Source of the DNA: Methanomicrobiales archaeon
GTDB lineage: Archaea > Halobacteriota > Methanomicrobia > Methanomicrobiales > JACTUA01
Length of the DNA stretch: 64,000 nucleotides
Assembly (NCBI GenBank): GCA_030019205.1
Contig: JASEFH010000003.1
Coordinates: 62,001-126,000 of the forward strand
Direction of reading: 5' to 3'
How positions within the stretch are numbered: the first letter of the stretch is position 1; every line of letters starts with the position of its first letter. The translations under genes were made by a program, and so were the position numbers. Under the pieces are notes generated by a model that saw only the letters and a program-made list of their open reading frames with translations, did not search any database and was not told the DNA's origin. Shown here one piece after another: positions 1 to 64,000 of the stretch.

Positions 1-1074
1 GCGGTGCAGAGGGAGGCGAACGCTGCCCGGGGTCTCGGACTGCCCGCATCCTTCGTCGAGGACGTGCCGCTGCCCTTCGAGACGGAGGGAGCAGTACGGT
101 TCGACGACCAGGCGCAGTTCCACCCCCGGAAGTACCTCTGCGCCCTGGCCCGGGAGATCCCCGGCGACGGGAGCGCGATATTCGAGGAGACGCGGGCGAT
201 CGCGATCCGGGACGGCGAGCCCGTTACGGTGGAGACGGAGCGGGGAACGGTGCAGGCGACGGACGTGATCCAGGCGACCCACTTCCCGTTCCACGATCAG
301 CCGGGGCAGTACTTCAGGCGGATGCACCAGTCCCGCTCCTACGTCCTCGGGGTGCGGATCGACGAGCCGTTTCCGGACGGCATGTTCATCAACGTTCGGG
401 CGCCCATCCACTCCCTGCGGTCCCAGGCGGCGGAGGGCGGGGAGCTGATCCTGGTGGTCGGCGAGGGGCACCGCACCGGGACGGGGGGAGGCACCACTGA
501 CCACTACCGCCGCCTGGAAGAGTGGGCCCGCTCCATCTATACCGTGCGCTCCATCGACTACCGCTGGTCCGCCCAGGACACGATGCCCGTTGACGGCGTC
601 CCCTACATCGGCAGGCTGACCGGGGATCTCCCCCACCAGTACGTGGGGACGGGGTTTCACAAGTGGGGGATGAGCGGCGGCACCGCGGCGGCGATGATCC
701 TCACCGACATGATCCGGGGGCGCCGCAACCCCTGGGAGGAGGTGTTCGACCCCTCGCGCTACAGGGAGACGGAGCGGAAGAAGCGGGAGAAGGGCCCCGC
801 GGAAGAGCTCCCGACGGATCCCTCCCGCCTGAGGCCTGGCGGGGGTGCGATCCTGGCGATCGGGGGCAGGGAGACGGCCGTTTACCGCGACCCGCAGGGG
901 CAGGTGCATGCCCTGGATCCGGCCTGCGGGCACATGGGCTGCACCGTCGCCTGGAACGACGCGGAGAAGAGCTGGGACTGCCCCTGCCACGGTTCGCGCT
1001 ACACCGCCCTCGGGGAGGTGATCTGCGGGCCCACCGTGAGAGGTCTGCGGAATCGGGAGATGCCGGGGAGGTGA
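1..1074 (+). CDS. FAD-dependent oxidoreductase with C-terminal Rieske domain (5' truncated)
   Basis: The reading frame is open to the window edge and the N-terminal FAD-binding GxGxxG region is missing, so the gene starts upstream. The visible part is the C-terminal half of a DadA-like FAD oxidoreductase; a segment near residues 198-230 (QDTMPVDGVPYIG, then GTGFHKWGMSGG) is the usual FAD-contact region. It is fused to a Rieske [2Fe-2S] domain in which C-G-H and C-P-C-H provide the Cys2His2 ligands (about residues 305-330). Such fusions are thought to pass electrons between flavin and iron-sulfur centre. Substrate is unknown. The P-type ATPase gene converges on it 8 nt downstream. Confidence 0.85.
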   Translation, partial: AVQREANAARGLGLPASFVEDVPLPFETEGAVRFDDQAQFHPRKYLCALAREIPGDGSAIFEETRAIAIRDGEPVTVETERGTVQATDVIQATHFPFHDQPGQYFRRMHQSRSYVLGVRIDEPFPDGMFINVRAPIHSLRSQAAEGGELILVVGEGHRTGTGGGTTDHYRRLEEWARSIYTVRSIDYRWSAQDTMPVDGVPYIGRLTGDLPHQYVGTGFHKWGMSGGTAAAMILTDMIRGRRNPWEEVFDPSRYRETERKKREKGPAEELPTDPSRLRPGGGAILAIGGRETAVYRDPQGQVHALDPACGHMGCTVAWNDAEKSWDCPCHGSRYTALGEVICGPTVRGLRNREMPGR

Positions 1075-1082
1075 AGGCACCC

Positions 1083-3104
1083 TCACGCGGAGCGAGGGAT
1101 CCGCAGGGCGTTCCCGATGACCGCGAGGGAGAGCCCCATGTCCCCGAACGCCACCGCCATCCAGAGGGTCACCAGGCCGGGGAAGGCGAGGGCGGCGATG
1201 CCGAACTTCACGAGGATCGACGCGGCGACGTTCTGGCGTATCACCCGCATCGTCCTCCGCGAGAGATCCAGCAGGTACCCCACCCTCGATATCTGATCCT
1301 TCAGGATGACGATGTCGGCCGTCTCGATCGCGACATCCGAACCGATCGCCCCCATCGCGATGCCCACGGTCGCCCGCGCGAGCGCCGGTGCATCGTTCAC
1401 GCCGTCCCCGACCATGACCACATGGCCGTACTGCTCCATCAGCCGCTCGACGCGCGCCGCCTTCTCCTCGGGGAGGAGCCCGGCATGACACTCGTCGATT
1501 CCCAGTCTGCGGCTGACCGCCTCGCCGATCCGTTCGTTGTCGCCCGTGAGCATCACCGTCCGGATTCCGCGTGAACGGAGGTACGCGATGGTCTCGGCCG
1601 CTGCCTCCCTGATGGTATCCGAGAGCGCGATCAGCCCCAGCACCGTGCTGTCGGTGCCGATCAGCACGACCGTCTTTCCCTCCCCCTCCAGACGGCGGCA
1701 TGCGGCTTCCCATGTTCGTCCATCGGATGCGGGGAAGAGAGAGGCGTTGCCGAGGAGAAACGTCGTGCCGCCGATGCTCCCCTGAATACCCCTCCCGCTG
1801 ATGGAGCGGAAGGCGTCGACGTCGCGCAGGGGGATCCCGCGCCTGCGGACCTCCTGCAGGATCGCCCCTGCCAGCGGGTGGGCGGAGCGGGACTCCAGGG
1901 AACCGGCGATCCCGAGCAGGTCTGCCTCCGGCGTCCCCGAGAACCCGAGGAGATCGGTCACCTCCAGCCGCCCCGTGGTGAGGGTCCCCGTCTTGTCGAA
2001 CACGAAGACCCGGGCCTCCCCGATCGCCTCCAGGTAATCCCGCCCCTTGATGAGCACGCCGTGGCGGGCCGCCGTCGTGATCCCGGACACCATGGAGACG
2101 GGCGTGGAGATGGCGAGAGCGCAGGGGCAGGCGATGACGAGCAGGATCAGGGCGCGGTAGAACGCCTCCAGAATCGGCACGCCGAAGAGCAGCGGCGGGA
2201 TCGCGATGAGGGCTGCTGCCAGCAGAATGACGGCCGGCGTATAGACGCGGGAGAACCGCTCGATGAACGCCTCGGTCGGGGAGCGCCTCCTCTGGGCTTC
2301 GGCAACCAGGCGGAGCACCCGTGCGATGGTGCTCTCCTCCCCCCGCTTCGCAACGAGCACCTCCAGATATCCCTCGAGATTGCGCGTGCCGGCGAAGACC
2401 GGATCGCCGGCAGCCTTCGCCACCGGGTAGCTCTCCCCCGTGATCGGGGCCTGTTCGACCGTGGACGCACCGAGGGAGACGGTGCCGTCGAGAGGCACCG
2501 TGTCCCCCGGCCGCACGATCACCGTCTCTCCCACCCGCACCGCCTCGACGGGGACCGTCGCCTCGCGGCCCTCCCGGCGCACCTGCGCCGTCTGCGGTGC
2601 GAGCGCGACGAGGGCTGCGATGGACCGCTGCGCCCGCCCCGAAGCCCGCTCCTCCAGCAGCTCCGCGATCGCGTAGAGGATGAGAACCGTCGCGCCTTCC
2701 TCGGGGTTTCCGGTCAGAAAGGCGCCGGCGGCGGCGATGCCGATCAGGACGTCGATGGTGAACCGCAGGCGGAGCAGGGAGAAGAGCGCTGTCCGCAGGA
2801 TCCCGTAGCCCCCCAGCAGAGCGGCCGCAAGGAGCAGGACGAGGGCCGCGGAGGAGAAGGGAGCGAAGATACCGGTCAGGATGCCGGCGGCGAGCAGCGC
2901 TCCGGCGGCTCCGAAGCGGATGAGGGTTCCCCGCTCCAGCGGTTCCTCGACGGGGCGCACCCGATCGCGGCAGACGGAGCACGAGCAGAACTCGCCATGC
3001 TCGCGTTCGGTCTCGGCCTCCCCCCCTCCGGAGGGCGGATATCCGCTCTTCCGCGCCGGATCGCCTCTCTTCTCCGCAGCATGACTCCCCGCGGGCGGCT
3101 CCAT
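1083..3104 (-). CDS. P1B-type heavy-metal translocating ATPase (Zn/Cd/Pb class)
   Basis: Membrane ATPase that expels soft metal cations. From the chosen ATG (673 aa) it shows the actuator TGES near 222, the transmembrane CPC near 326, the phosphorylation motif DKTGTLTTG with Asp370, and GDGVNDAPAL near the C-terminus. The last helix has D-M-G followed by an Asn, the P1B-2 (Zn/Cd/Pb) signature. There is no N-terminal HMA domain; a short CxCxxC (C40, C42, C45) takes its place. Start 3104 is preferred because a TATA-like box (3131-3138, minus strand) lies about 27 nt upstream, suggesting a leaderless message; longer starts at 3146 and 3200 are open. Confidence 0.92.
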   Translation of the reverse strand: MEPPAGSHAAEKRGDPARKSGYPPSGGGEAETEREHGEFCSCSVCRDRVRPVEEPLERGTLIRFGAAGALLAAGILTGIFAPFSSAALVLLLAAALLGGYGILRTALFSLLRLRFTIDVLIGIAAAGAFLTGNPEEGATVLILYAIAELLEERASGRAQRSIAALVALAPQTAQVRREGREATVPVEAVRVGETVIVRPGDTVPLDGTVSLGASTVEQAPITGESYPVAKAAGDPVFAGTRNLEGYLEVLVAKRGEESTIARVLRLVAEAQRRRSPTEAFIERFSRVYTPAVILLAAALIAIPPLLFGVPILEAFYRALILLVIACPCALAISTPVSMVSGITTAARHGVLIKGRDYLEAIGEARVFVFDKTGTLTTGRLEVTDLLGFSGTPEADLLGIAGSLESRSAHPLAGAILQEVRRRGIPLRDVDAFRSISGRGIQGSIGGTTFLLGNASLFPASDGRTWEAACRRLEGEGKTVVLIGTDSTVLGLIALSDTIREAAAETIAYLRSRGIRTVMLTGDNERIGEAVSRRLGIDECHAGLLPEEKAARVERLMEQYGHVVMVGDGVNDAPALARATVGIAMGAIGSDVAIETADIVILKDQISRVGYLLDLSRRTMRVIRQNVAASILVKFGIAALAFPGLVTLWMAVAFGDMGLSLAVIGNALRIPRSA

Positions 3105-3128
3105 GTTCGAGTACAATCGCCCCGGTAC

Positions 3129-3139
3129 AGCATAAAAGT
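3129..3139 (-). promoter_or_regulatory. TATA-like box of the metal ATPase gene
   Basis: The minus-strand sequence CTTTTATG is centred about 27-30 nt before the ATG at 3104, the normal archaeal spacing for a leaderless transcript. No Shine-Dalgarno sequence precedes that ATG. Confidence 0.45.
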
Positions 3140-3876
3140 CCGGCATGGCGCCCCCGGGGAAGGGGGGAGAGCGGGAACGGACCGATCCTACCGCCGTCAC
3201 GCAGCATCCTCATCGATCCCCCGCATCGGAGGAGATGGGGGAGCAGAAAGCGCAGATCCCCCCGCACATCCCGGGACTGCCGTGCGCAAGCCCGATTGCG
3301 GGCATCGGCTTCCCGGGGTTGCCTCCGGGAGAGAAGGGTATGCCTTCCGGCGTTCCCTGCATCCGCAACCCGCAACCGCCGCCCGCTGCGGACCTGCCCC
3401 GCGATCCGTGATAGCGGCAGACGGCATCCTCAAAGGTGCCCCGATCGGGAACGGACGGTCGCGGAATGCCGTCGTCGTTTCATCACCGGATCGGAGAGTT
3501 CGGATCCCGCTTTTCATACAGTAAATTATATATAATGCAACACGATCCAGAAGGTCTGCCAGCGGGGATCCCCCTGCTCGGAGCGGAAGGTTCTGCTGCA
3601 CGTCCTCGGATCGGTGCCGAACCGCACGGCACCGATCCCATCCGCATCGCCGGGCAGAGGCGCTCTTTTTCACACCCCGATCCCCCCGGCAGGATCACGA
3701 TGCCGTTATTTCCTTAAAAGTTTTGTCCTGGAAGCTGAAAAAAATGAGCGAACGGCGGCACGATTCCTGATTCGGGCTGCCGCCTCGATCGGTGTCCCGG
3801 TACACTGAACCGGCCCACCGGGCCGCTGCCGATCGGGCCGCCGGCGCGGATGTCGTCCGTGACGGGGTCCGTTCTC
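3140..3876. other. GC-rich spacer without a convincing gene
   Basis: About 740 bp between two minus-strand genes. Open frames here have composition typical of random GC-rich DNA and no recognisable domain. It holds an isolated AT-rich stretch (about 3523-3540, resembling a TATA box with no gene after it), a perfect inverted repeat (listed separately) and a short T-run near 3718. Confidence 0.5.
3608..3638. repeat. Perfect 11-bp inverted repeat (hairpin)
   Basis: Arms GGATCGGTGCC and GGCACCGATCC are exact reverse complements around a 9-nt loop. It would form a very stable RNA or DNA hairpin. It lies about 80 bp beyond the AT-rich stretch at 3523-3540 and outside any gene. It could be part of an untranslated or small RNA, a transcription-end structure or a protein site; the sequence does not decide. 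Confidence 0.6.
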
Positions 3877-5481
3877 TCAGGCGGCGGCCCCTGCCCGCCG
3901 GGCCCTCTCGGCATCCTGAAGATGTATCCGGAGGAACGTCAGGAGGATCCCGAGGGAGTAGAGCGCCCAGAAGAGCGCCACGGGCACCTGAGCGCTGGAC
4001 ACCCCGCTGATCAGCCTCCATATCCCCATCGCGCTGGAGACGATGCTGATCCCGAAGAAGGAGACGAGCACCATGGTGTGCACGCCGAAGCTGCTCCCGG
4101 CGGTCCGCCCCGGGGTCTTGGGCGTCACGGAAAAACCCAGATTCTTACCCATGAGGACGTACAGGATCGCCCGCGCGTAGATGAAGGAGATGCTGGCCAG
4201 AATCGCCTGGGACTTCAGGAGGTCGAGGAGGCGGTACCGCCTCTCGGCAATGCTGGTGTAGTACTGGACACCCAGCACCAGGACCAGAATCGGGGCGAAG
4301 AAGGTGGGCAGGATGACGGGCACCAGCCGCACGTTGAAGAGCAGGATGACGGCCGGGAAGAGCAGCAGGATGGGGTTGACGAGACCGAGCAGGTAGCTCA
4401 GTTCGGTCATGACGAACGCCAGCCACTGGGAGACGCTGAGAACCTTTGGATTTTTAAAGAAGGTGCGGACCACCGTCTTGAAATGCTGCGTGTTCCCGTA
4501 CGCCCAGCGCATCTGCTGGGTGTAGTATGCCGCAAGCGAGGGCGGCGGGACTCCTTCGGCGTAGATGGCGTCCAGGAATGCACCCCGGTACCCCCGCGTG
4601 AGGTAGACGAAGGTGGTCGCCACATCCTCGGTGATGCAGGACTCATCCATGCCTCCGATCGCCCGCAGGTGGGACAGGCGGAAGAGGCAGTTCGTGCCCG
4701 TCAGGAGCACCGCATCCTGGACGTGGAGCCCGCGGCAGATATGCTTGTTGTAGAGGTGCTGGTGGTAGGAGTAGCAGGTGGCCAGGGCGTTGCCATTCCT
4801 GGAATGGAAGTACTGGGGGAGCTGCAGGTAGGAGAGGTCTCCGTCCTTCTCCAGGATGGGCACCAGATCCCGCAGGAACTTCGGGGTCACCCGCTGATCG
4901 ACGTCCAGTACCAGGAGGTACTGCACCTCCTCTCCCAGCATCGGGATCGCATCGTTGATCGCGCCGGCCTTGAATCCGCGTCGATGCTGACGGGTTATCC
5001 GTGCAACGCCCAGGCTCCGGCAGAAACGCTCGTTGGACTCTCCCATCTCCGCGTTCGTGGAATCGTCGAGGAGATAGATGCGAAGATCGGGCCACTCTAT
5101 CCCTTTGCAGGTCTTCAGGCATGTCTCGACCAGAGAGGGGTCCTCGTTGTAGACGGGAATGAAGACGGCAACGGGCGGGGAGGGGTTCCTGGACGGCCCC
5201 GGGCTCTGGAATCCGCCACGGTATATGAGCATGGACCGTAGGAGATTGTCCCCGTAGCTGACGAACTCCAGAGCGACGAAGAAGAGGCACGCGACCAGGA
5301 TGGCCGAGAAGATCCGGCTGACCGGGGGATAGGCGGACAGGAACAGGGCGGAATAGGTATCCCGGACCAGGACGAGGAACAGAAGGAGGACAACCGCGGA
5401 GGAGAGGACGGTGATGAACGCCCCCCTGCCGCCTCCCCCCGATCCCCTCCCGCGGTAACGTTCAGCGGCCGTTCGATTCAT
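3877..5481 (-). CDS. Membrane-bound family 2 glycosyltransferase (cellulose synthase-like)
   Basis: Processive-type glycosyltransferase that probably builds a cell-surface or exported polysaccharide at the membrane. Two N-terminal membrane helices precede a GT-A domain with V-F-I-P-V-Y-N-E-D, a D-D-S turn, the metal-binding D-V-D, the catalytic T-E-D and the acceptor motif Q-Q-M-R-W. Several C-terminal membrane helices follow. Start 5481 (534 aa) gives a sensible N-terminus. An ATG at 5676 adds 65 Ala/Gly/Arg-rich residues that look non-coding, although a TATA box about 27 nt before 5676 would suit it. The next gene upstream, encoding the thermosome, also reads on the minus strand. Confidence 0.87.
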   Translation of the reverse strand: MNRTAAERYRGRGSGGGGRGAFITVLSSAVVLLLFLVLVRDTYSALFLSAYPPVSRIFSAILVACLFFVALEFVSYGDNLLRSMLIYRGGFQSPGPSRNPSPPVAVFIPVYNEDPSLVETCLKTCKGIEWPDLRIYLLDDSTNAEMGESNERFCRSLGVARITRQHRRGFKAGAINDAIPMLGEEVQYLLVLDVDQRVTPKFLRDLVPILEKDGDLSYLQLPQYFHSRNGNALATCYSYHQHLYNKHICRGLHVQDAVLLTGTNCLFRLSHLRAIGGMDESCITEDVATTFVYLTRGYRGAFLDAIYAEGVPPPSLAAYYTQQMRWAYGNTQHFKTVVRTFFKNPKVLSVSQWLAFVMTELSYLLGLVNPILLLFPAVILLFNVRLVPVILPTFFAPILVLVLGVQYYTSIAERRYRLLDLLKSQAILASISFIYARAILYVLMGKNLGFSVTPKTPGRTAGSSFGVHTMVLVSFFGISIVSSAMGIWRLISGVSSAQVPVALFWALYSLGILLTFLRIHLQDAERARRAGAAA

Positions 5482-5696
5482 ACCGATCCGTGCCCTCGAC
5501 TCTCCGGCGCCGGCCGGCGGCGGCTCCCCGAATACCCGGGGAAGCGCAGGGGTTTTGCCGTGCCGTCCCCCGCTGCCGGGATTCCCGGTTGCCCTCGCCC
5601 CGGACGGGGCTGCCCTCCTCCGTGCGGGAACCTGCAGCCATCCCCCCGCCCCGTCTGCCGCCCTGCCTGCACTCATGGGATTCCCGAGGCACAGGA

Positions 5697-5708
5697 ATTA
5701 TTTAAAGT
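5697..5708 (-). promoter_or_regulatory. TATA box upstream of the glycosyltransferase
   Basis: Minus-strand ACTTTAAATAA is a good archaeal TATA element. It predicts transcription from about 5676, either as a leaderless message starting at the ATG there or with a leader of about 195 nt before the ATG at 5481. Nothing else was seen in the roughly 250 bp between it and the thermosome gene. Confidence 0.55.
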
Positions 5709-5962
5709 TGTCTCCCCCGCCCCCGGTGGAGACGGTCCGTCCCCGGATTTGACGTCCTCTCCCTGCCCGTTCCCGCGATACGGGCAGCGGGAGGAGAGGT
5801 CGCATCCCCGCGCGGGAGGGAGCGTCGCCACCCCCCGCTCCCCTGCGATCGGCTGCACCCGCGGAGCGCTGGCACCGTCCGCGACCCGGTCCGACTCCGT
5901 GCAGGATCGCACAGCCGGTCGGTGCCCGGATCCCGCGCCGGCACGGCTCGGGGGGATGACGG

Positions 5963-7552
5963 TTACCGCGCCGCGCCCTCCTCCCGACGGGCGGCGATCA
6001 CGTCGTCGATCTGGAGGATCAGGGCGGCAGCCTCGGCGGCGCTCGCGATGGCCTGCGTCTTCACGCGGAGAGGATCGACGACGCCCGCCTCCAGCATGTC
6101 CCCGGGCCGCCCGCCCTCGACGTCGAGTCCCGCTGCCGCCTCGCCCCGCTCGTGCGCGGCGCGGAGCTCGACGAGCACGTCGATGGGGTCGAGGCCCGCA
6201 TTCTCGGCGAGAGTGCGGGGGATGACCTCAACGGAGTCGGCGAAGGCGTCGATAGCGAGCCGGGTGCGTCCGCCGACCGAGGCGGCGTGGTCGCGGAGCC
6301 GCACGGCGATCTCCATCTCCGGCGCACCCCCGCCCCCCACGATCCGCCCATCCTCGATCACGTCCGCAACCACCCGCACGGCATCGTGCAGCACGCGCTC
6401 GATCTCGTCCGCCACGTGCGCGGTGCCGCCCCTCGCGAGCAGCGTCACGGTCCCGGGGTTCCTGCACTTCTCCACGAAGATCAGCCTCTCCCCGCCCACC
6501 TCCCTCTCCTCCACGAGGGCGGCATGGCCGAGGTCCCCCTCGCCGATACCGCCGAGGCTGGTGACGAGATGCCCGCCGGTCGCCCGCACCAGTCCGTCCA
6601 TATCGCTCTTTTTGACCCGCTGCACGCCCAGGATACCGGCTCCGCCCAGGAGGTAACGTGCGGATTCGTCGATCCCCTTCTGGCAGAAGACCACGTCTGC
6701 CCCGCTCCCCGCCACGGCGTCCACAAGAGTGCGGATCGTCGCCTCCTCCTGCTCCAGGAACGCCGGCAGGTCTCCGGGCTGCGTGATGCGGATCCCGCCC
6801 TCGACCTCGGTCTTCCGCACCTCGAGGGGGGCGTTGAGGAGCAGGATCCGGGCGTCCTCCACCCTCGCCGGCATCCGGGGATGGGCGCGCTCTTTCTCGA
6901 TGGTCAGCCCCTCGACAAGGGAGGTGTCACCGGTGGACCCGCCGACCCGTTTCACGATGCGCACGTTCTCCGGATCCAGCGCCCCATCCTCCTCGGCCAC
7001 CATCGGCACCGCCCGGACGACGAGCTCGATCAGGCGATCCCGTGCGAACTCGGCGCTCTTCCCGGTGATGGCGGAACGGGCGATCCTCTCCAGCATCGGG
7101 CGGTCGTCGGGCGACACGCGGACCGCGCACTCCTGCAGGCACTCCCTCGCCCTGTCCGCAGCCTGCCGATATCCGTCCGCGATGATCGTGGCGTGGATGT
7201 CCTGGTCGAGCAGATCCTCCGCTCTGTCCAGCAGCTCGCCGGCGATCACCACGGCGGTGGTCGTGCCGTCCCCCGCCTCCGCATCCTGGGCTCTGGCCAC
7301 CTCGACCATCATCCTGGCGGCGGGGTGCTCGATATCCATCCCCTGCAGGATGGTCGCGCCGTCGTTCGTGATCGTGACGTCCCCGCCCGAGCTGACGAGC
7401 ATCTTGTCCATACCCTGCGGCCCCAGGGTCGTGCGGACGGCGCGGGCGACCGCCTTCGCCGCGGCGATGTTGGTGCTCTGCGCCTCCCTGCCCCGCTCCC
7501 GGGACGTGCCTTCGGGGAGAATGAGTTCCCCTGGCTGCTGGCCCATACGCAT
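5963..7552 (-). CDS. Thermosome subunit (group II chaperonin)
   Basis: ATP-driven protein-folding chamber of archaea, cytosolic, forming eight- or nine-membered double rings. Typical family sequence: a [13 protein letters not shown] segment near residue 40, [10 protein letters not shown] near 60 and the ATPase motif GDGTTT near 95, then an apical domain and a second equatorial half with a GGGAPEMEI segment. About 530 aa, normal length. The C-terminus ends in a short basic tail without the Gly-Gly-Met repeats found in many thermosomes. The ATG at 7552 lies 8 nt after the transcription start expected from the TATA box at 7582-7588; a GTG at 7558 is also possible. Confidence 0.96.
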
Positions 7553-7580
7553 CCCCACCCGCGGGGGTAAGGGGATAGAG

Positions 7581-7589
7581 GCATATAAG
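7581..7589 (-). promoter_or_regulatory. TATA box of the thermosome gene
   Basis: Minus-strand CTTATATGC is centred about 33 nt before the ATG at 7552, giving a predicted leader of only a few nucleotides. Confidence 0.6.
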
Positions 7590-8200
7590 AATAACGGAGC
7601 GATCCGGACCCGGAAGCGGAGGTCGGATTTCCATCCCTTCCGCCGGCGGAGCGATGAGGAGGTGCGGGAGAGCGGACCGGGTGTTCTCCCGCGTCGGCCG
7701 ATTGCGGTGCATCGGGGATGCGCAGGGGCGGTCGGGGCATACAGCAGCTGCGTTCGGGTGGCGGCAGGCGGGTAGACCGTCGGAACCGACTGCCGATCCC
7801 CGGAAGTGCAGCCTGCCCCGGGACGGACGCCGCCCGTACTGCCGCAGGGATTGCCCTCCCCCTCCCCTGCGCGACAGAGTCGAAGGGCTGCCGACAGGGC
7901 ATGAACGAGGCAGGTCCCGGAAGGGATCGCTCTTCCCGGACCGATCGGAGCCGATCCCTCCCCGCAGGGAGGATCCGCCGGATTGCCCGGGAAGCGTTCT
8001 CGGGAAGGCGGTGTGCGCCCTCTCTGCCCTGCGGGTGGATTCTCCGTTTCCCCGATGCCTGCGGCGGGATCCTCTCTTCAACCGCCATCAGGGGGCGCAT
8101 CCGCCATTCGCAGGATGCCTCCGGGCCCGCGCGCAGCGGCGGAGTCCCCCGTAAGAGCAGCATTGCTGCGCTGCCGCGGAACCCCGTCCAACAGGTTCTT
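7590..8200. other. GC-rich spacer between divergent genes
   Basis: About 600 bp between the thermosome and phosphorylase genes. Frames are open on both strands but the translations are Arg/Pro/Gly-rich and unrelated to known domains. I see no gene or RNA here. Confidence 0.5.
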
Positions 8201-8218
8201 AAGCAGGAGTGCAGGAGA

Positions 8219-9997
8219 ATGGGCATGGTCGTCAGGGATCCGCTCTGCGGCGTTCCGCTCAGGCCCGAGGAGGCGAAGTTCTCCGCCGAAGTCCGCGGGC
8301 GGACGTACTACTTCTGCAGCGAGCAGCACATGCGGACGTTCCTCGAGGGGCAGAGAATCGCCTACTTCTCCATGGAGATCGGGATCACGAGCGAGATCCC
8401 GACCTACAGCGGGGGGCTCGGCGTCCTCGCCGGGGACACCATCCGCTCGAGCGCCGATCTCCGCATACCCATGGTCGCCGTCTCGCTGGTCAGCCGCATG
8501 GGATACCTGCGCCAGAAGCTCGCCGAGAGCGGCGAGCAGCTGGAGTATCCCGATCCCTGGGATCCGGCCCGCTACATGCGGAAGCTCCCCGAATCCGTGC
8601 GGATCGTGATCGAGGGGCGGCACGTCGCGCTGAACGCGTGGGTGACCGACCTCGAGAGCCCGACGGGGTTCGTGGTCCCCATTCTCCTGCTGGACACCGA
8701 TGTGGAGGGAAACAGCCCCGAAGACCGCACGATCACGCATCACCTCTACGGCGGCGACGATCTCTACCGCCTGAAGCAGGCGGTCGTACTCGGGATCGGC
8801 GGCGTGCGCATGCTCGAGGCACTCGGGTTCCGGATCTCGAAGTACCACATCAACGAGGGGCAGTCCGGGCTTCTCCTCCTGGAACTGCTGAATAGGCACG
8901 GGATGGATCCGGACAGGGTGAGGGATCGTTGTGTCTTCACCACGCATACGCCCGTCTCTTCGGCGTTCTACATCTTCCCCTACGCGCTGGTGGAAACCGT
9001 CCTCGGCGACGAGTATCCTCTCGAACAGGTGAAGAAGTACGCGGGGGCGGATACGTTCAACACCACCTCGCTCGCCCTGAACCTCTCCGGCTACGTGAAC
9101 GGCGTGACGCGGGCGCACATGGAGTACTCCCGCAGGCTCTTCCCGGGTTACTACCTGCGGGCGGTCACCAACGGCGTCCACCCAGCCACATGGACGTCCC
9201 CGCCCTTCCGCGCTCTCTTCGACCGCCACATACCGGGATGGGCGAACGAACCCGAACTGCTCGTCCGCGTGGACGACATACCCCGCGAGGAGATCCGCAG
9301 CGCCCATCGGGAGGCGAAGAGGGCTTTGCTGGAGTACGTCCGCGAGAGGGATCCTGCGGGGATGGAGGAGCGAGTGCTCACTCTGGGGTTCGCCCGCAGA
9401 GCGACCGCATACAAACGGGCCGCCCTGATCTTCTCGGATCTGGACCGGCTCCGCGAGATCCAGCGGAGGCAGCCGCTTCAGCTGATCTTCGCCGGCAAGG
9501 CGCATCCCCGCGACCTGGCCGGCAAACAGCTGATCCGTGACATCCACACCTACAGGGAGGAGCTGAGAGGCGAGATGCGGATCGTATACCTGGAGAACTA
9601 CAGCATGGATGCCGCCGCGAAGCTGACGGCCGGCGTGGACGTCTGGCTGAACACGCCCCTGCCACCCTTCGAGGCATCCGGTACGAGCGGCATGAAGGCG
9701 GCGTTCAACGGGGTGATCAACTTCAGCGTACTCGACGGCTGGTGGATCGAGGGCTGCGTGGAGGGGATCACGGGCTGGGCGATCGGGCCCGATCCGAGGG
9801 AGGAGATCGGGCTGGAGGAGAGGAGGAGGCGGGAGCGGCTGGATCTCTACAACAAACTCGAGTACCTCATCCTGCCCGCGTTCTACCGGGATGGGGACGC
9901 ATGGGCGTCCATGATGCGGAATTCGATTGCCAGGATCGCCTACTACTTCAACTCCCACCGCATGATGCGGCGGTATGCGAGCGAGGCCTACCTGTAG
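8219..9997 (+). CDS. glgP: Alpha-glucan phosphorylase (GT35) with N-terminal YHS domain
   Basis: Phosphorolyses alpha-1,4-glucan to glucose 1-phosphate. Residues about 5-48 form a YHS-type metal-binding domain (D-P-L-C-G with C10, then Y-Y-F-C33-S-E-Q-H37), joined directly to a short-form phosphorylase beginning A-Y-F-S-M-E. The phosphorylase shows TYSGGLGVLAGD, the FARRATAYKRA segment and EASGTSGMKA, whose Lys493 should bind pyridoxal phosphate. Two usually conserved stretches differ: EGQSGLL replaces EGHSAF and HTPVSSAFYIF replaces HTPVPAGHD. ATG 8219 has an AGGAG 9 nt upstream; ATG 8225 is an alternative. PEP synthase follows on the same strand. Confidence 0.9.
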   Translation: MGMVVRDPLCGVPLRPEEAKFSAEVRGRTYYFCSEQHMRTFLEGQRIAYFSMEIGITSEIPTYSGGLGVLAGDTIRSSADLRIPMVAVSLVSRMGYLRQKLAESGEQLEYPDPWDPARYMRKLPESVRIVIEGRHVALNAWVTDLESPTGFVVPILLLDTDVEGNSPEDRTITHHLYGGDDLYRLKQAVVLGIGGVRMLEALGFRISKYHINEGQSGLLLLELLNRHGMDPDRVRDRCVFTTHTPVSSAFYIFPYALVETVLGDEYPLEQVKKYAGADTFNTTSLALNLSGYVNGVTRAHMEYSRRLFPGYYLRAVTNGVHPATWTSPPFRALFDRHIPGWANEPELLVRVDDIPREEIRSAHREAKRALLEYVRERDPAGMEERVLTLGFARRATAYKRAALIFSDLDRLREIQRRQPLQLIFAGKAHPRDLAGKQLIRDIHTYREELRGEMRIVYLENYSMDAAAKLTAGVDVWLNTPLPPFEASGTSGMKAAFNGVINFSVLDGWWIEGCVEGITGWAIGPDPREEIGLEERRRRERLDLYNKLEYLILPAFYRDGDAWASMMRNSIARIAYYFNSHRMMRRYASEAYL

Positions 9998-10031
9998 GGT
10001 CGTCCGCAGCCGGTCCGCGGCGCTGCCGGGG

Positions 10032-10047
10032 AAAAACCTTAACTCCT
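10032..10047 (+). promoter_or_regulatory. Promoter element of ppsA (shared with the cupredoxin gene)
   Basis: AAAAACCTTAACTCCT carries a TATA-like core about 50 nt before the ppsA ATG, leaving room for a short leader containing GGAGG (10078-10082). Fifteen of these bases recur exactly at 12778-12792 before the cupredoxin-like gene. Confidence 0.45.
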
Positions 10048-10090
10048 TCCTCCTGCATGAGCCCACCTGCAGGCACGGAGGCGAAGTGAC

Positions 10091-12544
10091 ATGGACGGGA
10101 GCACGTATATCCTGTGGTTCCGCGAGATCGGCATCGGGGATCTCCCCCGGGTCGGGGGCAAGAACGCATCGCTCGGCGAGATGTACCGCGCGTTGGCGGG
10201 TCAGGGGGTGAAGATACCGAACGGCTTCGCGATCACGGCCGGGGCCTACTGGCACGTGCTCGAGTCGGGCGGAATCCTGGACGACCTCCGGGAGGCGATG
10301 CGGGGTATCGACAAGAGCGACGTCGCGGATCTGGCGCGGCGGGGGAAACGGGCACGGGACCTGATCCTCTCTGCCGGACTGCCGCCCGATCTCCGGGAGG
10401 AGATCCGCGCCGCCTACGACCTCCTGAGCGGGGAGTACGGCCCGGAGCCGGACGTGGCGGTGCGGAGTTCTGCCACTGCGGAGGATCTTCCCACGGCCTC
10501 GTTCGCCGGCCAGCAGGAGACCTTTCTGAACATCCGGGGCTACCAGGCCCTGATGGAGGCCTGTCTCAAGTGTTTCGCGTCGCTCTTCACGGATCGGGCC
10601 ATCTCCTACCGCATCGACAACAACTTCGACCACTTCCGGGTCGCCCTCTCCGTCGGCGTCCAGAAGATGGTGCGCTCCGACCTGGCCTCGAGCGGGGTGA
10701 TCTTCACCCTCGACACCGAGAGCGGCTTCCGGGACGTGGTCTATATCACCGGGTCCTACGGTCTCGGGGAGAATGTCGTCCAGGGTGCGGTGAACCCGGA
10801 CGAGTTCTACGTCTTCAAGCCGACGCTCCGCCGGGGATACCGCCCGATCGTCCGCAGGCACCTGGGGGAGAAGCGGATCAAGATGGTCTACAGCGTCGGG
10901 GAGACGAAGACGCTCACGCGAAACGTGGAGGTGCCGCCGGCGGACCAGAGGCGCTACTGCATCAGCGACGACGAGGTGCTGGAGCTCGCCCGGTGCGCCA
11001 TCGTCATCGAGGACCACTACTCGCGGAAGGCCGGCACCGATAGGCCGATGGACATCGAGTGGGCGAAGGACGGGGAGAGCGGGGAGCTGTTCATCGTCCA
11101 GGCACGCCCGGAGACGGTACAGTCCCGGCGGAGCATGGATGAACTCCGCTTCTACCGGCTGGAGCGGACGGGAGCGGTGCTCGCCAGGGGCAAGAGCGTC
11201 GGCGAGAAGATCGCCGCGGGGCGCGCCCGTGTGATCGGAAGCGTGGAGCAGCTCTCTTCCTTCAGACCCGGCGAGATCCTGGTGGCGAACACCACCACGC
11301 CCGACTGGGAGCCGGTGATGAGCTCCGCGGCCGCCATCGTCACAAACCTGGGAGGGCGGACATCGCACGCGGCGATCGTGAGCCGGGAGCTCGGGATTCC
11401 CGCGGTCGTCGGGACGCAGGACGCGACGGAGCGGATCCGCACCGCACAGGAGGCGACGGTGAGCTGTGCCGGGGGGGAGGAGGGGATCGTGTACGAGGGC
11501 ATCCTCCCCTTCCGGGTCGAGACCGTCAGCCTGCGGCACCTGCCACGCCCGCGGACGGAGATCCAGATGAACCTGGGGAATCCGGACGTCGCGTTCTCCC
11601 ACTCGTTCATCCCGAACGACGGCGTCGGCCTGGCGCGGATGGAGTTCATCATCACGAGCTCCATCCAGATCCACCCGATGGCCCTCGTTCACCCCGAGCG
11701 GGTCGGGGACGAGCGGGTGCGGGAACGGATCGAGGACCTCACCTTCGGCTACGCCAACCGGGAGGAGTACTTCGTCGAGAAGCTGGCCGAGGGGGTGGGA
11801 ACCATCGCGGCAGCCTTCTACCCTCGCCCGGTGGTGGTGCGGATGAGTGACTTCAAGACGAATGAGTATGCCAGCCTTCTGGGCGGGGCCTGGTTCGAGC
11901 CGGAGGAGGCCAATCCGATGATCGGGTTCCGAGGCGCCGCACGCTACTACGACGAGCGGTACGCGGAGGGGTTCGCCCTGGAGTGCAGGGCGATGAAGCG
12001 CGTGCGGGAGACGATGGGCCTGACGAACCTGATCATCATGATCCCCTTCGTGCGGCGGGTGGAGGAGGGCATGCGGGTCCTGCAGGAGATGGAGAAGAAC
12101 GGGCTGAAGAGGGGCGAGAACGGCCTGCAGGTCTACCTCATGGTCGAGATCCCGAACAACGTCCTCTTGATCGACGAGTTCTCGCGCCACTTCGACGGGT
12201 TCTCCATCGGCAGCAACGACCTCACCCAGCTGACGCTGGGGGTCGACCGCGACTCGGCGGTCCTGGCCCAAGAGTTCGACGAACGGGATCCGGGGGTGCT
12301 GAAGCTGATGGCCCGGGCGGTCGCGGGAGCGAAGCGGAACGGCCGCCACGCCGGCATCTGCGGGGAGGCCCCCGGAACCTACCCCGAGATCGCGGAGTTC
12401 CTGGTGCGGGAGGGGATCGACTCCATCTCGGTGAATCCGGACTCCGTGATGAAGGTGACGCTGCAGGCGGTGGAGGTGGAAAGGGAGATGCGGGAGAAGG
12501 GGGGAGAGCCGTTCGGCACGGCCGAACCCGCCAGAACCGCCTGA
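10091..12544 (+). CDS. ppsA: Phosphoenolpyruvate synthase (pyruvate, water dikinase)
   Basis: Makes PEP from pyruvate and ATP for gluconeogenesis in the cytosol. Domains in order: N-terminal ATP-grasp nucleotide-binding region (VGGKNASLGEM near residue 20, VRSSATAEDLP near 120), the swivelling phosphohistidine domain with GGRTSHAAI (His426), and the PEP-binding TIM barrel ending with GICGEAPG (Cys757). 817 aa is normal for the family. GGAGG lies 8 nt before the ATG. The neighbouring phosphorylase suggests a glycogen/gluconeogenesis group. A separate pyruvate phosphate dikinase is at 29.1 kb. Confidence 0.95.
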   Translation: MDGSTYILWFREIGIGDLPRVGGKNASLGEMYRALAGQGVKIPNGFAITAGAYWHVLESGGILDDLREAMRGIDKSDVADLARRGKRARDLILSAGLPPDLREEIRAAYDLLSGEYGPEPDVAVRSSATAEDLPTASFAGQQETFLNIRGYQALMEACLKCFASLFTDRAISYRIDNNFDHFRVALSVGVQKMVRSDLASSGVIFTLDTESGFRDVVYITGSYGLGENVVQGAVNPDEFYVFKPTLRRGYRPIVRRHLGEKRIKMVYSVGETKTLTRNVEVPPADQRRYCISDDEVLELARCAIVIEDHYSRKAGTDRPMDIEWAKDGESGELFIVQARPETVQSRRSMDELRFYRLERTGAVLARGKSVGEKIAAGRARVIGSVEQLSSFRPGEILVANTTTPDWEPVMSSAAAIVTNLGGRTSHAAIVSRELGIPAVVGTQDATERIRTAQEATVSCAGGEEGIVYEGILPFRVETVSLRHLPRPRTEIQMNLGNPDVAFSHSFIPNDGVGLARMEFIITSSIQIHPMALVHPERVGDERVRERIEDLTFGYANREEYFVEKLAEGVGTIAAAFYPRPVVVRMSDFKTNEYASLLGGAWFEPEEANPMIGFRGAARYYDERYAEGFALECRAMKRVRETMGLTNLIIMIPFVRRVEEGMRVLQEMEKNGLKRGENGLQVYLMVEIPNNVLLIDEFSRHFDGFSIGSNDLTQLTLGVDRDSAVLAQEFDERDPGVLKLMARAVAGAKRNGRHAGICGEAPGTYPEIAEFLVREGIDSISVNPDSVMKVTLQAVEVEREMREKGGEPFGTAEPARTA

Positions 12545-12777
12545 TCTCCGGTCATTCCGCACGAAGCGGACAGAATCTCCTCCATCGGCGGAGAGCCCCT
12601 CACGGCAGACCTGAGCGGATCCCCTCTCCGACCGGCATCGGGGACCCCATCCGGCGCTTCGATGCCCCGGCGGGGGGAAATGCGGATCCCGGTGCACATG
12701 CGGAGAGGGGAAGGCGATCCGGTGCCGATCGGAGAGGCGCAGGGTGGGAGACACGCATATACCTCTGAACCGCGAGG

Positions 12778-12792
12778 AAAACCTTAACTCCT
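12778..12792 (+). promoter_or_regulatory. Promoter element of the cupredoxin-like gene
   Basis: AAAACCTTAACTCCT repeats the ppsA promoter element exactly. Its centre lies about 28 nt before the ATG at 12813, which fits a leaderless transcript and decides the start of that gene. Confidence 0.5.
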
Positions 12793-12812
12793 CATGCGGG
12801 ATCAGCGTCCGC

Positions 12813-13151
12813 ATGGCTCCCGATCTGTCCGGGGCGCGGTCGGCCGCTGCAGCCGCGAAGAGCGCGACCATCGCCCTCGTCGCCCGGGACATGGCATTCA
12901 GCCTGGAGCGGATCCCGGTTCCCGCCGGGGCGCTGGTCAGCATCGAGTTCGAGAACCGCGACGAGGGCGTCCCCCATAACTTCGCCCTGTACGAGAACGA
13001 GTCCGCGGAGGATCCTCTCTTCGTCGGCGAAATCGTGAGCAGCCCGGCAGCGATCACCTACGTCTTCGAGGCTCCGGATTACCGCGGGGACTTCTTCTTC
13101 CGCTGCGACGTCCACCCCACCCTGATGCGGGGGCGGTTCGTCACGGTATAG
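12813..13151 (+). CDS. Cupredoxin-like (plastocyanin-type) small protein
   Basis: A 112-residue protein with a beta-sandwich pattern and the type 1 copper ligands of plastocyanin-like proteins: His in V-P-H-N-F-A and the C-terminal group R-C-D-V-H-P-T-L-M (Cys, His, Met). Probable function is electron transfer or copper binding. No signal peptide is evident from the chosen start; the residues before the domain are Ala-rich. A start at 12744 would add 23 residues, but the TATA element at 12778-12792 lies inside that stretch, so 12813 is preferred. Confidence 0.8.
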   Translation: MAPDLSGARSAAAAAKSATIALVARDMAFSLERIPVPAGALVSIEFENRDEGVPHNFALYENESAEDPLFVGEIVSSPAAITYVFEAPDYRGDFFFRCDVHPTLMRGRFVTV

Positions 13152-13302
13152 GCCCAGGACCGGGGGTGCCCGGGCACTCCCGCCCCGCACCGCCGATCGA
13201 TCGCGGGTATGCGGGGGGCTGTCGCTGTACGGCAGATCTCCTCTCCCTTCCCGCAGGCGTGCAGTCCGGAAGTACGGCGGGGGATTGGGGCGGCCGCCCT
13301 CT

Positions 13303-13470
13303 CTACCCGCGCCCCTTCCTGCCGGGCCGTCTGGCCGCCCCGCGGCGCGGGGCATACTGGACGGCGCTCATCTCCTCGTTGAGGGGGGTGTAGAACAGCA
13401 TCTGGTCTTCGTCCACCAGGCAGTACTGGCATCCGCCCAGCCAGGCTTCAGCAGCGAACTCGAACTCCAT
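13303..13470 (-). CDS. Small hypothetical protein
   Basis: A 55-residue frame whose first 40 residues are acidic and aromatic-rich with a C-Q-Y-C pair, followed by a strongly basic tail. A TATA-like GATATGC (minus strand, about 13493) lies about 25 nt before the ATG, consistent with a leaderless mRNA. I do not recognise a family. It lies between the cupredoxin and methyltransferase genes on the opposite strand. Support is compositional only. Confidence 0.4.
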   Translation of the reverse strand: MEFEFAAEAWLGGCQYCLVDEDQMLFYTPLNEEMSAVQYAPRRGAARRPGRKGRG

Positions 13471-13693
13471 GGCGATACCATGGGGCTGACCGCATATCAA
13501 CTTTCTCAGAATCCCGATCGGCCGAGAACTCCCTGGATCTTCCGGAATGGCTGCGGCAGGTTTGGATTGGGCGGACGGAGCAGATCGGCCGGCAGGCGGC
13601 GAAGGTTTCGCGCTTCAATATGCACATTTAATGTCTGCAACGCCGAATACTCTTATCCCGATAGAGAGTGGCGTTCCGCCTGCAGGGGATGCA

Positions 13694-14575
13694 ATGCCGG
13701 CCACGAGCAGCAGAGCCCGGAGCCTTCGAGAGAAGACTGCCCTCGCCTGGGATCGGATCTACCGCATGGACTGCATCGAGGGCATGCGATGCCTGGAGGA
13801 CGGCGTCGTGGACGTGATCGTCACCTCCCCGCCCTACAACATCGGCAAGCCGTACGCCCGCTACGACGACTGCAGGCCCCGCGGAGAGTATCTCGACTGG
13901 CTGGAGCGGGTCGCCGTGGAGGCGAGGCGCATCCTCAAAGACGACGGATCGTTCTTCCTGAACATCGGCGGAAAACCGAGCGATCCCTGGATCCCCCTGG
14001 ATGTCGCCCAGCGGTTCCGCAGCCACTTCGTGCTGCAGAACACCATCCACTGGATCAAGTCGATCGCCATCCAGAAGGCGGATGTGGGCAACTACGACGC
14101 GATCTGCGGGGATATCGCCGTCGGGCACTACCAGCCGGTCAACAGCGCAAAGTATCTCAGCCAGTGCCACGAGCACATCTTCCACTTCACGAAGGACGGC
14201 GACGTGCCCCTGGACAAACTTGCCATCGGCGTCAGTTACCAGGACAAGAGCAACATCGGGCGGTGGAAGCGGGCACGGGGGGATCTCCGCGAACGGGGCA
14301 ACACCTGGTTCGTCCCCTACACCACGATCCGCCGATCCCGTCCTCACCCGACCACCTTTCCCGTGAAGCTCGCGGAGATGTGCATCCGCCTGCACGGGAT
14401 CTCTCCCGGGACGACGGTCCTGGATCCGTTCATGGGCATCGGAAGCACGGCGGTCGCCTGCGTGCAGCAGCAGATCCGATTCCTCGGCTTCGAGATCGAT
14501 CCCGAGTACCGCGCGATCGCGCTCGAGAATGTGGAGCGGGCGAGAGGAGCCCTGCAGTCGGTGCAGGAGCGGTGA
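13694..14575 (+). CDS. DNA methyltransferase, beta class (N4-cytosine/N6-adenine type)
   Basis: Transfers a methyl group from S-adenosylmethionine to an exocyclic amino group in DNA. The catalytic motif IV, T-S-P-P-Y-N (residues 44-49), precedes the AdoMet motif [10 protein letters not shown] (from 244), the order of the beta class. S-P-P-Y favours N4-cytosine but also occurs in adenine enzymes. The usual target-recognition region lies between the two. Start 13694 is chosen because a TATA-like CTCTTATC (about 13651-13658) sits upstream; 13631 and 13547 are open alternatives. No restriction endonuclease gene adjoins it, so it may be a solitary methylase. Confidence 0.88.
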
Positions 14576-14628
14576 GGCAGCCGCACACCCGCGTCGCTTA
14601 TTACGCCGACGGCCGAAAGACTGTACGG

Positions 14629-15867
14629 ATGCATGCGCTGGCCGCCTTTGCCGTCTCCCTCGCCTTCATCACCGTCATCGGGATCCGCTACCGCATCATG
14701 CCCTTCATCAGCCTGATCGCCGCTTCCCTCCTCTACGGCCTGCTGGCGGGCATGGACCCCGGGACCGTGGTCGACGCGATCGGCCGGGGGCTCGGGAGCG
14801 TCTTCTCCCTCCTCGCCGTCGTCATCTTCTGCGGTTCGGTAATCGCCCAGGTGCTGCGGCAGGGCGGATACCTGGAGCGTATCGTGGCGGATATCCAGAG
14901 GATCTCCCATAGGCCTCTGCAGGCCTCCGCTGTCTCGGGGTACCTCCTCTCCGTCCCCCTGATGTGCAGCATCACCAGTTTCGTCATCCTGGCGCCGGTC
15001 GTCTCCCGCCTGCAGGGCGGGGAGGCGCCGTCGAGGCACGCCCTCTATCTGGCCGCCATCGGCGGGGTCGTCTCCTTCGCGCTCCTCTACCCGTCGCCCG
15101 TCGTCTTCAGCATCGTATCGATCCTCGGCATCCATGCCGAGTCCCCGTGGACGATCGACTGCCTCACCCTCCCTCTCTCGCTGGTCCTGCTCGCCGCGAT
15201 CGTCGTCCTGTGGGGAGGGCGGCGGAAGAGCCCGCAGGGGGAGCCCCGAACCCCTCCGTCCGTCTCGAGCCTGCGGGCCTGGTCGCCGATCGGTGTCCCG
15301 GTCCTCTTCTTCCTTGTCGGGTCCCTGGCCCCCCCGCTCCGCCTTCTCGCCGATGTCAACCTGGCGCTCCTCGCCGGTCTGGCCGCCGCCCTTCTGGTCG
15401 CCGGGGAGGACCTGCGGCTGGACGCCGTCAGCAGCGGGACGAAGAACGCGGGCGTCATCATCTTCGACCTCACCGCCGCCGGGGCGCTGGGGGCCACGAT
15501 CGCCGCGAGCGATTTTCCCGCGCAGGCATACGGGGTCTTCAGCGGCGTGCTGCCCCCGGTATTCATCCCGTTCGTCCTGGCTGCGCTGGTGCAGACCGCC
15601 CAGGGATCGAGGGTGACCACGGCGGTCGTCACCGCCGGCATGGTCAGCGCAACGCCTGTCGCCGCCGCCGTCCACCCCTTCGCCCTCCTCCTGATGATCT
15701 GCGCGGGAACCTGCACGTTCTCCTACGTGAGCGATCCCTTCTTCTGGCTCATGCAGCGGATCACCGCCGATCCGTTCCCCGCCGTGGTGCGGAGGTTCAC
15801 GCTGCCGCTCGCCCTGGTGGGGCTCGCCGTTTTGGCCGCCGCGCTGGTCGTGGATCTGGTCGCCTGA
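14629..15867 (+). CDS. GntP-family permease (gluconate/organic acid:H+ symporter-like)
   Basis: A 412-residue polytopic membrane protein with about 12 hydrophobic segments. The segment LVQTAQGS-R-V-T-T near residue 325 matches the GntP family signature, which normally reads R-x-A-Q-G-S-x-T-V. Predicted to move a small carboxylate such as gluconate or glycerate; the true substrate cannot be told from sequence. A TATA-like TTATTACG at 14598-14605 is about 27 nt before the ATG, so the message is probably leaderless. It follows the methyltransferase by 53 nt. Confidence 0.82.
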   Translation: MHALAAFAVSLAFITVIGIRYRIMPFISLIAASLLYGLLAGMDPGTVVDAIGRGLGSVFSLLAVVIFCGSVIAQVLRQGGYLERIVADIQRISHRPLQASAVSGYLLSVPLMCSITSFVILAPVVSRLQGGEAPSRHALYLAAIGGVVSFALLYPSPVVFSIVSILGIHAESPWTIDCLTLPLSLVLLAAIVVLWGGRRKSPQGEPRTPPSVSSLRAWSPIGVPVLFFLVGSLAPPLRLLADVNLALLAGLAAALLVAGEDLRLDAVSSGTKNAGVIIFDLTAAGALGATIAASDFPAQAYGVFSGVLPPVFIPFVLAALVQTAQGSRVTTAVVTAGMVSATPVAAAVHPFALLLMICAGTCTFSYVSDPFFWLMQRITADPFPAVVRRFTLPLALVGLAVLAAALVVDLVA

Positions 15868-15888
15868 GAGCCGCCGAGAGGGGAGCCG

Positions 15889-16095
15889 TCACTCCTCGTC
15901 CACAGTCCAGCTGATAGCGCCCGCGCAGGTGCGGCAGGAGGGGCCGGGGGGAGAGGGGCGGCGGAGCCGCGCCTCGTAACTCCACGCGCAGCGGTCTGAA
16001 CAGAAGTAGTGCTGCTTCTCCGCGAGAGGCGCGCCGCACATCTTGCAGCGGGCGGGCGTTCTTCTGCTAGCCTGCGGATCGTCCGTATTCTCCAT
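15889..16095 (-). CDS. Zinc-ribbon protein (DUF2116-like)
   Basis: A 68-residue protein with C-K-M-C-G ... H-Y-F-C-S-D-R-C, a pattern seen in archaeal nucleic-acid-binding zinc ribbons of the DUF2116 type, and a second C-R-T-C pair near the end. A TATA box (minus strand, 16122-16130) is about 30 nt upstream of the ATG. A longer frame to 16329 exists but its extra residues look like translated spacer. It converges with the GntP permease gene. Confidence 0.7.
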   Translation of the reverse strand: MENTDDPQASRRTPARCKMCGAPLAEKQHYFCSDRCAWSYEARLRRPSPPGPSCRTCAGAISWTVDEE

Positions 16096-16131
16096 CTCCT
16101 CTGCATAGTCTCTGTCCCGGGAGCATATAAG

Positions 16132-16660
16132 GCGGTATGGCGGCGCGCCGTTGCCGCGGAGGGCGGAACCACGGTATGCCCGGCATCGGCCGGAACGCCC
16201 CTCCTGCCACCGCGGGGAGATCGCGGGCGGCGAAGGATTTCCCGAACAGGGGCTCTGCAGAAACGCTCTCACAGTGCCGATCCCGGTGGCGGGAGCGTGC
16301 TCCCCCGTCGCGGCCGGGGGCGTCTCCATTGGAGGCCGACGGCATTGCTGCCTGCCCGCAGGGTCGGACGATCTGCCCGAACGCGTGTCCGCGGTTTTCG
16401 CCCCGTCAGCATCCTCTTCGGGAGCGCAGGGGCTTTTCGGAGAGTCGAGAAGACCGGATCCGCGGCGGGATGGCGAAGGAATCCTCAGGGATTGCCGGCA
16501 GGGATGGATCGGGCAGCAGGAATCCCCGTCCCTCGTTCCAGGGGCGGTGCGATCCGCCGGGCAGATCCGCCAGCGGTTCGACGCACCCGCCCCCGTCGTG
16601 CCGCGCGGTGGCGGCGGGGGGTCAGGGTCGCCCGGCGTCCGATCGGGCCGTCACAACCAT
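16132..16660. other. GC-rich spacer, no gene seen
   Basis: About 530 bp of GC-rich sequence between the zinc-ribbon and ChaB genes. Open frames on the plus strand lack recognisable domains. It ends at the AT-rich promoter of chaB. Confidence 0.5.
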
Positions 16661-16710
16661 CTGAGTGTTTTTTTATACCGGTTCCGCCATGGGGGGTTGC
16701 GGTGAATCGG

Positions 16711-16959
16711 ATGCCACCACCGTACAGGAACGAAGAGGATCTGCCCTATCTCATACGGCAGGAACTGCCCGAACACGCCCGGGAGATCTGGATGGAGGCC
16801 GCAAACTCCGCGTGGGAGCAGTACAGGGATCCGGAATCGAGGCGGGATCCGGGCGAGTCGCGCGAGGAGGTCACCTACAAGGTCGCCTGGGCTGCCGTGA
16901 AGCAGGAGTACGAGAAGGACGAATCCAGCGGCGAGTGGAAGCGGAAGGAGATGGGCTGA
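16711..16959 (+). CDS. chaB: ChaB-family protein
   Basis: An 82-residue member of the ChaB family, named for an E. coli gene next to a cation antiporter; its biochemical role is unknown. The ChaB core reads L-P-Y-L-I-R-Q-E-L-P-E-H-A followed by W-x-x-A-x-N-x-A-W and ends with a V-A-W-A-A-V-K helix. The ATG is preceded 5 nt upstream by GGTGA, a canonical archaeal ribosome site, and a TATA box at about 16668-16680 predicts a leader of about 10 nt. Confidence 0.85.
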   Translation: MPPPYRNEEDLPYLIRQELPEHAREIWMEAANSAWEQYRDPESRRDPGESREEVTYKVAWAAVKQEYEKDESSGEWKRKEMG

Positions 16960-17091
16960 TTATTCTCGATCCCGCAGCACCGGGGTGTCTCATGGGGGAA
17001 CCGAAAGATCAGCGCCCTGAACGCCCATCTGCCTACCCGGATCCCGGGAAGGGCCGGGTGCGGAGCATGTCTGCCAGGAGTTAGCCTGTGC

Positions 17092-17424
17092 CTATCCGTT
17101 CAAAAGACGGGTGATCACGGGCAGCTGGATTCCGAACCGCCTGTCGAGAACCGCCAGGGTGGCCCAGGGGATGATGTCGATGATGGGGATCAGGTCCAGA
17201 GCCCCCGCAAGCACGGAATTGCGCTTCGGCACTCCCAGGCGCAGGAGCAGCAGTGTCTCGACGATGGAAAGCGGGAGCTCGTAGACGAGCCCCAGCCCGA
17301 CGAGATCCAGGGGGATGAGATCGGCCAGGTCGATCACCAGTGCGGTGCACAGGAGAACGCCGCTCTCGACATCGAGATGCCCGGAGTGCGTGTTGGCCGT
17401 ACTCACCGTACCATACGCGGTCAT
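17092..17424 (-). CDS. Small membrane protein, unknown function
   Basis: A 110-residue protein with two or three hydrophobic helices, mostly Leu/Ile/Val, and an acidic D-L-x-P-I-I-D-I-I-P segment. I do not recognise the family. The ATG lies downstream of a GGTGG site. A second frame on the same strand over the same bases is Arg/Pro-rich and rejected. Confidence 0.6.
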   Translation of the reverse strand: MTAYGTVSTANTHSGHLDVESGVLLCTALVIDLADLIPLDLVGLGLVYELPLSIVETLLLLRLGVPKRNSVLAGALDLIPIIDIIPWATLAVLDRRFGIQLPVITRLLNG

Positions 17425-17810
17425 GTTCCGCCACCTGTTGTAAAAGAGCGTACGGCCGCCTCCTTTAAGGCTTTGCTGCCCGGACGCGAATCGGATCCCG
17501 GAGGGAAGGGGGGGTGCCCCGCTGCTGGATACGGCATTCTCGCCGGCATTCCGGAGAGCTATCGCGCGGCAGAGGAGGGAAGCCCGAACCCCCGGGGAAG
17601 GATGAGGCCCGTCCATCCCTCGACAGAGCCTTTTGCGCCGCATGCTGACGCATTCTGTCATGACTCCTCTCCGCGAGAGAAGATCTGAACCATTCAGCCA
17701 TCCTTTTGGCCGAAAAGGGTCGTGGAACAGGCGGGCAGCAGCCCAGGCGGGTTTTTTGCAGAGCAGATGCCGGCGGCACAGGAACGACAGGCGGGATGCG
17801 GACCGGTTGT
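17425..17810. other. Spacer between two minus-strand genes
   Basis: About 385 bp. Near its left end lie a TATA-like CTTTTAC and a CCTTAAAGG element that could serve the small membrane protein gene. The rest shows no gene. Confidence 0.4.
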
Positions 17811-18497
17811 TCACCGCAGGTGCTGCAGGATCCAGCTCCGCACGTCCGCATACACATGAGAGGCGGCTTCCCGGAGCGCGTGCCCCGCTCCCTCGTAGAG
17901 GATCAGGGACGCACGCCCGCGGGCCAGATCCCTGGCGGCCTCCGAACAGCAGGGGGGCAGCACACGGTCCGCACCGCCGTGGATCAGCAGGACAGGCACA
18001 TCCGCGGGCATGCGGGCAAGCGGTTCGGCCCCGAAACACTGCGTCGAGAGGGTGACGATGGTGCGGACGGCGGGATCGGCCGCCGCCGCCTGCACGACCG
18101 CGGCGCCGCCCAGGGAGTGGCCGATCAGCCCCACGGAGCGGACGCCCTGACGCTTCAGGAATCGGACACCCAGTACGGTATCCAGCGCCGCCTCTCCCAG
18201 ATAGGCGGGATGGCGGTAGCGGACCCGAAGGCAGCGGATACCCCTCTCCCGCAGATCCTCGCTGAGGCGGGGGTAGAGGTTCCTCGCAGGGGAGTCGAAT
18301 CCGCCGCCCGCACCCCCGACCATGACCACTCCCCGCTCGGACCCCCCGGCGTCGTAGTACCGGCAGTGGACGCTCCCCCTGTCGGTCTGGATTGCCAGCG
18401 GGCGGTAGGGTCTGCCGTGCACGGGCTCCAGCACGACGTGCTGCACCGTCGCCTCGAGTGTCGACCCCATCACCTCCATCCGCACCCGTCCCGGCAT
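17811..18497 (-). CDS. Alpha/beta hydrolase (dienelactone hydrolase-like)
   Basis: A 228-residue cytosolic hydrolase. The nucleophile elbow G-H-S-L-G-G gives Ser128, with Asp177 in H-G-G-A-D and His206 in G-A-G-H completing the triad. A G-G-A-G-G-G segment near residue 60 probably forms the oxyanion hole. Substrate unknown. A TATA-like CTTAATC near 18527 is about 28 nt before the ATG. It is divergent from the acetyltransferase gene. Confidence 0.85.
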   Translation of the reverse strand: MPGRVRMEVMGSTLEATVQHVVLEPVHGRPYRPLAIQTDRGSVHCRYYDAGGSERGVVMVGGAGGGFDSPARNLYPRLSEDLRERGIRCLRVRYRHPAYLGEAALDTVLGVRFLKRQGVRSVGLIGHSLGGAAVVQAAAADPAVRTIVTLSTQCFGAEPLARMPADVPVLLIHGGADRVLPPCCSEAARDLARGRASLILYEGAGHALREAASHVYADVRSWILQHLR

Positions 18498-18623
18498 GGA
18501 GTCGCGGTAGGACTGCAGGGCAGATTAAGGATACGGTCGCGGAGGACGGTGCAGCGCTTGTCCGCGCATCCCGATCGGATTCTTCAGGGATCGGTGGAAT
18601 ACATCACCTGGGGAGGCAAGATC

Positions 18624-19163
18624 GTGCAGATCACCGTACGGCCCGCCGGAATCCGGGACATCGAGACCATTGCAGAGAACAACCGCGCCATGGCCCGGGA
18701 GACGGAGGGGCGGGAGCTGGATCCGCCCATCGTGCGGAGAGGAGTGGAGGCGGTCATCCGGGACCCCGCACGGGGATTCTACCTGCTGGCGGAGCACGAG
18801 GGGGAGGTCGTGGGCCAGTGCATGGTCACCTTTGAGTGGAGCGACTGGCGATGCGGCACCTTCTGGTGGATCCAGAGCGTCTACGTGCGCGGGGAGTGGC
18901 GGCGCAGGGGGATCTTCCGGCGGCTCTTCGGCACGCTGGCGGCCCAGGCGCGGTCGCGCCCCGATGTGGCGGGATTGCGGCTCTACGTGCGGCGGGAGAA
19001 CCGCGCTGCACAGGCCGCCTACCGGAGCGCCGGCATGGAGGAGACCCGGTACGCGATGTTCGAAACCGTCTTCCAGCGGGGCGATCCGGCATCTCCGCCC
19101 CACGGGCATGCGGGACGCGATCCCGTGGACGCACCTCCCCCCGCACGTTCCGGCATATGCTGA
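18624..19163 (+). CDS. GNAT-family N-acetyltransferase
   Basis: A 179-residue acetyl-CoA-dependent acetyltransferase. It shows the GNAT core: V-G-Q-C-M-V-T near residue 63, a central I-Q-S-V-Y-V strand, the pyrophosphate loop R-R-R-G-I-F near 93-98 and the E-N-R-A-A-Q-A-A-Y-R-S-A-G-M motif B. The GTG start is set by GGGAGG 7 nt upstream. The last 30 residues are Pro-rich and poorly conserved. The acceptor is unknown. Confidence 0.87.
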   Translation: MQITVRPAGIRDIETIAENNRAMARETEGRELDPPIVRRGVEAVIRDPARGFYLLAEHEGEVVGQCMVTFEWSDWRCGTFWWIQSVYVRGEWRRRGIFRRLFGTLAAQARSRPDVAGLRLYVRRENRAAQAAYRSAGMEETRYAMFETVFQRGDPASPPHGHAGRDPVDAPPPARSGIC

Positions 19164-19215
19164 CCGCTACAACAATTGCAAAGGCTCATCAACCGGTCGC
19201 CACGAAGCACTGATC

Positions 19216-19398
19216 ATGCAGATCGGATTCGTACCCTTTGCCGAACGAACCACCGAATGGGAGAAGAGCTACCGCAGCATCTATACCGTGAAGTGCGCCA
19301 CATGCGGGCAGGAGTTCAGGACGGAGAACCAGAAAAGGAGATTCTGCTCCAACCTCTGTCTCCGCCGCCAGAGGAAAGGCTCTAGATCCCTGAAATAA
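19216..19398 (+). CDS. Small zinc-finger protein
   Basis: A 60-residue protein with C-A-T-C-G ... F-C-S-N-L-C, a Cys4 zinc-binding pattern resembling the ribbon at 15889-16095, and a basic C-terminus. Probably binds nucleic acid. It follows the acetyltransferase by 52 nt on the same strand. Confidence 0.65.
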   Translation: MQIGFVPFAERTTEWEKSYRSIYTVKCATCGQEFRTENQKRRFCSNLCLRRQRKGSRSLK

Positions 19399-19530
19399 CC
19401 TCCCCATCCATACGGTTCGGCGGGGAGGTGTACACCCTTTTCCGCGGTGCGGCAGCATAACCCCCGCTCTCGATGGCCCCGCCGGGCATGCATTATTTAT
19501 ACGATGCCGGCGGTCTCATGGCCGCGAGCA

Positions 19531-19866
19531 ATGGGTGTCTACGAGATCGGCTGGCGGATCGGAGAGCGCCACCTTTGCCGCCTGATCTGCTACGAGGATG
19601 CCGTGCTGGAAGACGGCGTCTTCCTGAGCATCCTGCGGTGCCGCCGCCGGGGGAGCGGAACCCCCTGCATGGAGCGGTTCATCGACGTCATGGCGCGGAT
19701 GGGCTATTCGGGCATACGGCTCGAGGCCTATCCCATGGACTATCCTCCGGGGCAGGCACCGCGGGAGGCGGTGCAGAGGCTGGTGCGGTGGTACGAGCGG
19801 TTCGGATTCCGTCTTCGGAGGAACTTCCGCGAGGACTCCTACAACGAGATGGTCCTGGCGCTGTAG
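19531..19866 (+). CDS. Small protein with GNAT-like C-terminus
   Basis: A 111-residue protein. The C-terminal segment (L-V-R-W-Y-E-R-F-G-F) matches the last helix and strand of GNAT acetyltransferases, and the middle (M-G-Y-S-G-I-R-L-E-A) fits strand 4 of that fold, but the acetyl-CoA pyrophosphate loop is not evident. It may be a compact or degenerate acetyltransferase. TATA at 19494-19502 predicts a start close to ATG 19531; ATG 19504 is also in frame. Confidence 0.6.
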   Translation: MGVYEIGWRIGERHLCRLICYEDAVLEDGVFLSILRCRRRGSGTPCMERFIDVMARMGYSGIRLEAYPMDYPPGQAPREAVQRLVRWYERFGFRLRRNFREDSYNEMVLAL

Positions 19867-19979
19867 CCGCCGGAGAGGGGGTGGAGTCCTTACCAACTAT
19901 CGGGGCAGGGCAGGGTACGGTTTCATAGCGGGGCTCTTATATGCGCGGACATCCTAGAGCGGTAACACGGAGTGAGCCA

Positions 19980-20834
19980 ATGCAGGCAGGATTCATCGGC
20001 CTCGGGCATCTGGGAACGGCGATGGCGCGGAGGCTCATCGCCGAGGGAGTCGATCTGGTGGTCTGGAACCGAACCCGTGAGAAGGCGCTGGGTCTGGGCG
20101 TTCCGGTGGCGGACAGCCCGGGCGATCTGATATCCCGCGTCGACCTGGTGTTTCTGAACCTCTTCGACAGCCGGGCGGTCGGCGAGGTCCTCTCCGCCGA
20201 GGACGGGATTCTCTCAGGCGACTGCAGGGGCAGACTCATCGTGGACACCACGACCAACCACTTCGATCGGGTCCCCGAGTTCTACGCAAGCGTCCGCGGG
20301 CAGGGCGCCGAGTACCTGGAGGCCCCGGTCCTCGGCAGCGTGGTCCCGGCTTCCCAGGGGGCGCTCACCATCCTCGTGAGCGGGGATGCGGCCGCATACG
20401 AGCGGGCCGAGCCGTTCCTGAAGCGGCTGGGAAAGAGCATCTTCTACCTGGGGGAACCGGGGCTCGCCACGCGCATGAAGCTGGTCAACAACCTCGTGCT
20501 GGGTTCGTTCATGGCGACGCTCGCAGAAGCGGTTGCCTTCGGGGAGGCCGCGGGCGTGGAGCGGGAGAGGGTCGTCGCGATCCTGCTCGCGGGTGCGGGA
20601 AACTGCGGTGTGCTCGCCGCCAAGAAGGACAAACTGATCGCGGAGGACTTCTCGACCCACTTCTCTTCCGCCCTCATCTACAAGGACCTGCACTACCTCC
20701 AGGATCTCGCACGGACGCTGAAGAGGCCGCTCTTTACGGGCAGCGTCGCGAAGGAGCTCTTCGGCATGGCGCACGCGCGGGGGCTCGAACACCTGGACTT
20801 CTCGGCCATCTACACCGTGCTGAGGGAGTACTGA
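19980..20834 (+). CDS. NAD(P)-dependent beta-hydroxyacid dehydrogenase (HIBADH family)
   Basis: A 284-residue oxidoreductase. The N-terminal Rossmann motif reads G-F-I-G-L-G-H-L-G-T-A-M. A substrate-binding E-A-P-V-L-G-S segment lies near residue 118, and the catalytic lysine is Lys167 in M-K-L-V-N-N. Family members oxidise 3-hydroxyisobutyrate, tartronate semialdehyde and similar acids; the substrate here is not determined. Start 19980 follows a TATA box (about 19934-19943) and GGAGTGA. Confidence 0.88.
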   Translation: MQAGFIGLGHLGTAMARRLIAEGVDLVVWNRTREKALGLGVPVADSPGDLISRVDLVFLNLFDSRAVGEVLSAEDGILSGDCRGRLIVDTTTNHFDRVPEFYASVRGQGAEYLEAPVLGSVVPASQGALTILVSGDAAAYERAEPFLKRLGKSIFYLGEPGLATRMKLVNNLVLGSFMATLAEAVAFGEAAGVERERVVAILLAGAGNCGVLAAKKDKLIAEDFSTHFSSALIYKDLHYLQDLARTLKRPLFTGSVAKELFGMAHARGLEHLDFSAIYTVLREY

Positions 20835-20846
20835 ACGGGGGGCTGC

Positions 20847-21221
20847 ATGCCTACAGGAATCCGCATCCGCATCGGAAACGTCTCCCTGGAGGGGCAGCTC
20901 GCCGACACCCCCGCCGCCGCCGAGATCGCCCGCCGCCTTCCCATCGAGGCGGCGCCCCGCGAGTGGGGCGACGAGTTCTACTTCGAGATCCCCGTGGATC
21001 TGCCGTCCGACGAGACCGCGACTACAGCCGTGGACGTCGGGGACATCGGCTACTGGCCGCCGGGACGGGCGCTTGCCATCTTCTTCGGCCCCACACCGAT
21101 GAGCAGCGGGAACCGCCCCGTGCCGGCGAGCGCCGTGAACGTGGTCGGGCGGGTGACGGGGGACGCGGCGCTGCTGCGGCAGGCGAAGGGCGCCGACCGG
21201 ATACGGCTGGAACGCGCCTGA
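20847..21221 (+). CDS. Cyclophilin-like fold protein (TM1367/DUF369 type)
   Basis: A 124-residue protein of the archaeal and bacterial cyclophilin-like family. It carries the conserved W-G-D-E-F-Y-F-E-I-P segment near residue 40, V-D-V-G-D-I-G-Y-W-P-P-G near 63 and a F-F-G-P-T-P-M-S segment. Function is unknown in this family; prolyl isomerase activity is not established. It begins 12 nt after the dehydrogenase gene and is probably co-transcribed with it. Confidence 0.8.
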   Translation: MPTGIRIRIGNVSLEGQLADTPAAAEIARRLPIEAAPREWGDEFYFEIPVDLPSDETATTAVDVGDIGYWPPGRALAIFFGPTPMSSGNRPVPASAVNVVGRVTGDAALLRQAKGADRIRLERA

Positions 21222-21298
21222 CGAACGCCCCTCCGGGCGATGGAGAGGGAGACGATGCGGCGGCATTCCTTTTATACGGGGCGGTGCGATGTACAGCC

Positions 21299-21697
21299 AT
21301 GGAGGATCCGACGCAGTTCTTCGAGAAGGACAACTTTGCCCGGGAAGCCGGCATCGAGCTCCTGGAGACGGGTCCCGGAAGGGCCCGGGTGCGGATGGAG
21401 ATCGCGGACAGGCACAAGAACAGCCACGGAACAGTCCACGGCGGGGCGATCTTCACCCTCGCGGATGCCGCATTCGCCCTGGCATCCAACTCCCACGGGA
21501 TCCCGGCCGCGGCGATCAACGCCCACATCTCCTACATGAAATCCGCCCGTTCGGGGACGCTCTACGCCGATGCCGAGGAGTTCTCGGCGAACCCGAAGCT
21601 CGCCACCTACGTCGTGAGGGTGACCGACGCCGCCGGGGAGAGGATTGCCATCTTCCAGGGGATGGTCTACCGCAGGACCCCGGGCCGATCGCCCTGA
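21299..21697 (+). CDS. PaaI-type hotdog thioesterase
   Basis: A 132-residue hotdog-fold acyl-CoA thioesterase. The motif H-G-T-V-H-G-G-A-I-F-T-L-A-D, near residues 41-54, is the PaaI/phenylacetyl-CoA thioesterase active site. TTTTATACG at 21269-21277 is centred 26 nt before the ATG, a textbook leaderless start. Confidence 0.88.
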   Translation: MEDPTQFFEKDNFAREAGIELLETGPGRARVRMEIADRHKNSHGTVHGGAIFTLADAAFALASNSHGIPAAAINAHISYMKSARSGTLYADAEEFSANPKLATYVVRVTDAAGERIAIFQGMVYRRTPGRSP

Positions 21698-21827
21698 TCG
21701 ACGGCGGGAGGCGTCTGCCGCTCCCATGCCCGCGGCTGCCGCGGAGAATCGCTGACAGGCCCCCGGGAGAGCGCAAGCTTTACCTTTTCGGAGCGGGAAG
21801 TACCGCCGTCTGCCGGGGGTCGCGCAC

Positions 21828-23618
21828 GTGGAATTCTCCCGTCTGGTGCAGTACCTGGAAGAGCTGGAGGCGACCGCATCCCGCAACCGCATGGTCTCCC
21901 TCCTGGCAGAGATGCTCCGGGAGAGCATGGCGGACGAGATCGGCACCGTCTGCTACCTGGTCCTGGGGGAGATCGCGCCGGGCTACTCCGGCCTGTTCAT
22001 GGGCCTCGGGGAGCGCCTCGTTCAGGCGGCCATCGCTCTAGCATTCGGCCTGGACGAGGGGGAGGTGGCGAAGAAGAAAGCGGTCGGCGACTGGGGTGAT
22101 GTTGCCTTCCGGGTCGGCGGGGACCAGAAGCCTGTCCGCCCCGATCTTCCGCCCTTCCCGTTTCCCCTCACCGTCGTGGACGTGCACCGCGGATTCCTCC
22201 AGATCGCGCAGGCAAAAGGGGGCGGTGCCCGCGATGCGAAGGTACGGATCCTGGCCGCGATGCTGGCGGGGTCCAGCCCGCGGGAGAGGCGCTACCTCGT
22301 CCGCCTGGCGACCGGGGAGATGCGGCTCGGGGTGGGGGACATGACCGTCCTTGATGCGCTCGCGGAGGCGTACCTGGGGTCGCGGAAGGAGCGCCGGGCG
22401 CTCGAGCACGCTTACAACATCACCTCGGATATCGGGCTCGTGGCACGGACACTGAAGGAGAAGGGAGTCTCGGGAGTGGAGGCCCTCGGGATCTCGCTCT
22501 TCCGCCCCATCCAGCCCATGCTCGCCCAGCGGATCGGCAGGCTCTCGGATATTCCGGCAAAGATGCACTCGGAGTACGTCTCCGTGGAAGAGAAGTACGA
22601 CGGGGAGCGGATCCAGGCCCACAAGCAGGAGGACGAGATCCGACTCTTCTCCCGCCGGCTGAACGATGTGACGGCGCAGTTTCCGGATGTCGCCGAGCAG
22701 GTGAGGACACACGTCCGTGCGGAGTCCGCGATCCTGGATGGGGAGGTGGTCGCCTATGATATCGGAAAGGGGGTGTATTACCCCTTCCAGCAGCTGATGC
22801 AGCGGAGGAGGAAGTACCGCGTGGAGGAGTACGCCGTGCGGTATCCGGTCCGCTACATGGTCTTCGACCTCCTCTACAGGGAGGGGGAGTCCCGCCTGAC
22901 GGATCCTTTCCCGGTGCGGCGGGAGGTCCTGGAGCAGACGATAGAGAACGGCGACTATATCGCCGTCACCCGGCGGATCGTAGCAAAAGAGCTCGACCGG
23001 ATCGAGGAGTTCTTCCTGGACTGCATCGAGCGCGGTCTGGAGGGGATCCTGATCAAGTCCTGCGCCGAAGACTCCCGCTACCAGGCCGGCTCCCGCGCAT
23101 GGCAGTGGATCAAGTGGAAGCGCAGCTACGGCACGGAGCTGACGGACACCCTGGATCTTGCTGTTGTGGGGGCATACGACGGGCGGGGGAGGCGGGCGGG
23201 CACCTACGGATCCCTCCTCTGCGCCGCCTACCACCATGAAGCGGACATCTTCCAGACCGTCTGCAGGCTGGGGACGGGATTCTCGGATGCGGAGCTGCAG
23301 GCGCTGCCGCAGAGGCTTGCCGACGCGGCGACCGCAACGAAACCCGCCCGCCTCATGGTCCGGCGGCAGGCGGAGCCGGACCACTATATCGTCCCGAAGC
23401 ACGTTCTTGAGGTGCTGGGTTCGGAGATCACCCAGAGCCCGATCCATACCTGCGGGTGGGACGAGCGGGAGCAGCGGGGTCTCTCCCTCCGCTTCCCCCG
23501 GTTCGTGCGGTGGCGGGAGGATCGGGCGGCGGAGGAGGCGACCACGGTCGAGGAGGTCGAGCGCATGTACCGGGAGCAGGGCGAGGCGGCAGAGCATGCA
23601 GAAGGCAGGAAGGATTAG
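21828..23618 (+). CDS. lig: ATP-dependent DNA ligase
   Basis: Archaeal replicative and repair DNA ligase of 596 aa. An N-terminal DNA-binding domain is followed by the adenylation domain with E-K-Y-D-G-E-R (adenylated Lys256), D-G-E-V-V-A near 305, E-G-I-L-I-K near 404 and W-x-K-W-K-R near 426, then an OB-fold. The start is GTG after a GC-rich leader. Its end overlaps the PolX gene by 23 nt, so the two should be translated together. Confidence 0.95.
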   Translation: MEFSRLVQYLEELEATASRNRMVSLLAEMLRESMADEIGTVCYLVLGEIAPGYSGLFMGLGERLVQAAIALAFGLDEGEVAKKKAVGDWGDVAFRVGGDQKPVRPDLPPFPFPLTVVDVHRGFLQIAQAKGGGARDAKVRILAAMLAGSSPRERRYLVRLATGEMRLGVGDMTVLDALAEAYLGSRKERRALEHAYNITSDIGLVARTLKEKGVSGVEALGISLFRPIQPMLAQRIGRLSDIPAKMHSEYVSVEEKYDGERIQAHKQEDEIRLFSRRLNDVTAQFPDVAEQVRTHVRAESAILDGEVVAYDIGKGVYYPFQQLMQRRRKYRVEEYAVRYPVRYMVFDLLYREGESRLTDPFPVRREVLEQTIENGDYIAVTRRIVAKELDRIEEFFLDCIERGLEGILIKSCAEDSRYQAGSRAWQWIKWKRSYGTELTDTLDLAVVGAYDGRGRRAGTYGSLLCAAYHHEADIFQTVCRLGTGFSDAELQALPQRLADAATATKPARLMVRRQAEPDHYIVPKHVLEVLGSEITQSPIHTCGWDEREQRGLSLRFPRFVRWREDRAAEEATTVEEVERMYREQGEAAEHAEGRKD

Positions 23619-25332
23619 GAACAGCGAGGTGGCGGGGATCCTCTACGAGATCGCCGATCTTCTCCAGATCAAGGGGGTCCCCTTCAAGCCCCGTGCATAC
23701 CGCCGGGCCGCCCAGGCGATCGAGACGCTTCCGGAGGACATCACGACCGTCTGCGAGCGCGGGCAGCTCGAGGAGATTCCCGGGGTCGGCGAGAGCATCG
23801 CGGAGAAGATCGAGGAGATCCTCAAGTTCGGCCGCCTCGCCTATTTGGAGACGCTGCGCAGGGAGCTTCCCGCGGGAGTCGAGGAGCTCACGAAGGTGGA
23901 GGGGCTCGGCCCGAAACGAGCCCTCCTGCTCAACAAAAAACTGAAGATCCGCACCCTGGACGAGCTCGAGGCGGCGGCGCGATCGGGAAAGATCCGCGGC
24001 CTGCCGGGGTTCGGGAAGAAGTCGGAGGAGAACATCCTCCTCTCCCTGGAGCGGGCGAAGAAGGTCGGGCACCGCTACCTTCTCGGCTACATCCTCCCGA
24101 TCGCGCAGGACATCCAGCGGCGGATGGAAGAGTCCGGTACCGTCTCGACGATCAGCCTCACGGGATCGATCCGCCGCCGCAAGGAGACCATCGGCGACGT
24201 GGACATCCTGGCGGTCTCCCCGGATCCGGAACGGGCCATGGAGGCGTTCCTGGGAATCTCCGGCATCGCCCAGGTGCTGGCCCGGGGCACGACCAAGAGC
24301 AGCATCGTCCTCACGAACGGCCTCCACGTCGATCTCCGGGTGGTCGGGAGGGATAGTTACGGCGCCGCCCTCCAGTACTTCACGGGCTCCAGAGAGCACA
24401 ACATCCGTCTCCGCGAGCTGGCAATCGAGCGGGACTGGAAACTCTCGGAGTACGGGCTGATCGAGCGGAGCACGGGGGCGGTGATCGCCGCGGAGAGCGA
24501 GGAGGAGATCTACAGCGCCCTTGGGCTGGCATACATCGAGCCGGAGCTGCGCGAGGATCGCGGGGAGATCGACGCCGCACGGGAGGGGCGGCTGCCGGAT
24601 CTCGTCCGGTACGGTGACGTGAGAGGGGATCTCCATGTGCACACCTCGTGGAGCGAGGGGAGCAACACGATCGAGGAGATGGCGGAGGCCGCCCGATCCC
24701 TCGGCTACGAGTACATCGCCATCTGCGACCACACGAAGGCGCTGCCGGTTGCCCGCGGGCTGACCGAGGAGGAGATCCGAGAGCAGATGCGGGAGATCGA
24801 GAGGCTGAACCGCCGCCTGGACGGGTTCACCGTCCTCGCCGGGGTTGAGGGCAACATCGACCGGGGCGGGAAGCTGGATATCGACACCGCGGTGCTCCGG
24901 GATCTGGACGTGGTGGTCGCGAGCGTCCACTCGGGGTTCAAGCAGTCCGAGGCGGAGATGACCGAACGGCTGCTGACCGCCATGCACAACGAGCACGTGG
25001 ATATCATCGGCCACCCCACCGGCAGGCTGATCCATCAGCGGGAGCCCTACCCGATCGATCTGGCCCGCATCTTCGCGGCCGCCTCCGAACTCGGCACGCT
25101 CCTGGAGATCAACGCCTTCCCACGGCGGCTCGACCTCTCCGACGTCAACTGCCAGCGGGCCCGCGAGCAGGGGGTGCGGTTATCGATCGGCTCCGACGCC
25201 CACAACCGCAGCAACCTCCGTTACATGGAGTTCGGGGTGGCGACGGCGCGGCGCGGCTGGCTGGAGAAGAAGGACGTCGTGAACACCCTCCCGCTGCAGG
25301 ACCTCCGGGCGCTGCTCGCGCGAGGACGGTAG
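23596..25332 (+). CDS. polX: DNA polymerase X / PHP-domain protein
   Basis: Gap-filling repair polymerase of 578 aa. The N-terminus has helix-hairpin-helix DNA-binding segments (E-I-P-G-V-G-E-S-I-A near 60 and G-L-P-G-F-G near 135). The polymerase core G-S-I-R-R-R-K ... D201-V-D203 carries the metal-binding aspartates. The C-terminal PHP phosphoesterase domain begins G-D-L-H347-V-H349-T and keeps further His and Asp ligands (C-D-H-T, G-S-D-A-H). Bacterial relatives have 3'-5' exonuclease activity. The ATG lies inside the ligase gene. Confidence 0.95.
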   Translation: MQKAGRIRNSEVAGILYEIADLLQIKGVPFKPRAYRRAAQAIETLPEDITTVCERGQLEEIPGVGESIAEKIEEILKFGRLAYLETLRRELPAGVEELTKVEGLGPKRALLLNKKLKIRTLDELEAAARSGKIRGLPGFGKKSEENILLSLERAKKVGHRYLLGYILPIAQDIQRRMEESGTVSTISLTGSIRRRKETIGDVDILAVSPDPERAMEAFLGISGIAQVLARGTTKSSIVLTNGLHVDLRVVGRDSYGAALQYFTGSREHNIRLRELAIERDWKLSEYGLIERSTGAVIAAESEEEIYSALGLAYIEPELREDRGEIDAAREGRLPDLVRYGDVRGDLHVHTSWSEGSNTIEEMAEAARSLGYEYIAICDHTKALPVARGLTEEEIREQMREIERLNRRLDGFTVLAGVEGNIDRGGKLDIDTAVLRDLDVVVASVHSGFKQSEAEMTERLLTAMHNEHVDIIGHPTGRLIHQREPYPIDLARIFAAASELGTLLEINAFPRRLDLSDVNCQRAREQGVRLSIGSDAHNRSNLRYMEFGVATARRGWLEKKDVVNTLPLQDLRALLARGR

Positions 25333-25527
25333 CCCGAACCGATCAGGATTCATCTGCCCTGCAGTCCTTGGCACATGCCAGCATTTCTCTGACCTTCTGC
25401 ACCGAATAGCGCGGTGCACGGTTGGAAGTGTGGATCGGCCTCGTACACGGGACTGAGTAGGATCAATCTCAATTGCACCCGCTCTGTCGAAATCCTCATC
25501 GAGGTTGCCGGCGTTCTAGCATCCCCA

Positions 25528-25550
25528 GGGGAGGGGTCTTGCCCCTCCCC
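25528..25550. repeat. GC hairpin, 9-bp perfect stem
   Basis: GGGGAGGGG and CCCCTCCCC flank a 5-nt loop. It may be a remnant of a mobile-element end, a small repeat or a transcription stop. No T-run follows directly. Confidence 0.55.
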
Positions 25551-25790
25551 CACCTTCGTGCGATAGGGATGTTTCACCATCATCGGTATTCAGGATCCAG
25601 ACCCGCGTTGGCCTCTCCCGATCGGGGCCATCGCACAGGGGGGCCTTTCCTGAGAATATGCCGCCCCGGATCATTACCCCCCTCCGATGCGGATTTCAGC
25701 AGAGCACGCCATGAACCGGAGGCTCATCGATGAGCACGAAAACGGGTGATAGTCGACCCGTATCTTTTTACTTCTGGGAGAATGTTGCGT

Positions 25791-25920
25791 GGGTAGAGGC
25801 AGATCAGGCCAATTTCGGCTTGGGTCCTGAAACCTGTTACAGAGCTTGATCGTGGTTCCGAATCGATGAGTGTGCTGCGAGCACGGAGATCCGTCTATCT
25901 CTACCACGCCGCCTCTACCC
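25791..25920. repeat. 10-bp inverted repeat with about 110 bp between arms
   Basis: GGGTAGAGGC (25791-25800) is the exact reverse complement of GCCTCTACCC (25911-25920). It lies just upstream of the transposase remnant. IS110 elements usually lack terminal inverted repeats, so a link to that element is uncertain. Confidence 0.4.
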
Positions 25921-26057
25921 GCCGAATCTCAGGGGGGGCGAATGGAACTTGTATCCCCGCGCGGATACAGCCTGTGGATCAGACGTCCACAGGTCCTACA
26001 TTTCGGGAGCAGTATACCCGGAGTGACGGGTCATTCGACGATCCGTCAATTCTCTAC

Positions 26058-26976
26058 GGTGTTTGGCAGTTTAACGGAGTTGCTGGCCCGCCGTGAAACA
26101 TCCGTGAAATCCGCGAACGCACGAGGACTCACCGGCAACGGGTCGAAGAACGAACAATCCATGAAAGCAGGATCCATAAACTGCTGGTGAGGAATGGCAT
26201 CCGGTTGTCAGAGGGCCTTTTCGGTATCTTTGGGAAATCCAAACTATTGATTATCACCGGCCTCGTCGGGGGAAACCCGATCGAGCGCATCCTGGAAACC
26301 ATTCACGAGCCTCGAATTCTCAAGAAGAGAGACGAGATCGAACGGGCCATCTGTGGGGAACTCGGTGAAACCGATCTCTTTGTCATTTGGCAATCCCTCG
26401 AGTCCGTCGGGCATCATGACTCTCGCATTGCTCGGTATGAAGAGGCAATCCTCAGACATCTCGCCGGTACCCGGAATCCCCGGAGGTCGTTATGAGCGTT
26501 CCGGGGTATCCGGTACACCATTGGCTCGGCAATTCTCGCTGAGATCGGTGATGTCAACCAGTCTGCCACTCCGAAGCGCCTGGTGAGCCGGGCAGGACTC
26601 GCACAGGCAGTATATGCGTCTGCAGGAAAAACCGCACACGGACTCATCACCAAACGAGGATCGAAATTTCTCAGGACGATGCTCGTCGAAGCGGCGCAAA
26701 CGATTGCCCGTGGCAAACCAAATCTGCTGAAACAGTTCTTTCTCCGTATCCGTTCACGAATAGGGTGTAAAAAGGCGATTGTGGCGCTGGCGCGGAAGGT
26801 TTTTTTCAATTATTCATCATCTCCTCGCGAATCGTGAGATGTACGCAGAATCGCCGGGAACGGCGAAGAAAGTGAAACTACCCAAGATCCGTTCCGAACC
26901 GGGAATCGATCATAACGAGATGATCCAACTCCTTGCTCGGGCAGGATACATCGTTCGGAATCTGAACGCCGAGTGA
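26058..26976 (+). pseudogene. Decayed IS110-family transposase
   Basis: Conceptual translation across several frames recovers an IS110 transposase: I-R-E-I-R-E-R-T-R-T-H-R-Q from about 26098, then R-N-G-I-R-L-S ... L-F-G-I-F-G-K, A-I-L-A-E-I-G-D-V-N-Q and R-A-G-L-A-Q-A near 26540-26605, and a C-terminal H-H-L-L-A-N-R-E-M-Y segment. Disruptions are a TGA near 26094, a TGA at 26493-26495 with a local frame change, and a frameshift at the seven-T run near 26806-26812. The N-terminal DEDD catalytic part is not recognisable. The element should be inactive. Confidence 0.8.
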
Positions 26977-27121
26977 CGATCGGAAGCGAAGAAAAGCAGG
27001 TTGGTCGAGCGGTCGCTTTGCGTATCTATAGGGGGTTTTCATGCCAGCCAAAAACAGGCATGGTTGATTACGGACGCAGAAAGATAAGGGATGTTGAAAG
27101 GGCGATACGCCCCCTCCCCCT

Positions 27122-27406
27122 TCAGCTCGCAGACACTGCGGCGGGCTGTCCTCCCGCTCCCCGCTTCTTCACCGCCTCGTCGTAGACCAGCCAGTTCCGC
27201 TCCCACTCCGGGTTGCGGGTCCGCAGCTTCTCGAGAACCTGCTGGCGGATCTCGCCGGTGCTCACCCCTTCGCCTGCGCTCCGCTCGACGTCCCGCGCAA
27301 TCTCACGGGCGTACTCCGGCGGAGCCCCGGACTTCACGGCGCTCACGACGATCTTCTCCTGCATGAAGGGCTCCTGACTTCCATCTCTCTTCCGAACCAT
27401 TGCCAT
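27122..27406 (-). CDS. ATP-cone domain protein
   Basis: A 94-residue protein made almost entirely of an ATP-cone, the nucleotide-sensing domain of NrdR and ribonucleotide reductases. It opens V-R-K-R-D-G-S, then the E-K-I-V-V-S-A-V helix and D-V-E-R-S-A. Stand-alone ATP-cones probably act as nucleotide-responsive regulators, but no partner is adjacent. The ATG is preceded by GAGGTGATCC, an almost perfect complement to the archaeal 16S rRNA 3' end, and a TATA-like TTAAATA lies near 27451. Confidence 0.85.
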   Translation of the reverse strand: MAMVRKRDGSQEPFMQEKIVVSAVKSGAPPEYAREIARDVERSAGEGVSTGEIRQQVLEKLRTRNPEWERNWLVYDEAVKKRGAGGQPAAVSAS

Positions 27407-27630
27407 GGTGGATCACCTCGCAAGGCGACTATTCTCAATAGCTTCTAGTATTTAAGCGTTGAGGCAGGTCCCGCGCGGATCCTCCCCGCATTCCGCCGCC
27501 TCGACGGTTCGAACGGCGCCGGCAGCAGGGGCTGACGGGTCGGTGCGCCGATCGGTCGGGGGAGGGGAAGCATCGAGACCTCCGCGCGGCAGCCCGGTGC
27601 CGCCGGGAGAGGGTGTACCGTTCCCAGACA

Positions 27631-28800
27631 TCAGATCGCGAGGAATCCCTGCGGTGCGAGGCTGGTGGCGAGCGTCACCGCGTTGATATCCCGGTGCTCG
27701 ATCCAGGCGGCGGTCTCCTGGTTCCTCTCGTCCATCCAGTACTGCTCGATCGCCTCACCCAGCGGGGCGTATGCTGCCAGGGACTCGACCCGCCGCTGCA
27801 GAGAACCCGGGAACGACTCCCGGTTCTCCCCGACGAGGTGCTGCCGGAGAAGATCGGCTCCTTTGAGCCCGATCGAGAGCCCCAGTTCGCGGAAGGGCAG
27901 ACGGCACTCCGCCGGCAGGTGCAGGGTTCCACCTTCGGCGAAGGCCCGGAGGCCGCTCGAGGCGGCTGCCGCGACGGACTCCAGCAGGGATCCGTAGCGG
28001 AACCCTCCCGCGACGATCACCTGGGCGATTCGCGCCGCGTCGAAGAGGAGTCCGCCGATGCCGAGGGGATCAGAGGTCTCCCAGCGCATCCCCCGGCAGA
28101 TGGCAGCCATGTCGGCGATCTCCGCGGCGAGAGCCGGCTGCGGGGAGGCTCCCACGTCCCGCGCCGCCAGCTGCAGCTCGCTGTAGGTGACGAGGCCGTC
28201 GAGGGGATCGTGCTGTCCCATGGCGGCGACGAGCGGGCGGGTGAGGTCGATGCTCATCTTCCAGTACATCCGCTTCCGCCCGCCGGCGGGAGGGGCATAG
28301 ACGAACGCGGCGTGGGTCGTACGGGCAAGTTCCAGCGCCCAGCGGATGTATGTCGGATCTTCGAAGACCCGTGCGGTCCGGCCGAGCGCATGCATCCACT
28401 TGGTTGCGTAGTGGTAGTACTGGCCGTCCCGGTCCCACTCCCGGCGCTCGTCCGGGGCTTCGCCGGGACTGCGTTCGTTCAGGGGCTTTCCGATCCGCAG
28501 CCCGCCGGCGGTCGGATGGAGCTCGCCCTCCCGCCCGCTCAGGCCGCTGATCCAGCCGCAGCGGGGATCGTCGTCGCGGTGCCGCCCCAGGGTGTGGTGC
28601 ACCTGTCCGACGAGACGCAGGGCGAGGTTGCCGAAGGCCGCGTCCTGCGTGCGCCGGAACAGTTCCAGGAGCGTGCAGACGGCGAACGCATCCGTCCAGA
28701 GGTAGCGCCGCGGATGGGCGTCGGGCGGTGCAAGCCCGGTGCGGCGGGCAAAATCCAGCAGGATCTCCGAGACGTATGCATCGACCGCTGCAGGCTGCAC
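27631..28800 (-). CDS. Predicted six-hairpin (alpha/alpha-toroid) protein, function unknown
   Basis: A 389-residue soluble protein with repeated aromatic and Leu-rich helices (Y-L-W-T-D-A-F-A-V near 28, Y-Y-H-Y-A-T-K-W-M-H-A-L near 126) that resemble six-hairpin glycosidase folds. I recognise no catalytic signature with certainty. A TATA-like CTTTTTAA on the minus strand near 28826 is 26 nt before the ATG, suggesting a leaderless message. No signal peptide is visible, so it should be cytosolic. Confidence 0.65.
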   Translation of the reverse strand: MQPAAVDAYVSEILLDFARRTGLAPPDAHPRRYLWTDAFAVCTLLELFRRTQDAAFGNLALRLVGQVHHTLGRHRDDDPRCGWISGLSGREGELHPTAGGLRIGKPLNERSPGEAPDERREWDRDGQYYHYATKWMHALGRTARVFEDPTYIRWALELARTTHAAFVYAPPAGGRKRMYWKMSIDLTRPLVAAMGQHDPLDGLVTYSELQLAARDVGASPQPALAAEIADMAAICRGMRWETSDPLGIGGLLFDAARIAQVIVAGGFRYGSLLESVAAAASSGLRAFAEGGTLHLPAECRLPFRELGLSIGLKGADLLRQHLVGENRESFPGSLQRRVESLAAYAPLGEAIEQYWMDERNQETAAWIEHRDINAVTLATSLAPQGFLAI

Positions 28801-29046
28801 AGTCGCAACCTGTCTCCGGAGTTAAAAAGGTTAGCCGTGATCTAAAGCACCGATCGCCGATGCGCGGACGTCGCGCGACAGGCCGATAAATGCCGCTCTC
28901 GTTGCACCGTTTTCCTGGCAAATAGCACATGGAGGGCGGATCCGCATTCCCGGCGGAATCGAGGCTCCATCGCCGTCCGGACATCCCTCGATTGCGGCCT
29001 GCGCCGCGGAGCGTGTCCGAAATCGATCACGATTAATTATATTGGA

Positions 29047-29071
29047 TAATTTATAAATAATAAAATATATT
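29047..29071 (+). promoter_or_regulatory. AT-rich promoter of ppdK
   Basis: A run of A/T from about 29036 contains TTATAAATAA and AAATATATT. The second is centred 26 nt before the ATG at 29092, so the message is predicted to be leaderless and the earlier element may be an upstream enhancer or alternative TATA box. Confidence 0.6.
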
Positions 29072-29091
29072 ACCTGTGGGTCTCAGATACT

Positions 29092-31980
29092 ATGTACAGT
29101 GTTTCTGTGATGGATGTACAGAGCTCCACCAATGCTGACCCCCGATCTCCTGCGGAACGTGCGGGCAGGAGATGGGTATACGACTTTACCGAAGGCGACG
29201 GCCGGGACAGGATGCTCCTCGGCGGCAAAGGCGCGAACCTCTGCGAGATGACGCAGATCGGGATCAACGTCCCGCCCGGTTTCGTGATCACCACGGAGGC
29301 CTGCCGGGCCTACCTCGAGGATCCGGACCGCAACCTTCCCGCCGGTCTGCTCGGCCAGGTGCGCGCCGCCCTTGCCGCCGTCGAGGCAAAAACCGGGCGG
29401 CAGTTCGGCGGCAGGGATCACCCGCTCCTCGTCTCGGTCCGCTCCGGCTCCGCCCTCTCGATGCCGGGCATGATGGACACCATCCTCAACCTCGGGCTGA
29501 ATTCCGGGACGCTCCAGGGGCTGATCGCCGAGAGCGGGAACGAACGGTTCGGATACGACGCCTACCGCCGCTTCATCCAGCTCTTCGGCAAAGTCGCCCT
29601 GGGTGTCGCGGAGGAGAAGTTCGATGCCGAGTTCGAGGCGGTCAAGAGAGAGGGCGGCGTGAGAGAGGATCTGGAACTCACCGCCCGGCACCTGCGCGAG
29701 ATCGCCGATCGGTTCCTCCGGGTCGTCGAGAAGGAGACGGGGCGTCCGTTCCCCGCGGATCCCTGCGAGCAGCTGGAGATCGCAATCAAGGCGGTCTTCA
29801 ACTCCTGGATGGGGAAGCGCGCCGTGGACTACCGCCGTGAGTTCCGGATCACCCCCGAAATGGCGAACGGGACCGCGGTGAACGTAGTCGCCATGGTATT
29901 CGGCAACATGGGCGACGACTCCGCCACGGGCGTCGCCTTCACGCGGGACCCGGGCAGCGGCGAGAACGTCCTCTTCGGCGAGTACCTGACGAACGCCCAG
30001 GGCGAGGACGTGGTCGCCGGGGTTCGCACGCCGAAGCCCGTCGCAGCGCTGGCAGAAGAGATGCCGGACCTCTACCGCCAGCTCCTCGACCTCCGCGACC
30101 GCCTGGAGAGGCATTACCGCGAGGTCCAGGACTTCGAGTTCACCATCGAGAGAGGGGTTCTCTACTGCCTGCAGACCCGCAACGGCAAGATGAACGCCGC
30201 CGCCCTCGTCAAGACATCTGTCGATATGGTCAACGAGGGTCTCATCGACCGGCGCCGGGCGATCCTGCGGATCCCGCCGGAGCTGCTCGAGCAGCTCCTC
30301 TTCCCCCGCCTGGATCCCGAGGCGGATGCAGCCCCCGTCGCACGCGGACTCGCCGCATCCCCGGGGGCCGCGGCGGGCATCGCGGTCTTCGACGCCGACC
30401 GCGCCGAGAAGCTGGGGCGGGGCGGAGAGCGGGTGATCCTGGTCCGGGAGGAGACCAAGCCGGAGGACATCCACGGATTCTTCGCCTCCGAGGGCATCCT
30501 CACGAGCCGGGGCGGCAAGACCTCCCATGCCGCCGTCGTCGCGCGCGGCATGGGCAAACCCTGCGTCGCCGGCGCCGAGGGGATCCACGTGGACGTCTCG
30601 CTGCGGAGAGCGGTCGTCGGCGACCGCGAGTTCGAGGAAGGGGACCGCATCACCATCGACGGCACCACGGGGAACGTGTACATCGGCGAAGTCCCGATGA
30701 TCGAGGCGGAGTTCTCGCCGGAACTGGCCGTCCTCCTCTCCTGGGCGGACGAGATGGCGGGGCTCCAGGTGATGGCGAATGCGGATACGCCCGAGGATGC
30801 AGCGAGGGCCCTGAAGTTCGGCGCGATGGGCATCGGGCTCTGCCGCACGGAGCGGATGTTCAACGCAGCGGACCGCCTGCCGATCGTCGTGGAGATGATC
30901 GTCGCCGAGACCCGCGAGGACCGCCAGGCCGCCCTGAACCGTCTCCTCCCCGTACAGCGGGGGGACTTCAAGCGGATCTTCGAGATCATGGCGCCCCGGG
31001 CGGTCACCATCCGCCTCCTCGATCCCCCCATCCACGAGTTCCTGCCCACCGAGCAGCAGCTCGTCGACGAACTGGCCCAGCTGCGCCATCTCCGCGATGT
31101 CCTGCGCGGCATCAAGGTCCTCTCGGACACGGTGGACTTCATGTACCGCACCCGCGACGTGCACCCCGAGGTGCGGATCCCCGCAGAACCGTCGCTGGTG
31201 GAGGAGGCGATCGAGAAGAAGGAGTCCATGCTGAAGAAGGTCCGCGCCCTGCACGAGATCAACCCCATGCTGGGGCACCGCGGCGTGCGGCTCGGGCTCA
31301 CGTTCCCGGAGATCTACGCCATGCAGATCCGCGCCATCCTGGAGGCCGCCGCAGAATGCCAGAAGGCGGGCATCGAGGTGCACCCCGAGATCATGGCGCC
31401 CCAGGTCTGCACGGCCCAGGAGCTGAAGCGGGTGCGTGAATGGGTCGAGGAGATCCGGGCGGACGTGGAGAAGGCGAACGGGGTGCGGCTGGACGTCAGG
31501 TTCGGCTCCATGCTCGAGGTGGTCCGCGCCTGCCTGCGGGCCGACAACCTGGCGGAGGAGGCGGAGTTCTACTCCTTCGGCACCAACGACCTGACCCAGG
31601 CGACGTTCTCGTTCTCGCGCGAGGATGCGGAGAACAAGTTCCTGCCCATGTACAACCGCATGCACATCCTGCAGGACAACCCGTTCGAGGTCCTGGACGT
31701 GCGGGGCGTGGGCCGCCTGATGGAGCTGGCGGTGCGGTGGGGACGGGAGACCCGCCCGGAGATCAAGGTGGGCATCTGCGGGGAGCACGGCGGTCATCCG
31801 GATTCCATCCGCTTCTGCCACCGCATCGGGCTCTCCTACGTCTCCTGCTCCGCCTACCGCGTGCCCGTCGCCCGCCTGGCAGCCGCCCATGCCGCCATCC
31901 TGGAAGGAGACAGCCCCGTCGTCCGTCCGGGGCTCTCCCTCCCTGCCCCCTCGGGGATCCACGCAAACGGCAGCGTCTGA
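29092..31980 (+). CDS. ppdK: Pyruvate, phosphate dikinase
   Basis: Interconverts pyruvate, ATP and phosphate with PEP, AMP and pyrophosphate. The 962-aa protein has an N-terminal ATP-grasp region (L-L-G-G-K-G-A-N-L near 42, S-V-R-S-G-S near 123), the phosphohistidine domain with G-G-K-T-S-H-A-A (His479), and the PEP barrel with C-G-E-H-G-G (Cys896). Length is slightly over the usual 880-900 because of about 25 extra N-terminal residues and some C-terminal ones. The TATA spacing favours the full-length start; ATG 29110 is an alternative. Confidence 0.95.
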   Translation: MYSVSVMDVQSSTNADPRSPAERAGRRWVYDFTEGDGRDRMLLGGKGANLCEMTQIGINVPPGFVITTEACRAYLEDPDRNLPAGLLGQVRAALAAVEAKTGRQFGGRDHPLLVSVRSGSALSMPGMMDTILNLGLNSGTLQGLIAESGNERFGYDAYRRFIQLFGKVALGVAEEKFDAEFEAVKREGGVREDLELTARHLREIADRFLRVVEKETGRPFPADPCEQLEIAIKAVFNSWMGKRAVDYRREFRITPEMANGTAVNVVAMVFGNMGDDSATGVAFTRDPGSGENVLFGEYLTNAQGEDVVAGVRTPKPVAALAEEMPDLYRQLLDLRDRLERHYREVQDFEFTIERGVLYCLQTRNGKMNAAALVKTSVDMVNEGLIDRRRAILRIPPELLEQLLFPRLDPEADAAPVARGLAASPGAAAGIAVFDADRAEKLGRGGERVILVREETKPEDIHGFFASEGILTSRGGKTSHAAVVARGMGKPCVAGAEGIHVDVSLRRAVVGDREFEEGDRITIDGTTGNVYIGEVPMIEAEFSPELAVLLSWADEMAGLQVMANADTPEDAARALKFGAMGIGLCRTERMFNAADRLPIVVEMIVAETREDRQAALNRLLPVQRGDFKRIFEIMAPRAVTIRLLDPPIHEFLPTEQQLVDELAQLRHLRDVLRGIKVLSDTVDFMYRTRDVHPEVRIPAEPSLVEEAIEKKESMLKKVRALHEINPMLGHRGVRLGLTFPEIYAMQIRAILEAAAECQKAGIEVHPEIMAPQVCTAQELKRVREWVEEIRADVEKANGVRLDVRFGSMLEVVRACLRADNLAEEAEFYSFGTNDLTQATFSFSREDAENKFLPMYNRMHILQDNPFEVLDVRGVGRLMELAVRWGRETRPEIKVGICGEHGGHPDSIRFCHRIGLSYVSCSAYRVPVARLAAAHAAILEGDSPVVRPGLSLPAPSGIHANGSV

Positions 31981-32005
31981 TCCCGCTGACCCATTATTAT
32001 TCGCT

Positions 32006-32013
32006 CCTTTTTT
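32006..32013 (+). terminator. Probable T-run terminator of ppdK
   Basis: CCTTTTTT about 26 nt after the ppdK stop codon fits the oligo-T stops used by archaeal RNA polymerase. No hairpin precedes it. Confidence 0.4.
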
Positions 32014-32382
32014 ACGGAATACTGCCCCGGGTCCGGATCTTCCGTCATGCTTCCAGCCCGGCGATGTCGTGGAAGAGAATTTGCTCTTCGGGGGATACCC
32101 GAGAGAGTTCGTGCCTGTGAAATTGCCCCGATGCATGCAGGTGCCATCCATGTCTGCTGTACCAGGTTGGCAGCTGTGCTAACCGGCTGAATATCGCAGA
32201 TGCATCATACTCTCCTGTCTGCAGCGCCATCCCCAGAACGGGTCGCAAGAAGCTTCGCCGTCTGCCCGCGCCAACCGGGACCGGCGCGGGCACGGTCTCT
32301 GCAGCCGCGAGGGGGGAGGCGGGAAACGGCAGCACAGGCGCGAAGCGCAAGTATGATGGGAGAGGGTTCATAGTGATCGCAT
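32014..32382. other. Spacer between ppdK and the metalloid island
   Basis: About 370 bp. On the minus strand, 32045-32371 could encode 108 residues ending H-D-I-A-G-L-E-A; the last 60 residues are plausible protein but the N-terminus is Pro/Ala-rich, no promoter is evident and I recognise no family. I do not call it a gene. Confidence 0.35.
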
Positions 32383-32778
32383 ATGCCACCGCATTGCGAT
32401 ACACGGGACGGGCCTGTCGTGCAGGCTGCGAAGAGAGCCCTTCTCGCGAGGAACGCAAATTACATCCTGATCTGGGTGCCCCGGGAGGCGGAGGGCGAGG
32501 TGCGGCGCGCAGGGGAGGGAGCACCGTTCACGGGGTTGAAGCCCGCCGGGCTCGACGAAGGGCCCGTGGTGCCCCGCGCCGAGCGGGCTATCGAGACAGG
32601 GGATCCCCGAGAGGTGGTCGGGTTCGTCCTCCACGCCGTCGAGGAGGATCTGCAGCGGCGGTTTCGGGACGTGATGGCGAAGAAGCAGTACGCCGTGGAT
32701 GACGTGGAGGGCGGGCGGGCGTACGTGCAGGCATCTTCAACTTCATCGTCTACGCCCGCCACCTCCACGCATCGGTGA
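32383..32778 (+). pseudogene. Degraded DUF6448-family gene
   Basis: The start M-P-P-H-C-D-T-R-D-G-P-V-V and the block A-G-E-G-A-P-F-T-G-L-K-P-A-G-L are hallmarks I associate with DUF6448 proteins of unknown function. Here the stretch between W-V-P-R-E-A-E and R-R-A-G-E-G is much shorter than I recall for the family, suggesting an in-frame deletion of about 35-40 residues. Near 32730 the frame changes: the expected C-terminal aromatic helix (F-N-F-I-V-Y-A-R-H-L-H) continues in another frame to about 32790. A truncated but expressed protein cannot be excluded. Confidence 0.6.
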
Positions 32779-33084
32779 CGAAGGGACTGCACGAAAGCGG
32801 GGCGGCGGGCGCGGTCGGTCACCATCGCTGGCGGAGGGACGGGGATCTGCACCCCCTGCGGACTCTTCCCCCTTCTCCGCATCGTGCGCAGAACCGTTCG
32901 CCCGGGCGCAGCGGCGCGGAAGAACGTTGATTCAGGTTCCGGAGAAGACCTCTCCGGGGGGCTATTGCGCGTATCCCGCGATGGACTCCGCAGGGGGCTA
33001 TCGCACAAAGGGGGATAGCCCTGCGAAGATGCGGCTGGCTGCATCGGAGCGAGTTCTCGTTCCGATAGGATTTTGACAGAGCCG
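32779..33084. other. Spacer before arsM (convergent)
   Basis: About 300 bp between the DUF6448 remnant and the end of arsM. It contains a direct repetition of an AGGGGGCTAT motif (about 32955-33005). No gene is seen. Confidence 0.4.
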
Positions 33085-33915
33085 TTATTCCGGCTTCTTT
33101 CCGCTGATAAGGATGCTGGCGATGGACTCGCCGATCCCGCCGACCATCTCTTCCGGGATGCGCGGATCTCCGAGGATGGCCTGTGCCGTCGGATCGTTCT
33201 GCATGCAGTCGATCGACATGGGTGTCTCACCGAGGATGGTCACATCCTCGAATCCGGCATCTCTCACCCTGTCCACGTACTCCTCCTTCCCGATCGCCCC
33301 CGATATGCAGCCGACGTACGCGGCAGCCGATCGCAGGATCGCTTCCGGGAGCGGGCGTACGAGGGTGGTATCGGAGATCATCAGCCGACCGCCCGGTCTC
33401 AGCACGCGGAACGCCTCGCGGAAGACCTGGGATTTGTCGGGCGACAGGTTGATGACACAGTTGGAGATGATCACGTCCACGGAGTTGTCGGCGACCGGCA
33501 GGTGTTCGATCTCGCCGAGACGGAACTCAACGTTTGCGAATCCTCCCTTCCGTGCATTCTCCCGCGCCTTTGCAAGCATCTCCGGCGTCATGTCCACCCC
33601 GATCACCCGCCCCGCGGGACCCACCCGCCGGGCCGCCAGGAAGGCGTCGAACCCCGGGCCGGAACCCAGGTCCAGCACCGTCTCCCCCGGTTTGAGGGAA
33701 GCGAGCGCGACCGGGTTCCCGCACCCCAGGCCCAGGTTGGCCCCGGCCGGAACTCCCTTCAGATCCTCGTCCGCATAGCCGATCTTCCGGCTGATGGCAT
33801 CCGCGCTGTTCAAAGACCCGCAGCCGCATGTGCCGGGACCGCAGCAGGACTGCCGTCCCCGGGCTACCCTGGCGTAGCCCTCCCGCACCTTCTCTTTGAT
33901 CCGTTCGTCGGTCAT
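33085..33915 (-). CDS. arsM: Arsenite S-adenosylmethionine methyltransferase
   Basis: Methylates As(III) to methylated arsenicals in the cytosol. The 276-aa protein has a Rossmann AdoMet site (L-D-L-G-S-G-P-G near 81-88) and the three conserved arsenic cysteines Cys65, Cys153 and Cys203; the 50-residue spacing of the last two equals that of the characterised algal ArsM. An extra N-terminal Cys cluster (C24, C25, C30, C32) may also bind As(III). The ATG overlaps the stop of the upstream AbrB-like gene by 4 nt, so the two are co-translated. Confidence 0.95.
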
Positions 33916-34196
33916 CTGTTCGCCTCGTCTGACAGGACCCCGTTCACCATGGGTCCTACGACAGTCTTCACCGATTCGTTCAGCCGCTCGACCTTGAGCA
34001 GCATGATGCAGCAGACCTCGCCGTTCTTCTCCCAGCCGACCGCTGCGAGTTTCGTCCCGGCAGCGATTCCCGCCCGCGCCCGCAACTCTTTCGGGAGCAC
34101 CATCTGGCCCCGCTCGTCCACGCTCAGGATCGCTTCGAGCGTGCAGCGGCTCAGGGGCCCGGGCACCGGGCAGCAGGATTCTCCTGTCTCCTTCAT
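33912..34196 (-). CDS. AbrB-fold protein resembling HgcAB-associated HgcC
   Basis: A 94-residue protein. After an N-terminal C-C-P-V-P-G segment comes a SpoVT/AbrB swapped-hairpin domain ([19 protein letters not shown]), then W-E-K-N-G-E-V-C-C. This resembles the small protein annotated near hgcAB mercury-methylation genes; no hgcA or hgcB lies in this window. Here it is paired with arsM. The AbrB fold suggests DNA binding and the three cysteine pairs suggest metalloid sensing. Start 34196 fits a TATA-like TTATCATATG at about 34226-34235. Confidence 0.78.
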
Positions 34197-34236
34197 GGTC
34201 TTGCCATGTACCATGGGATGCGGCATATGATAAATT

Positions 34237-34263
34237 TTCTGAATATTCTGCATATTCTGAAAT
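34237..34263 (-). promoter_or_regulatory. Three tandem 9-bp repeats upstream of the AbrB-arsM operon
   Basis: On the plus strand the three units read TTCTGAATA, TTCTGCATA and TTCTGAAAT without gaps. They lie directly upstream of the TATA-like element for the minus-strand operon starting at 34196. Phased repeats in this position are likely a binding site for a regulator, possibly the AbrB-like protein itself or ArsR. Confidence 0.55.
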
Positions 34264-34345
34264 TGTGGAGTGCCGCGGGGCGGGATTACGGACGGGTAAA
34301 AATGCGGATGGATGCCGCGGTGGATAAAAAAACGGATGGATCCTT

Positions 34346-34711
34346 TCAGGGATGGTTCAGGAGCCACGCCCGGCCCGCATCCGTGATCCCGTAGATGATC
34401 CAGTTCCCCTGCTGCTCGCTCGCCACAAATCCCGCCTGCCGGAGCACACCGAGGTGGTAGGAGAGCTTGGAGTCGGCGATCTGCAGGATCTCCCTGATCA
34501 CGCAGACGCAGAGGGGCTGCGAGAGAAGTGCGTAGAGGATGGTCAGGCGGATGGGATCCGAGAGCGCACCAAATTTTTTCCCTTCGCGTATGAGTTCATC
34601 CCGCTTCGGGATTCTCTCTTTCAGCCCTTCAATGCCGCCCATTTCCTGGAGCCTCTCTTTGATGGGCTCCGGCAGACCGGCCCAGCACGCCTTTGTCTTC
34701 ACGGACATCAA
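34346..34711 (-). CDS. arsR: ArsR-family metalloid-responsive repressor
   Basis: A 121-residue winged-helix repressor. The DNA-binding region reads [13 protein letters not shown]. The sequence P-L-C-V-C-V-I-R-E near residues 66-74 is the As(III)/Sb(III) sensor (E-L-C-V-C-D in classical ArsR). It is divergent from the permease at 34902, and an operator-like palindrome covers its predicted transcription start. Its message should be leaderless, starting at ATG 34711 or 34708. Confidence 0.92.
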
Positions 34712-34713
34712 TA

Positions 34714-34731
34714 TTTCAAGTTATTGTGAAA
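34714..34731. promoter_or_regulatory. Operator-like palindrome 1 (arsR side)
   Basis: TTTCAAGTTATTGTGAAA, with arms TTTCA and TGAAA, lies between the TATA box and the arsR start codon, where bound repressor would block transcription initiation. It matches the second site in 11 of 18 positions, including TTTCAA and TGAAA. Confidence 0.7.
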
Positions 34732-34736
34732 TGCGA

Positions 34737-34748
34737 AGATATATAATC
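34737..34748. promoter_or_regulatory. Bidirectional TATA box between arsR and the permease gene
   Basis: AGATATATAATC is AT-symmetric and could serve both strands, with starts predicted about 26 nt away on each side: near 34714 on the minus strand and near 34768 on the plus strand. Both fall inside palindromes. Confidence 0.6.
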
Positions 34749-34764
34749 TATGGTGGGTATGTTA

Positions 34765-34782
34765 TTTCAACATAATTTGAAA
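34765..34782. promoter_or_regulatory. Operator-like palindrome 2 (permease side)
   Basis: TTTCAACATAATTTGAAA has perfect 6-bp arms around 6 bp. It covers the transcription start predicted for the plus-strand operon. The same TTCAA-N6-TTGAA core recurs at 48010-48027 and 62604-62621. Confidence 0.7.
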
Positions 34783-34901
34783 CTTCGACAATCACCCGGA
34801 GACGACGGAGAAGATGATGCGGCGGAATACACAGGGGGAGTCCTCTACGGTAACACCATACCGGCATCGAACAGGGCAGGAACTCGACGGAGGGCACAGG
34901 G

Positions 34902-35990
34902 ATGGCTGATCCCATCAGCGGGGCGCTGCTCGCCGGGCTGGCCTCGGTCCTGGACTACCTCTCGGCGCACGTGCTCACCTGCCTGGTGCCGGCCTTCTTC
35001 ATCGCCGGGGCGATTGCGGCGTTTGTCAAGAAGGACGCGATCCTGAAGTACTTCAGCGCGGACACGAAGAAGTCCGTCTCCTACAGCATCGCCGCCGTCT
35101 CGGGGACAGTCCTGGCGGTATGCAGCTGTACGATTCTGCCCATCTTCGCGGGCATCCTCAAGAAGGGGAGCGGCATCGGTCCGGCGACCACCTTCCTCTT
35201 CTCGGGTCCGGCGATCAACATCCTCGCCATCATCTATACGGCGAGGGTCCTGGGGGCGGATCTCGGGCTTGCCCGGGCGGTCTCAGCCGTGCTCCTCTCG
35301 GTCCTCCTCGGGCTTGCCATGGCATTCCTCTTCCGGAGCTACGACGGGGAGGCGAAGAAGGCGCCGGTGGTGCCGGTGGGCGGTGCCGTCTGCGAGGAGC
35401 GGTCGAACCGGATCACGCTTCTGTTCTTCGCCCTGCTCGTCGGGATCCTGGTCGTCGGCGCCGCACAGATCGACTGGTTCATCAAGTTCCCCATTCTCTA
35501 CGCCCTGACGCTCGGCGTTGCGATCCTGCTCGTCTACTACTTCGAGCGGGACGAGGTGACCGAGTGGGGGCTGGAGACCTGGGACCTCACAAAAAGGATC
35601 TTCCCCATCCTGATCGCGGGAACGTTCGTCGTCGGGATCATTGCCTTCTTCCTGCCGCCGGAGACCTTCCGCCCCTTCCTCGGGGGCAACTCCATCATAT
35701 CGTGCTTCCTGGCATCGATCCTGGGTGCGTTCCTCTACATGCCCACGCTCCTGGAAGTGCCCATCATCGGGACGACGTTCGGCTACTCCGTCGGGGTCAT
35801 GGGAGCCGGCCCGGCGCTCGCGCTTCTCCTGGCCGGGCCGACGATCAGCCTGCCGAGCATGCTGGTGCTCTACCGGATCCTGGGCGGGCGGAAGACGGCT
35901 GCGTACGTGGTCCTCGTCGTGATCCTCTCCACGCTCGCCGGGGTCCTCTTCGGCAACGTGCAGGGATTCATTCCGGCAGGGTGGTGCTGA
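34902..35990 (+). CDS. Permease of the ArsP/DUF318 family
   Basis: A 362-residue membrane protein with about 10 helices. The first half carries A-V-C-S-C-T-I-L-P-I-F-A-G-I, the conserved cysteine pair of this permease family; the second half begins after a hydrophilic loop near residue 150. Relatives export trivalent organoarsenicals such as methylarsenite, which fits the nearby arsM. The ATG is preceded by GGAGGGCA. The leader from the predicted start at about 34768 is about 130 nt long. Confidence 0.88.
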   Translation: MADPISGALLAGLASVLDYLSAHVLTCLVPAFFIAGAIAAFVKKDAILKYFSADTKKSVSYSIAAVSGTVLAVCSCTILPIFAGILKKGSGIGPATTFLFSGPAINILAIIYTARVLGADLGLARAVSAVLLSVLLGLAMAFLFRSYDGEAKKAPVVPVGGAVCEERSNRITLLFFALLVGILVVGAAQIDWFIKFPILYALTLGVAILLVYYFERDEVTEWGLETWDLTKRIFPILIAGTFVVGIIAFFLPPETFRPFLGGNSIISCFLASILGAFLYMPTLLEVPIIGTTFGYSVGVMGAGPALALLLAGPTISLPSMLVLYRILGGRKTAAYVVLVVILSTLAGVLFGNVQGFIPAGWC

Positions 35991-35991
35991 G

Positions 35992-36255
35992 GTGGAGAAG
36001 AAGCCCTGCTGCGCCGCGGAGGCCCTCCGCCGGGTGAAGCCGCTCTCCGTGGACGGAAAGACCGTCGGGATCGCCTGGCTGGAGCCCATCATCGAGGAGG
36101 TTGCAGCTCTGGATCTCGGGGGAGATGAGCAGATCGTCGCGGAGCTGGTGAAGCGGGTGAAGATCTACAACTACATCCCGCGGAGCGCTGAACACGCTTA
36201 TGCGGCAGCAATTTATGAGGAGTATAAGAAGTATGTATCCCACGATGAGGAATAA
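35992..36255 (+). CDS. Small cysteine-pair protein of the metalloid cluster
   Basis: An 87-residue acidic protein with an N-terminal K-P-C-C pair and a C-terminal R-V-K-I-Y-N-Y-I-P helix. Similar small proteins accompany ArsP-type permeases in methanogens and are sometimes labelled NAC-type factors, a name I think is unsupported. The GTG start lies 1 nt after the permease stop, with GGTGG just upstream, so translation is coupled. It may carry As(III) to the permease; that is inference. Confidence 0.72.
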   Translation: MEKKPCCAAEALRRVKPLSVDGKTVGIAWLEPIIEEVAALDLGGDEQIVAELVKRVKIYNYIPRSAEHAYAAAIYEEYKKYVSHDEE

Positions 36256-36282
36256 CGATGGGATCGAGAACCAAGGGGAGAT

Positions 36283-36522
36283 ATGATGGTCACAATTGAG
36301 GTGCTGGGCACCGGATGCCCGAAGTGCAGGCGGACGATCAGGAACGTGGAGGAAGCGGTGAAAGAGCTCAAGATCCAGGCTGATATCCGGAAAGTGGACG
36401 ACATCACCGAGATCATGAGCCGCGGGGTGATGCTCACCCCCGCCGTCTTCATCGACGGCGAAGAGAAGGTGGTGGGCCGCGTGCCCTGCGTCGAGGAGCT
36501 CAAGGAGCTGCTGCAGGGGTAA
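36283..36522 (+). CDS. Small thioredoxin-family protein (C-P-K-C), copy 1
   Basis: A 79-residue mini-thioredoxin with active site G-C-P-K-C near residue 11 and the cis-proline loop M-L-T-P-A-V-F near 50. Such proteins reduce disulfides or bind metals, and here could regenerate ArsC or the DGC protein. GGGGAG precedes the ATG. A close copy lies at 42086 and the two share a 30-bp identical stretch. It is followed after 1 nt by a DGC-type gene, the same arrangement as copy 2. Confidence 0.88.
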   Translation: MMVTIEVLGTGCPKCRRTIRNVEEAVKELKIQADIRKVDDITEIMSRGVMLTPAVFIDGEEKVVGRVPCVEELKELLQG

Positions 36523-36523
36523 C

Positions 36524-36985
36524 ATGACAGAAACACCGACATGCTCGTGCGGAGCAGATGAACCGCGACGGATCGTCTTTCCCTGCGCCGGCCAGGCAAA
36601 TACGGGGCAGCTCTCGAACATCGCCGCGGTCCGGCTGACCGAGGAAGGGTTCGGTAGCATCGCCTGCGTCGCGCTGCTGGCGACCGGGGCCGAAGGGCTC
36701 GTGAAGAACGCGAAGAATGCCGACGAGGTGGTCGTGATCGACGGGTGCCCGGCGGTCTGTGCGAAGAAGATCGCGGAAGCGCAGGGCATCGTCCCGGCCC
36801 AGCACGTCATTGTCACCGAGTGCGGGATCGAGAAAGGGCCGTCCCGCTCCTATACGGAGGACGATATCGAGACGGTCGTCGCGGCGGTGTGGCGCGGCGA
36901 GGGGAGGCGGAGAAGCACCAAAAAGAGAGAGCCGTCCGCTGGGCCTTCCAGCGGCTGCGGGTGCGGCTGCGACGGGCCCTGTTGA
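36524..36985 (+). CDS. DGC-type putative zinc-binding protein, copy 1
   Basis: A 153-residue protein with the DGC family pattern: a strand ending C-A-G-Q-A-N-T-G-Q, then V-I-D-G-C-P-A-V-C-A near residue 70, and V-T-E-C-G-I near 100. The N-terminus adds C-S-C-G and the C-terminus a tail with G-C-G-C-G-C. The many cysteines suggest soft-metal or metalloid binding, but no activity is known for the family. Two relatives are at 37810 and 42327. Confidence 0.82.
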   Translation: MTETPTCSCGADEPRRIVFPCAGQANTGQLSNIAAVRLTEEGFGSIACVALLATGAEGLVKNAKNADEVVVIDGCPAVCAKKIAEAQGIVPAQHVIVTECGIEKGPSRSYTEDDIETVVAAVWRGEGRRRSTKKREPSAGPSSGCGCGCDGPC

Positions 36986-37033
36986 AGATCTTTCGGCGCA
37001 ATGATGTAGCCAATCAGAAAAAAGGATGGTTTG

Positions 37034-37807
37034 ATGACGTCAATCGGGTTTATCGGGGGAGGACGGGTCGCCCGGATCCTCCTGGGTGGATGGCAGCACG
37101 CCGGCAGAATGCCGGAGCGTGTCGTGGTGAGCGATCCGAGTGCAGATTCCCTGCGGGAGTTGCAGAGCCGGTTCCCCGGGATTCACGCGATACCGGGTGC
37201 AAATCCAGATGCGGCATATCAGGATATCGTGCTGCTCGCCGTACATCCGCCCGTGGCACCAGCCATCCTCGCCGAGATCGTGCCGGTGCTGCAACCCGGC
37301 ACGATCGTGGTCTCGCTGATGCCGAAGGTCTCGATCGCCCGGATCGCGTCGATGCTCGGCGGGTTCCAGCGGATCGTACGGATGATCCCGAACGCTGCAT
37401 CGGTCGTCGGCAGGGGATACAATCCAATCGCCTTCTCCCCGGCGCTCTCGGGGCAGGAACGCAGCAGGATCGTCGCGCTCCTCGCGCCCCTGGGCGACTG
37501 CCCGGAAGTGCCCGAGGAGCACCTCGAGGCGTATGCCGTGCTGACCGCGATGGGGCCGACCTACCTCTGGTTCCAGTTCGATGCGCTGACGAAGCTGGGA
37601 GTCGCGTTCGGGCTTCCGGCGAGCGCGGCGGCCGAGGGCGTGCTGAAGATGGCCGAGGGGGCGATCGCGACGATGGCAGGATCGGGACTCACGCCTGCCG
37701 GGGTGATGGATCTCGTGCCGGTAAAACCCCTGGGCGAGGACGAGGCGGTCATCCGGGACTGCTACGAGAGACGGCTGCGGGGCATGTACGCGATGCTGAA
37801 GGGGTAG
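37034..37807 (+). CDS. Pyrroline-5-carboxylate reductase-like protein
   Basis: A 257-residue NAD(P)-binding protein related to ProC. It opens I-G-F-I-G-G-G-R-V-A, has L-L-A-V-H-P-P where ProC has A-V-K-P, and carries a C-terminal helical dimerisation domain with A-M-G-P-T-Y in place of G-S-G-P-A-Y. The changed motifs and its place between two DGC genes argue against a plain role in proline synthesis. It might reduce a metalloid-linked or thiol-linked intermediate. AAGGATGG lies 4 nt before the ATG. Confidence 0.8.
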   Translation: MTSIGFIGGGRVARILLGGWQHAGRMPERVVVSDPSADSLRELQSRFPGIHAIPGANPDAAYQDIVLLAVHPPVAPAILAEIVPVLQPGTIVVSLMPKVSIARIASMLGGFQRIVRMIPNAASVVGRGYNPIAFSPALSGQERSRIVALLAPLGDCPEVPEEHLEAYAVLTAMGPTYLWFQFDALTKLGVAFGLPASAAAEGVLKMAEGAIATMAGSGLTPAGVMDLVPVKPLGEDEAVIRDCYERRLRGMYAMLKG

Positions 37808-37809
37808 CC

Positions 37810-38163
37810 GTGAGACTGATCGTCACCTGTTCGGGGATCTCCAACACCGGCAAGCTGACGACGCAGGTCGCCACGGCGCTCATGCGGTCCCGGCCCGGGG
37901 CCTTCGTCTGGGTGAAGGCACAGAAACCCCCCGGTGAGATCCAGGCGTGCGCCGGGGACGCCGAGGAGCTCGTGGTGATCGACGGCTGTTCGGACTGCTG
38001 TGCAACGAAGAAGATCCGGGCTGCCGGGGTTGGGCTCCCCTGCCGCTGCCACGTCGTGGCAACCGAGTGCGGCGTGGTGAAGAACGGCATGGCCGATGTG
38101 CAGTACGGGGAGATCGAACAGGTGATGCGGGAGGTCGCCCGCATCCTGGGAGGCCTCCGCTAG
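37810..38163 (+). CDS. DGC-type putative zinc-binding protein, copy 2
   Basis: A 117-residue protein with V-T-C-S-G-I-S-N-T-G-K at the start, V-V-I-D-G-C-S-D-C-C-A near residue 55 and V-A-T-E-C-G-V near 92, the same three blocks as the other two DGC proteins but without Cys-rich tails. The GTG start is 2 nt after the upstream stop, implying translational coupling. Confidence 0.8.
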   Translation: MRLIVTCSGISNTGKLTTQVATALMRSRPGAFVWVKAQKPPGEIQACAGDAEELVVIDGCSDCCATKKIRAAGVGLPCRCHVVATECGVVKNGMADVQYGEIEQVMREVARILGGLR

Positions 38164-38185
38164 GAGCGTACGGAGAGTGCAAAGT

Positions 38186-38872
38186 GTGAAGATCTGTATT
38201 TTAAGCGACGGCAAGTTCGGGGACCGGGCCTATGAGGTCATCGGTGAGAAGTTCCCCGTGGAGTTCATCCGGGTGCCGTACTTCGCCTCCCCCGTGGTGG
38301 ACGACCTGGACCTGGACATCCCGAAGTGCGACCTCTACATCTCGTATGCCCGGCACCCGGATGTTGCCCGCGCCATCGCGGAGAAGGGGGTGCCCACCAT
38401 CCTCGGGATCAGTTTCGGGCCGGGATTCCTGCGGCAGGTGCGGGAAGCGAACGAGAACGTGGTCGCACCGCTGACCATGTGCTCTCTCGAAGACAACACC
38501 TGGATGGACGCGGTGAACGAGTACACCCGGGTCTTCGGCAGACCGCGCTTCGAGGTGGAGATCGAGGACGGGCGGTTCAAAATGGTCCGGGTGCTGCGGG
38601 GATCCCCCTGCGGCTCGACAGTTGCCGCTGCCGCCGAACTCGTCGGCCAGCCGGTCACGCCGGAGGCGATCCGCCACTTCGGGCTGCGGATCTGCCACTT
38701 CTGCCGGGCCCCGAGGTTCGGGAAGACCTGCGACAAGGAGGTGGCCGGCGTCCTCCAGATGCGGGAACTGCTGGATGCGATCCGCCGTTCGTCCGAGGCT
38801 GACCAGAACCAGCTGCGGGCGTTTGCCGACGAAGTCGAGGAGATCTATAAGCAAAAAGTGGAGCATCTGTGA
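38186..38872 (+). CDS. DUF166 protein
   Basis: A 228-residue archaeal protein of the DUF166 family, once annotated as a putative thymidylate synthase without proof. It has L-S-D-G-K-F-G-D-R near residue 5, a R-G-S-P-C-G-S-T block and a C-terminal H-F-C-R-A-P-R-F-G-K-T-C pattern whose cysteines could hold a metal. GTG 38186 has GGAG at a good distance; GTG 38177 is an alternative. Its place here suggests a metalloid or one-carbon role, unproven. Confidence 0.83.
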   Translation: MKICILSDGKFGDRAYEVIGEKFPVEFIRVPYFASPVVDDLDLDIPKCDLYISYARHPDVARAIAEKGVPTILGISFGPGFLRQVREANENVVAPLTMCSLEDNTWMDAVNEYTRVFGRPRFEVEIEDGRFKMVRVLRGSPCGSTVAAAAELVGQPVTPEAIRHFGLRICHFCRAPRFGKTCDKEVAGVLQMRELLDAIRRSSEADQNQLRAFADEVEEIYKQKVEHL

Positions 38873-38906
38873 GCTTTCAATACGTTCCAGAAGAGAGGGA
38901 GTTAGA

Positions 38907-39296
38907 ATGAACGATCAGAAGCTGCTGGTCATCGAGTGGAAGCACCTCGATGTGGAAGGCGAGACCTGCGAACGGTGTGCGGGCACGATCCAGGAGATCC
39001 GCCGCGCCGTCGAGGGGTTGCAGAAAGAAGGGAAACTGGAGGGGATCACGGTCCGCATCCGGGATACCCCGCTCTCCGCAGACCGGATCGGCGAGTCGAA
39101 CGCGATCCTGATCAACGGGGTTCCGATCGAGGCGATCGTGGCCGCGGAGGTCGCCCCCACGCCCTGCCCCTCCTGCTCGACTCTGACGGGGCAGGAGAGC
39201 TGCTGCCGGGCTCTGGATGTGGGCGGCACCCGGTACGAGCAGGTGCCGGCGGATCTCATCCGCTCCGCTGTGCTCAGGATGCTCGCGTATCTTTAG
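38907..39296 (+). CDS. DUF2703 protein
   Basis: A 129-residue protein with the DUF2703 signature W-K-H-L-D-V-E-G-E-T-C-E-R-C near residue 11, a central I-L-I-N-G-V-P-I-E strand as in thioredoxin-like folds, and a second cluster C-P-S-C ... C-C-R. Probably thioredoxin-like and metal- or metalloid-binding. GGGAG precedes the ATG by 6 nt. It sits just upstream of acr3. Confidence 0.83.
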   Translation: MNDQKLLVIEWKHLDVEGETCERCAGTIQEIRRAVEGLQKEGKLEGITVRIRDTPLSADRIGESNAILINGVPIEAIVAAEVAPTPCPSCSTLTGQESCCRALDVGGTRYEQVPADLIRSAVLRMLAYL

Positions 39297-39326
39297 GGAT
39301 TCCGAGGGAGAGAAACACGACCATCT

Positions 39327-40403
39327 ATGGTAAAAGAACGGCAACTCTCATTCTTTGAGAAGTACCTGACACTCTGGGTGGGCCTCTGCATCATCGGCGG
39401 CATCCTCCTCGGGAGGCTGGCCCCCGGCGTCGCTACTGCGCTCGACGCCCTCTCGATTTACCAGGTCTCGATCCCGATAGCGATCGCCCTCTTCTTCATG
39501 ATGTACCCGATCATGGTGAAGATCGACTTTGCCGAGGTGATCCGGGCGGCAAGGACCCCGCGGCCGGTGGGGCTCACGCTCTTCCTCAACTGGGCGATCA
39601 AGCCCTTCACGATGTACCTGATCGCCTCGTTCTTCCTGGGATACCTCTTTGTCGGCTTCATCCCGGGCACAGAGATCCTGCCGAATGGCGTGGAGGTGGA
39701 GCTCTGGCGGAGCTACGTCGCCGGCTGCATCCTCCTCGGCATCGCCCCCTGCACCGCCATGGTGCTGATGTGGAGCTACCTGGCCCGGGGCAACGACGGC
39801 CTGACGCTCGTGATGGTCGCGATCAACTCCTTAACGATGCTCGTGCTCTACGCACCGCTCGGCGGCTTCCTGCTCGGGGTGAACGCAATGCCCATCCCCT
39901 GGGAGACGATCCTGCTCTCCGTGGGGATCTACGTCGCCCTCCCGTTAGTGGCCGGCTACTACTCCCGGAAGTGGGCCATCCGGAGGAAGGGGATGCCCTG
40001 GTTCGAGAGCCGCTTCCTCCCCGTGCTCACCCCGGTGAGCATCGCGGCCCTCCTCGGTACGCTTGTCCTCCTCTTCTCCTTCAAAGGGGACGTCATCGTG
40101 GCGAACCCGCTCACCATCCTCTGGATCGCGATCCCCCTCTTCATCCAGACGGTGCTGATCTTCACCCTCGGCTACATCGCCGCCTGGCAGCTGCGGTTCG
40201 ACTACCGGGATGCCGCGCCGGCGTCGATGATCGGGGCCTCCAACCACTTCGAGGTGGCGATCGCGACGGCCACGATCCTCTTCGGGCTCCAGTCAGGGGC
40301 AGCGCTCGCAACGGTGGTCGGTGTCCTGATCGAGGTGCCGGTGATGCTGATGCTGGTCAAGATCTGTTTACGAACCCAGAACATATTCGGGGGTGCCGCA
40401 TGA
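39327..40403 (+). CDS. acr3: Acr3-type arsenite efflux permease
   Basis: Exports As(III) across the cytoplasmic membrane. The 358-aa protein has ten predicted helices, the conserved cysteine in [11 protein letters not shown]-x-I-K-P-F near residue 88 and E-V-A-I-A-T-A near 310, all typical of Acr3. Its last four bases overlap the start of the stress-protein gene (ATGA). Confidence 0.93.
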
Positions 40404-41263
40404 GAGGAACCATTCTCGTACCTCTCGAGATGGCGGAGAGCGCCGAGAAGATCCTCTCCGCCGTGGAGGAACTGGCGCGGGCGGGCATCGAGAAGGTCGC
40501 CCTCCTGCACGTGATGAGCGTCCGGCATACCCTCGCGGATCCCGCGATCCGCCGGTATGACGAAGCAAAAATGAAGGAGTGGAAGGATCGGCTCCTCGCC
40601 TGCGGGGTGAAGGCGGTCACGACCGGGGTGGTGGACGGCTTCCCTGCATACGAGATCCTGGAGCGGTCGAAAGACCCGGACGTTTCTCTCGTCGTCATGG
40701 GATCCCGAGGGAGCACGCAGCTCTCCCGGCTCCTCCTCGGGAGCACCACGGAAGAGGTGCTCCACTCGGTGCGGAAGCCCCTGTTCGTTGTGCGCCTCCA
40801 GATCCTGGAGGCCGAGGGTGGCCTGGTCTGCCGCCTCTCGACGGATCGGCTCTTCAGGCGCATCCTGTACGCGACAGACTTCTCCAAAGACGCCCTGCTC
40901 TGTATCCCCTGCCTCTCCTGGCTGGCGGCAGCCCGCCCGGAGGAGCTGATCGTCGCTCACATCCAGGACACCCGGCGCCTGGGCCACGTCACGGAGGAGC
41001 AGATGGCAGAGTTCAACCGACGGGATACCGAACGGCTGGAAGCGCTCAAAGAGCAGTTCGAGCGTGCAGGGTTCGGGAAGGTGACCACGGTGCTCCGCAC
41101 GGGAAATGCGATTGCCGAACTCCTGGAGCTCGCCCGCACCCGCGAGCCCACCCTGATCGTGATGGGCGCGAAGGGGCGCACGGGCGTCCGCGAGATGCTG
41201 CTCGGAGGTGTGACCGAGACGATCGTCCACCAGGCACCGGTCCACGTGCTGGTGATGCGGTAA
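40400..41263 (+). CDS. Tandem universal stress protein, copy 1
   Basis: A 287-residue cytosolic protein with two UspA domains. Each ends in a G-S-R-G-S or G-A-K-G-R-T-G loop that binds ATP phosphate in related proteins; domain 2 starts near residue 150 (I-L-Y-A-T-D-F-S). Translationally coupled to acr3. The two-domain gene at 47021 is a close relative: both share segments such as A-H-I-Q-D-T-R and E-F-N-R-R-D. Confidence 0.88.
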
Positions 41264-41377
41264 GCGGGAGGATGGTGCGTGGTATACGTGAGAATTCAGG
41301 CATCTTGCGGGATACATCAGGATGAGCCTGTGGCCCCTGCAGTGAAAAGGCGGTGAATATCGTACCGGGTCCAGACC

Positions 41378-41895
41378 GTGCCAGAGGACACACTTTCTGG
41401 CCCGGACACTGTTCGTGAATGGCAAAAGGATGAACCGTCAAGAAGGAAAGAACTGTCGTTTCACAAGGTGCTTTACACGACGGATTTCTCTGCAGACGCA
41501 GGGGGGCGATCCCCTATCGCAGGGGCCGAAGAGATGGTTGTACCCCGCATCATCGAAGTCTTCGGGTTTGCATCCATCATGGAGGGATCTCGGAGATCGG
41601 GTCTGGATCCGAAGACCTTCAAGGAGGATGCTCTCGAGCCGATGGCCCGAGTGGAGCGGAAGAGGGCCGGAGAAGTCCAAGGGCGGATCCAGCGGGAAGG
41701 GCCGAAGGCGGAGGTGAGAATCGAGTTCGGGAAATCCCGCGGCATCATCGCCCGTGTCGCAGAAGAAGAGGAGGATGCGGGTATCATCGTGATAGGTGCG
41801 CAGGGAAAGGGGGGAAGATTTGGGCAGCCATCCTCGGGAGCGTCTCCGAAGGAACCCTCCGCCGTGCGAAGGTGCCTGCATTCGTGGTGCGATGA
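41378..41895 (+). pseudogene. Frameshifted single-domain universal stress protein
   Basis: The frame shows F-H-K-V-L-Y-T-T-D-F-S (from about 41460), a shortened middle and I-I-V-I-G-A-Q-G-K-G-G, then loses the family pattern. In another frame from about 41828 the expected end follows: A-I-L-G-S-V-S-E-G-T ... V-P-A-F-V-V-R and stop at 41893-41895. A one-base change near 41815-41825 therefore breaks the ATP-binding loop. Extra loss near residue 40 of the domain is likely. Confidence 0.72.
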
Positions 41896-42085
41896 ACCCC
41901 CTGTGAGGAATCGTGGTGTCGTGCAGGGATGGTTCACATCCGTGGATGGAACATGCAGGGGTGTTCCTCGGTAGGGAGGGATACGATCCGGACTGCGCCG
42001 GCAGGGGGGTTGATCCCTTTCGGGAAGTATGCATGCGAAGCACCGGCAGCGACGCTGGTGAGGAAATGGAAGGATGTGATCGTGT

Positions 42086-42322
42086 TTGAGAAAGATTGAG
42101 ATACTGGGCACCGGATGCACGAAGTGCAGACAGACGATCAGGAACGTGGAGGAAGCGGTGAAGGACCTGGGGATCCAGGCGGAGATCGTGAAAGTCGATG
42201 ACCTCACCGAGATCCTGGACCGAGGGGTGATGCTGACGCCGGCCCTCTTCGTCGACGGCGAGGCGAAGGTGGTGGGCCGTGTGGCGGATGTAAAAGAGAT
42301 AAAAGAGATCCTGAAGGGGTGA
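42086..42322 (+). CDS. Small thioredoxin-family protein (C-T-K-C), copy 2
   Basis: A 78-residue mini-thioredoxin with G-C-T-K-C and the M-L-T-P-A-L-F cis-proline loop. It is highly similar to copy 1 at 36283 in both protein and DNA, indicating a recent duplication. The start is probably TTG at 42086, with GGAAGG upstream. A DGC-type gene follows after 4 nt. Confidence 0.85.
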   Translation: MRKIEILGTGCTKCRQTIRNVEEAVKDLGIQAEIVKVDDLTEILDRGVMLTPALFVDGEAKVVGRVADVKEIKEILKG

Positions 42323-42326
42323 AAAG

Positions 42327-42719
42327 ATGAAAGAAGATGCATCGTGCGTGTGCGGCGGACCGGGCGTCTCCGAGGGTGGGAAGAGACGGGTGCTCTTTTC
42401 GTGCGCGGGGGCCTCCAGCACCGGGCAGGTCTCGAACTCTGCGGCAGTGCAGCTGGCGCTTGAAGGCTACGGTATCCTGGCATGCACGGCGGGGCTTGCA
42501 GTGCAGGCGCCCTCCACGCTCCAGAAAGTAGAAACGGCCGAAGAACTCGTTGCCATCGATGGCTGCGCGGTTGCCTGCGCCCGGAAGATCCTGGAGAGGG
42601 AGGGGCTTACCGCAGACGTCCACCTTGTTGTTACGGATCTGGGAGTGAAGAAGACTGGCGACCCGATCCCGGGCGAGGACGAGATCGAGGTTGTCGTGGC
42701 GGAGGCCTGGAAACGGTAG
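42327..42719 (+). CDS. DGC-type putative zinc-binding protein, copy 3
   Basis: A 130-residue relative of the proteins at 36524 and 37810: C-A-G-A-S-S-T-G-Q near residue 28, A-I-D-G-C-A-V-A-C-A near 72, and V-T-D-L-G-V in place of V-T-E-C-G, so one cysteine is lost. The N-terminal C-V-C-G pair is kept. GGGGTGAAAAG precedes the ATG. Confidence 0.82.
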   Translation: MKEDASCVCGGPGVSEGGKRRVLFSCAGASSTGQVSNSAAVQLALEGYGILACTAGLAVQAPSTLQKVETAEELVAIDGCAVACARKILEREGLTADVHLVVTDLGVKKTGDPIPGEDEIEVVVAEAWKR

Positions 42720-42748
42720 AAGGATGCACAGCGGTACGTGATCGTAAA

Positions 42749-43528
42749 ATGACTGACATTACAGCAGAAGAAGTGCGAAGGCTGGCCTCCGTGATGAAGG
42801 ACGCCCTCGGACTCTCCGGATCCCCGATCGGAGTGCGGTTCCTGAAGACCGATACGGAGGTCCCGGGTGCGGAGCCGGCGAAAGGTCACCGCTACTGCCA
42901 GGCGCTGATGCGGGCCCGCCACGGGGACCACGTGGTGGTGACGGAGAAGACGATTTCGTGCCCTGCGGCGGCACGGGCTTTTGGGTTCCGGCCGCTCCCG
43001 GAACCCCTCCGGAGCGGCAAGGGATTGATGGGGTTCGGCATCACTGCAGAAGAAGCGGTGGGGAAGACGATGTTCGAGCGGATGCCGGTCCTCGAACCGG
43101 GGCAGGTCGTCCAGCTGGATGTCTTCCCGCTCGATAGGGCGGAGGAGGTGCCGGATCTGGTTGTCGTGGAGGACGAGGCCGAGAAGCTGATGTGGATCGT
43201 CCTCTCCTACATGCACGCCACGGGCGGGGAGCGGGTCGCGGGATCCACGGCAGTCCTCCAGGCGACCTGCGTGGACTCCACCGTTGTGCCGTACCTGGAG
43301 AACCGCCTGAATTTCGGTCTCGGCTGCTACGGCTGCCGGGATGCGACGGATATCGGGCCGGGAGAGACGGTCCTGGGTTTCCCGGCGGACTTCCTCCCGG
43401 CAATCGTCGAGCACCTCGAATACCTGAAGAAGAAAGCGCTCCCGCATTCCCGCGAGACGCACGCTCTCGCTGCCCTGAAAAAGCATATGGCCAGGGACCA
43501 CCCCCGGGAGTCCTGCTCCACATTCTGA
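42749..43528 (+). CDS. DUF169 protein
   Basis: A 259-residue member of the archaeal/bacterial DUF169 family, function unknown. Conserved blocks seen: P-I-G-V-R-F near residue 27, Y-C-Q-A-L-M-R-A near 50, E-K-T-I-S-C-P-A-A near 70, and the C-terminal G-L-G-C-Y-G-C-R-D near 195. The repeated cysteines again suggest a metal or metalloid site. It lies between the Trx-DGC pair and arsC in one run of plus-strand genes. Confidence 0.83.
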   Translation: MTDITAEEVRRLASVMKDALGLSGSPIGVRFLKTDTEVPGAEPAKGHRYCQALMRARHGDHVVVTEKTISCPAAARAFGFRPLPEPLRSGKGLMGFGITAEEAVGKTMFERMPVLEPGQVVQLDVFPLDRAEEVPDLVVVEDEAEKLMWIVLSYMHATGGERVAGSTAVLQATCVDSTVVPYLENRLNFGLGCYGCRDATDIGPGETVLGFPADFLPAIVEHLEYLKKKALPHSRETHALAALKKHMARDHPRESCSTF

Positions 43529-43542
43529 GAGGGAGGGGTAGC

Positions 43543-43965
43543 ATGAAAAAGAAAGTACTCTTCATCTGCACGCACAACGCCGCCCGCTCCCAGATGGCGG
43601 AGGGCTACCTGCGGGCCCGCTACGGCGACCGCTACGAGGCCTCTAGCGCCGGGACGCAGCCGACGCGATTGAGCCCCCGCGCGGTCCGCGTGATGCAGGA
43701 GATCGGCATCGACATCTCCGGGCAGCGCTCCAAGCCGCTCGAGGAGTTCTTCGATAGGGAGGTGGACCTCGCCGTCACGATCTGCGACGAGGCCACGGCG
43801 GCCTGCCCCTTCTGCCCGGGCGCAAAAGAAGTCGTCCACCAGGCGTTTGCGGACCCCGAACACCTGACCGGGACGGAGGAGGAGGTCCTCGCCGGCTACC
43901 GGCGCGTGCGCGACGGGATCGCCCGCTGGATCGATGCCACCTTCGGGGGCGTCAAGAAAGCCTGA
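43543..43965 (+). CDS. arsC: Arsenate reductase, thioredoxin-coupled (LMW-PTP fold)
   Basis: Reduces As(V) to As(III) for export by Acr3. The 140-aa protein has the P-loop C9-T-H-N-A-A-R15 and the relay cysteines Cys81 and Cys88, matching Cys10/Cys82/Cys89 of the staphylococcal enzyme, and a D-P general acid near 104. The thioredoxins in the operon are likely reductants. GGGAGGGG precedes the ATG. Confidence 0.95.
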   Translation: MKKKVLFICTHNAARSQMAEGYLRARYGDRYEASSAGTQPTRLSPRAVRVMQEIGIDISGQRSKPLEEFFDREVDLAVTICDEATAACPFCPGAKEVVHQAFADPEHLTGTEEEVLAGYRRVRDGIARWIDATFGGVKKA

Positions 43966-44794
43966 AACTTCGAAGGATTATACCGTCATCGGAGTGATGA
44001 GAGGATTACTGCCCATCCTTTTAGGGTAGGATATCCCCTCCTGGGGGTGGGAACTCCGCATGGTCCGTGACGGATCACCACTACAACCCGGGAACAATGC
44101 CGAAAAACACAATCACTGCCACCGGAATGGAGATCCCCGGTTGATAAAAATGAGGATAAGATATGCGGGCTGAGCGCGGAGAGCCAATCCATATGGATAT
44201 TCCCTATTGCCGGCAACACTACAACTTTACGTAGTGCCCGGCGTCGTTGATGATGGCGATGAAGTACCTGGATAACGACGTGCGCCCTGGATAGGATCTG
44301 GAGATCGACCTCTGGAGGGGGGAAACCTTGTCGCCGTCCGGGGTACCAGCAGGTACGGTATGGCTTGTTCTGCGGCGGTCCGTGGATTTGCTGCAAGAGT
44401 TGCCAGCAATACGGAGGGAATTGATTTTGCTGAGAGGATCGTCCCGTCCCTCAACGATTCAGAGATGCAGCTGCTCAAGGACCAATTCACTGAAAGGCGG
44501 GCCCGATGCAGGAAACTGGGGGTTCGGGAGAGACAGGTGACAATCAGCAGTAGAACCCTCCGAACATCTCTATCCATGAACCATGTTCCGTTGCTGGTGC
44601 TCTGGAGACGTTTGTCGGATACCATGGCGATCAGTCCATGGTCGAGGTCTGGAGACATTAGCACCTGGCTGAATATGCATTCTCGAGGATCGAGGCAGTC
44701 TGGATCCTCGCCTGCAATCATACGGAAGACCGGCGAAGGAACGGCAAGAGGAATGCTTCTCCGGCCAACGACCTCCCCCTTACTCCCGTGGATC
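43966..44794. other. Spacer with lower GC, no recognised gene
   Basis: About 830 bp between arsC and the second arsR. The base composition is visibly less GC-rich than its surroundings. The open frames at 44360-44790 (plus) and 44230-44770 (minus) give plausible-looking short peptides but no domain I recognise and no convincing start. It may hold decayed DNA from an insertion. T-runs near 44020 could end the arsC operon. Confidence 0.45.
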
Positions 44795-45181
44795 TCACCG
44801 CGCCATCCGCGCCATCTCGTCGAGGGGCAGGGTCGCGTACTGCGGGTTGGCCACGACCGCGGCCATGAGCCCCGGGTCCGCCTCGAGCCGCGCGGCAAGC
44901 AGCTCCATGAAAACACGCAGCGAGGGGGCCGATGGCGCCGCCCGCGAGTAGTACATCCATAATCCTTCCCGCCGGGCGGCCACCAGGCCGGCATGGCGAA
45001 GGACCGTGAGGTGGCGCGAGATCTTCGCCTGCGGCATCCCGAGGGCCACCTGGATCTGGCATACGCAGACCTCGCCTCCCCCCAGCAGCAGGTAGATGCG
45101 CAGCCGGGTCTCGTCCGCGAGCGCCTTGAATAGGGCGGTATAGGCCTGGAGCACGGCGCTATCGGTCCGTACCGCCTTCAT
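44795..45181 (-). CDS. arsR: ArsR-family repressor (second)
   Basis: A 128-residue winged-helix repressor. The As(III) sensor pair is in G-E-V-C-V-C-Q-I, followed by the recognition helix Q-A-K-I-S-R-H-L-T-V-L-R-H-A-G. ATG 45181 is favoured by GGGTGAGCAG directly upstream; ATG 45211, only 7 nt after the permease stop, is also possible. It is the distal gene of the permease operon and probably represses it through the palindrome at 46487-46502. Confidence 0.92.
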   Translation of the reverse strand: MKAVRTDSAVLQAYTALFKALADETRLRIYLLLGGGEVCVCQIQVALGMPQAKISRHLTVLRHAGLVAARREGLWMYYSRAAPSAPSLRVFMELLAARLEADPGLMAAVVANPQYATLPLDEMARMAR

Positions 45182-45218
45182 CTGCTCACCCGGCGCATTT
45201 TCTGATGGCATGGGCCGC

Positions 45219-46478
45219 TCACACCCCCAGCACGCCGGCAGTCTGGAGGATCTGCATCAGGATGCCGGTCACGATCGCGACTCCCATCACGGTGGCGACG
45301 AACGCTGCCACCAGGCGGCGCTGGAAGATGGAGGCGAGCAGGGTCACCTCGGGGATGCTGGCGCCGGCGCCCCCGATGATCAGCGCCATGATCGCGCCGA
45401 TCCCCATCCCCTTGGCCAGGAGAACGGCGCTGATCGGGATGATCGTCTCGGCCCGGATGTACATCGGGACGCCGATGACCGCGGCGAACGGGATGGCGAG
45501 AGGGTTGCCCGGGCCGGCGACGGAGACGATCAGGTCCTCGGGGACGAAGCCGTAGATGAACGCCCCGATCGCGGCGCCGAGCAGGAGATAGGGAACCACC
45601 TGGCGGAAGATGCCGAACGCGAAGCGGAGCGCGGAGAGGAGACGGGTGCGGTGGACCGAGGGCGGTGCCGTCTCATCAGGTTCCCGAGAGCGGCAGGGCG
45701 CCGGCGCGGGAGCGGGAGCACTGTTGCAGGAGCATCCGCCGGATGCCGGTTCCCTCGGGAGCTCGATATCGCAGCAGCGGCCCGGTTCCGGTTCGGGAGC
45801 AGGAGGGATGCCGCAGCAGCCACCGACTGCTGGTGCCGGGGGCACCTCTGCGCTGCCGGGGCAGCAGCTGGCAGCGGGCGCCGGAACGGGATCCTTGCTG
45901 CAGCAGCCGCTGGACGATGGGCCCGGGCCGGTTTCCAGACTGGCGCAGCAGGCGGTCTGGGTCGCCGTTGCGGGTGCGGCGATGCCGGCAGCTGGCAGCT
46001 GCTCCTGCAACACCGCACCACCTGCACCCGTCGCGGCCGGCTTGACGTAGCGCAGGTAGCCGCTTCGCTCCAGGACGAGGCCCGCGAGGACCGCGATGAG
46101 AAACGTCAGGGCGGCGTAGATCGCGGTCGGGACCATGCCGAAGAACGCGAGCACCATGAAGACGATGATGGGGTTCAGCAGCGGCGAGGCGAACAGGTAT
46201 GCCATGCACGCCCCGAACGGGACCCGGGTGCGGATCAGGCCGACCAGCACCGGGATGGTGGAACAGGAGCAGAACGGGGTGAGCGCCCCGAAGATGGCGC
46301 CGAGGCCTGCGCTGAAGACGGGGTGCCGTCCGGTCAGGGAGCGGCGGATCTTCTCCTCGGGGACGTACTCCTGGATGAGCCCGACGAGGAAGCTGATCCC
46401 GATGAAGAGGATGACCAGCTCGATCGTGATGGTCAGGAAGTACTGGCCTGCTGTAAAGAGATCGTTGAGGGTCGCCAT
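45219..46478 (-). CDS. ArsP/DUF318-family permease with cysteine-pair cytosolic linker
   Basis: A 419-residue membrane permease. The first half carries the family motif F-C-S-C-S-T-I-P (Cys70, Cys72). Residues about 145-275 are a hydrophilic Pro/Ala-rich linker with cysteine pairs at 177-178, 192-193, 205-206, 221-222 and 235-236, then C-S-C at 249-251 and Cys262. The second half has about five helices. The linker probably binds As(III) or another soft metal before export. The ATG at 46478 lies about 28 nt from a TATA box, so the message is leaderless. Confidence 0.88.
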   Translation of the reverse strand: MATLNDLFTAGQYFLTITIELVILFIGISFLVGLIQEYVPEEKIRRSLTGRHPVFSAGLGAIFGALTPFCSCSTIPVLVGLIRTRVPFGACMAYLFASPLLNPIIVFMVLAFFGMVPTAIYAALTFLIAVLAGLVLERSGYLRYVKPAATGAGGAVLQEQLPAAGIAAPATATQTACCASLETGPGPSSSGCCSKDPVPAPAASCCPGSAEVPPAPAVGGCCGIPPAPEPEPGRCCDIELPREPASGGCSCNSAPAPAPAPCRSREPDETAPPSVHRTRLLSALRFAFGIFRQVVPYLLLGAAIGAFIYGFVPEDLIVSVAGPGNPLAIPFAAVIGVPMYIRAETIIPISAVLLAKGMGIGAIMALIIGGAGASIPEVTLLASIFQRRLVAAFVATVMGVAIVTGILMQILQTAGVLGV

Positions 46479-46486
46479 ATATATTC

Positions 46487-46510
46487 GTATATTCGAATAT
46501 ACAGATAAAG
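46487..46510 (-). promoter_or_regulatory. Promoter and 16-bp operator of the second permease-arsR operon
   Basis: GTATATTCGAATATAC (46487-46502) is a perfect palindrome located between the minus-strand TATA-like CTTTATCTG (46502-46510) and the start codon at 46478. ATATTCG occurs twice in a row here (46481 and 46489). It differs from the TTCAA-N6-TTGAA sites, so the two ArsR proteins should have different targets. Confidence 0.7.
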
Positions 46511-46635
46511 TGATCGGCAGGCCCCTATCTCCCTCTCCTGACCGGGTCCAGCACAGGATGGGTGGGTTTGCATGCACGAAAAGCAGGTAGCATGCAGCCC
46601 ACCACGAAATTGGACCAACGACCTATTCCGGAACG

Positions 46636-46863
46636 CTACTCCTCGACCAGGATGACCTCGACCGGGCAGGCATCGGCGGCCTCCCGCACGCAATCCTCCA
46701 TGTCAGGGGGCACGATGCCTTCCGCGGGATTTCCCCCGACCCGATACTCCTCCCGCACCTGGCTGAGCGAATCGTCGGGATTCTCTTCGAAAAACTCCGG
46801 GCACATATCCCAGCAGGTCCCGCAGCTGGTGCACCCTTCCCGTGTGATGATAACCTTTGTCAT
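46636..46863 (-). CDS. Ferredoxin, one intact [4Fe-4S] motif
   Basis: A 75-residue ferredoxin. C-T-S-C-G-T-C-W-D-M-C-P gives four cysteines for one cluster. A later D-C and A-C-P could complete a ligand set or a disulfide, as in ferredoxins that lost a second cluster. ATG 46863 is preceded by GGTGATGC, a strong ribosome site; a longer start at 46926 is unlikely. It may feed electrons to redox enzymes of the island. Confidence 0.85.
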   Translation of the reverse strand: MTKVIITREGCTSCGTCWDMCPEFFEENPDDSLSQVREEYRVGGNPAEGIVPPDMEDCVREAADACPVEVILVEE

Positions 46864-47020
46864 CGCATCACCAGAGCCGCGGTACCTGATAATTGTGATG
46901 GAGATCCCGGGCGTTCGAGGCAGCACGAGCAGAGGGAGATTCCTGCCGCTATTGCGGGGACTCCCGTCTCCCGCTCCGCAACCTGCATAAAGATCCTGCG
47001 CCTACTCAGGGGTGATCGGG

Positions 47021-47884
47021 ATGTTCGGAGACGTGCTCTTCCCCGTGGATCTCTCCCCGAGCATGGAGAGGCTGGTGCGTGCAGCCGAAGAGGTGGTCGT
47101 TGCCGGCGTACGTCGCATCACGCTGTTCCACGTGGTGGACCGTGAGAATGCCCTGGCGGAACCGGAAACTCTCGAGTACAGCCGCAAAACGCTCGAAGAG
47201 TGGAAGACCCGGCTGGAGCAGTGCCGCCCCGCCGCGATCGACTGCCGGGTAGCCGTCGGGACCCCCTGGATCGCCATCGTGCATACGGCTGCAGAGGAGG
47301 GGTATTCGTTCATCCTGCTGGGCTCCCACAGCCGGGCGCTGGTCCGCCCCGAGTACCTCGGGGCGGAGACCGAGAATGTCCTCCACCATGCGTCCGTGCC
47401 CGTGCTCCTCGTGCGGATGCACATCGTCCAGCCCGGAGAGGTGACCACCTGCCTGCCCACCAGCGCGACGATCTTCCGCAGGGTCCTCTTCCCCATTGAT
47501 TTTTCCCCCGACTCCCTGAAGTGTATCCCGCTCATCGAGCAGATGGCAGACGCCCGTCCCGCCGAACTGATCGTCGCCCACATCCAGGATACCCGTACCC
47601 TTGCCCATGCAACGGCCGTCCAGATGGAGGAGTTCAACCGAAGGGACGCACGGCGCCTGGAGGATCTGAAGGTCCACTTCGAGAGTCTCGGGTTCGGGCA
47701 CGTCACCACCCTCCTCCGGACCGGAGACGCGATCGAAGAACTCCTTGCGATTGCACGGGACGACGATATCAGCCTGATCGTCCTCGGAGCGAAGGGGAGG
47801 ACGAATCTTGCATCCATGGCGCTTGGCGGCGTCAGCGAGACGCTCGTGCATCGGTCCGGATCGCACATCCTCCTCGTCCGATAG
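47021..47884 (+). CDS. Tandem universal stress protein, copy 2
   Basis: A 287-residue two-domain UspA protein, clearly paralogous to the gene at 40400. Domain 1 ends with G-S-H-S-R-A, domain 2 with G-A-K-G-R-T-N; only the second fully matches the ATP-binding loop. ATG 47021 follows GGTGATC by 3 nt. It is the last gene of the metalloid region before the ATP synthase operon. Confidence 0.88.
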   Translation: MFGDVLFPVDLSPSMERLVRAAEEVVVAGVRRITLFHVVDRENALAEPETLEYSRKTLEEWKTRLEQCRPAAIDCRVAVGTPWIAIVHTAAEEGYSFILLGSHSRALVRPEYLGAETENVLHHASVPVLLVRMHIVQPGEVTTCLPTSATIFRRVLFPIDFSPDSLKCIPLIEQMADARPAELIVAHIQDTRTLAHATAVQMEEFNRRDARRLEDLKVHFESLGFGHVTTLLRTGDAIEELLAIARDDDISLIVLGAKGRTNLASMALGGVSETLVHRSGSHILLVR

Positions 47885-47983
47885 CGCCCCCGCAGGAGGG
47901 AATCGTGCGGCGACCTCCCGCGGAGCAGAGTGCCATCCGATATGCGGAGCCCGCGCATGCTCCGGCCAGAGGGGCAAGAATAA

Positions 47984-48027
47984 TGTATAAATAAAATCGA
48001 GGTAGAGGTCTTCAATAAAATTTGAAA
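47984..48027 (+). promoter_or_regulatory. A-ATPase operon promoter with a palindromic site at the predicted start
   Basis: GTATAAATAAAA (about 47985-47996) is a strong TATA box, predicting transcription from near 48015 and a leader of about 115 nt. The predicted start lies within CTTCAATAAAATTTGAAA (48010-48027), which has the same TTCAA-N6-TTGAA core as the arsR/permease operators. Whether it is a real operator is untested. Confidence 0.6.
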
Positions 48028-48130
48028 CGAGGGGGATGTACATCCCCGATCGCAGGTGATCGGGTGGGAGGGGGAACCGTATCGCGTCCAGTGCGGGATC
48101 GGGGCATGCGGGATATAGGGTCGTGGCCAC

Positions 48131-48463
48131 ATGGCCGAAGGCGAGATTGAACGGATAAAGCAGGCCGAAGCGGAAGCCCTCGATCGGATCCGGGAAGCCC
48201 GGGAACGGGCTCAGGCGACGCTCGACCGGGCACGCGAAGAAGCGGGTGCGATCCGCCGTCGAAGGCAGGAGGAGTCCCGGGCGGAGGTGCGGCGGGTGAT
48301 CGAAGGGTCCCGTCGGGCAGCGGAGGCGCAGGCGGACCGGATGCGCCGTGAGGCGGAGGAGCAGGCCACCGCGATTCGCCGTGCTGCAGAGCCGAGATTT
48401 CAACAGGCGCTGGCGCATGTCCTTCAGCGGGTGACAGGGGATTCCGATGTTCCGCCCCGCTAG
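48131..48463 (+). CDS. atpH: A-type ATP synthase subunit H
   Basis: A 110-residue, highly charged coiled coil rich in Glu, Arg and Ala, typical of the H (G-like) subunit that pairs with E to form the peripheral stalk of the A1Ao ATPase. It is the first gene of the operon, the usual place in methanogens. The end overlaps subunit I by 17 nt. Confidence 0.88.
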   Translation: MAEGEIERIKQAEAEALDRIREARERAQATLDRAREEAGAIRRRRQEESRAEVRRVIEGSRRAAEAQADRMRREAEEQATAIRRAAEPRFQQALAHVLQRVTGDSDVPPR

Positions 48464-50435
48464 GATGCTGTCGGGAACCATCGGCGTCCACGCTGCGTAT
48501 CGGGATGCGGTCCTCCAGGCCCTCCACGAGGGCGGGATCCTGGAGATCCACGCGGTGTCCGCCGGGCAGGAGGACGGGGCAGCGCTCCTGAAGCCGGGAC
48601 AGAAGGCGCCGTTCACGACGGTCTGCGCCACGTACCGGCTGCGACTCGACCGCATCCTGGGGGCTCTCGCCGAAACCAGGCCTTCCGAACCGTCTCTCTT
48701 TGGCCAGCTGACGGTCCGCGAGCCGGCCCGGAAGATCGCGGTTCCTGTCCGTCCCTTACCCGGGATCCTGGACGATGTCGAGGAGATCGTTCGCAGGGGG
48801 GAGCGGGCCCTCGAGATCCAGAAGGAGGTTGCCCAGCTTCGGGATACGCGGGCCTCTCTGGAAAGAGACGTGCACGCCGCCGGGCTCCTCGTCCCCTTCG
48901 GTGTTAGGCCGGAACACCTGGGCAGTTCCGCCTACCTCTCCATCTCCGCCGGCCTTGTACCTGCGGAAGAGTCCGGGGCACTCATCCGGGAGCTGGAAAC
49001 TGTCGGGGGGGACGAATGGATCGCCCGCACTCTCGAAACGCCGGAGGGGACGACGGTCGTCGTAGCCACGCTACGGGAGCACGCGGAGACCGTGGACGGA
49101 GTCCTCCGCCGACACTCCTTCGAACCGATCCTTCTAGCGGGGATGAAGGGATCGGCCCGGGAGGTGGTCGAGCAGCTGACGGCAGAGCGGAATACCGTTG
49201 AGGATAGGATCCGAGATCTCCTTGGGGAGCTCCGGGATCTCGCCGCTGCACTGGAACCGCTCCTCATCGCCTACCGCGAAGAGATGGAGGTGCTCGCCGA
49301 AGAGGGGGAGGCGGCCGCACTCCTGGCAGGGACGGAGGAGACCGCCGTCGTCCAGGGTTTTCTCCGGGCAACGGACCGCGATCGCCTGGAGAATCTGGTG
49401 GAGCAGGCGGCGGAGGGGCATGCGTTCTGCCGCTTCGCTCCCCCTGCAGCGGGTGAGAACCCGGCACCGGTCGCCTATGAGAATCCCGCATGGGCCCGCC
49501 CCTTCGAGATGTTCACGACCCTCTTCTCCCGCCCCCGCTACCACGAGATCGACCCGACGGTGATCATCGCCCCGATCATCGTGCTCTACTTCGGGTTCAT
49601 GCTGGGGGATGCCGCCTATGGAGCGATCCTCACCCTCGCCGCACTCCTCCTCTATCGCGGGGCCGGCACGGTCAGCCCGACGATCCGCGACCTGGCGCTC
49701 GTCCTGGCCGCATGCGGGGTCTCCGGCACTATCTTCGGCATCCTGCAGGGCAGCTACTTCGGGGACGCCCTCCCCCGGTTCTTCGGAATCCGGCCCCCGT
49801 TCGTGCTCGTCGATCCCCTGCAGCAGCCGGTGACGATCCTCGTCGTCGCCCTTGCCATCGGCATCCTGCAGATCAACTTCGGGCTGCTGCTCGCCGTCCA
49901 CGAGAATGTGCAGGCGCACCGCTACCGCGAGGCCTTCTTCGAGCAGGGGGTCTGGTTCCTGTTGCAGCCAGCGGCCGCGGTGCTCATGCTCGACTTCTTC
50001 GCATGGCAGCCGATTCCCGACGCCTGGATCCTGCCCGCCGCTGCCGCTGCCGCCGCATCCATTGCCGCCATCTTCCTGCACCGCGGACCGCTCGGCTTCT
50101 TCGGCCTCACGGGTTTTCTCGGGGACTGGCTCTCTTACACGCGGCTGCTCGCGCTCGATCTCGCGACGGCGGGGATCATCCTGACCATCAATATCCTGGC
50201 GGCGATGATCGCCGCCATCCACCCGCTCCTTCTGGTCGCTGCCGTGATCTTCTGGATCGTCGCGAATCTGCTCAACCTGGTCCTCCAGACCCTCGGGGGC
50301 ATGATCCATGCGCTTCGCCTCCAGTATGTCGAGTTTTTCGGGAAGTTCTACCGCGGCGGCGGCCGCAGATTCGCGCCGTTCTCGGCGGACCGCATCTACA
50401 CGATCCGTGCAGACCGGGGGGAGCGGCATGAGTGA
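48447..50435 (+). CDS. atpI: A-type ATP synthase subunit I (a-subunit homologue)
   Basis: A 662-residue membrane stator. The N-terminal half (to about 345) is cytosolic with coiled-coil stretches that hold the peripheral stalks; the C-terminal half has about eight helices forming the ion half-channels, with the conserved Y-F-G-F-M-L-G-D-A-A-Y-G near 380 and a W-L-S-Y-T-R-L-L-A-L-D segment near 560 containing the essential arginine. ATG 48465, 1 nt after the H stop, is an alternative start. Confidence 0.93.
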   Translation: MFRPARMLSGTIGVHAAYRDAVLQALHEGGILEIHAVSAGQEDGAALLKPGQKAPFTTVCATYRLRLDRILGALAETRPSEPSLFGQLTVREPARKIAVPVRPLPGILDDVEEIVRRGERALEIQKEVAQLRDTRASLERDVHAAGLLVPFGVRPEHLGSSAYLSISAGLVPAEESGALIRELETVGGDEWIARTLETPEGTTVVVATLREHAETVDGVLRRHSFEPILLAGMKGSAREVVEQLTAERNTVEDRIRDLLGELRDLAAALEPLLIAYREEMEVLAEEGEAAALLAGTEETAVVQGFLRATDRDRLENLVEQAAEGHAFCRFAPPAAGENPAPVAYENPAWARPFEMFTTLFSRPRYHEIDPTVIIAPIIVLYFGFMLGDAAYGAILTLAALLLYRGAGTVSPTIRDLALVLAACGVSGTIFGILQGSYFGDALPRFFGIRPPFVLVDPLQQPVTILVVALAIGILQINFGLLLAVHENVQAHRYREAFFEQGVWFLLQPAAAVLMLDFFAWQPIPDAWILPAAAAAAASIAAIFLHRGPLGFFGLTGFLGDWLSYTRLLALDLATAGIILTINILAAMIAAIHPLLLVAAVIFWIVANLLNLVLQTLGGMIHALRLQYVEFFGKFYRGGGRRFAPFSADRIYTIRADRGERHE

Positions 50436-51867
50436 AGTCGGCACCGCGCTGGCCCTGGGCGGCGCCGGCCTGGCAGCCGGGCTCTCGGCGATCGGGGCCG
50501 GCATCGGGGTAGGGATCGCCGGTGCCGCAGGATCCGGCGTGAGTGCGAACCGCCCGGAGAAATTCGGGTCATCGCTCCTGTTCCAGGCGATCCCGCAGAC
50601 CCAGGGGATCTACGGGCTCCTGGTCGCCATCCTGATCCTGGTCTCCACGGGCATCCTGGGCGGCGAGGCGGCGGACGTGAGCGTGCCGATGGGGCTGGCC
50701 GCCATCGGTGCCGGGCTCGCGGTGGGGCTCGCCGGGCTCTCGGCGATCGGACAGGGGATCACGGCGGCGGCCGGGATCGGCGCATCGGCACGCGACGATG
50801 AATCCGTTGGACGCAGCCTGGTCTTCTCGGTCATTCCCGAAACCCAGGCGATCTACGGCCTCCTCGTCGCCGTGCTGATCATGGCCTTCACGGGCATCCT
50901 CACCCGGGACGTCCAGACGACCTCTGCCACGGGGCTGGCCGCCATCGGTGCCGGGCTCGCCGTGGGATTCGCCGGACTCTCGGCGATCGGCCAGGGGATC
51001 ACGGCCTCTGCTGGAGCGACGGCCTCGGCGGCGAGGCGGGAGTCGTTCGGGAAAAGCCTGATATTCTCCGTCGTCCCGGAGACCCAGGCGATCTACGGCC
51101 TCCTGGTCGCGGTCCTGATCATGGCCTTTACCGGTATCCTGACCCAGGATGTGACCATCTCGATTGCGGCGGGCCTCGCCGCGGTTGGCGCCGGGCTTGC
51201 CGTCGGCATCGCCGGGCTCTCGGCCATAGGTCAGGGGATCACCGCCGCGTCGGGCATCGCAGCCACCACCGAGAACGACGAGATGTTCGGAAAGAGCCTG
51301 GTCTTCTCGGTGATCCCGGAGACCCAGGCGATCTACGGCCTCCTCGTTGCCGTGCTGGTCATGGCGTTCTCCGGCATTCTCACGAGGGATGTCACTATCA
51401 TGGCCGCCTCGGGATTTGCGGCGATCGGTGCCGGGCTTGCCGTGGGGCTCGCCGGGCTCTCGGCGATCGGCCAGGGGATCACGGCATCCGAAGGGATCGC
51501 CGCTACGGCCGAGAAGGAGGGAATGTTCGGGAGGAGCGTTATCTTCTCGGTGATCCCGGAGACGCAGGCGATCTACGGCCTGCTGGTGGCCGTCCTGATC
51601 ATGGCGTTTACCGGTATCCTGACGCGCGATGTGACCATCACAGCCGTGGTCGGATTTGCTGCGATCGCCGCCGGGCTTGCCGTGGGGTTTGCGGGGCTCT
51701 CGGCGATCGGGCAGGGGATCACCGCGGCTGCCGGAATCGAGGCGACGTCGAGGTCGGAGGAGGCGATGGGCAGGAGCCTGATCTTCGCGGTCATCGCCGA
51801 GACCTTCGCGATCTTCGGGCTCCTGATCGCAATTTTAATCCTCTTCGGTATCGGGGTTTTCGGCTGA
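50428..51867 (+). CDS. atpK: A-type ATP synthase rotor subunit K with six fused hairpins
   Basis: The ion-binding rotor ring subunit. Normal c subunits have one or two hairpins; this 479-residue protein has six (12 helices), the last five repeating every 80 residues. The carboxylate in P-E-T-Q occurs at Glu138, 218, 298 and 378, and as A-E-T-F at Glu458; hairpin 1 has P-Q-T-Q (Gln57), so it lacks the carboxylate. S-A-I-G-Q-G in hairpins 2-6 supplies a Gln that, with Glu, Thr and Gln, resembles Na+ ligands of V-type rings. GGGGGAG precedes the ATG, which overlaps the I gene. Confidence 0.95.
   Translation: MSEVGTALALGGAGLAAGLSAIGAGIGVGIAGAAGSGVSANRPEKFGSSLLFQAIPQTQGIYGLLVAILILVSTGILGGEAADVSVPMGLAAIGAGLAVGLAGLSAIGQGITAAAGIGASARDDESVGRSLVFSVIPETQAIYGLLVAVLIMAFTGILTRDVQTTSATGLAAIGAGLAVGFAGLSAIGQGITASAGATASAARRESFGKSLIFSVVPETQAIYGLLVAVLIMAFTGILTQDVTISIAAGLAAVGAGLAVGIAGLSAIGQGITAASGIAATTENDEMFGKSLVFSVIPETQAIYGLLVAVLVMAFSGILTRDVTIMAASGFAAIGAGLAVGLAGLSAIGQGITASEGIAATAEKEGMFGRSVIFSVIPETQAIYGLLVAVLIMAFTGILTRDVTITAVVGFAAIAAGLAVGFAGLSAIGQGITAAAGIEATSRSEEAMGRSLIFAVIAETFAIFGLLIAILILFGIGVFG
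50691..51867 (+). repeat. Five 240-bp tandem repeats inside atpK
   Basis: Segments starting near 50691, 50931, 51171, 51411 and 51651 are spaced exactly 240 bp and encode hairpins 2 to 6. DNA identity stays high over the G-L-A-V-G-x-A-G-L-S-A-I-G-Q-G and V-I-P-E-T-Q-A-I-Y-G blocks, so recent duplication or gene conversion is likely. The array could vary in copy number between strains. Confidence 0.85.
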
Positions 51868-51880
51868 AAGGAGGGAGCAG

Positions 51881-52480
51881 ATGAGTGTGGAGAAGATCAT
51901 CGGGAAGATCCAGGCCGACGCTGCGTCCCGTGCGGCGGCGGTGGAGCGGGAGGCGGCAGCCGAAGCCGAGGCGATCCGCCGGCGCGAGAGGGAGGCGGCA
52001 GAGAACGAATACGCCCGAATGGTGGAGGGCGGGCGCCGGGAGGCCAGGGCCACGGCAGACCGCATCCTCTCCGCCGCAGCCGTGGATGCCCGCCGCCGGA
52101 TCGGGGAGGAACGCTCGGCGATAGTCCAGGAATGTCTCGATGCGGCCCGCGCCAGGTTCCCCGAGATCGTCGCCTCCCCGGCGTATCCGGCCCTGCTCCT
52201 ACGCCTCATCGGGGACGGGATCCGGCACCTCGCGGAGGCGGAGGCCGTGATCCTGGTGCATCCGCGGGACCTCCCGCTCGCCCGCTCGATCGCCGCCAGC
52301 ATCCCCGGAACGGCCGCCGAAGTGGTTCCGGCAGCGGACGGATCCATCTCGAGCGGCGGAGCCATCATCCGCTCCCGGAACGGCAAACGGGAGGTCAACC
52401 AGACCTTCGAAGTGCGGTTGCAGCGGGAGCGGCCGACCCTGATCGCCGAAGTATCCCGGATTCTCTTCGACCGCCCATGA
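51881..52480 (+). CDS. atpE: A-type ATP synthase subunit E
   Basis: A 199-residue peripheral-stalk subunit: a long N-terminal charged helix (to about 100) and a C-terminal globular domain with G-G-A-I-I-R-S-R-N-G-K near 165, the family's most conserved block. AAGGAGGGAG precedes the ATG. The stop overlaps the start of subunit C (ATGA). Confidence 0.93.
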   Translation: MSVEKIIGKIQADAASRAAAVEREAAAEAEAIRRREREAAENEYARMVEGGRREARATADRILSAAAVDARRRIGEERSAIVQECLDAARARFPEIVASPAYPALLLRLIGDGIRHLAEAEAVILVHPRDLPLARSIAASIPGTAAEVVPAADGSISSGGAIIRSRNGKREVNQTFEVRLQRERPTLIAEVSRILFDRP

Positions 52481-53697
52481 TCCCCACAGCACCACCCACT
52501 GCGGACACCGCGCTTACGTTCATCGACGAGCTCGGCGGCTTCCTGGGGCTGCCGTCGGGCGAGGTGATCGTGCTCCTCCTGCTCGTTGCCGTCTCGCTTG
52601 CGCTGATTGCGGCCCTGCTCACCGGGGCGCTTCTCCCGGTGCTCTCGATCGCCCGGTTCGCCTATCCCATCGCCCATGTGAAGGCAACCGGAACGCCGTT
52701 CGTGGAGAGCGGGATCGTGGACTCGCTGACGGGATCGCGTCACCCGGACGAGGTGCTGAACGCCGTCCAGCGGCAGGGCGTCGACCTGACGGGGATCCAG
52801 CCGTCCGACCCCGTCTCTCTCCGGGCAGGGATCAGGGCGTGGCAGCAGTCGGAGTTCTTCGCCCTGCAGGCGAGCGTGCCCCGGGGGATCCAGCCGTTCT
52901 TCCGGGCGCTAGCCCTGGAGCCGGAGATCGGGGCCCTCAAGGGTGTGATCGTCCGGAAACACCGGGGGATTCCTCCCGACGACATTGAGACGGCGGTCCC
53001 TCCGGTCGGAACAATCGACCCCGCCCTCCTGCGGCAGCTGGCAGCGGCCCCGACGATGGAAGACCTGGTCGAGCGGCTCGGGAGGACGCCCTATGGCGGG
53101 GTGCTGGAAGAGGCGCTCCCCCGGTACCGCGCGGAGAACCAGGTATTCCCGCTCACCGTCGCGCTGGACCGCTACTTCTTCCGGGAACTCTCGCTCTCGG
53201 TGCAGCGCAGCGACCGCAGCCTCCGCGCCACAATCGGCGCCTACGCCGGCACGCGCATCGATATCGCCAATCTCCTGGCGGTCCTCTCGGGAAAGGCCTC
53301 CGGGCACTGCCGGGAACGCATCCAGGAATACCTGGTCCCCGGCGGCCGGGCGCTCCCGCTGGATCTCCTGGAGCACATGGCAGAGGCGCCCACCCTGCTC
53401 GAATCGATGGCGTTCCTCGATCGCACGGCGTACTGGGAGGTCCTCGCACCGGAGGTCCGCGGGTTCGAGGCGGACCCGGATGTCCGCGGGATTCTCGCCG
53501 CCCTGGACCGGTTCTTCCTGGAGTATGCCGCATCTCTCGGCGCCACCGATCCGCTGCAGGCGGGACCGATCCTGGAATTCTTGACTGCGCTGGAGTACGA
53601 GGCGAGGAACCTGCACGTCGTGCTGACCGGCGTGGCCCGGGGCATGCCGGCCGGGCGCATGCAACCGCTTCTCGTCACGCGGGGGGACCGCCTGTGA
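52477..53697 (+). CDS. atpC: A-type ATP synthase subunit C with N-terminal membrane anchor
   Basis: The C subunit caps the rotor and links ring K to the central stalk. The 406-residue protein is about 50 residues longer than usual: residues about 29-55 are a strongly hydrophobic helix absent from characterised C subunits, preceded by 28 polar residues. The remainder shows the helical repeats of AtpC, with the F-L-x-x-L-E-Y-E-A-R-N-L motif near the end. It overlaps E and F by 4 nt each. Confidence 0.9.
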   Translation: MIPTAPPTADTALTFIDELGGFLGLPSGEVIVLLLLVAVSLALIAALLTGALLPVLSIARFAYPIAHVKATGTPFVESGIVDSLTGSRHPDEVLNAVQRQGVDLTGIQPSDPVSLRAGIRAWQQSEFFALQASVPRGIQPFFRALALEPEIGALKGVIVRKHRGIPPDDIETAVPPVGTIDPALLRQLAAAPTMEDLVERLGRTPYGGVLEEALPRYRAENQVFPLTVALDRYFFRELSLSVQRSDRSLRATIGAYAGTRIDIANLLAVLSGKASGHCRERIQEYLVPGGRALPLDLLEHMAEAPTLLESMAFLDRTAYWEVLAPEVRGFEADPDVRGILAALDRFFLEYAASLGATDPLQAGPILEFLTALEYEARNLHVVLTGVARGMPAGRMQPLLVTRGDRL

Positions 53698-54038
53698 AGA
53701 TTGCCGTCATCGGCGAGGAGACGATGGTCCTCGCCTTCGAGCTCGCCGGAGTGCACACCACGTTCCCAGTACGGGATGGCGAGGAGGCAGCCGGGGCGCT
53801 CGAAAAGGCCCTGCAGGATCCGGATCTGGGTGTGCTGGTCGTTCAGGACAGTTTCGCCGTCGAGATCGAACCGACACTGGAACGGATTCGGGCGGAGTCC
53901 CGGGTGTTTCCCCTGATCCTGGAATGCCCCGGGCCCTCCGGACCCGTGCTGCATGAGGACCGCTTCCTGCGATCCGTACGGAGGCTGGCGGGGCTGGAGC
54001 GGATGGGAATGGTGAGGAGCGATGAGGAGCACAGGTGA
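53694..54038 (+). CDS. atpF: A-type ATP synthase subunit F
   Basis: A 114-residue central-stalk subunit with I-A-V-I-G-E-E at the start and the V-L-V-V-Q-D-S-F-A segment near 48 typical of the CheY-like F fold. GTG start overlapping the C stop; it also overlaps the A gene by 17 nt. Confidence 0.92.
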
Positions 54039-55800
54039 GATCGTCAGGGTCTCCGGCGCCGTCGTTGCGGCCCGGGGGATGCGGGGGGCGCAGATGTACG
54101 AAGTGGTCCGGGTCGGCAGGGACCGCCTGGTCGGGGAGATCGTCGAACTCGAGGAGGACGTCGCGACGATCCAGGTCTATGAGAATACCGACGGTGTCGC
54201 CCCGGGGGAGCCGGTGCTCCCCACCGGCATGCCTCTCTCCGTGGAGCTGGGCCCGGGTCTCCTGGGCCGCATCTACGACGGTATCCAGCGCCCGCTTCGG
54301 GTGCTGCAGGACATCGCGGGCGACTTCATTCTCCGGGGCATCCAGGCCCCTCCCCTGGACCGGGCTGCCCGCTGGGACTTTGTCCCGGATCGGCAGGTAG
54401 GCGACCGGGTGGGTCCCGGCGATCCGCTCGGCACCGTCCCCGAGGGGCGCATCCTGACCCACCGTGTCCTGGTGCCGCCGGGAGTGTCCGGCCGCCTCGC
54501 CGCGATCGCGCCTGCAGGCAGCTATACCATCGAGGACACCATTGCCTCCATCGAATCGGGCGGCACGGTCCGCGAGGTGCGCATGCTCCGCTCCTGGCCG
54601 GTCCGCACCGCCCGCCCGTTCCGGAGGAAACTCGAGCCCCTCCTCCCGCTGATCTCCGGGCAGCGCGTGCTCGACACCTTCTTCCCTCTGGCCAAAGGCG
54701 GGACCGCTGCTCTCCCCGGTCCCTTCGGCGCCGGGAAGACGGTGGTCCAGCACCAGCTCGCCAAGTACGTCAACGCCGACATCATCGTCTATGTCGGCTG
54801 CGGGGAACGCGGGAACGAGATGGCCGACGTGCTCCGGCAGTTTCCGGCGCTCGTGGATCCGGCCACCGGTGAGTCGATCATGCAGCGGACGGTGCTCATC
54901 GGAAACACGAGCAACATGCCCGTGGCGGCCCGCGAAGCGAGCATCTACACGGGGATAACCATCGCCGAGTACTACCGCGACATGGGCTACGACGTTGCCC
55001 TGATGGCCGACTCCACCTCCCGCTGGGCGGAGGCGATGCGGGAGATCTCCGGGCGGCTGGAGGAGATGCCCGGCGAACAGGGCTACCCCGCCTACCTCGC
55101 CTCCCGCCTCGCGGACTTCTACGAGCGGGCGGGGAGGGTGGAGGTGGAGGGCAGTCCGGCGCGGACCGGCTCCATCTCCATCATCGGGTCCGTGAGCCCG
55201 CCCGGCGGCGACTTCTCCGAACCGGTCACGCAGAACACGCTCCGCGTGGTCAAAGTGCTCTGGGCGCTGGACGCCGACCTCGCCCACCGCCGCCACTTCC
55301 CCGCGGTGAACTGGCTGACATCCTACTCCGCCTACGGGGAGATGGTGCGGGGATGGTGGACGGAGCATGCGGGGCCACGCTGGGCGGAGAACCGTGCCGC
55401 CATGATGGCGGTTCTCCAGAAGGAGAGCGAACTTTTAGAGACGGTGCAGCTGGTGGGCGAGGACGTCCTGCCCGAAGAGGACAAGCTTGTGCTCCTGCAG
55501 GCTGCTCTGATCCGGGACGCTTTCCTGATCCAGCCGGCGTTCCATCCCGTGGACACCTTCTGTCCCCCGCAGAAACAGTATGCCATGCTCGAACTCCTCG
55601 CACGCTTCTACGGCCGGGCGCGCGAAGCGGTGAGAGCGGGGGCGCTCGCGGCGGCGATCCACGGCCTGGCGGTAAAAAACCGCCTGGAGCGGATGGGAAT
55701 CGTCCCGGACGCCGAATTTGCGGCCGAGTATGCCTCGATTGAGAAGGAGATGGACGAGGCTTTCGCTGCGGTCCGCGGGGGACCCCGTATCCGGAGGTGA
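54022..55800 (+). CDS. atpA: A-type ATP synthase catalytic subunit A
   Basis: ATP-hydrolysing/synthesising subunit of the A1 head, 592 aa. Walker A reads G-P-F-G-A-G-K239-T-V; the A-subunit non-homologous region lies near 110-190. Further blocks G-C-G-E-R-G-N-E-M near 255 and the Walker B region [10 protein letters not shown] near 330 are intact. Confidence 0.97.
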
Positions 55801-55806
55801 ACGGCG

Positions 55807-57246
55807 ATGCAGGAGCCATCACGACCGCCTACGTCACCCGGGATGCCCTCGCGGCGCTACCGGGAGTACCGGACGGTCACCCGGGTGACCGGTCCCCTGA
55901 TCGCGGTCTCCGGCGTGGAAGGCGTGGAGTACGGGGAGGTCGTCGAGGTGATCCTGCCGGGGGGCGGCCAGCGGCTCGGCCAGGTGCTGGAGAGCCGTTC
56001 TTCCCTGGCGATCGTGCAGGTCTTTGGCGGGACGCAGGATCTGGACACCGAACGGACCTCGGTGCGGTTCACGGGCGAGACCCTGACGTTCGGCGTGACC
56101 CCGGAACTGCTCGGGCGGATCCTGAACGGCGTCGGGAACCCGATCGACGGCGGGGCGTTCCTCATTCCGGAGGAGCGTCGGAGCATCTACGGCAATCCCA
56201 TCAATCCCAATGCCCGCGAGTTCCCGCGGGACTTCATCGAGAGCGGCATGTCGGCCCTGGACGGCATGAACACGCTCGTGCGGGGCCAGAAGCTGCCCAT
56301 CTTCTCCGGCGCCGGGCTCCCGCACGCCGAGCTCGCGGCCCAGATCACGCGGCAGGCCCGGGTGCTCGGCCGGGAGGAGGAGTTCGCCGTCGTCTTCGGG
56401 GCGATGGGGATCACGTTCGAAGAGTCGAACTTCTTCATCCAGAACTTCCGGCAGACCGGGGCGCTCGAGCGGGCCGTGGTCTTCGTGAACCTCGCCGAGG
56501 ATCCGGTGATCGAGCGTCTGATCACGCCCCGGCTGGCGCTCACGGCCGCGGAGTACCTGGCATTCGATCTCGGGATGCACGTGCTCGTCATCCTCACGGA
56601 CATGACCAACTACTGCGAGGCTCTCCGCGAGGTGGCCGCGGCACGGGAGGAGGTGCCCGGACGCCGGGGATACCCCGGGTACATGTACACCGACCTCGCA
56701 TCCATCTACGAACGGGCCGGGCGCATACGGGGGCGGAAGGGCTCGATCACCCAGATTCCCATTCTCAGCATGCCGAACGACGACATCACCCATCCCGTGC
56801 CGGACCTCACAGGCTACATCACCGAGGGGCAGATCGTCCTCTCCCGCGATCTCCAGCGGAAGGGCATCTATCCGCCGATCGATCTGCTCCCTTCCCTCTC
56901 GCGGCTGATGCAGGGCGGTATCGGGGAAGGGAGAACCCGGAAGGATCACGCCGAGGTCAAGGACCAGATTTATGCGGCGTATGCGCGGGGGAGGTCGCTA
57001 CGGAACCTCGTCGGGGTGGTCGGCGAAGAGAGCCTGAGCACCATGGATCGCCTCTACCTCGAGTTTGCCGAACGGTTCGAGCGGGAGTTCGTGCATCAGC
57101 CCCCCGGGCTACGGCGGTCCGTGGAGGAGACCCTCACGCTCGCCTGGAATCTCCTCGCCCTCTTCCCGCCCACCGAACTCCGGCGGATCGAGCCCGAACT
57201 CATTGCGGAGTACTATCCCGGGGAACGGAGGGAGTGGCGTGGCTAG
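55807..57246 (+). CDS. atpB: A-type ATP synthase regulatory subunit B
   Basis: Non-catalytic nucleotide-binding subunit of the A1 head, 479 aa. It carries [10 protein letters not shown] in place of a full P-loop, [11 protein letters not shown] and P-G-Y-M-Y-T-D-L near 295, as in other B subunits. The first 15 residues are an unusual Pro-rich extension. GGAGGTGA, 5 nt before the ATG and overlapping the A stop, is a perfect ribosome site. Confidence 0.97.
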
Positions 57247-57877
57247 GATCATCCCCGGCATCCGCCCCTCGAGGATCGAGCTCTTAAAGCTCCGCAGGCA
57301 GGAGGAGATCGCAAGAAAAGGACGGGATCTCCTGGAAGAGAAGCTGAACGCGATGCTGCTCGAGTTCTTCAGGCGGTTTTCCGTTTACCAGGCGCACCGC
57401 GAGGCGTTCGAACGGGAGATCGCGGAGGCGTACGAAGTGCTCCTGGATGCGGAGATGGCGGTGGGCCGCCCGGCCCTCTGGGAGACAGCCTATGCCATCC
57501 CGGACGCCGGGGAGGTTGCCATGGAAGAACGCTCCCTGCTCGGGATCCGTGTGCCTGCGGTCGCAGCGCTCCCCGAAGAACCCGCCGAACTTCAGGGCTA
57601 CTGCCCTCTCAGCACGCCTCCGCTCTCCGTGATCGCCGCGGCGCGGTTCGCCCGCATCCTGCGACTTCTCCTGCAGCTCGCCGGGGAGGAGGGTGCACTC
57701 CGGGTGCTGGAGCAGGCGATCACCGCCACCCGCCGGAAGGTGAACGCGCTCGACCTGATCCTGCTCCCCCGCCTCCGCGATACCATGCAGTACATCGAGG
57801 AGTACCTCGAGGAGCTCGAGCGGGAGGATCTCTACCGACGGAAGCTCACCAAGGCGAAACGCGGGGAAGGGTGGTAG
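57239..57877 (+). CDS. atpD: A-type ATP synthase subunit D
   Basis: The 212-residue rotor axle, mostly two long helices. The start reads [11 protein letters not shown] and the end [15 protein letters not shown], both family signatures. GTG start overlapping the B stop by 8 nt. Confidence 0.95.
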
Positions 57878-57879
57878 CC

Positions 57880-58023
57880 ATGCGGGACCGCTGGCTCGAA
57901 GAACGGCTCCGCCGCCGGGAGACCCGGGTCCGGCTCTCCCTCCTCATGCTTGCGGTCCGGGTCCTGGCGGTTGTTGCGATCGTTGCAGGGATTTTCGTTT
58001 TAATATTTCGTGTAATCCTGTAG
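57880..58023 (+). CDS. Small membrane protein at the end of the ATPase operon (AhaG-like)
   Basis: A 47-residue protein: a basic N-terminus (R-D-R-W-L-E-E-R-L-R-R-R) and one membrane helix near residues 19-45. It starts 2 nt after the D stop with GGTGGTAG upstream. Methanosarcina has a small hydrophobic AhaG gene in the same position, so this is probably its counterpart, perhaps an assembly factor. Sequence similarity is too short to prove it. Confidence 0.7.
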   Translation: MRDRWLEERLRRRETRVRLSLLMLAVRVLAVVAIVAGIFVLIFRVIL

Positions 58024-58167
58024 AAGTTGGGGGATGCGATGGATACGGTCGATAAGGCTGCGACGAAGACACGGGACAGGCAGAATACACCGCTTCTCCA
58101 TTGCGATAGCCGGCTCGAGATGCACAGAGAAGTTGCCAACTATCTGGCTGCACTTCCGGACTACCGG

Positions 58168-58575
58168 TTATGTACCCCGTCTTCGGGTGCAGGCCCTGCC
58201 TCCGGGGGTGCAGGATCGCCGGCGGCAGGATACCTCGCAGTCAACCCTTTTCAGACCATCGCGACGGGAGGCCCAGATCAGGAGAGGTGCAATGGCTTCG
58301 CGGAGCTGGAGACCCTCCTCGGTGAGGGAATACTCGACCCGGGGAGGAATTTCAGAGAAGGATTCCCGGGCAACCAGCCGTTCGGTCTGGAGTTCTTTCA
58401 ACGTATCGGAGAGTGTTTTCGGGCTGATCCCCTCCAGCTCGGCATGGAGGTCGTTGAACCGCAGCCGTCCTGCCGTGCCGAGCTTGTTGATGATAAGAAG
58501 CGCCCACTTCTTCGATATGGTGGTGAGGATACCCCCCAGGGGGCAAACGCAGAGAGTCTCGCTATTCTCGCACAT
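58168..58575 (-). CDS. HxlR-family transcriptional regulator
   Basis: A 135-residue winged-helix protein. N-terminal C-P-L-G-G-I-L-T-T-I-S-K-K-W-A-L-L-I and R-F-N-D-L-H-A-E-L-E-G-I-S-P-K-T-L are HxlR signatures. Cysteines at the N-terminus (C2, C9, C11) could sense thiol oxidation or metals. The last 20 residues, rich in Arg and Cys, are unusual. Divergent from the small operon at 58655; palindromes lie between. Confidence 0.9.
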   Translation of the reverse strand: MCENSETLCVCPLGGILTTISKKWALLIINKLGTAGRLRFNDLHAELEGISPKTLSDTLKELQTERLVARESFSEIPPRVEYSLTEEGLQLREAIAPLLIWASRRDGLKRVDCEVSCRRRSCTPGGRACTRRRGT

Positions 58576-58587
58576 AGTTGCTTCATT

Positions 58588-58627
58588 ACTATATACTTGA
58601 TACTATGAATACTATCCAATAGATAGT
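58588..58627. promoter_or_regulatory. Operator-like ACTAT repeats and a 17-bp palindrome
   Basis: ACTATCCAATAGATAGT (58611-58627) has perfect 6-bp arms around CAATA. ACTAT also occurs at 58588 and 58602 on the same strand. They lie between the divergent HxlR gene and the 58655 operon and are likely HxlR binding sites. Confidence 0.6.
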
Positions 58628-58654
58628 TATGATAGAATCAGGAAGAATAGACAA

Positions 58655-58831
58655 ATGTTCCGGCAGGTATGCGATGGTGCAGCGGGGCTGAGCGCGAAGT
58701 GCTGCTGTGCAGCACCCCTCGCCCCGGAAGATGAGATCCGGATGCTGGAGGCCGTGCAGTCGGTGCTGCGGATTCGGATGGCTGTGGTGGACCGCAGGCT
58801 CCACGAACTGGAGAAAGCACGGGTGCGCTGA
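58655..58831 (+). CDS. Small C-C-C protein, unknown function
   Basis: A 58-residue protein with a K-C-C-C-A-A motif near residue 20, then a 35-residue helix (E-D-E-I-R-M-L-E-A-V-Q ... L-H-E-L-E-K-A-R) likely to form a coiled coil. Its TGA stop shares an A with the ATG of the cupin gene, indicating translational coupling. I do not recognise the family. The cysteine triplet suggests metal binding. Confidence 0.6.
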   Translation: MFRQVCDGAAGLSAKCCCAAPLAPEDEIRMLEAVQSVLRIRMAVVDRRLHELEKARVR

Positions 58832-59127
58832 TGAATCTCCTGAGCCTTGCCGAGTTCTCCCGGGAGGGCCCGCTGAAAAAAGATCTCCTGAAGACAGCGG
58901 GCTCGAATATCGTCCTGGTATGCCTCGAAGCGGGACAGGAGATTCCTCCCCATCCCGAACCCTATGCCGTGGTCTTCGTCGTTTTGGAGGGAGAAGGGGT
59001 CATCACCTCGGGAGCGATCGGGCATCCGGTGAAACCCCTGCACCTCGTTTCGGTGGCAAAAGATGAAGACCGGGGGATCCGCTGCGAGCAGCGGATGATC
59101 CTGCTTGGCATCCGCGGGGACGTGTAA
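58831..59127 (+). CDS. Small cupin-domain protein
   Basis: A 98-residue single cupin barrel with I-P-P-H-P-E-P-Y-A-V-V-F-V-V-L-E-G-E-G. Only one clear metal-ligand histidine of the usual set is visible, so it may bind a ligand without catalysis. It belongs to the operon controlled from the HxlR promoter. Confidence 0.75.
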   Translation: MNLLSLAEFSREGPLKKDLLKTAGSNIVLVCLEAGQEIPPHPEPYAVVFVVLEGEGVITSGAIGHPVKPLHLVSVAKDEDRGIRCEQRMILLGIRGDV

Positions 59128-59140
59128 GAGGCCGATCCTG

Positions 59141-60070
59141 ATGCCGGATGCCATTGTTGTGCAGGACCTGACCAAGGTCTTCGGCGCCACCATCGCCGTC
59201 GACCATATCTCGTTTTCCGTACCGGGAGGAGAGATCTTCGGCTTCCTGGGGCCGAACGGTGCGGGTAAGACCACGACCACGCGGATGCTCACGGGCATCA
59301 TCCCGATGGACTCCGGGCGGGTCACCGTCCTCGGGCACGATATGCGGGCCGAACCCGTGCCCGCCAAGGAGCGGTTCGGCATCGTGCCCGAGACGTCGAA
59401 TGCCTACGCCGACCTCACCGCCTGGCAGAACCTGATGCTGATGGGGGAGCTCTACGGGCTTTCCCGTTCCCGTGCGACGGAGCGTGCATCGGATCTCCTC
59501 GAGACCCTGGGGCTGCTGGAGAGAAGAGACCAGAAGGTGCAGGGCTACTCGAAAGGCATGAAACAGCGGCTGATCCTGGCGATGGCGCTCCTCCACGAGC
59601 CGGAACTTCTCTTTCTCGATGAACCCACGAGCGGGCTCGACGTGCAGAGCACGCAGATGATCCTCTCGATGCTGCGGAACCTGAATGCCGGCGGGACCAC
59701 CATCTTTCTCACCACCCACAACATGGAGGAGGCGAACCGCCTCTGCCACCGCATCGGCATCATCCGGGCCGGGAAGATTGTCGCCATCGACGCTCCCGAG
59801 AGGCTGAAGTCCGCGGTCGAACGCGTGCACCAGATCGAGGTGAGCTTCGATCGGGAGGTCTCCGGCGATGCCCTGTCCGCCCTCGGCGGTGTGCTGAGCG
59901 TGAGCCGGGCCGGGGACAAGTGGCGGATCACGGCGGAGAACCAGGATGCTGCCGTAAAATCCCTCGTGGATCTCGCCCGGCAGCACGGTGCGGCGATTGT
60001 CACCCTGAACACCCTCGCCCCTTCGCTCGACGAGGTCTTCCTCCGGCTGACGCAGGAGGCATCGCCGTGA
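59141..60070 (+). CDS. ABC transporter ATP-binding protein
   Basis: A 309-residue ATPase of the DrrA/CcmA type. Walker A G-P-N-G-A-G-K-T-T near residue 40, the signature Y-S-K-G-M-K-Q-R near 135 (K in place of the usual G), Walker B L-L-F-L-D-E-P-T-S-G near 155 and the H-loop T-T-H-N-M-E-E are all present. A C-terminal extension is typical of drug- or lipid-export ATPases. It works with the permease that follows. Confidence 0.92.
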   Translation: MPDAIVVQDLTKVFGATIAVDHISFSVPGGEIFGFLGPNGAGKTTTTRMLTGIIPMDSGRVTVLGHDMRAEPVPAKERFGIVPETSNAYADLTAWQNLMLMGELYGLSRSRATERASDLLETLGLLERRDQKVQGYSKGMKQRLILAMALLHEPELLFLDEPTSGLDVQSTQMILSMLRNLNAGGTTIFLTTHNMEEANRLCHRIGIIRAGKIVAIDAPERLKSAVERVHQIEVSFDREVSGDALSALGGVLSVSRAGDKWRITAENQDAAVKSLVDLARQHGAAIVTLNTLAPSLDEVFLRLTQEASP

Positions 60071-60822
60071 ATCCGTCGGAGTTTCCCGAGCAGGTCCGGC
60101 GGTCGTGGGCGATTGCAAAGAAGGATATCCGCATCTATTACATCAAGGGCCCCGTGCTCATCTTCGGGATCTTCATGCCGGTCTTCCTCTTCCTGGCATT
60201 CTTCATGGGGAGCCGGCAGCTTCCCCTGCCGTTCCTCCTCTCCGGGCTGATGGGGATGACGCTCTTTTTCACCGCGACCGCGGTATCCCCGGCCATCTTC
60301 CCGTGGGAGGGGCAGGCGCGGACCCTGGAACGCCTCGCCGCCTGCCCCGTCACCATCGAGGCGATCGTCCTCGGGGACATGATCGCCTCCGTCCTCTTCG
60401 GCATCGGGATAACAATGGTCACCCTCGGTATCGGGCTGGCGCTCGGGCTTCCGCTCCTGCACGGCATCACCCTGATTGCAGCCATCCTCCTGGCTGCATG
60501 CTGCTTCTCGGCGCTCGGGATGCTGCTCGCCGTGCCTCCCACGAACGTGCCCTCCAACATCATGATGCTCTCATCGCTCCTGAAGTTCCCCCTGGTCTTC
60601 ATCTCGGGCATCTTCATCCCGCTGGAGCAGCTGCCGCCCTGGGGGCTGGCGCTCGCGGCCTGCTCCCCCCTCACGTACTTCACGGACATTGCACGCTACT
60701 CCTTTATGGGCGCTAATTTCTTCCCGGTGCTGCTCGACATCGCCGTGCTTGCCGCATTCACGCTGGCCTTAACCGCCGTCACGATGCTCCTGCACCGGCG
60801 GACGATGCCGCGGAGGATGTGA
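60067..60822 (+). CDS. ABC-2 type transporter permease
   Basis: A 251-residue membrane protein with six helices of the ABC-2 family; E-G-Q-A-R-T-L-E-R-L near residue 80 and the L-P-P-W-G-L-A-L-A segment near 190 match DrrB-like exporters. GTG start overlapping the ATPase stop (GTGA). Substrate unknown; the cysteine-rich neighbour and HxlR regulator suggest stress or metal response. Confidence 0.88.
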   Translation: MNPSEFPEQVRRSWAIAKKDIRIYYIKGPVLIFGIFMPVFLFLAFFMGSRQLPLPFLLSGLMGMTLFFTATAVSPAIFPWEGQARTLERLAACPVTIEAIVLGDMIASVLFGIGITMVTLGIGLALGLPLLHGITLIAAILLAACCFSALGMLLAVPPTNVPSNIMMLSSLLKFPLVFISGIFIPLEQLPPWGLALAACSPLTYFTDIARYSFMGANFFPVLLDIAVLAAFTLALTAVTMLLHRRTMPRRM

Positions 60823-60959
60823 CGCACCTCCTGATCCGCCCCCACTCCCGATCCGGGGCTCGGGATAGGATTCTCATACAGGGGTAGAGTATCATTCATC
60901 CATGCGGGATAGTAAAAAGAGCGGAAGCCGTGGCTTCCACGCCGGGTTTCGAGTTCCCT

Positions 60960-61685
60960 TCAATTAAAATAAATGATCGCCGTATAGTAAATGCCGACGG
61001 CCAGAAAGATGACGGCGACGGCTTGCCGCATCCAGTACTCGAACGCTTCCACGTTGCGCATCGTCTTCCCCAGGTGCCCGACGCTGAAGGCGAGGAGGAC
61101 CGAGAAGATGACGACGGGAAGGGCGGTTGCCAGGGCAAAGACGGCCGGGACGACCACGCCGTCCCCGGTGCGGATCGCGAGCGGGATGAGCATGCCGAAG
61201 AAGAGCACGGCGCTGAACGGGCAGAAGGAGAGGGCAAAGAAGACCCCGAGGAGGAAACTGCCCGGGTATCCCCGCTGCGCCAGCGATCCCGTGATCCGCT
61301 CTTTCCACCGCTGCAGCCGCCCGCCTCCCCCCAGCTCCGGCATGGGAATGAGATCGAGCATCCAGATGCCGATCAGGACGAGCGCCGGCCCGATCAACCG
61401 CTCGCCGTACTGCTGCAGGAAGAGGGCGATACCCTGCGCCCCGATGCCGAAGAAGACGATGAGCGACGCCAGCCCCACATAGGTCGTCATCCGCCCCAGG
61501 CTGTACACGGATCCGACAAGAACGGTGTGCCGCCCCTCATCCAGGTTTTTCGAGATGAAGGCGATGGCAGCGATGTTCGTTGCGAGCGGGCAGGGGCTGA
61601 TCGTCATCATGAGGCCGATGAAGAACGCAGCAACGAGCGGGATGCCGCTCGTGCCCATCGCCTCCATGAATCCCATCGGGTCCAT
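60960..61685 (-). CDS. arsG: ArsG-type efflux permease (CcdA/DsbD-like fold)
   Basis: A 241-residue six-helix membrane protein of the CcdA superfamily with one cysteine in each half: T-I-S-P-C-P-L-A-T-N (Cys32) and S-F-C-P-F-S-A-V-L-F. The NCBI-named ArsG family exports trivalent aromatic arsenicals. A CcdA-like disulfide carrier is the alternative. It starts 1 nt after arsF. Ends close to an AT-rich stretch near 60965. Confidence 0.82.
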   Translation of the reverse strand: MDPMGFMEAMGTSGIPLVAAFFIGLMMTISPCPLATNIAAIAFISKNLDEGRHTVLVGSVYSLGRMTTYVGLASLIVFFGIGAQGIALFLQQYGERLIGPALVLIGIWMLDLIPMPELGGGGRLQRWKERITGSLAQRGYPGSFLLGVFFALSFCPFSAVLFFGMLIPLAIRTGDGVVVPAVFALATALPVVIFSVLLAFSVGHLGKTMRNVEAFEYWMRQAVAVIFLAVGIYYTAIIYFN

Positions 61686-61686
61686 G

Positions 61687-62196
61687 TTACGAGAGGTCCC
61701 CCGCCAGCCGCTTCTCCAGGATCCCCTTCAGGTACCTCATGAATCCCTGTTTGTCGTTGAGCCGATACCAGACGTTGATGTTCTCCTCTTTGTGGAACCC
61801 GTTCGCATCGTAGACGCCGATCCAGAGCGACGAGCCCGTCACCCCGTACTTCTCCACCAGCTCCCGGTTCTCCGGCAGTTGCCCGTCGATGTGGGCGAAG
61901 ACCATCTTCCCGGATGCCAGTTCGTCGGCGAAGTAGGTACTGACAGTCTCCTCGGCATAGTTGCCGAGTACGATGCACGAGGTGCACGGGTGTGCCGGGT
62001 GAAAGTGAAACACTTCAATCCTGCTCACGCTGCTGTTGGCAGCCGGCAGTCGATCCGTGCCACCGGCGTTTTCGGGGCCGGAACGCGTCTCCGAGCAGCC
62101 GGCGGTTAAAAGGGCTGCAACGAGAAGGACGGCAAGAATGCCCCCGCAGAATGCCATCCAACGACTGGATGCAGCGGGTGTTTGGCGTTGGTTCAT
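61687..62196 (-). CDS. arsF: ArsF-type lipoprotein with thioredoxin fold
   Basis: A 169-residue membrane-anchored protein. The N-terminus has a signal helix with lipobox L-T-A-G-C (Cys34). The domain has H-P-A-H-P-C-T-S-C, a thioredoxin-like CxxC. It resembles the ArsF subunit proposed to act with ArsE in reducing nitroarsenicals; no arsE is adjacent. AGGTGGAG lies 3 nt before the ATG. A longer start at 62238 is unlikely. Confidence 0.82.
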   Translation of the reverse strand: MNQRQTPAASSRWMAFCGGILAVLLVAALLTAGCSETRSGPENAGGTDRLPAANSSVSRIEVFHFHPAHPCTSCIVLGNYAEETVSTYFADELASGKMVFAHIDGQLPENRELVEKYGVTGSSLWIGVYDANGFHKEENINVWYRLNDKQGFMRYLKGILEKRLAGDLS

Positions 62197-62291
62197 CGTC
62201 TCCACCTTGATGATCGTAGGGAAATTGGCGATGCCCAATCAGGGGGGAAGGGCAACTGCTTTGGTGCACGGGGTGCGGCCCCTCGAATCCA

Positions 62292-62450
62292 TCAGAGATC
62301 CCCCGCATGCACATGACCCTCTCCGCGCACCGGGTGGAGGCGTTCCCGCTCCATTTTCGTGCAGGAAGTGGGGAGGTAGACGATACCCAGCCGGGTATGC
62401 CGGGCCTTCAAGAACTGCGTACCCGTGGCGCCGCAGAGGGTGCACTGCAC
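62292..62450 (-). CDS. Small zinc-ribbon-like protein upstream of arsF
   Basis: A 52-residue frame starting GTG, read as V-Q-C-T-L-C-G-A-T-G-T-Q-F-L-K and ending A-G-D-L. Codon third positions are strongly G/C-biased in this frame and not in the alternative frames, as expected for a real gene here. The C-T-L-C pair and a later Cys30 could bind metal. It would be transcribed with arsF from the palindrome region at 62603. No strong ribosome site is seen. Confidence 0.42.
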   Translation of the reverse strand: MQCTLCGATGTQFLKARHTRLGIVYLPTSCTKMERERLHPVRGEGHVHAGDL

Positions 62451-62602
62451 GATCTCTTATCCACTCCGTTTCCCTGTCTGGTGTGCATCGTTCGCCCTTC
62501 GGGATCTGGAGGGATTGTCCCTCCTGTCCGGCGGACAAGCGAGTTCCCCGGATCCCTCCCGGTTACATGGCGTCTGCAGGCGAACAGCGAGTCCTGCAAC
62601 AC

Positions 62603-62622
62603 GGTTCAAATATATTTGAACC
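62603..62622. promoter_or_regulatory. 20-bp perfect palindrome with TTCAA-N6-TTGAA core
   Basis: GGTTCAAATATATTTGAACC is fully symmetric. Its centre, AAATATATTT, could itself act as a TATA box for the minus-strand arsFG operon (predicted start near 62586). It shares its core with the arsR/permease operators at 34714-34782 and the ATPase leader site at 48010. Confidence 0.65.
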
Positions 62623-62645
62623 TTTGATTATTAAGGATATCGGGT

Positions 62646-63248
62646 TCATGTGGCTCCAGAGCAGGAGGGGTTCTCCAGGAAAAGTCCCGCCATCCGTGTT
62701 TGTTGTTGCATGCGCAAACGCAGCCGGCTCGAGCCGGAAGCGATCGAAAGCACCCCCTCGCACAGTGGCAACAAGTAACCGCGAGCATTCCCAAGCGAAG
62801 ACGTGGGGATGCGAGCGGGGAGACTATACAGCCGCCACGACACGAGGGCAGCGGGGGTATCCGGGGCACAGGAAAAACCCGAAGAAACGATGGCGAGTCC
62901 GCGACGCGAGCCGGTGAGCGAGAAGTCGCACCCGTCTACGGCCCCCGGGAGGAGGAGTGGCGTCGTCCTCCCCGGTCCGGTAATCTTCGGTCCGCGGGGC
63001 ATCCACGCTCTCGCTTCTGTGAGATCCCCCAACGTCGGTGTTGCGGGCAGTATTTGGGTGCACTGCACCTTCTGGTGCTCCCACCGTCCAGGGAGAATCT
63101 CGCCCCGACATGGCGATCCTGCAGCCGTCTCCTCCCCCCAGGGTGCCTCCTCCACCGGCATGAGCACCCCGAGAGGGATCGCGTGCAGACGATTCCCCCC
63201 AGGGTCTTTGTACCGAACGATATCCCGATAATCGGGGATCCTGGCCAT
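62646..63248 (-). CDS. Doubtful open frame, possible small gene or fragment
   Basis: A frame of 200 codons. The first 40 residues ([15 protein letters not shown] ...) have coding-like codon use, GGTGAG lies 6 nt before the ATG and a TATA-like GTAAATAAG is near 63282. After about residue 45 the composition becomes random, so only the beginning may be genuine, followed by decay. No family recognised. Confidence 0.25.
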
Positions 63249-63324
63249 CTGCATCTCACCCTGCGCCAGCCTGAAACCGTCGCCCTTATTTACTCCGCCC
63301 GCCGAACTCAAGCCGATGACAACG

Positions 63325-64000
63325 ATGCGCAGCGACGAGATCAAGAGGGGCTACCCCCGCGCTCCCCACCGGGCGCTGCTCCGCGCCCTCGGCGTCACGG
63401 ATCGGGACATGGACCGCCCCTTCATCGGGATCGCGAACGCCTGGAACGATATCGTCCCCGGCCACGTGCACCTGCGGGCGCTGGCCCGGAAGGTGCGGGA
63501 AGGCATCTCGGCCGGCGGCGGGGTGCCCTTCGAGTTCGGGGTGATCGGGATCTGCGACGGGATCGCCATGGGGCACGAGGGGATGCGCTACTCCCTCCCT
63601 TCCCGCGAGAACATCGCGGATTCCATCGAACTGATGGTGCAGTCGCACCGCTTCGACGGGCTGGTCTGCGTGGGCACCTGCGACAAGATCGTGCCGGGTA
63701 TGCTGATGGCGGCGGCCCGGGTGAACATCCCTGCCATCCTGCTCACCGGCGGGCCCATGCTTCCGGGCTCCCTGGGCGGGCGGGATCTATCGCTCATCGA
63801 CGTCTTCGAGGCGGTGGGCAAAGCCGCGGCGGGCGTCATCGACGACGATCTCCTCCACGAACTGGAGTGCAGCGCGATGCCCGGCTGCGGCTCCTGCCAG
63901 GGGCTCTACACGGCGAATACCATGGCGTGCATGACCGAGGCGCTGGGCATGTCGCTCCCCGGCTGCGCCGCCATTCCCGCCGTCGATGCGGATAAACTGC
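63325..64000 (+). CDS. ilvD: Dihydroxy-acid dehydratase (3' truncated by window)
   Basis: Branched-chain amino acid synthesis: converts dihydroxy acids to 2-oxo acids using an iron-sulfur cluster. Visible blocks: [13 protein letters not shown] near residue 8, [13 protein letters not shown] near 32, [11 protein letters not shown] near 113 and [13 protein letters not shown] near 190. The frame remains open to the end of the window. ATG 63316 adds three residues; 63325 matches usual family starts. Confidence 0.95.

Follow-up and report, generated by a model that had tools for sequence, protein, structure and literature searches.

Candidate arsenic-handling accessory genes between an ArsP-type permease and Acr3 in a Methanomicrobiales archaeon

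Gene layout of the island

The window, i.e., the whole 64,000-nucleotide stretch of contig JASEFH010000003.1 that was analysed, carries an arsenic-related gene island at 34–44 kb. Its genes and the neighbouring arsM gene are as follows.

33085–33915, minus strand: ArsM arsenite methyltransferase, in a neighbouring divergent unit (NCBIfam NF008823, 350 bits, cut-off 263)
34346–34711, minus strand: ArsR-family repressor with an LCVC motif, divergent to the operon (Pfam HTH_5)
34902–35990, plus strand: ArsP-type permease with a CSC motif (PF03773 ArsP_1, 237 bits)
35992–36255, plus strand: small CC protein of 87 aa, N-terminal KPCCAAEA, without a family match
36283–36522, plus strand: ArsE/MTH895-family thioredoxin, CPKC (TIGR00412, 104 bits, cut-off 62)
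36524–36985, plus strand: DGC protein 1, with CxG, DGCxxxC and a C-terminal GCGCGC tail (PF08859, 118.5 bits)
37034–37807, plus strand: P5CR-like (ProC-like) NAD(P)-binding protein (PF03807, 62 bits; PF14748, 31 bits)
37810–38163, plus strand: DGC protein 2, DGCSDCC (PF08859, 76.7 bits; aligned with the other DGC proteins)
38177–38872, plus strand: DUF166 protein of an ars-linked subfamily with CHFCRAPRFGKTC (PF02593, 113.5 bits)
38907–39296, plus strand: DUF2703 protein with TCERC, TPCxSC and CR (PF10865, 116 bits; alignment)
39327–40403, plus strand: Acr3 arsenite exporter (TIGR00832, 400 bits, cut-off 283)
40400–41263, plus strand: universal stress protein (USP) of two domains, overlapping the Acr3 stop (PF00582)
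42086–42322, plus strand: second ArsE-family thioredoxin (TIGR00412, 100.6 bits)
42327–42719, plus strand: DGC protein 3 (PF08859, 102.8 bits)
42749–43528, plus strand: DUF169 protein (PF02596, 178.7 bits)
43543–43965, plus strand: ArsC-like arsenate reductase of the low-molecular-weight phosphatase type (thioredoxin-type ArsC model TIGR02691; family similarity clear at 118.8 bits, below the equivalog cut-off of 174.3)

From the permease through Acr3 the genes form a near-touching run on one strand, with ArsR divergent. The small CC gene starts 1 nt past the permease stop, and the gaps from the first thioredoxin through to Acr3 are 1, 48, 2, 13, 34, and 30 nt. An earlier sequence-only reading had placed six plus-strand genes between the permease and Acr3, with the P5CR-like gene 2 nt from a DGC gene; the open frames and gaps agree with this (37807 to 37810 for the 2-nt gap), and Pfam concurs with the family name given to each of the six. 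These six were placed correctly, but a seventh member of the set, the gene encoding the small CC protein, had been overlooked. Related islands likewise have a divergent ArsR ahead of the permease, a USP after Acr3, and DUF169 adjoining ArsC.

Recurrence beside arsenic genes

Neighbourhoods were surveyed in 150 genomes of the order, genes within 10 kb being counted as near. DGC lies near acr3 in 88 of 150 cases; since 105 of the 150 are in genomes having acr3, the proportion there is 88/105. DUF2703 is near DGC in 60 of 84 cases in the same survey, and the P5CR-like subfamily is found near DGC in all 12 of its occurrences and near acr3 in eight of them, while ordinary ProC, the control, is near DGC only once in 57. 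The DUF166 subfamily accompanies both acr3 and DGC in seven of eight cases within the order. At the 30 best-scoring DGC loci, an ArsE-type thioredoxin is always immediately upstream on the same strand, together with the permease (29/30) and the small protein (26/30). Outside the order, an ArsE-type thioredoxin is nearby at 16 of 20 sampled DGC loci, 15 of these 16 also having an ArsP-type permease, and the ArsP-thioredoxin-DGC core was found in most of the families sampled there. Only a minority of islands contain DUF166 or the P5CR-like protein, so these two are regarded as optional.

This arrangement is far beyond chance, with ordinary ProC as the control, and such recurrence next to arsenic genes marks the module as a real part of ars islands. 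The sequence-only reading had tied the six genes to metalloid handling and had proposed a neighbourhood survey, in which an absence of co-occurrence with arsenic genes would speak against it. Co-occurrence was indeed found: the six recur beside arsR, arsP, acr3, arsC, and arsM in many genomes. Gene families, operon-like layout, and recurrence with arsenic genes are all apparent at the sequence level, and on these grounds the locus is best explained as a putative set of accessory genes in an arsenic-resistance operon under ArsR control, with a second thioredoxin-DGC-DUF169-ArsC unit behind it. Very probably, the six genes belong to arsenic resistance and, given their recurrence beside resistance genes, most likely help to bind, reduce, or hand over arsenic.

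Proteins of the module

Two of the six turned out to have arsenic links that are already known, contrary to the initial statement that they have no known arsenic function. The thioredoxin belongs to the MTH895/ArsE family, with a score above the cut-off, and matches PDB 1ilo (MTH895) at 2.7e-16. A DUF2703 protein with CXXC is reported near arsC and acr3 in Rhodococcus aetherivorans BCP1, in an ars cluster where it is induced by As(V) (PMC6514093). The permease is of the ArsP type both by its PF03773 match and by its CSC, an instance of the C(S/T)C motif named as conserved in ArsP (PMC4435449); its identification as ArsG was rejected by the NCBIfam models. The small CC protein is conserved between permease and thioredoxin in related islands and is fused to an ArsE-like thioredoxin in one locus (L081). 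A search of solved structures with it gave nothing convincing.

In the DGC alignment, G74, C75, and C79 (DGC protein 1 numbering) are invariant and C21 is kept in more than 90% of sequences; the cysteines of TCERC, TPCxSC, and a further C are conserved in DUF2703. DGC and DUF2703 are fused in a single frame in a dozen genomes. Solved-structure searches with DGC, DUF166, and DUF2703 gave nothing convincing. An AlphaFold model of DGC protein 1 is confident for residues 15–125 (block pLDDT mostly above 90), and its comparison with the PDB gave no significant match (best E 0.017, TM-score at most 0.47). The DUF166 model (pLDDT 82) has only weak Rossmann-like matches, and a family search in 61 genomes of the order returned only two matches, not enough to build a deep alignment. 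The identification of DGC as ArsF was rejected by the NCBIfam models. Not all DGC proteins are found beside arsenic genes, which counts against the proposed arsenic role: those on plasmids are mostly outside an arsenic context, among them loci with NO-stress or U32 genes, and AnvM of Pseudomonas is a further case. A plasmid search for relatives of DUF166 and the P5CR-like protein found none.

The P5CR-like protein has both the NAD(P)-binding (PF03807) and the P5CR dimerisation (PF14748) domains above the Pfam cut-offs, and it matches PYCR1 in the PDB (1.7e-21). Against the ProC equivalog TIGR00112 it reaches 122.4 bits, short of the cut-off of 196.75. It had been described as lacking typical ProC motifs, which holds for the substrate-binding part, where GGxT is replaced by PVKPL and S-x-GPA by AMGPTYxWF in nearly the whole clade, but not for the NAD(P)-binding GxGGGR, which is retained. 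In the tree it forms a clade separate from ProC with support of 100/100. A genome scan with this protein alone found four bacterial contigs only; in bacteria, too, the gene lies beside ArsE or Acr3, or beside ArsF-ArsG. In a Planctomycetota contig it is accompanied by ArsF and ArsG, both above their cut-offs (72.7 bits against 60 and 230 bits against 200, respectively), and loci L082 and L084 have it directly adjoining an ArsE-type thioredoxin. Apart from the P5CR-like protein, nothing in the archaeal genome matches ProC, as would be expected if this were simply the ordinary P5C reductase of the cell, located in the island by accident. Such an accident is nevertheless highly improbable: ProC is also present in six of the 12 genomes carrying the P5CR-like gene, both genes are absent from many genomes of the order, and the lost substrate motif, the separate clade, and the ars neighbours in bacteria all argue against it. 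The protein rather seems, from its sequence and context, to be a previously unassigned ProC relative recruited to an arsenic role.

Possible role and relation to known systems

The role considered most likely is that of a thiol-redox relay and carrier for ArsC, Acr3, and ArsP; this proposed scheme, as a whole, has about an even chance of being right. Thiol electrons would flow from ArsE to ArsC as well as to the cysteine proteins. DGC, through its three near-invariant cysteines, and DUF2703 may keep trivalent arsenic, or methylarsenite, bound in thiolate form. ArsD hands arsenic to ArsA, and DGC and DUF2703 might, by analogy, pass it to Acr3 or ArsP. The P5CR-like protein would be a hydride-transfer enzyme recruited from ProC, acting on a small pathway substrate; having no conserved cysteine, it does not match a pure thiol relay.

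A rather unlikely alternative is NAD(P)H-dependent biotransformation of organoarsenicals of the kind reported for ArsEF, in which the P5CR-like protein would act as the hydride-donating enzyme and ArsP would export what is formed. The ArsE-family thioredoxin, the bacterial P5CR-like genes next to ArsF-ArsG or the thioredoxin, and the presence of ArsM and an ArsP-type permease in the island are consistent with it; however, none of the tested window proteins matches ArsF or ArsG, and Acr3 and ArsC imply that inorganic arsenic is handled too. It is unlikely that the genes constitute a general module for thiol and soft-metal homeostasis (zinc, copper, mercury, selenium) that often merely adjoins ars genes. 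The permease is weakly similar to the SO_0444 Cu/Zn and SaoE (SAO system) efflux models, DGC is annotated as putative zinc-binding, and the (seleno)protein DfsP is a distant relative of DUF166, but these models score far under their cut-offs (84 of 300 bits for SO_0444, 88 of 325 for SaoE, 77.5 of 200 for DfsP, NF041372), and the recurring partners are arsR, acr3, arsC, and arsM. It also appears doubtful, if conceivable, that the P5CR-like clade together with ArsE, DGC, and DUF2703 makes up an undescribed NAD(P)H-driven pathway, which would alter an arsenic compound (e.g., methylated or thiolated) before export and would have spread by gene transfer between archaea and bacteria.

By quantitative neighbourhoods, four families without an assigned function (DGC, DUF2703, the DUF166 subfamily, and the small CC protein) and an apparently recruited ProC relative are linked to arsenic resistance, and concrete gene sets are now available to test. 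Paddy soil and other anoxic habitats are the places where methylated and thiolated arsenic species form and are lost again. Because of this turnover, the soluble proteins still missing as partners for ArsP and Acr3 in such habitats are of practical interest.

Among known systems, ArsEFG is reported to confer resistance to roxarsone and nitarsone (Chen, Zhang and Rosen 2019, via PMC9144182). The window resembles it in that its ars island contains a permease of the organoarsenical type and a pair of thioredoxins of the ArsE family, and in the P5CR-like family, which adjoins ArsF-ArsG in a bacterial contig. It differs in that the scanned window proteins have no match to ArsF (NF040494) or ArsG (NF040495), the permease is of the ArsP and not of the DsbD-like ArsG type, and DGC, DUF2703, DUF166, and the P5CR-like protein are additional. 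A proteobacterial unit on a Citrobacter amalonaticus Y19 plasmid, ArsP_1 - ArsE thioredoxin - rhodanese - DUF2703, keeps permease, thioredoxin, and DUF2703 in the order of the window, whereas rhodanese takes the place of the archaeal DGC and the small CC protein is absent. The R. aetherivorans cluster shares DUF2703 near arsC and acr3 and, as described, has no DGC, DUF166, or P5CR-like gene (PMC6514093). AnvM, a regulator of anaerobic virulence in Pseudomonas aeruginosa, is likewise a DGC-motif protein with many cysteines, one of them highly redox-sensitive; it is described without an arsenic link, and zinc binding was not demonstrable there (PMC6650552). The P5CR-like protein shares with ProC the fold, the domain order, the Rossmann GxGGG, and the dimerisation domain, and differs from it in substrate motif, equivalog score, clade, and ars neighbourhood. 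Finally, the window resembles ars operons of the ArsR-Acr3-ArsC-ArsM type, its Acr3 (400 bits against 283) and ArsM (350 against 263) both being above the cut-offs.

Gene content and layout of the island

The six-gene run described by the sequence-only reading (36283-39296) is present as stated, with open frames all on the plus strand between an ArsP-type permease and Acr3, neighbours being separated by 1-48 nt. The Pfam families of the six are, in order, Thioredoxin_3, DGC, F420_oxidored plus P5CR_dimer (the ProC-like protein, P5CR-like below), DGC, DUF166, and DUF2703. A seventh gene, missed in that reading, starts 1 nt past the permease stop and encodes a small CC protein without a Pfam or NCBIfam match.

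Features of the island
33085-33915, minus: ArsM
34346-34711, minus: ArsR, divergent from the operon
34902-35990, plus: ArsP-type permease
35992-36255, plus: small CC protein, 87 residues, starting KPCCAAEA
39327-40403, plus: Acr3
42086-43965, same island: second unit of ArsE-type thioredoxin, DGC, DUF169 and ArsC

Two further frames have no Pfam match at 1e-5: one behind USP (41378-41974) resembles a degraded universal stress protein, and one between ArsR and ArsM (33912-34367, minus; long start) is AbrB-like by eye. Further along, at 48447-53694, lie genes for an archaeal A-type ATP synthase: subunit I, multi-copy subunit C, and C/AC39.

Co-location, gene order and fusions

A neighbourhood survey, proposed in the same reading, covered 150 genomes of Methanomicrobiales in which DGC, DUF2703, Acr3, and the P5CR-like and DUF166 subfamilies were located, “near” meaning within 10 kb and the window itself being counted. 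DGC, DUF2703, and the DUF166 subfamily recur beside arsenic genes in the order. Among the matches listed, DGC is near acr3 in 88 of 150, and 105 of 150 lie in acr3-bearing genomes; DUF2703 is near DGC in 60 of 84 cases. Members of the P5CR-like subfamily, which share 45-54% identity with the window protein, are near DGC in 12/12, near DUF2703 in 9/12, and near acr3 in 8/12 cases, while ordinary ProC relatives in the same genomes are near DGC in 1 of 57; such counts are not independent, the genomes being related, but the ProC control has equal relatedness. The DUF166 subfamily is near both acr3 and DGC in seven of eight cases; the one exception is a fragment on the same contig at a distance of about 23 kb.

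Maps of up to 20 kb from 20 islands share the order divergent ArsR, ArsP permease, small CC protein, ArsE-type thioredoxin, and DGC, followed by a varying mix of a second thioredoxin-DGC pair, Acr3, USP, DUF2703, DUF169, ArsC, and a second-type DGC. At the best 30 DGC loci of the order, an ArsE-family thioredoxin lies directly upstream on the same strand in all 30; the permease is present at 29 of these loci and the small CC protein at 26. Beyond the order, 20 DGC loci from ten families (by handle) were sampled: an ArsE-type thioredoxin is nearby at 16, and 15 of those 16 loci also include an ArsP-type permease. Of the others, three lack both genes, and at one acr3 is present but no thioredoxin. 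The ArsP-ArsE-DGC core is therefore phylum-wide, and the P5CR-like protein and the DUF166 subfamily are optional extras to it; the former is confined to the order among 295 sampled genomes of the phylum. Plasmid DGC genes in bacteria (loci L088 and L089) adjoin U32 peptidases, SCP2, hemerythrin or NO-stress genes, a setting other than arsenic.

A single-frame DGC-DUF2703 fusion occurs in about 14 genomes as judged by shared frame lengths, and was confirmed by translation at one locus (L031) and by domain search at 14 loci from 12 genomes; the cysteine-rich tail GCGCGC that ends the first DGC of the window (36524-36985) is the linker of this fusion. In the Syntrophaceae contig L081, the small CC protein and an ArsE-like thioredoxin form a single fused protein. 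Such fusions point to a joint action of the fused partners.

Cysteines are conserved in most of the components. In the DGC alignment G74, C75, and C79 are invariant and C21 is present in more than 90%; the DUF166 subfamily keeps C51, C102, and the stretch SPCGST...CHFCRAPRFGKTCDK, and DUF2703 keeps TCERC, TPCxSC, and CR. The small CC protein, present in most related islands, has PCC in more than 90% of alignment rows, and its chromosomal paralogues are without the PCC part, their matches starting at model position 12. One paralogue without the CC start, in the window's own genome (G000:C35:1603-1800, L109), lies beside a cupin-looking frame. No conserved cysteine was found in the P5CR-like alignment.

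The P5CR-like protein

This protein had been said to lack typical ProC motifs, which holds for SxGPA and GGxT, replaced by AMGPTYxWF and PVKPL, but not for the Rossmann motif, kept as GFIGGGR; the dimerisation domain is likewise retained. It scores 122 bits, below the ProC equivalog cut-off of 196.75, and forms its own clade with 100/100 support in a tree whose long branches between groups show distinctness, not rooting. Bacterial members fall among archaeal ones, which suggests gene transfer between the two domains.

Bacterial loci with the P5CR-like gene (metagenome bins, hence uncertain taxon labels)
L081, Syntrophaceae: Acr3, P5CR-like, small CC protein-thioredoxin fusion
L082: ArsP-type permease, P5CR-like, ArsE-type thioredoxin
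L083, Planctomycetota: P5CR-like, two thioredoxin-domain proteins, ArsF, ArsG
L084: ArsE, P5CR-like (frame broken in contig), thioredoxin, further genes, DsbD-like

Beside the P5CR-like gene of L083, the frame at 597-2036 combines a thioredoxin domain with a weak match to the organomercurial lyase MerB (29 bits vs a cut-off of 200).

In the whole genome of the window no ordinary ProC was found, the P5CR-like protein being the sole match to the ProC model, as would be expected of a plain substitute. Half of the genomes bearing the P5CR-like gene also carry ordinary ProC, however, so that simple substitution is rejected.

Proposed mechanism and comparison with known systems

ArsE would supply thiol electrons, and DGC and DUF2703 may bind trivalent arsenic and hand it on; arsenite would leave via Acr3 and methylarsenite from ArsM via ArsP, with the P5CR-like protein possibly contributing a hydride-transfer step. 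On proteobacterial plasmids the corresponding unit is ArsP, ArsE, rhodanese, and DUF2703. DGC thus appears to occupy the place of the sulfurtransferase, a hint from position with which a thiol or sulfur-carrying role would fit.

The components had been taken to have no known arsenic function, which is incorrect in part: the window thioredoxins are members of the ArsE family, and DUF2703, classed as thioredoxin-like (PMC3091736), is already linked to arsenic in Rhodococcus, where an As(V) induction of less than 10-fold is reported (PMC6514093). For DGC, nothing relevant to arsenic was found in the open-access literature; AnvM of Pseudomonas, a DGC protein, is reported to be a redox-sensitive regulator (PMC6650552). 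The likeness to ArsEFG lies in the ArsE-family thioredoxins; because ArsF and ArsG were not found among the window proteins scanned, identity with an ArsEFG operon is rejected. Judged by sequence comparison, the module is a genuine part of archaeal arsenic islands, conserved as an accessory set; it unites partly known components in a combination for which no description was found, and includes, with the P5CR-like protein, one newly recognised enzyme clade.
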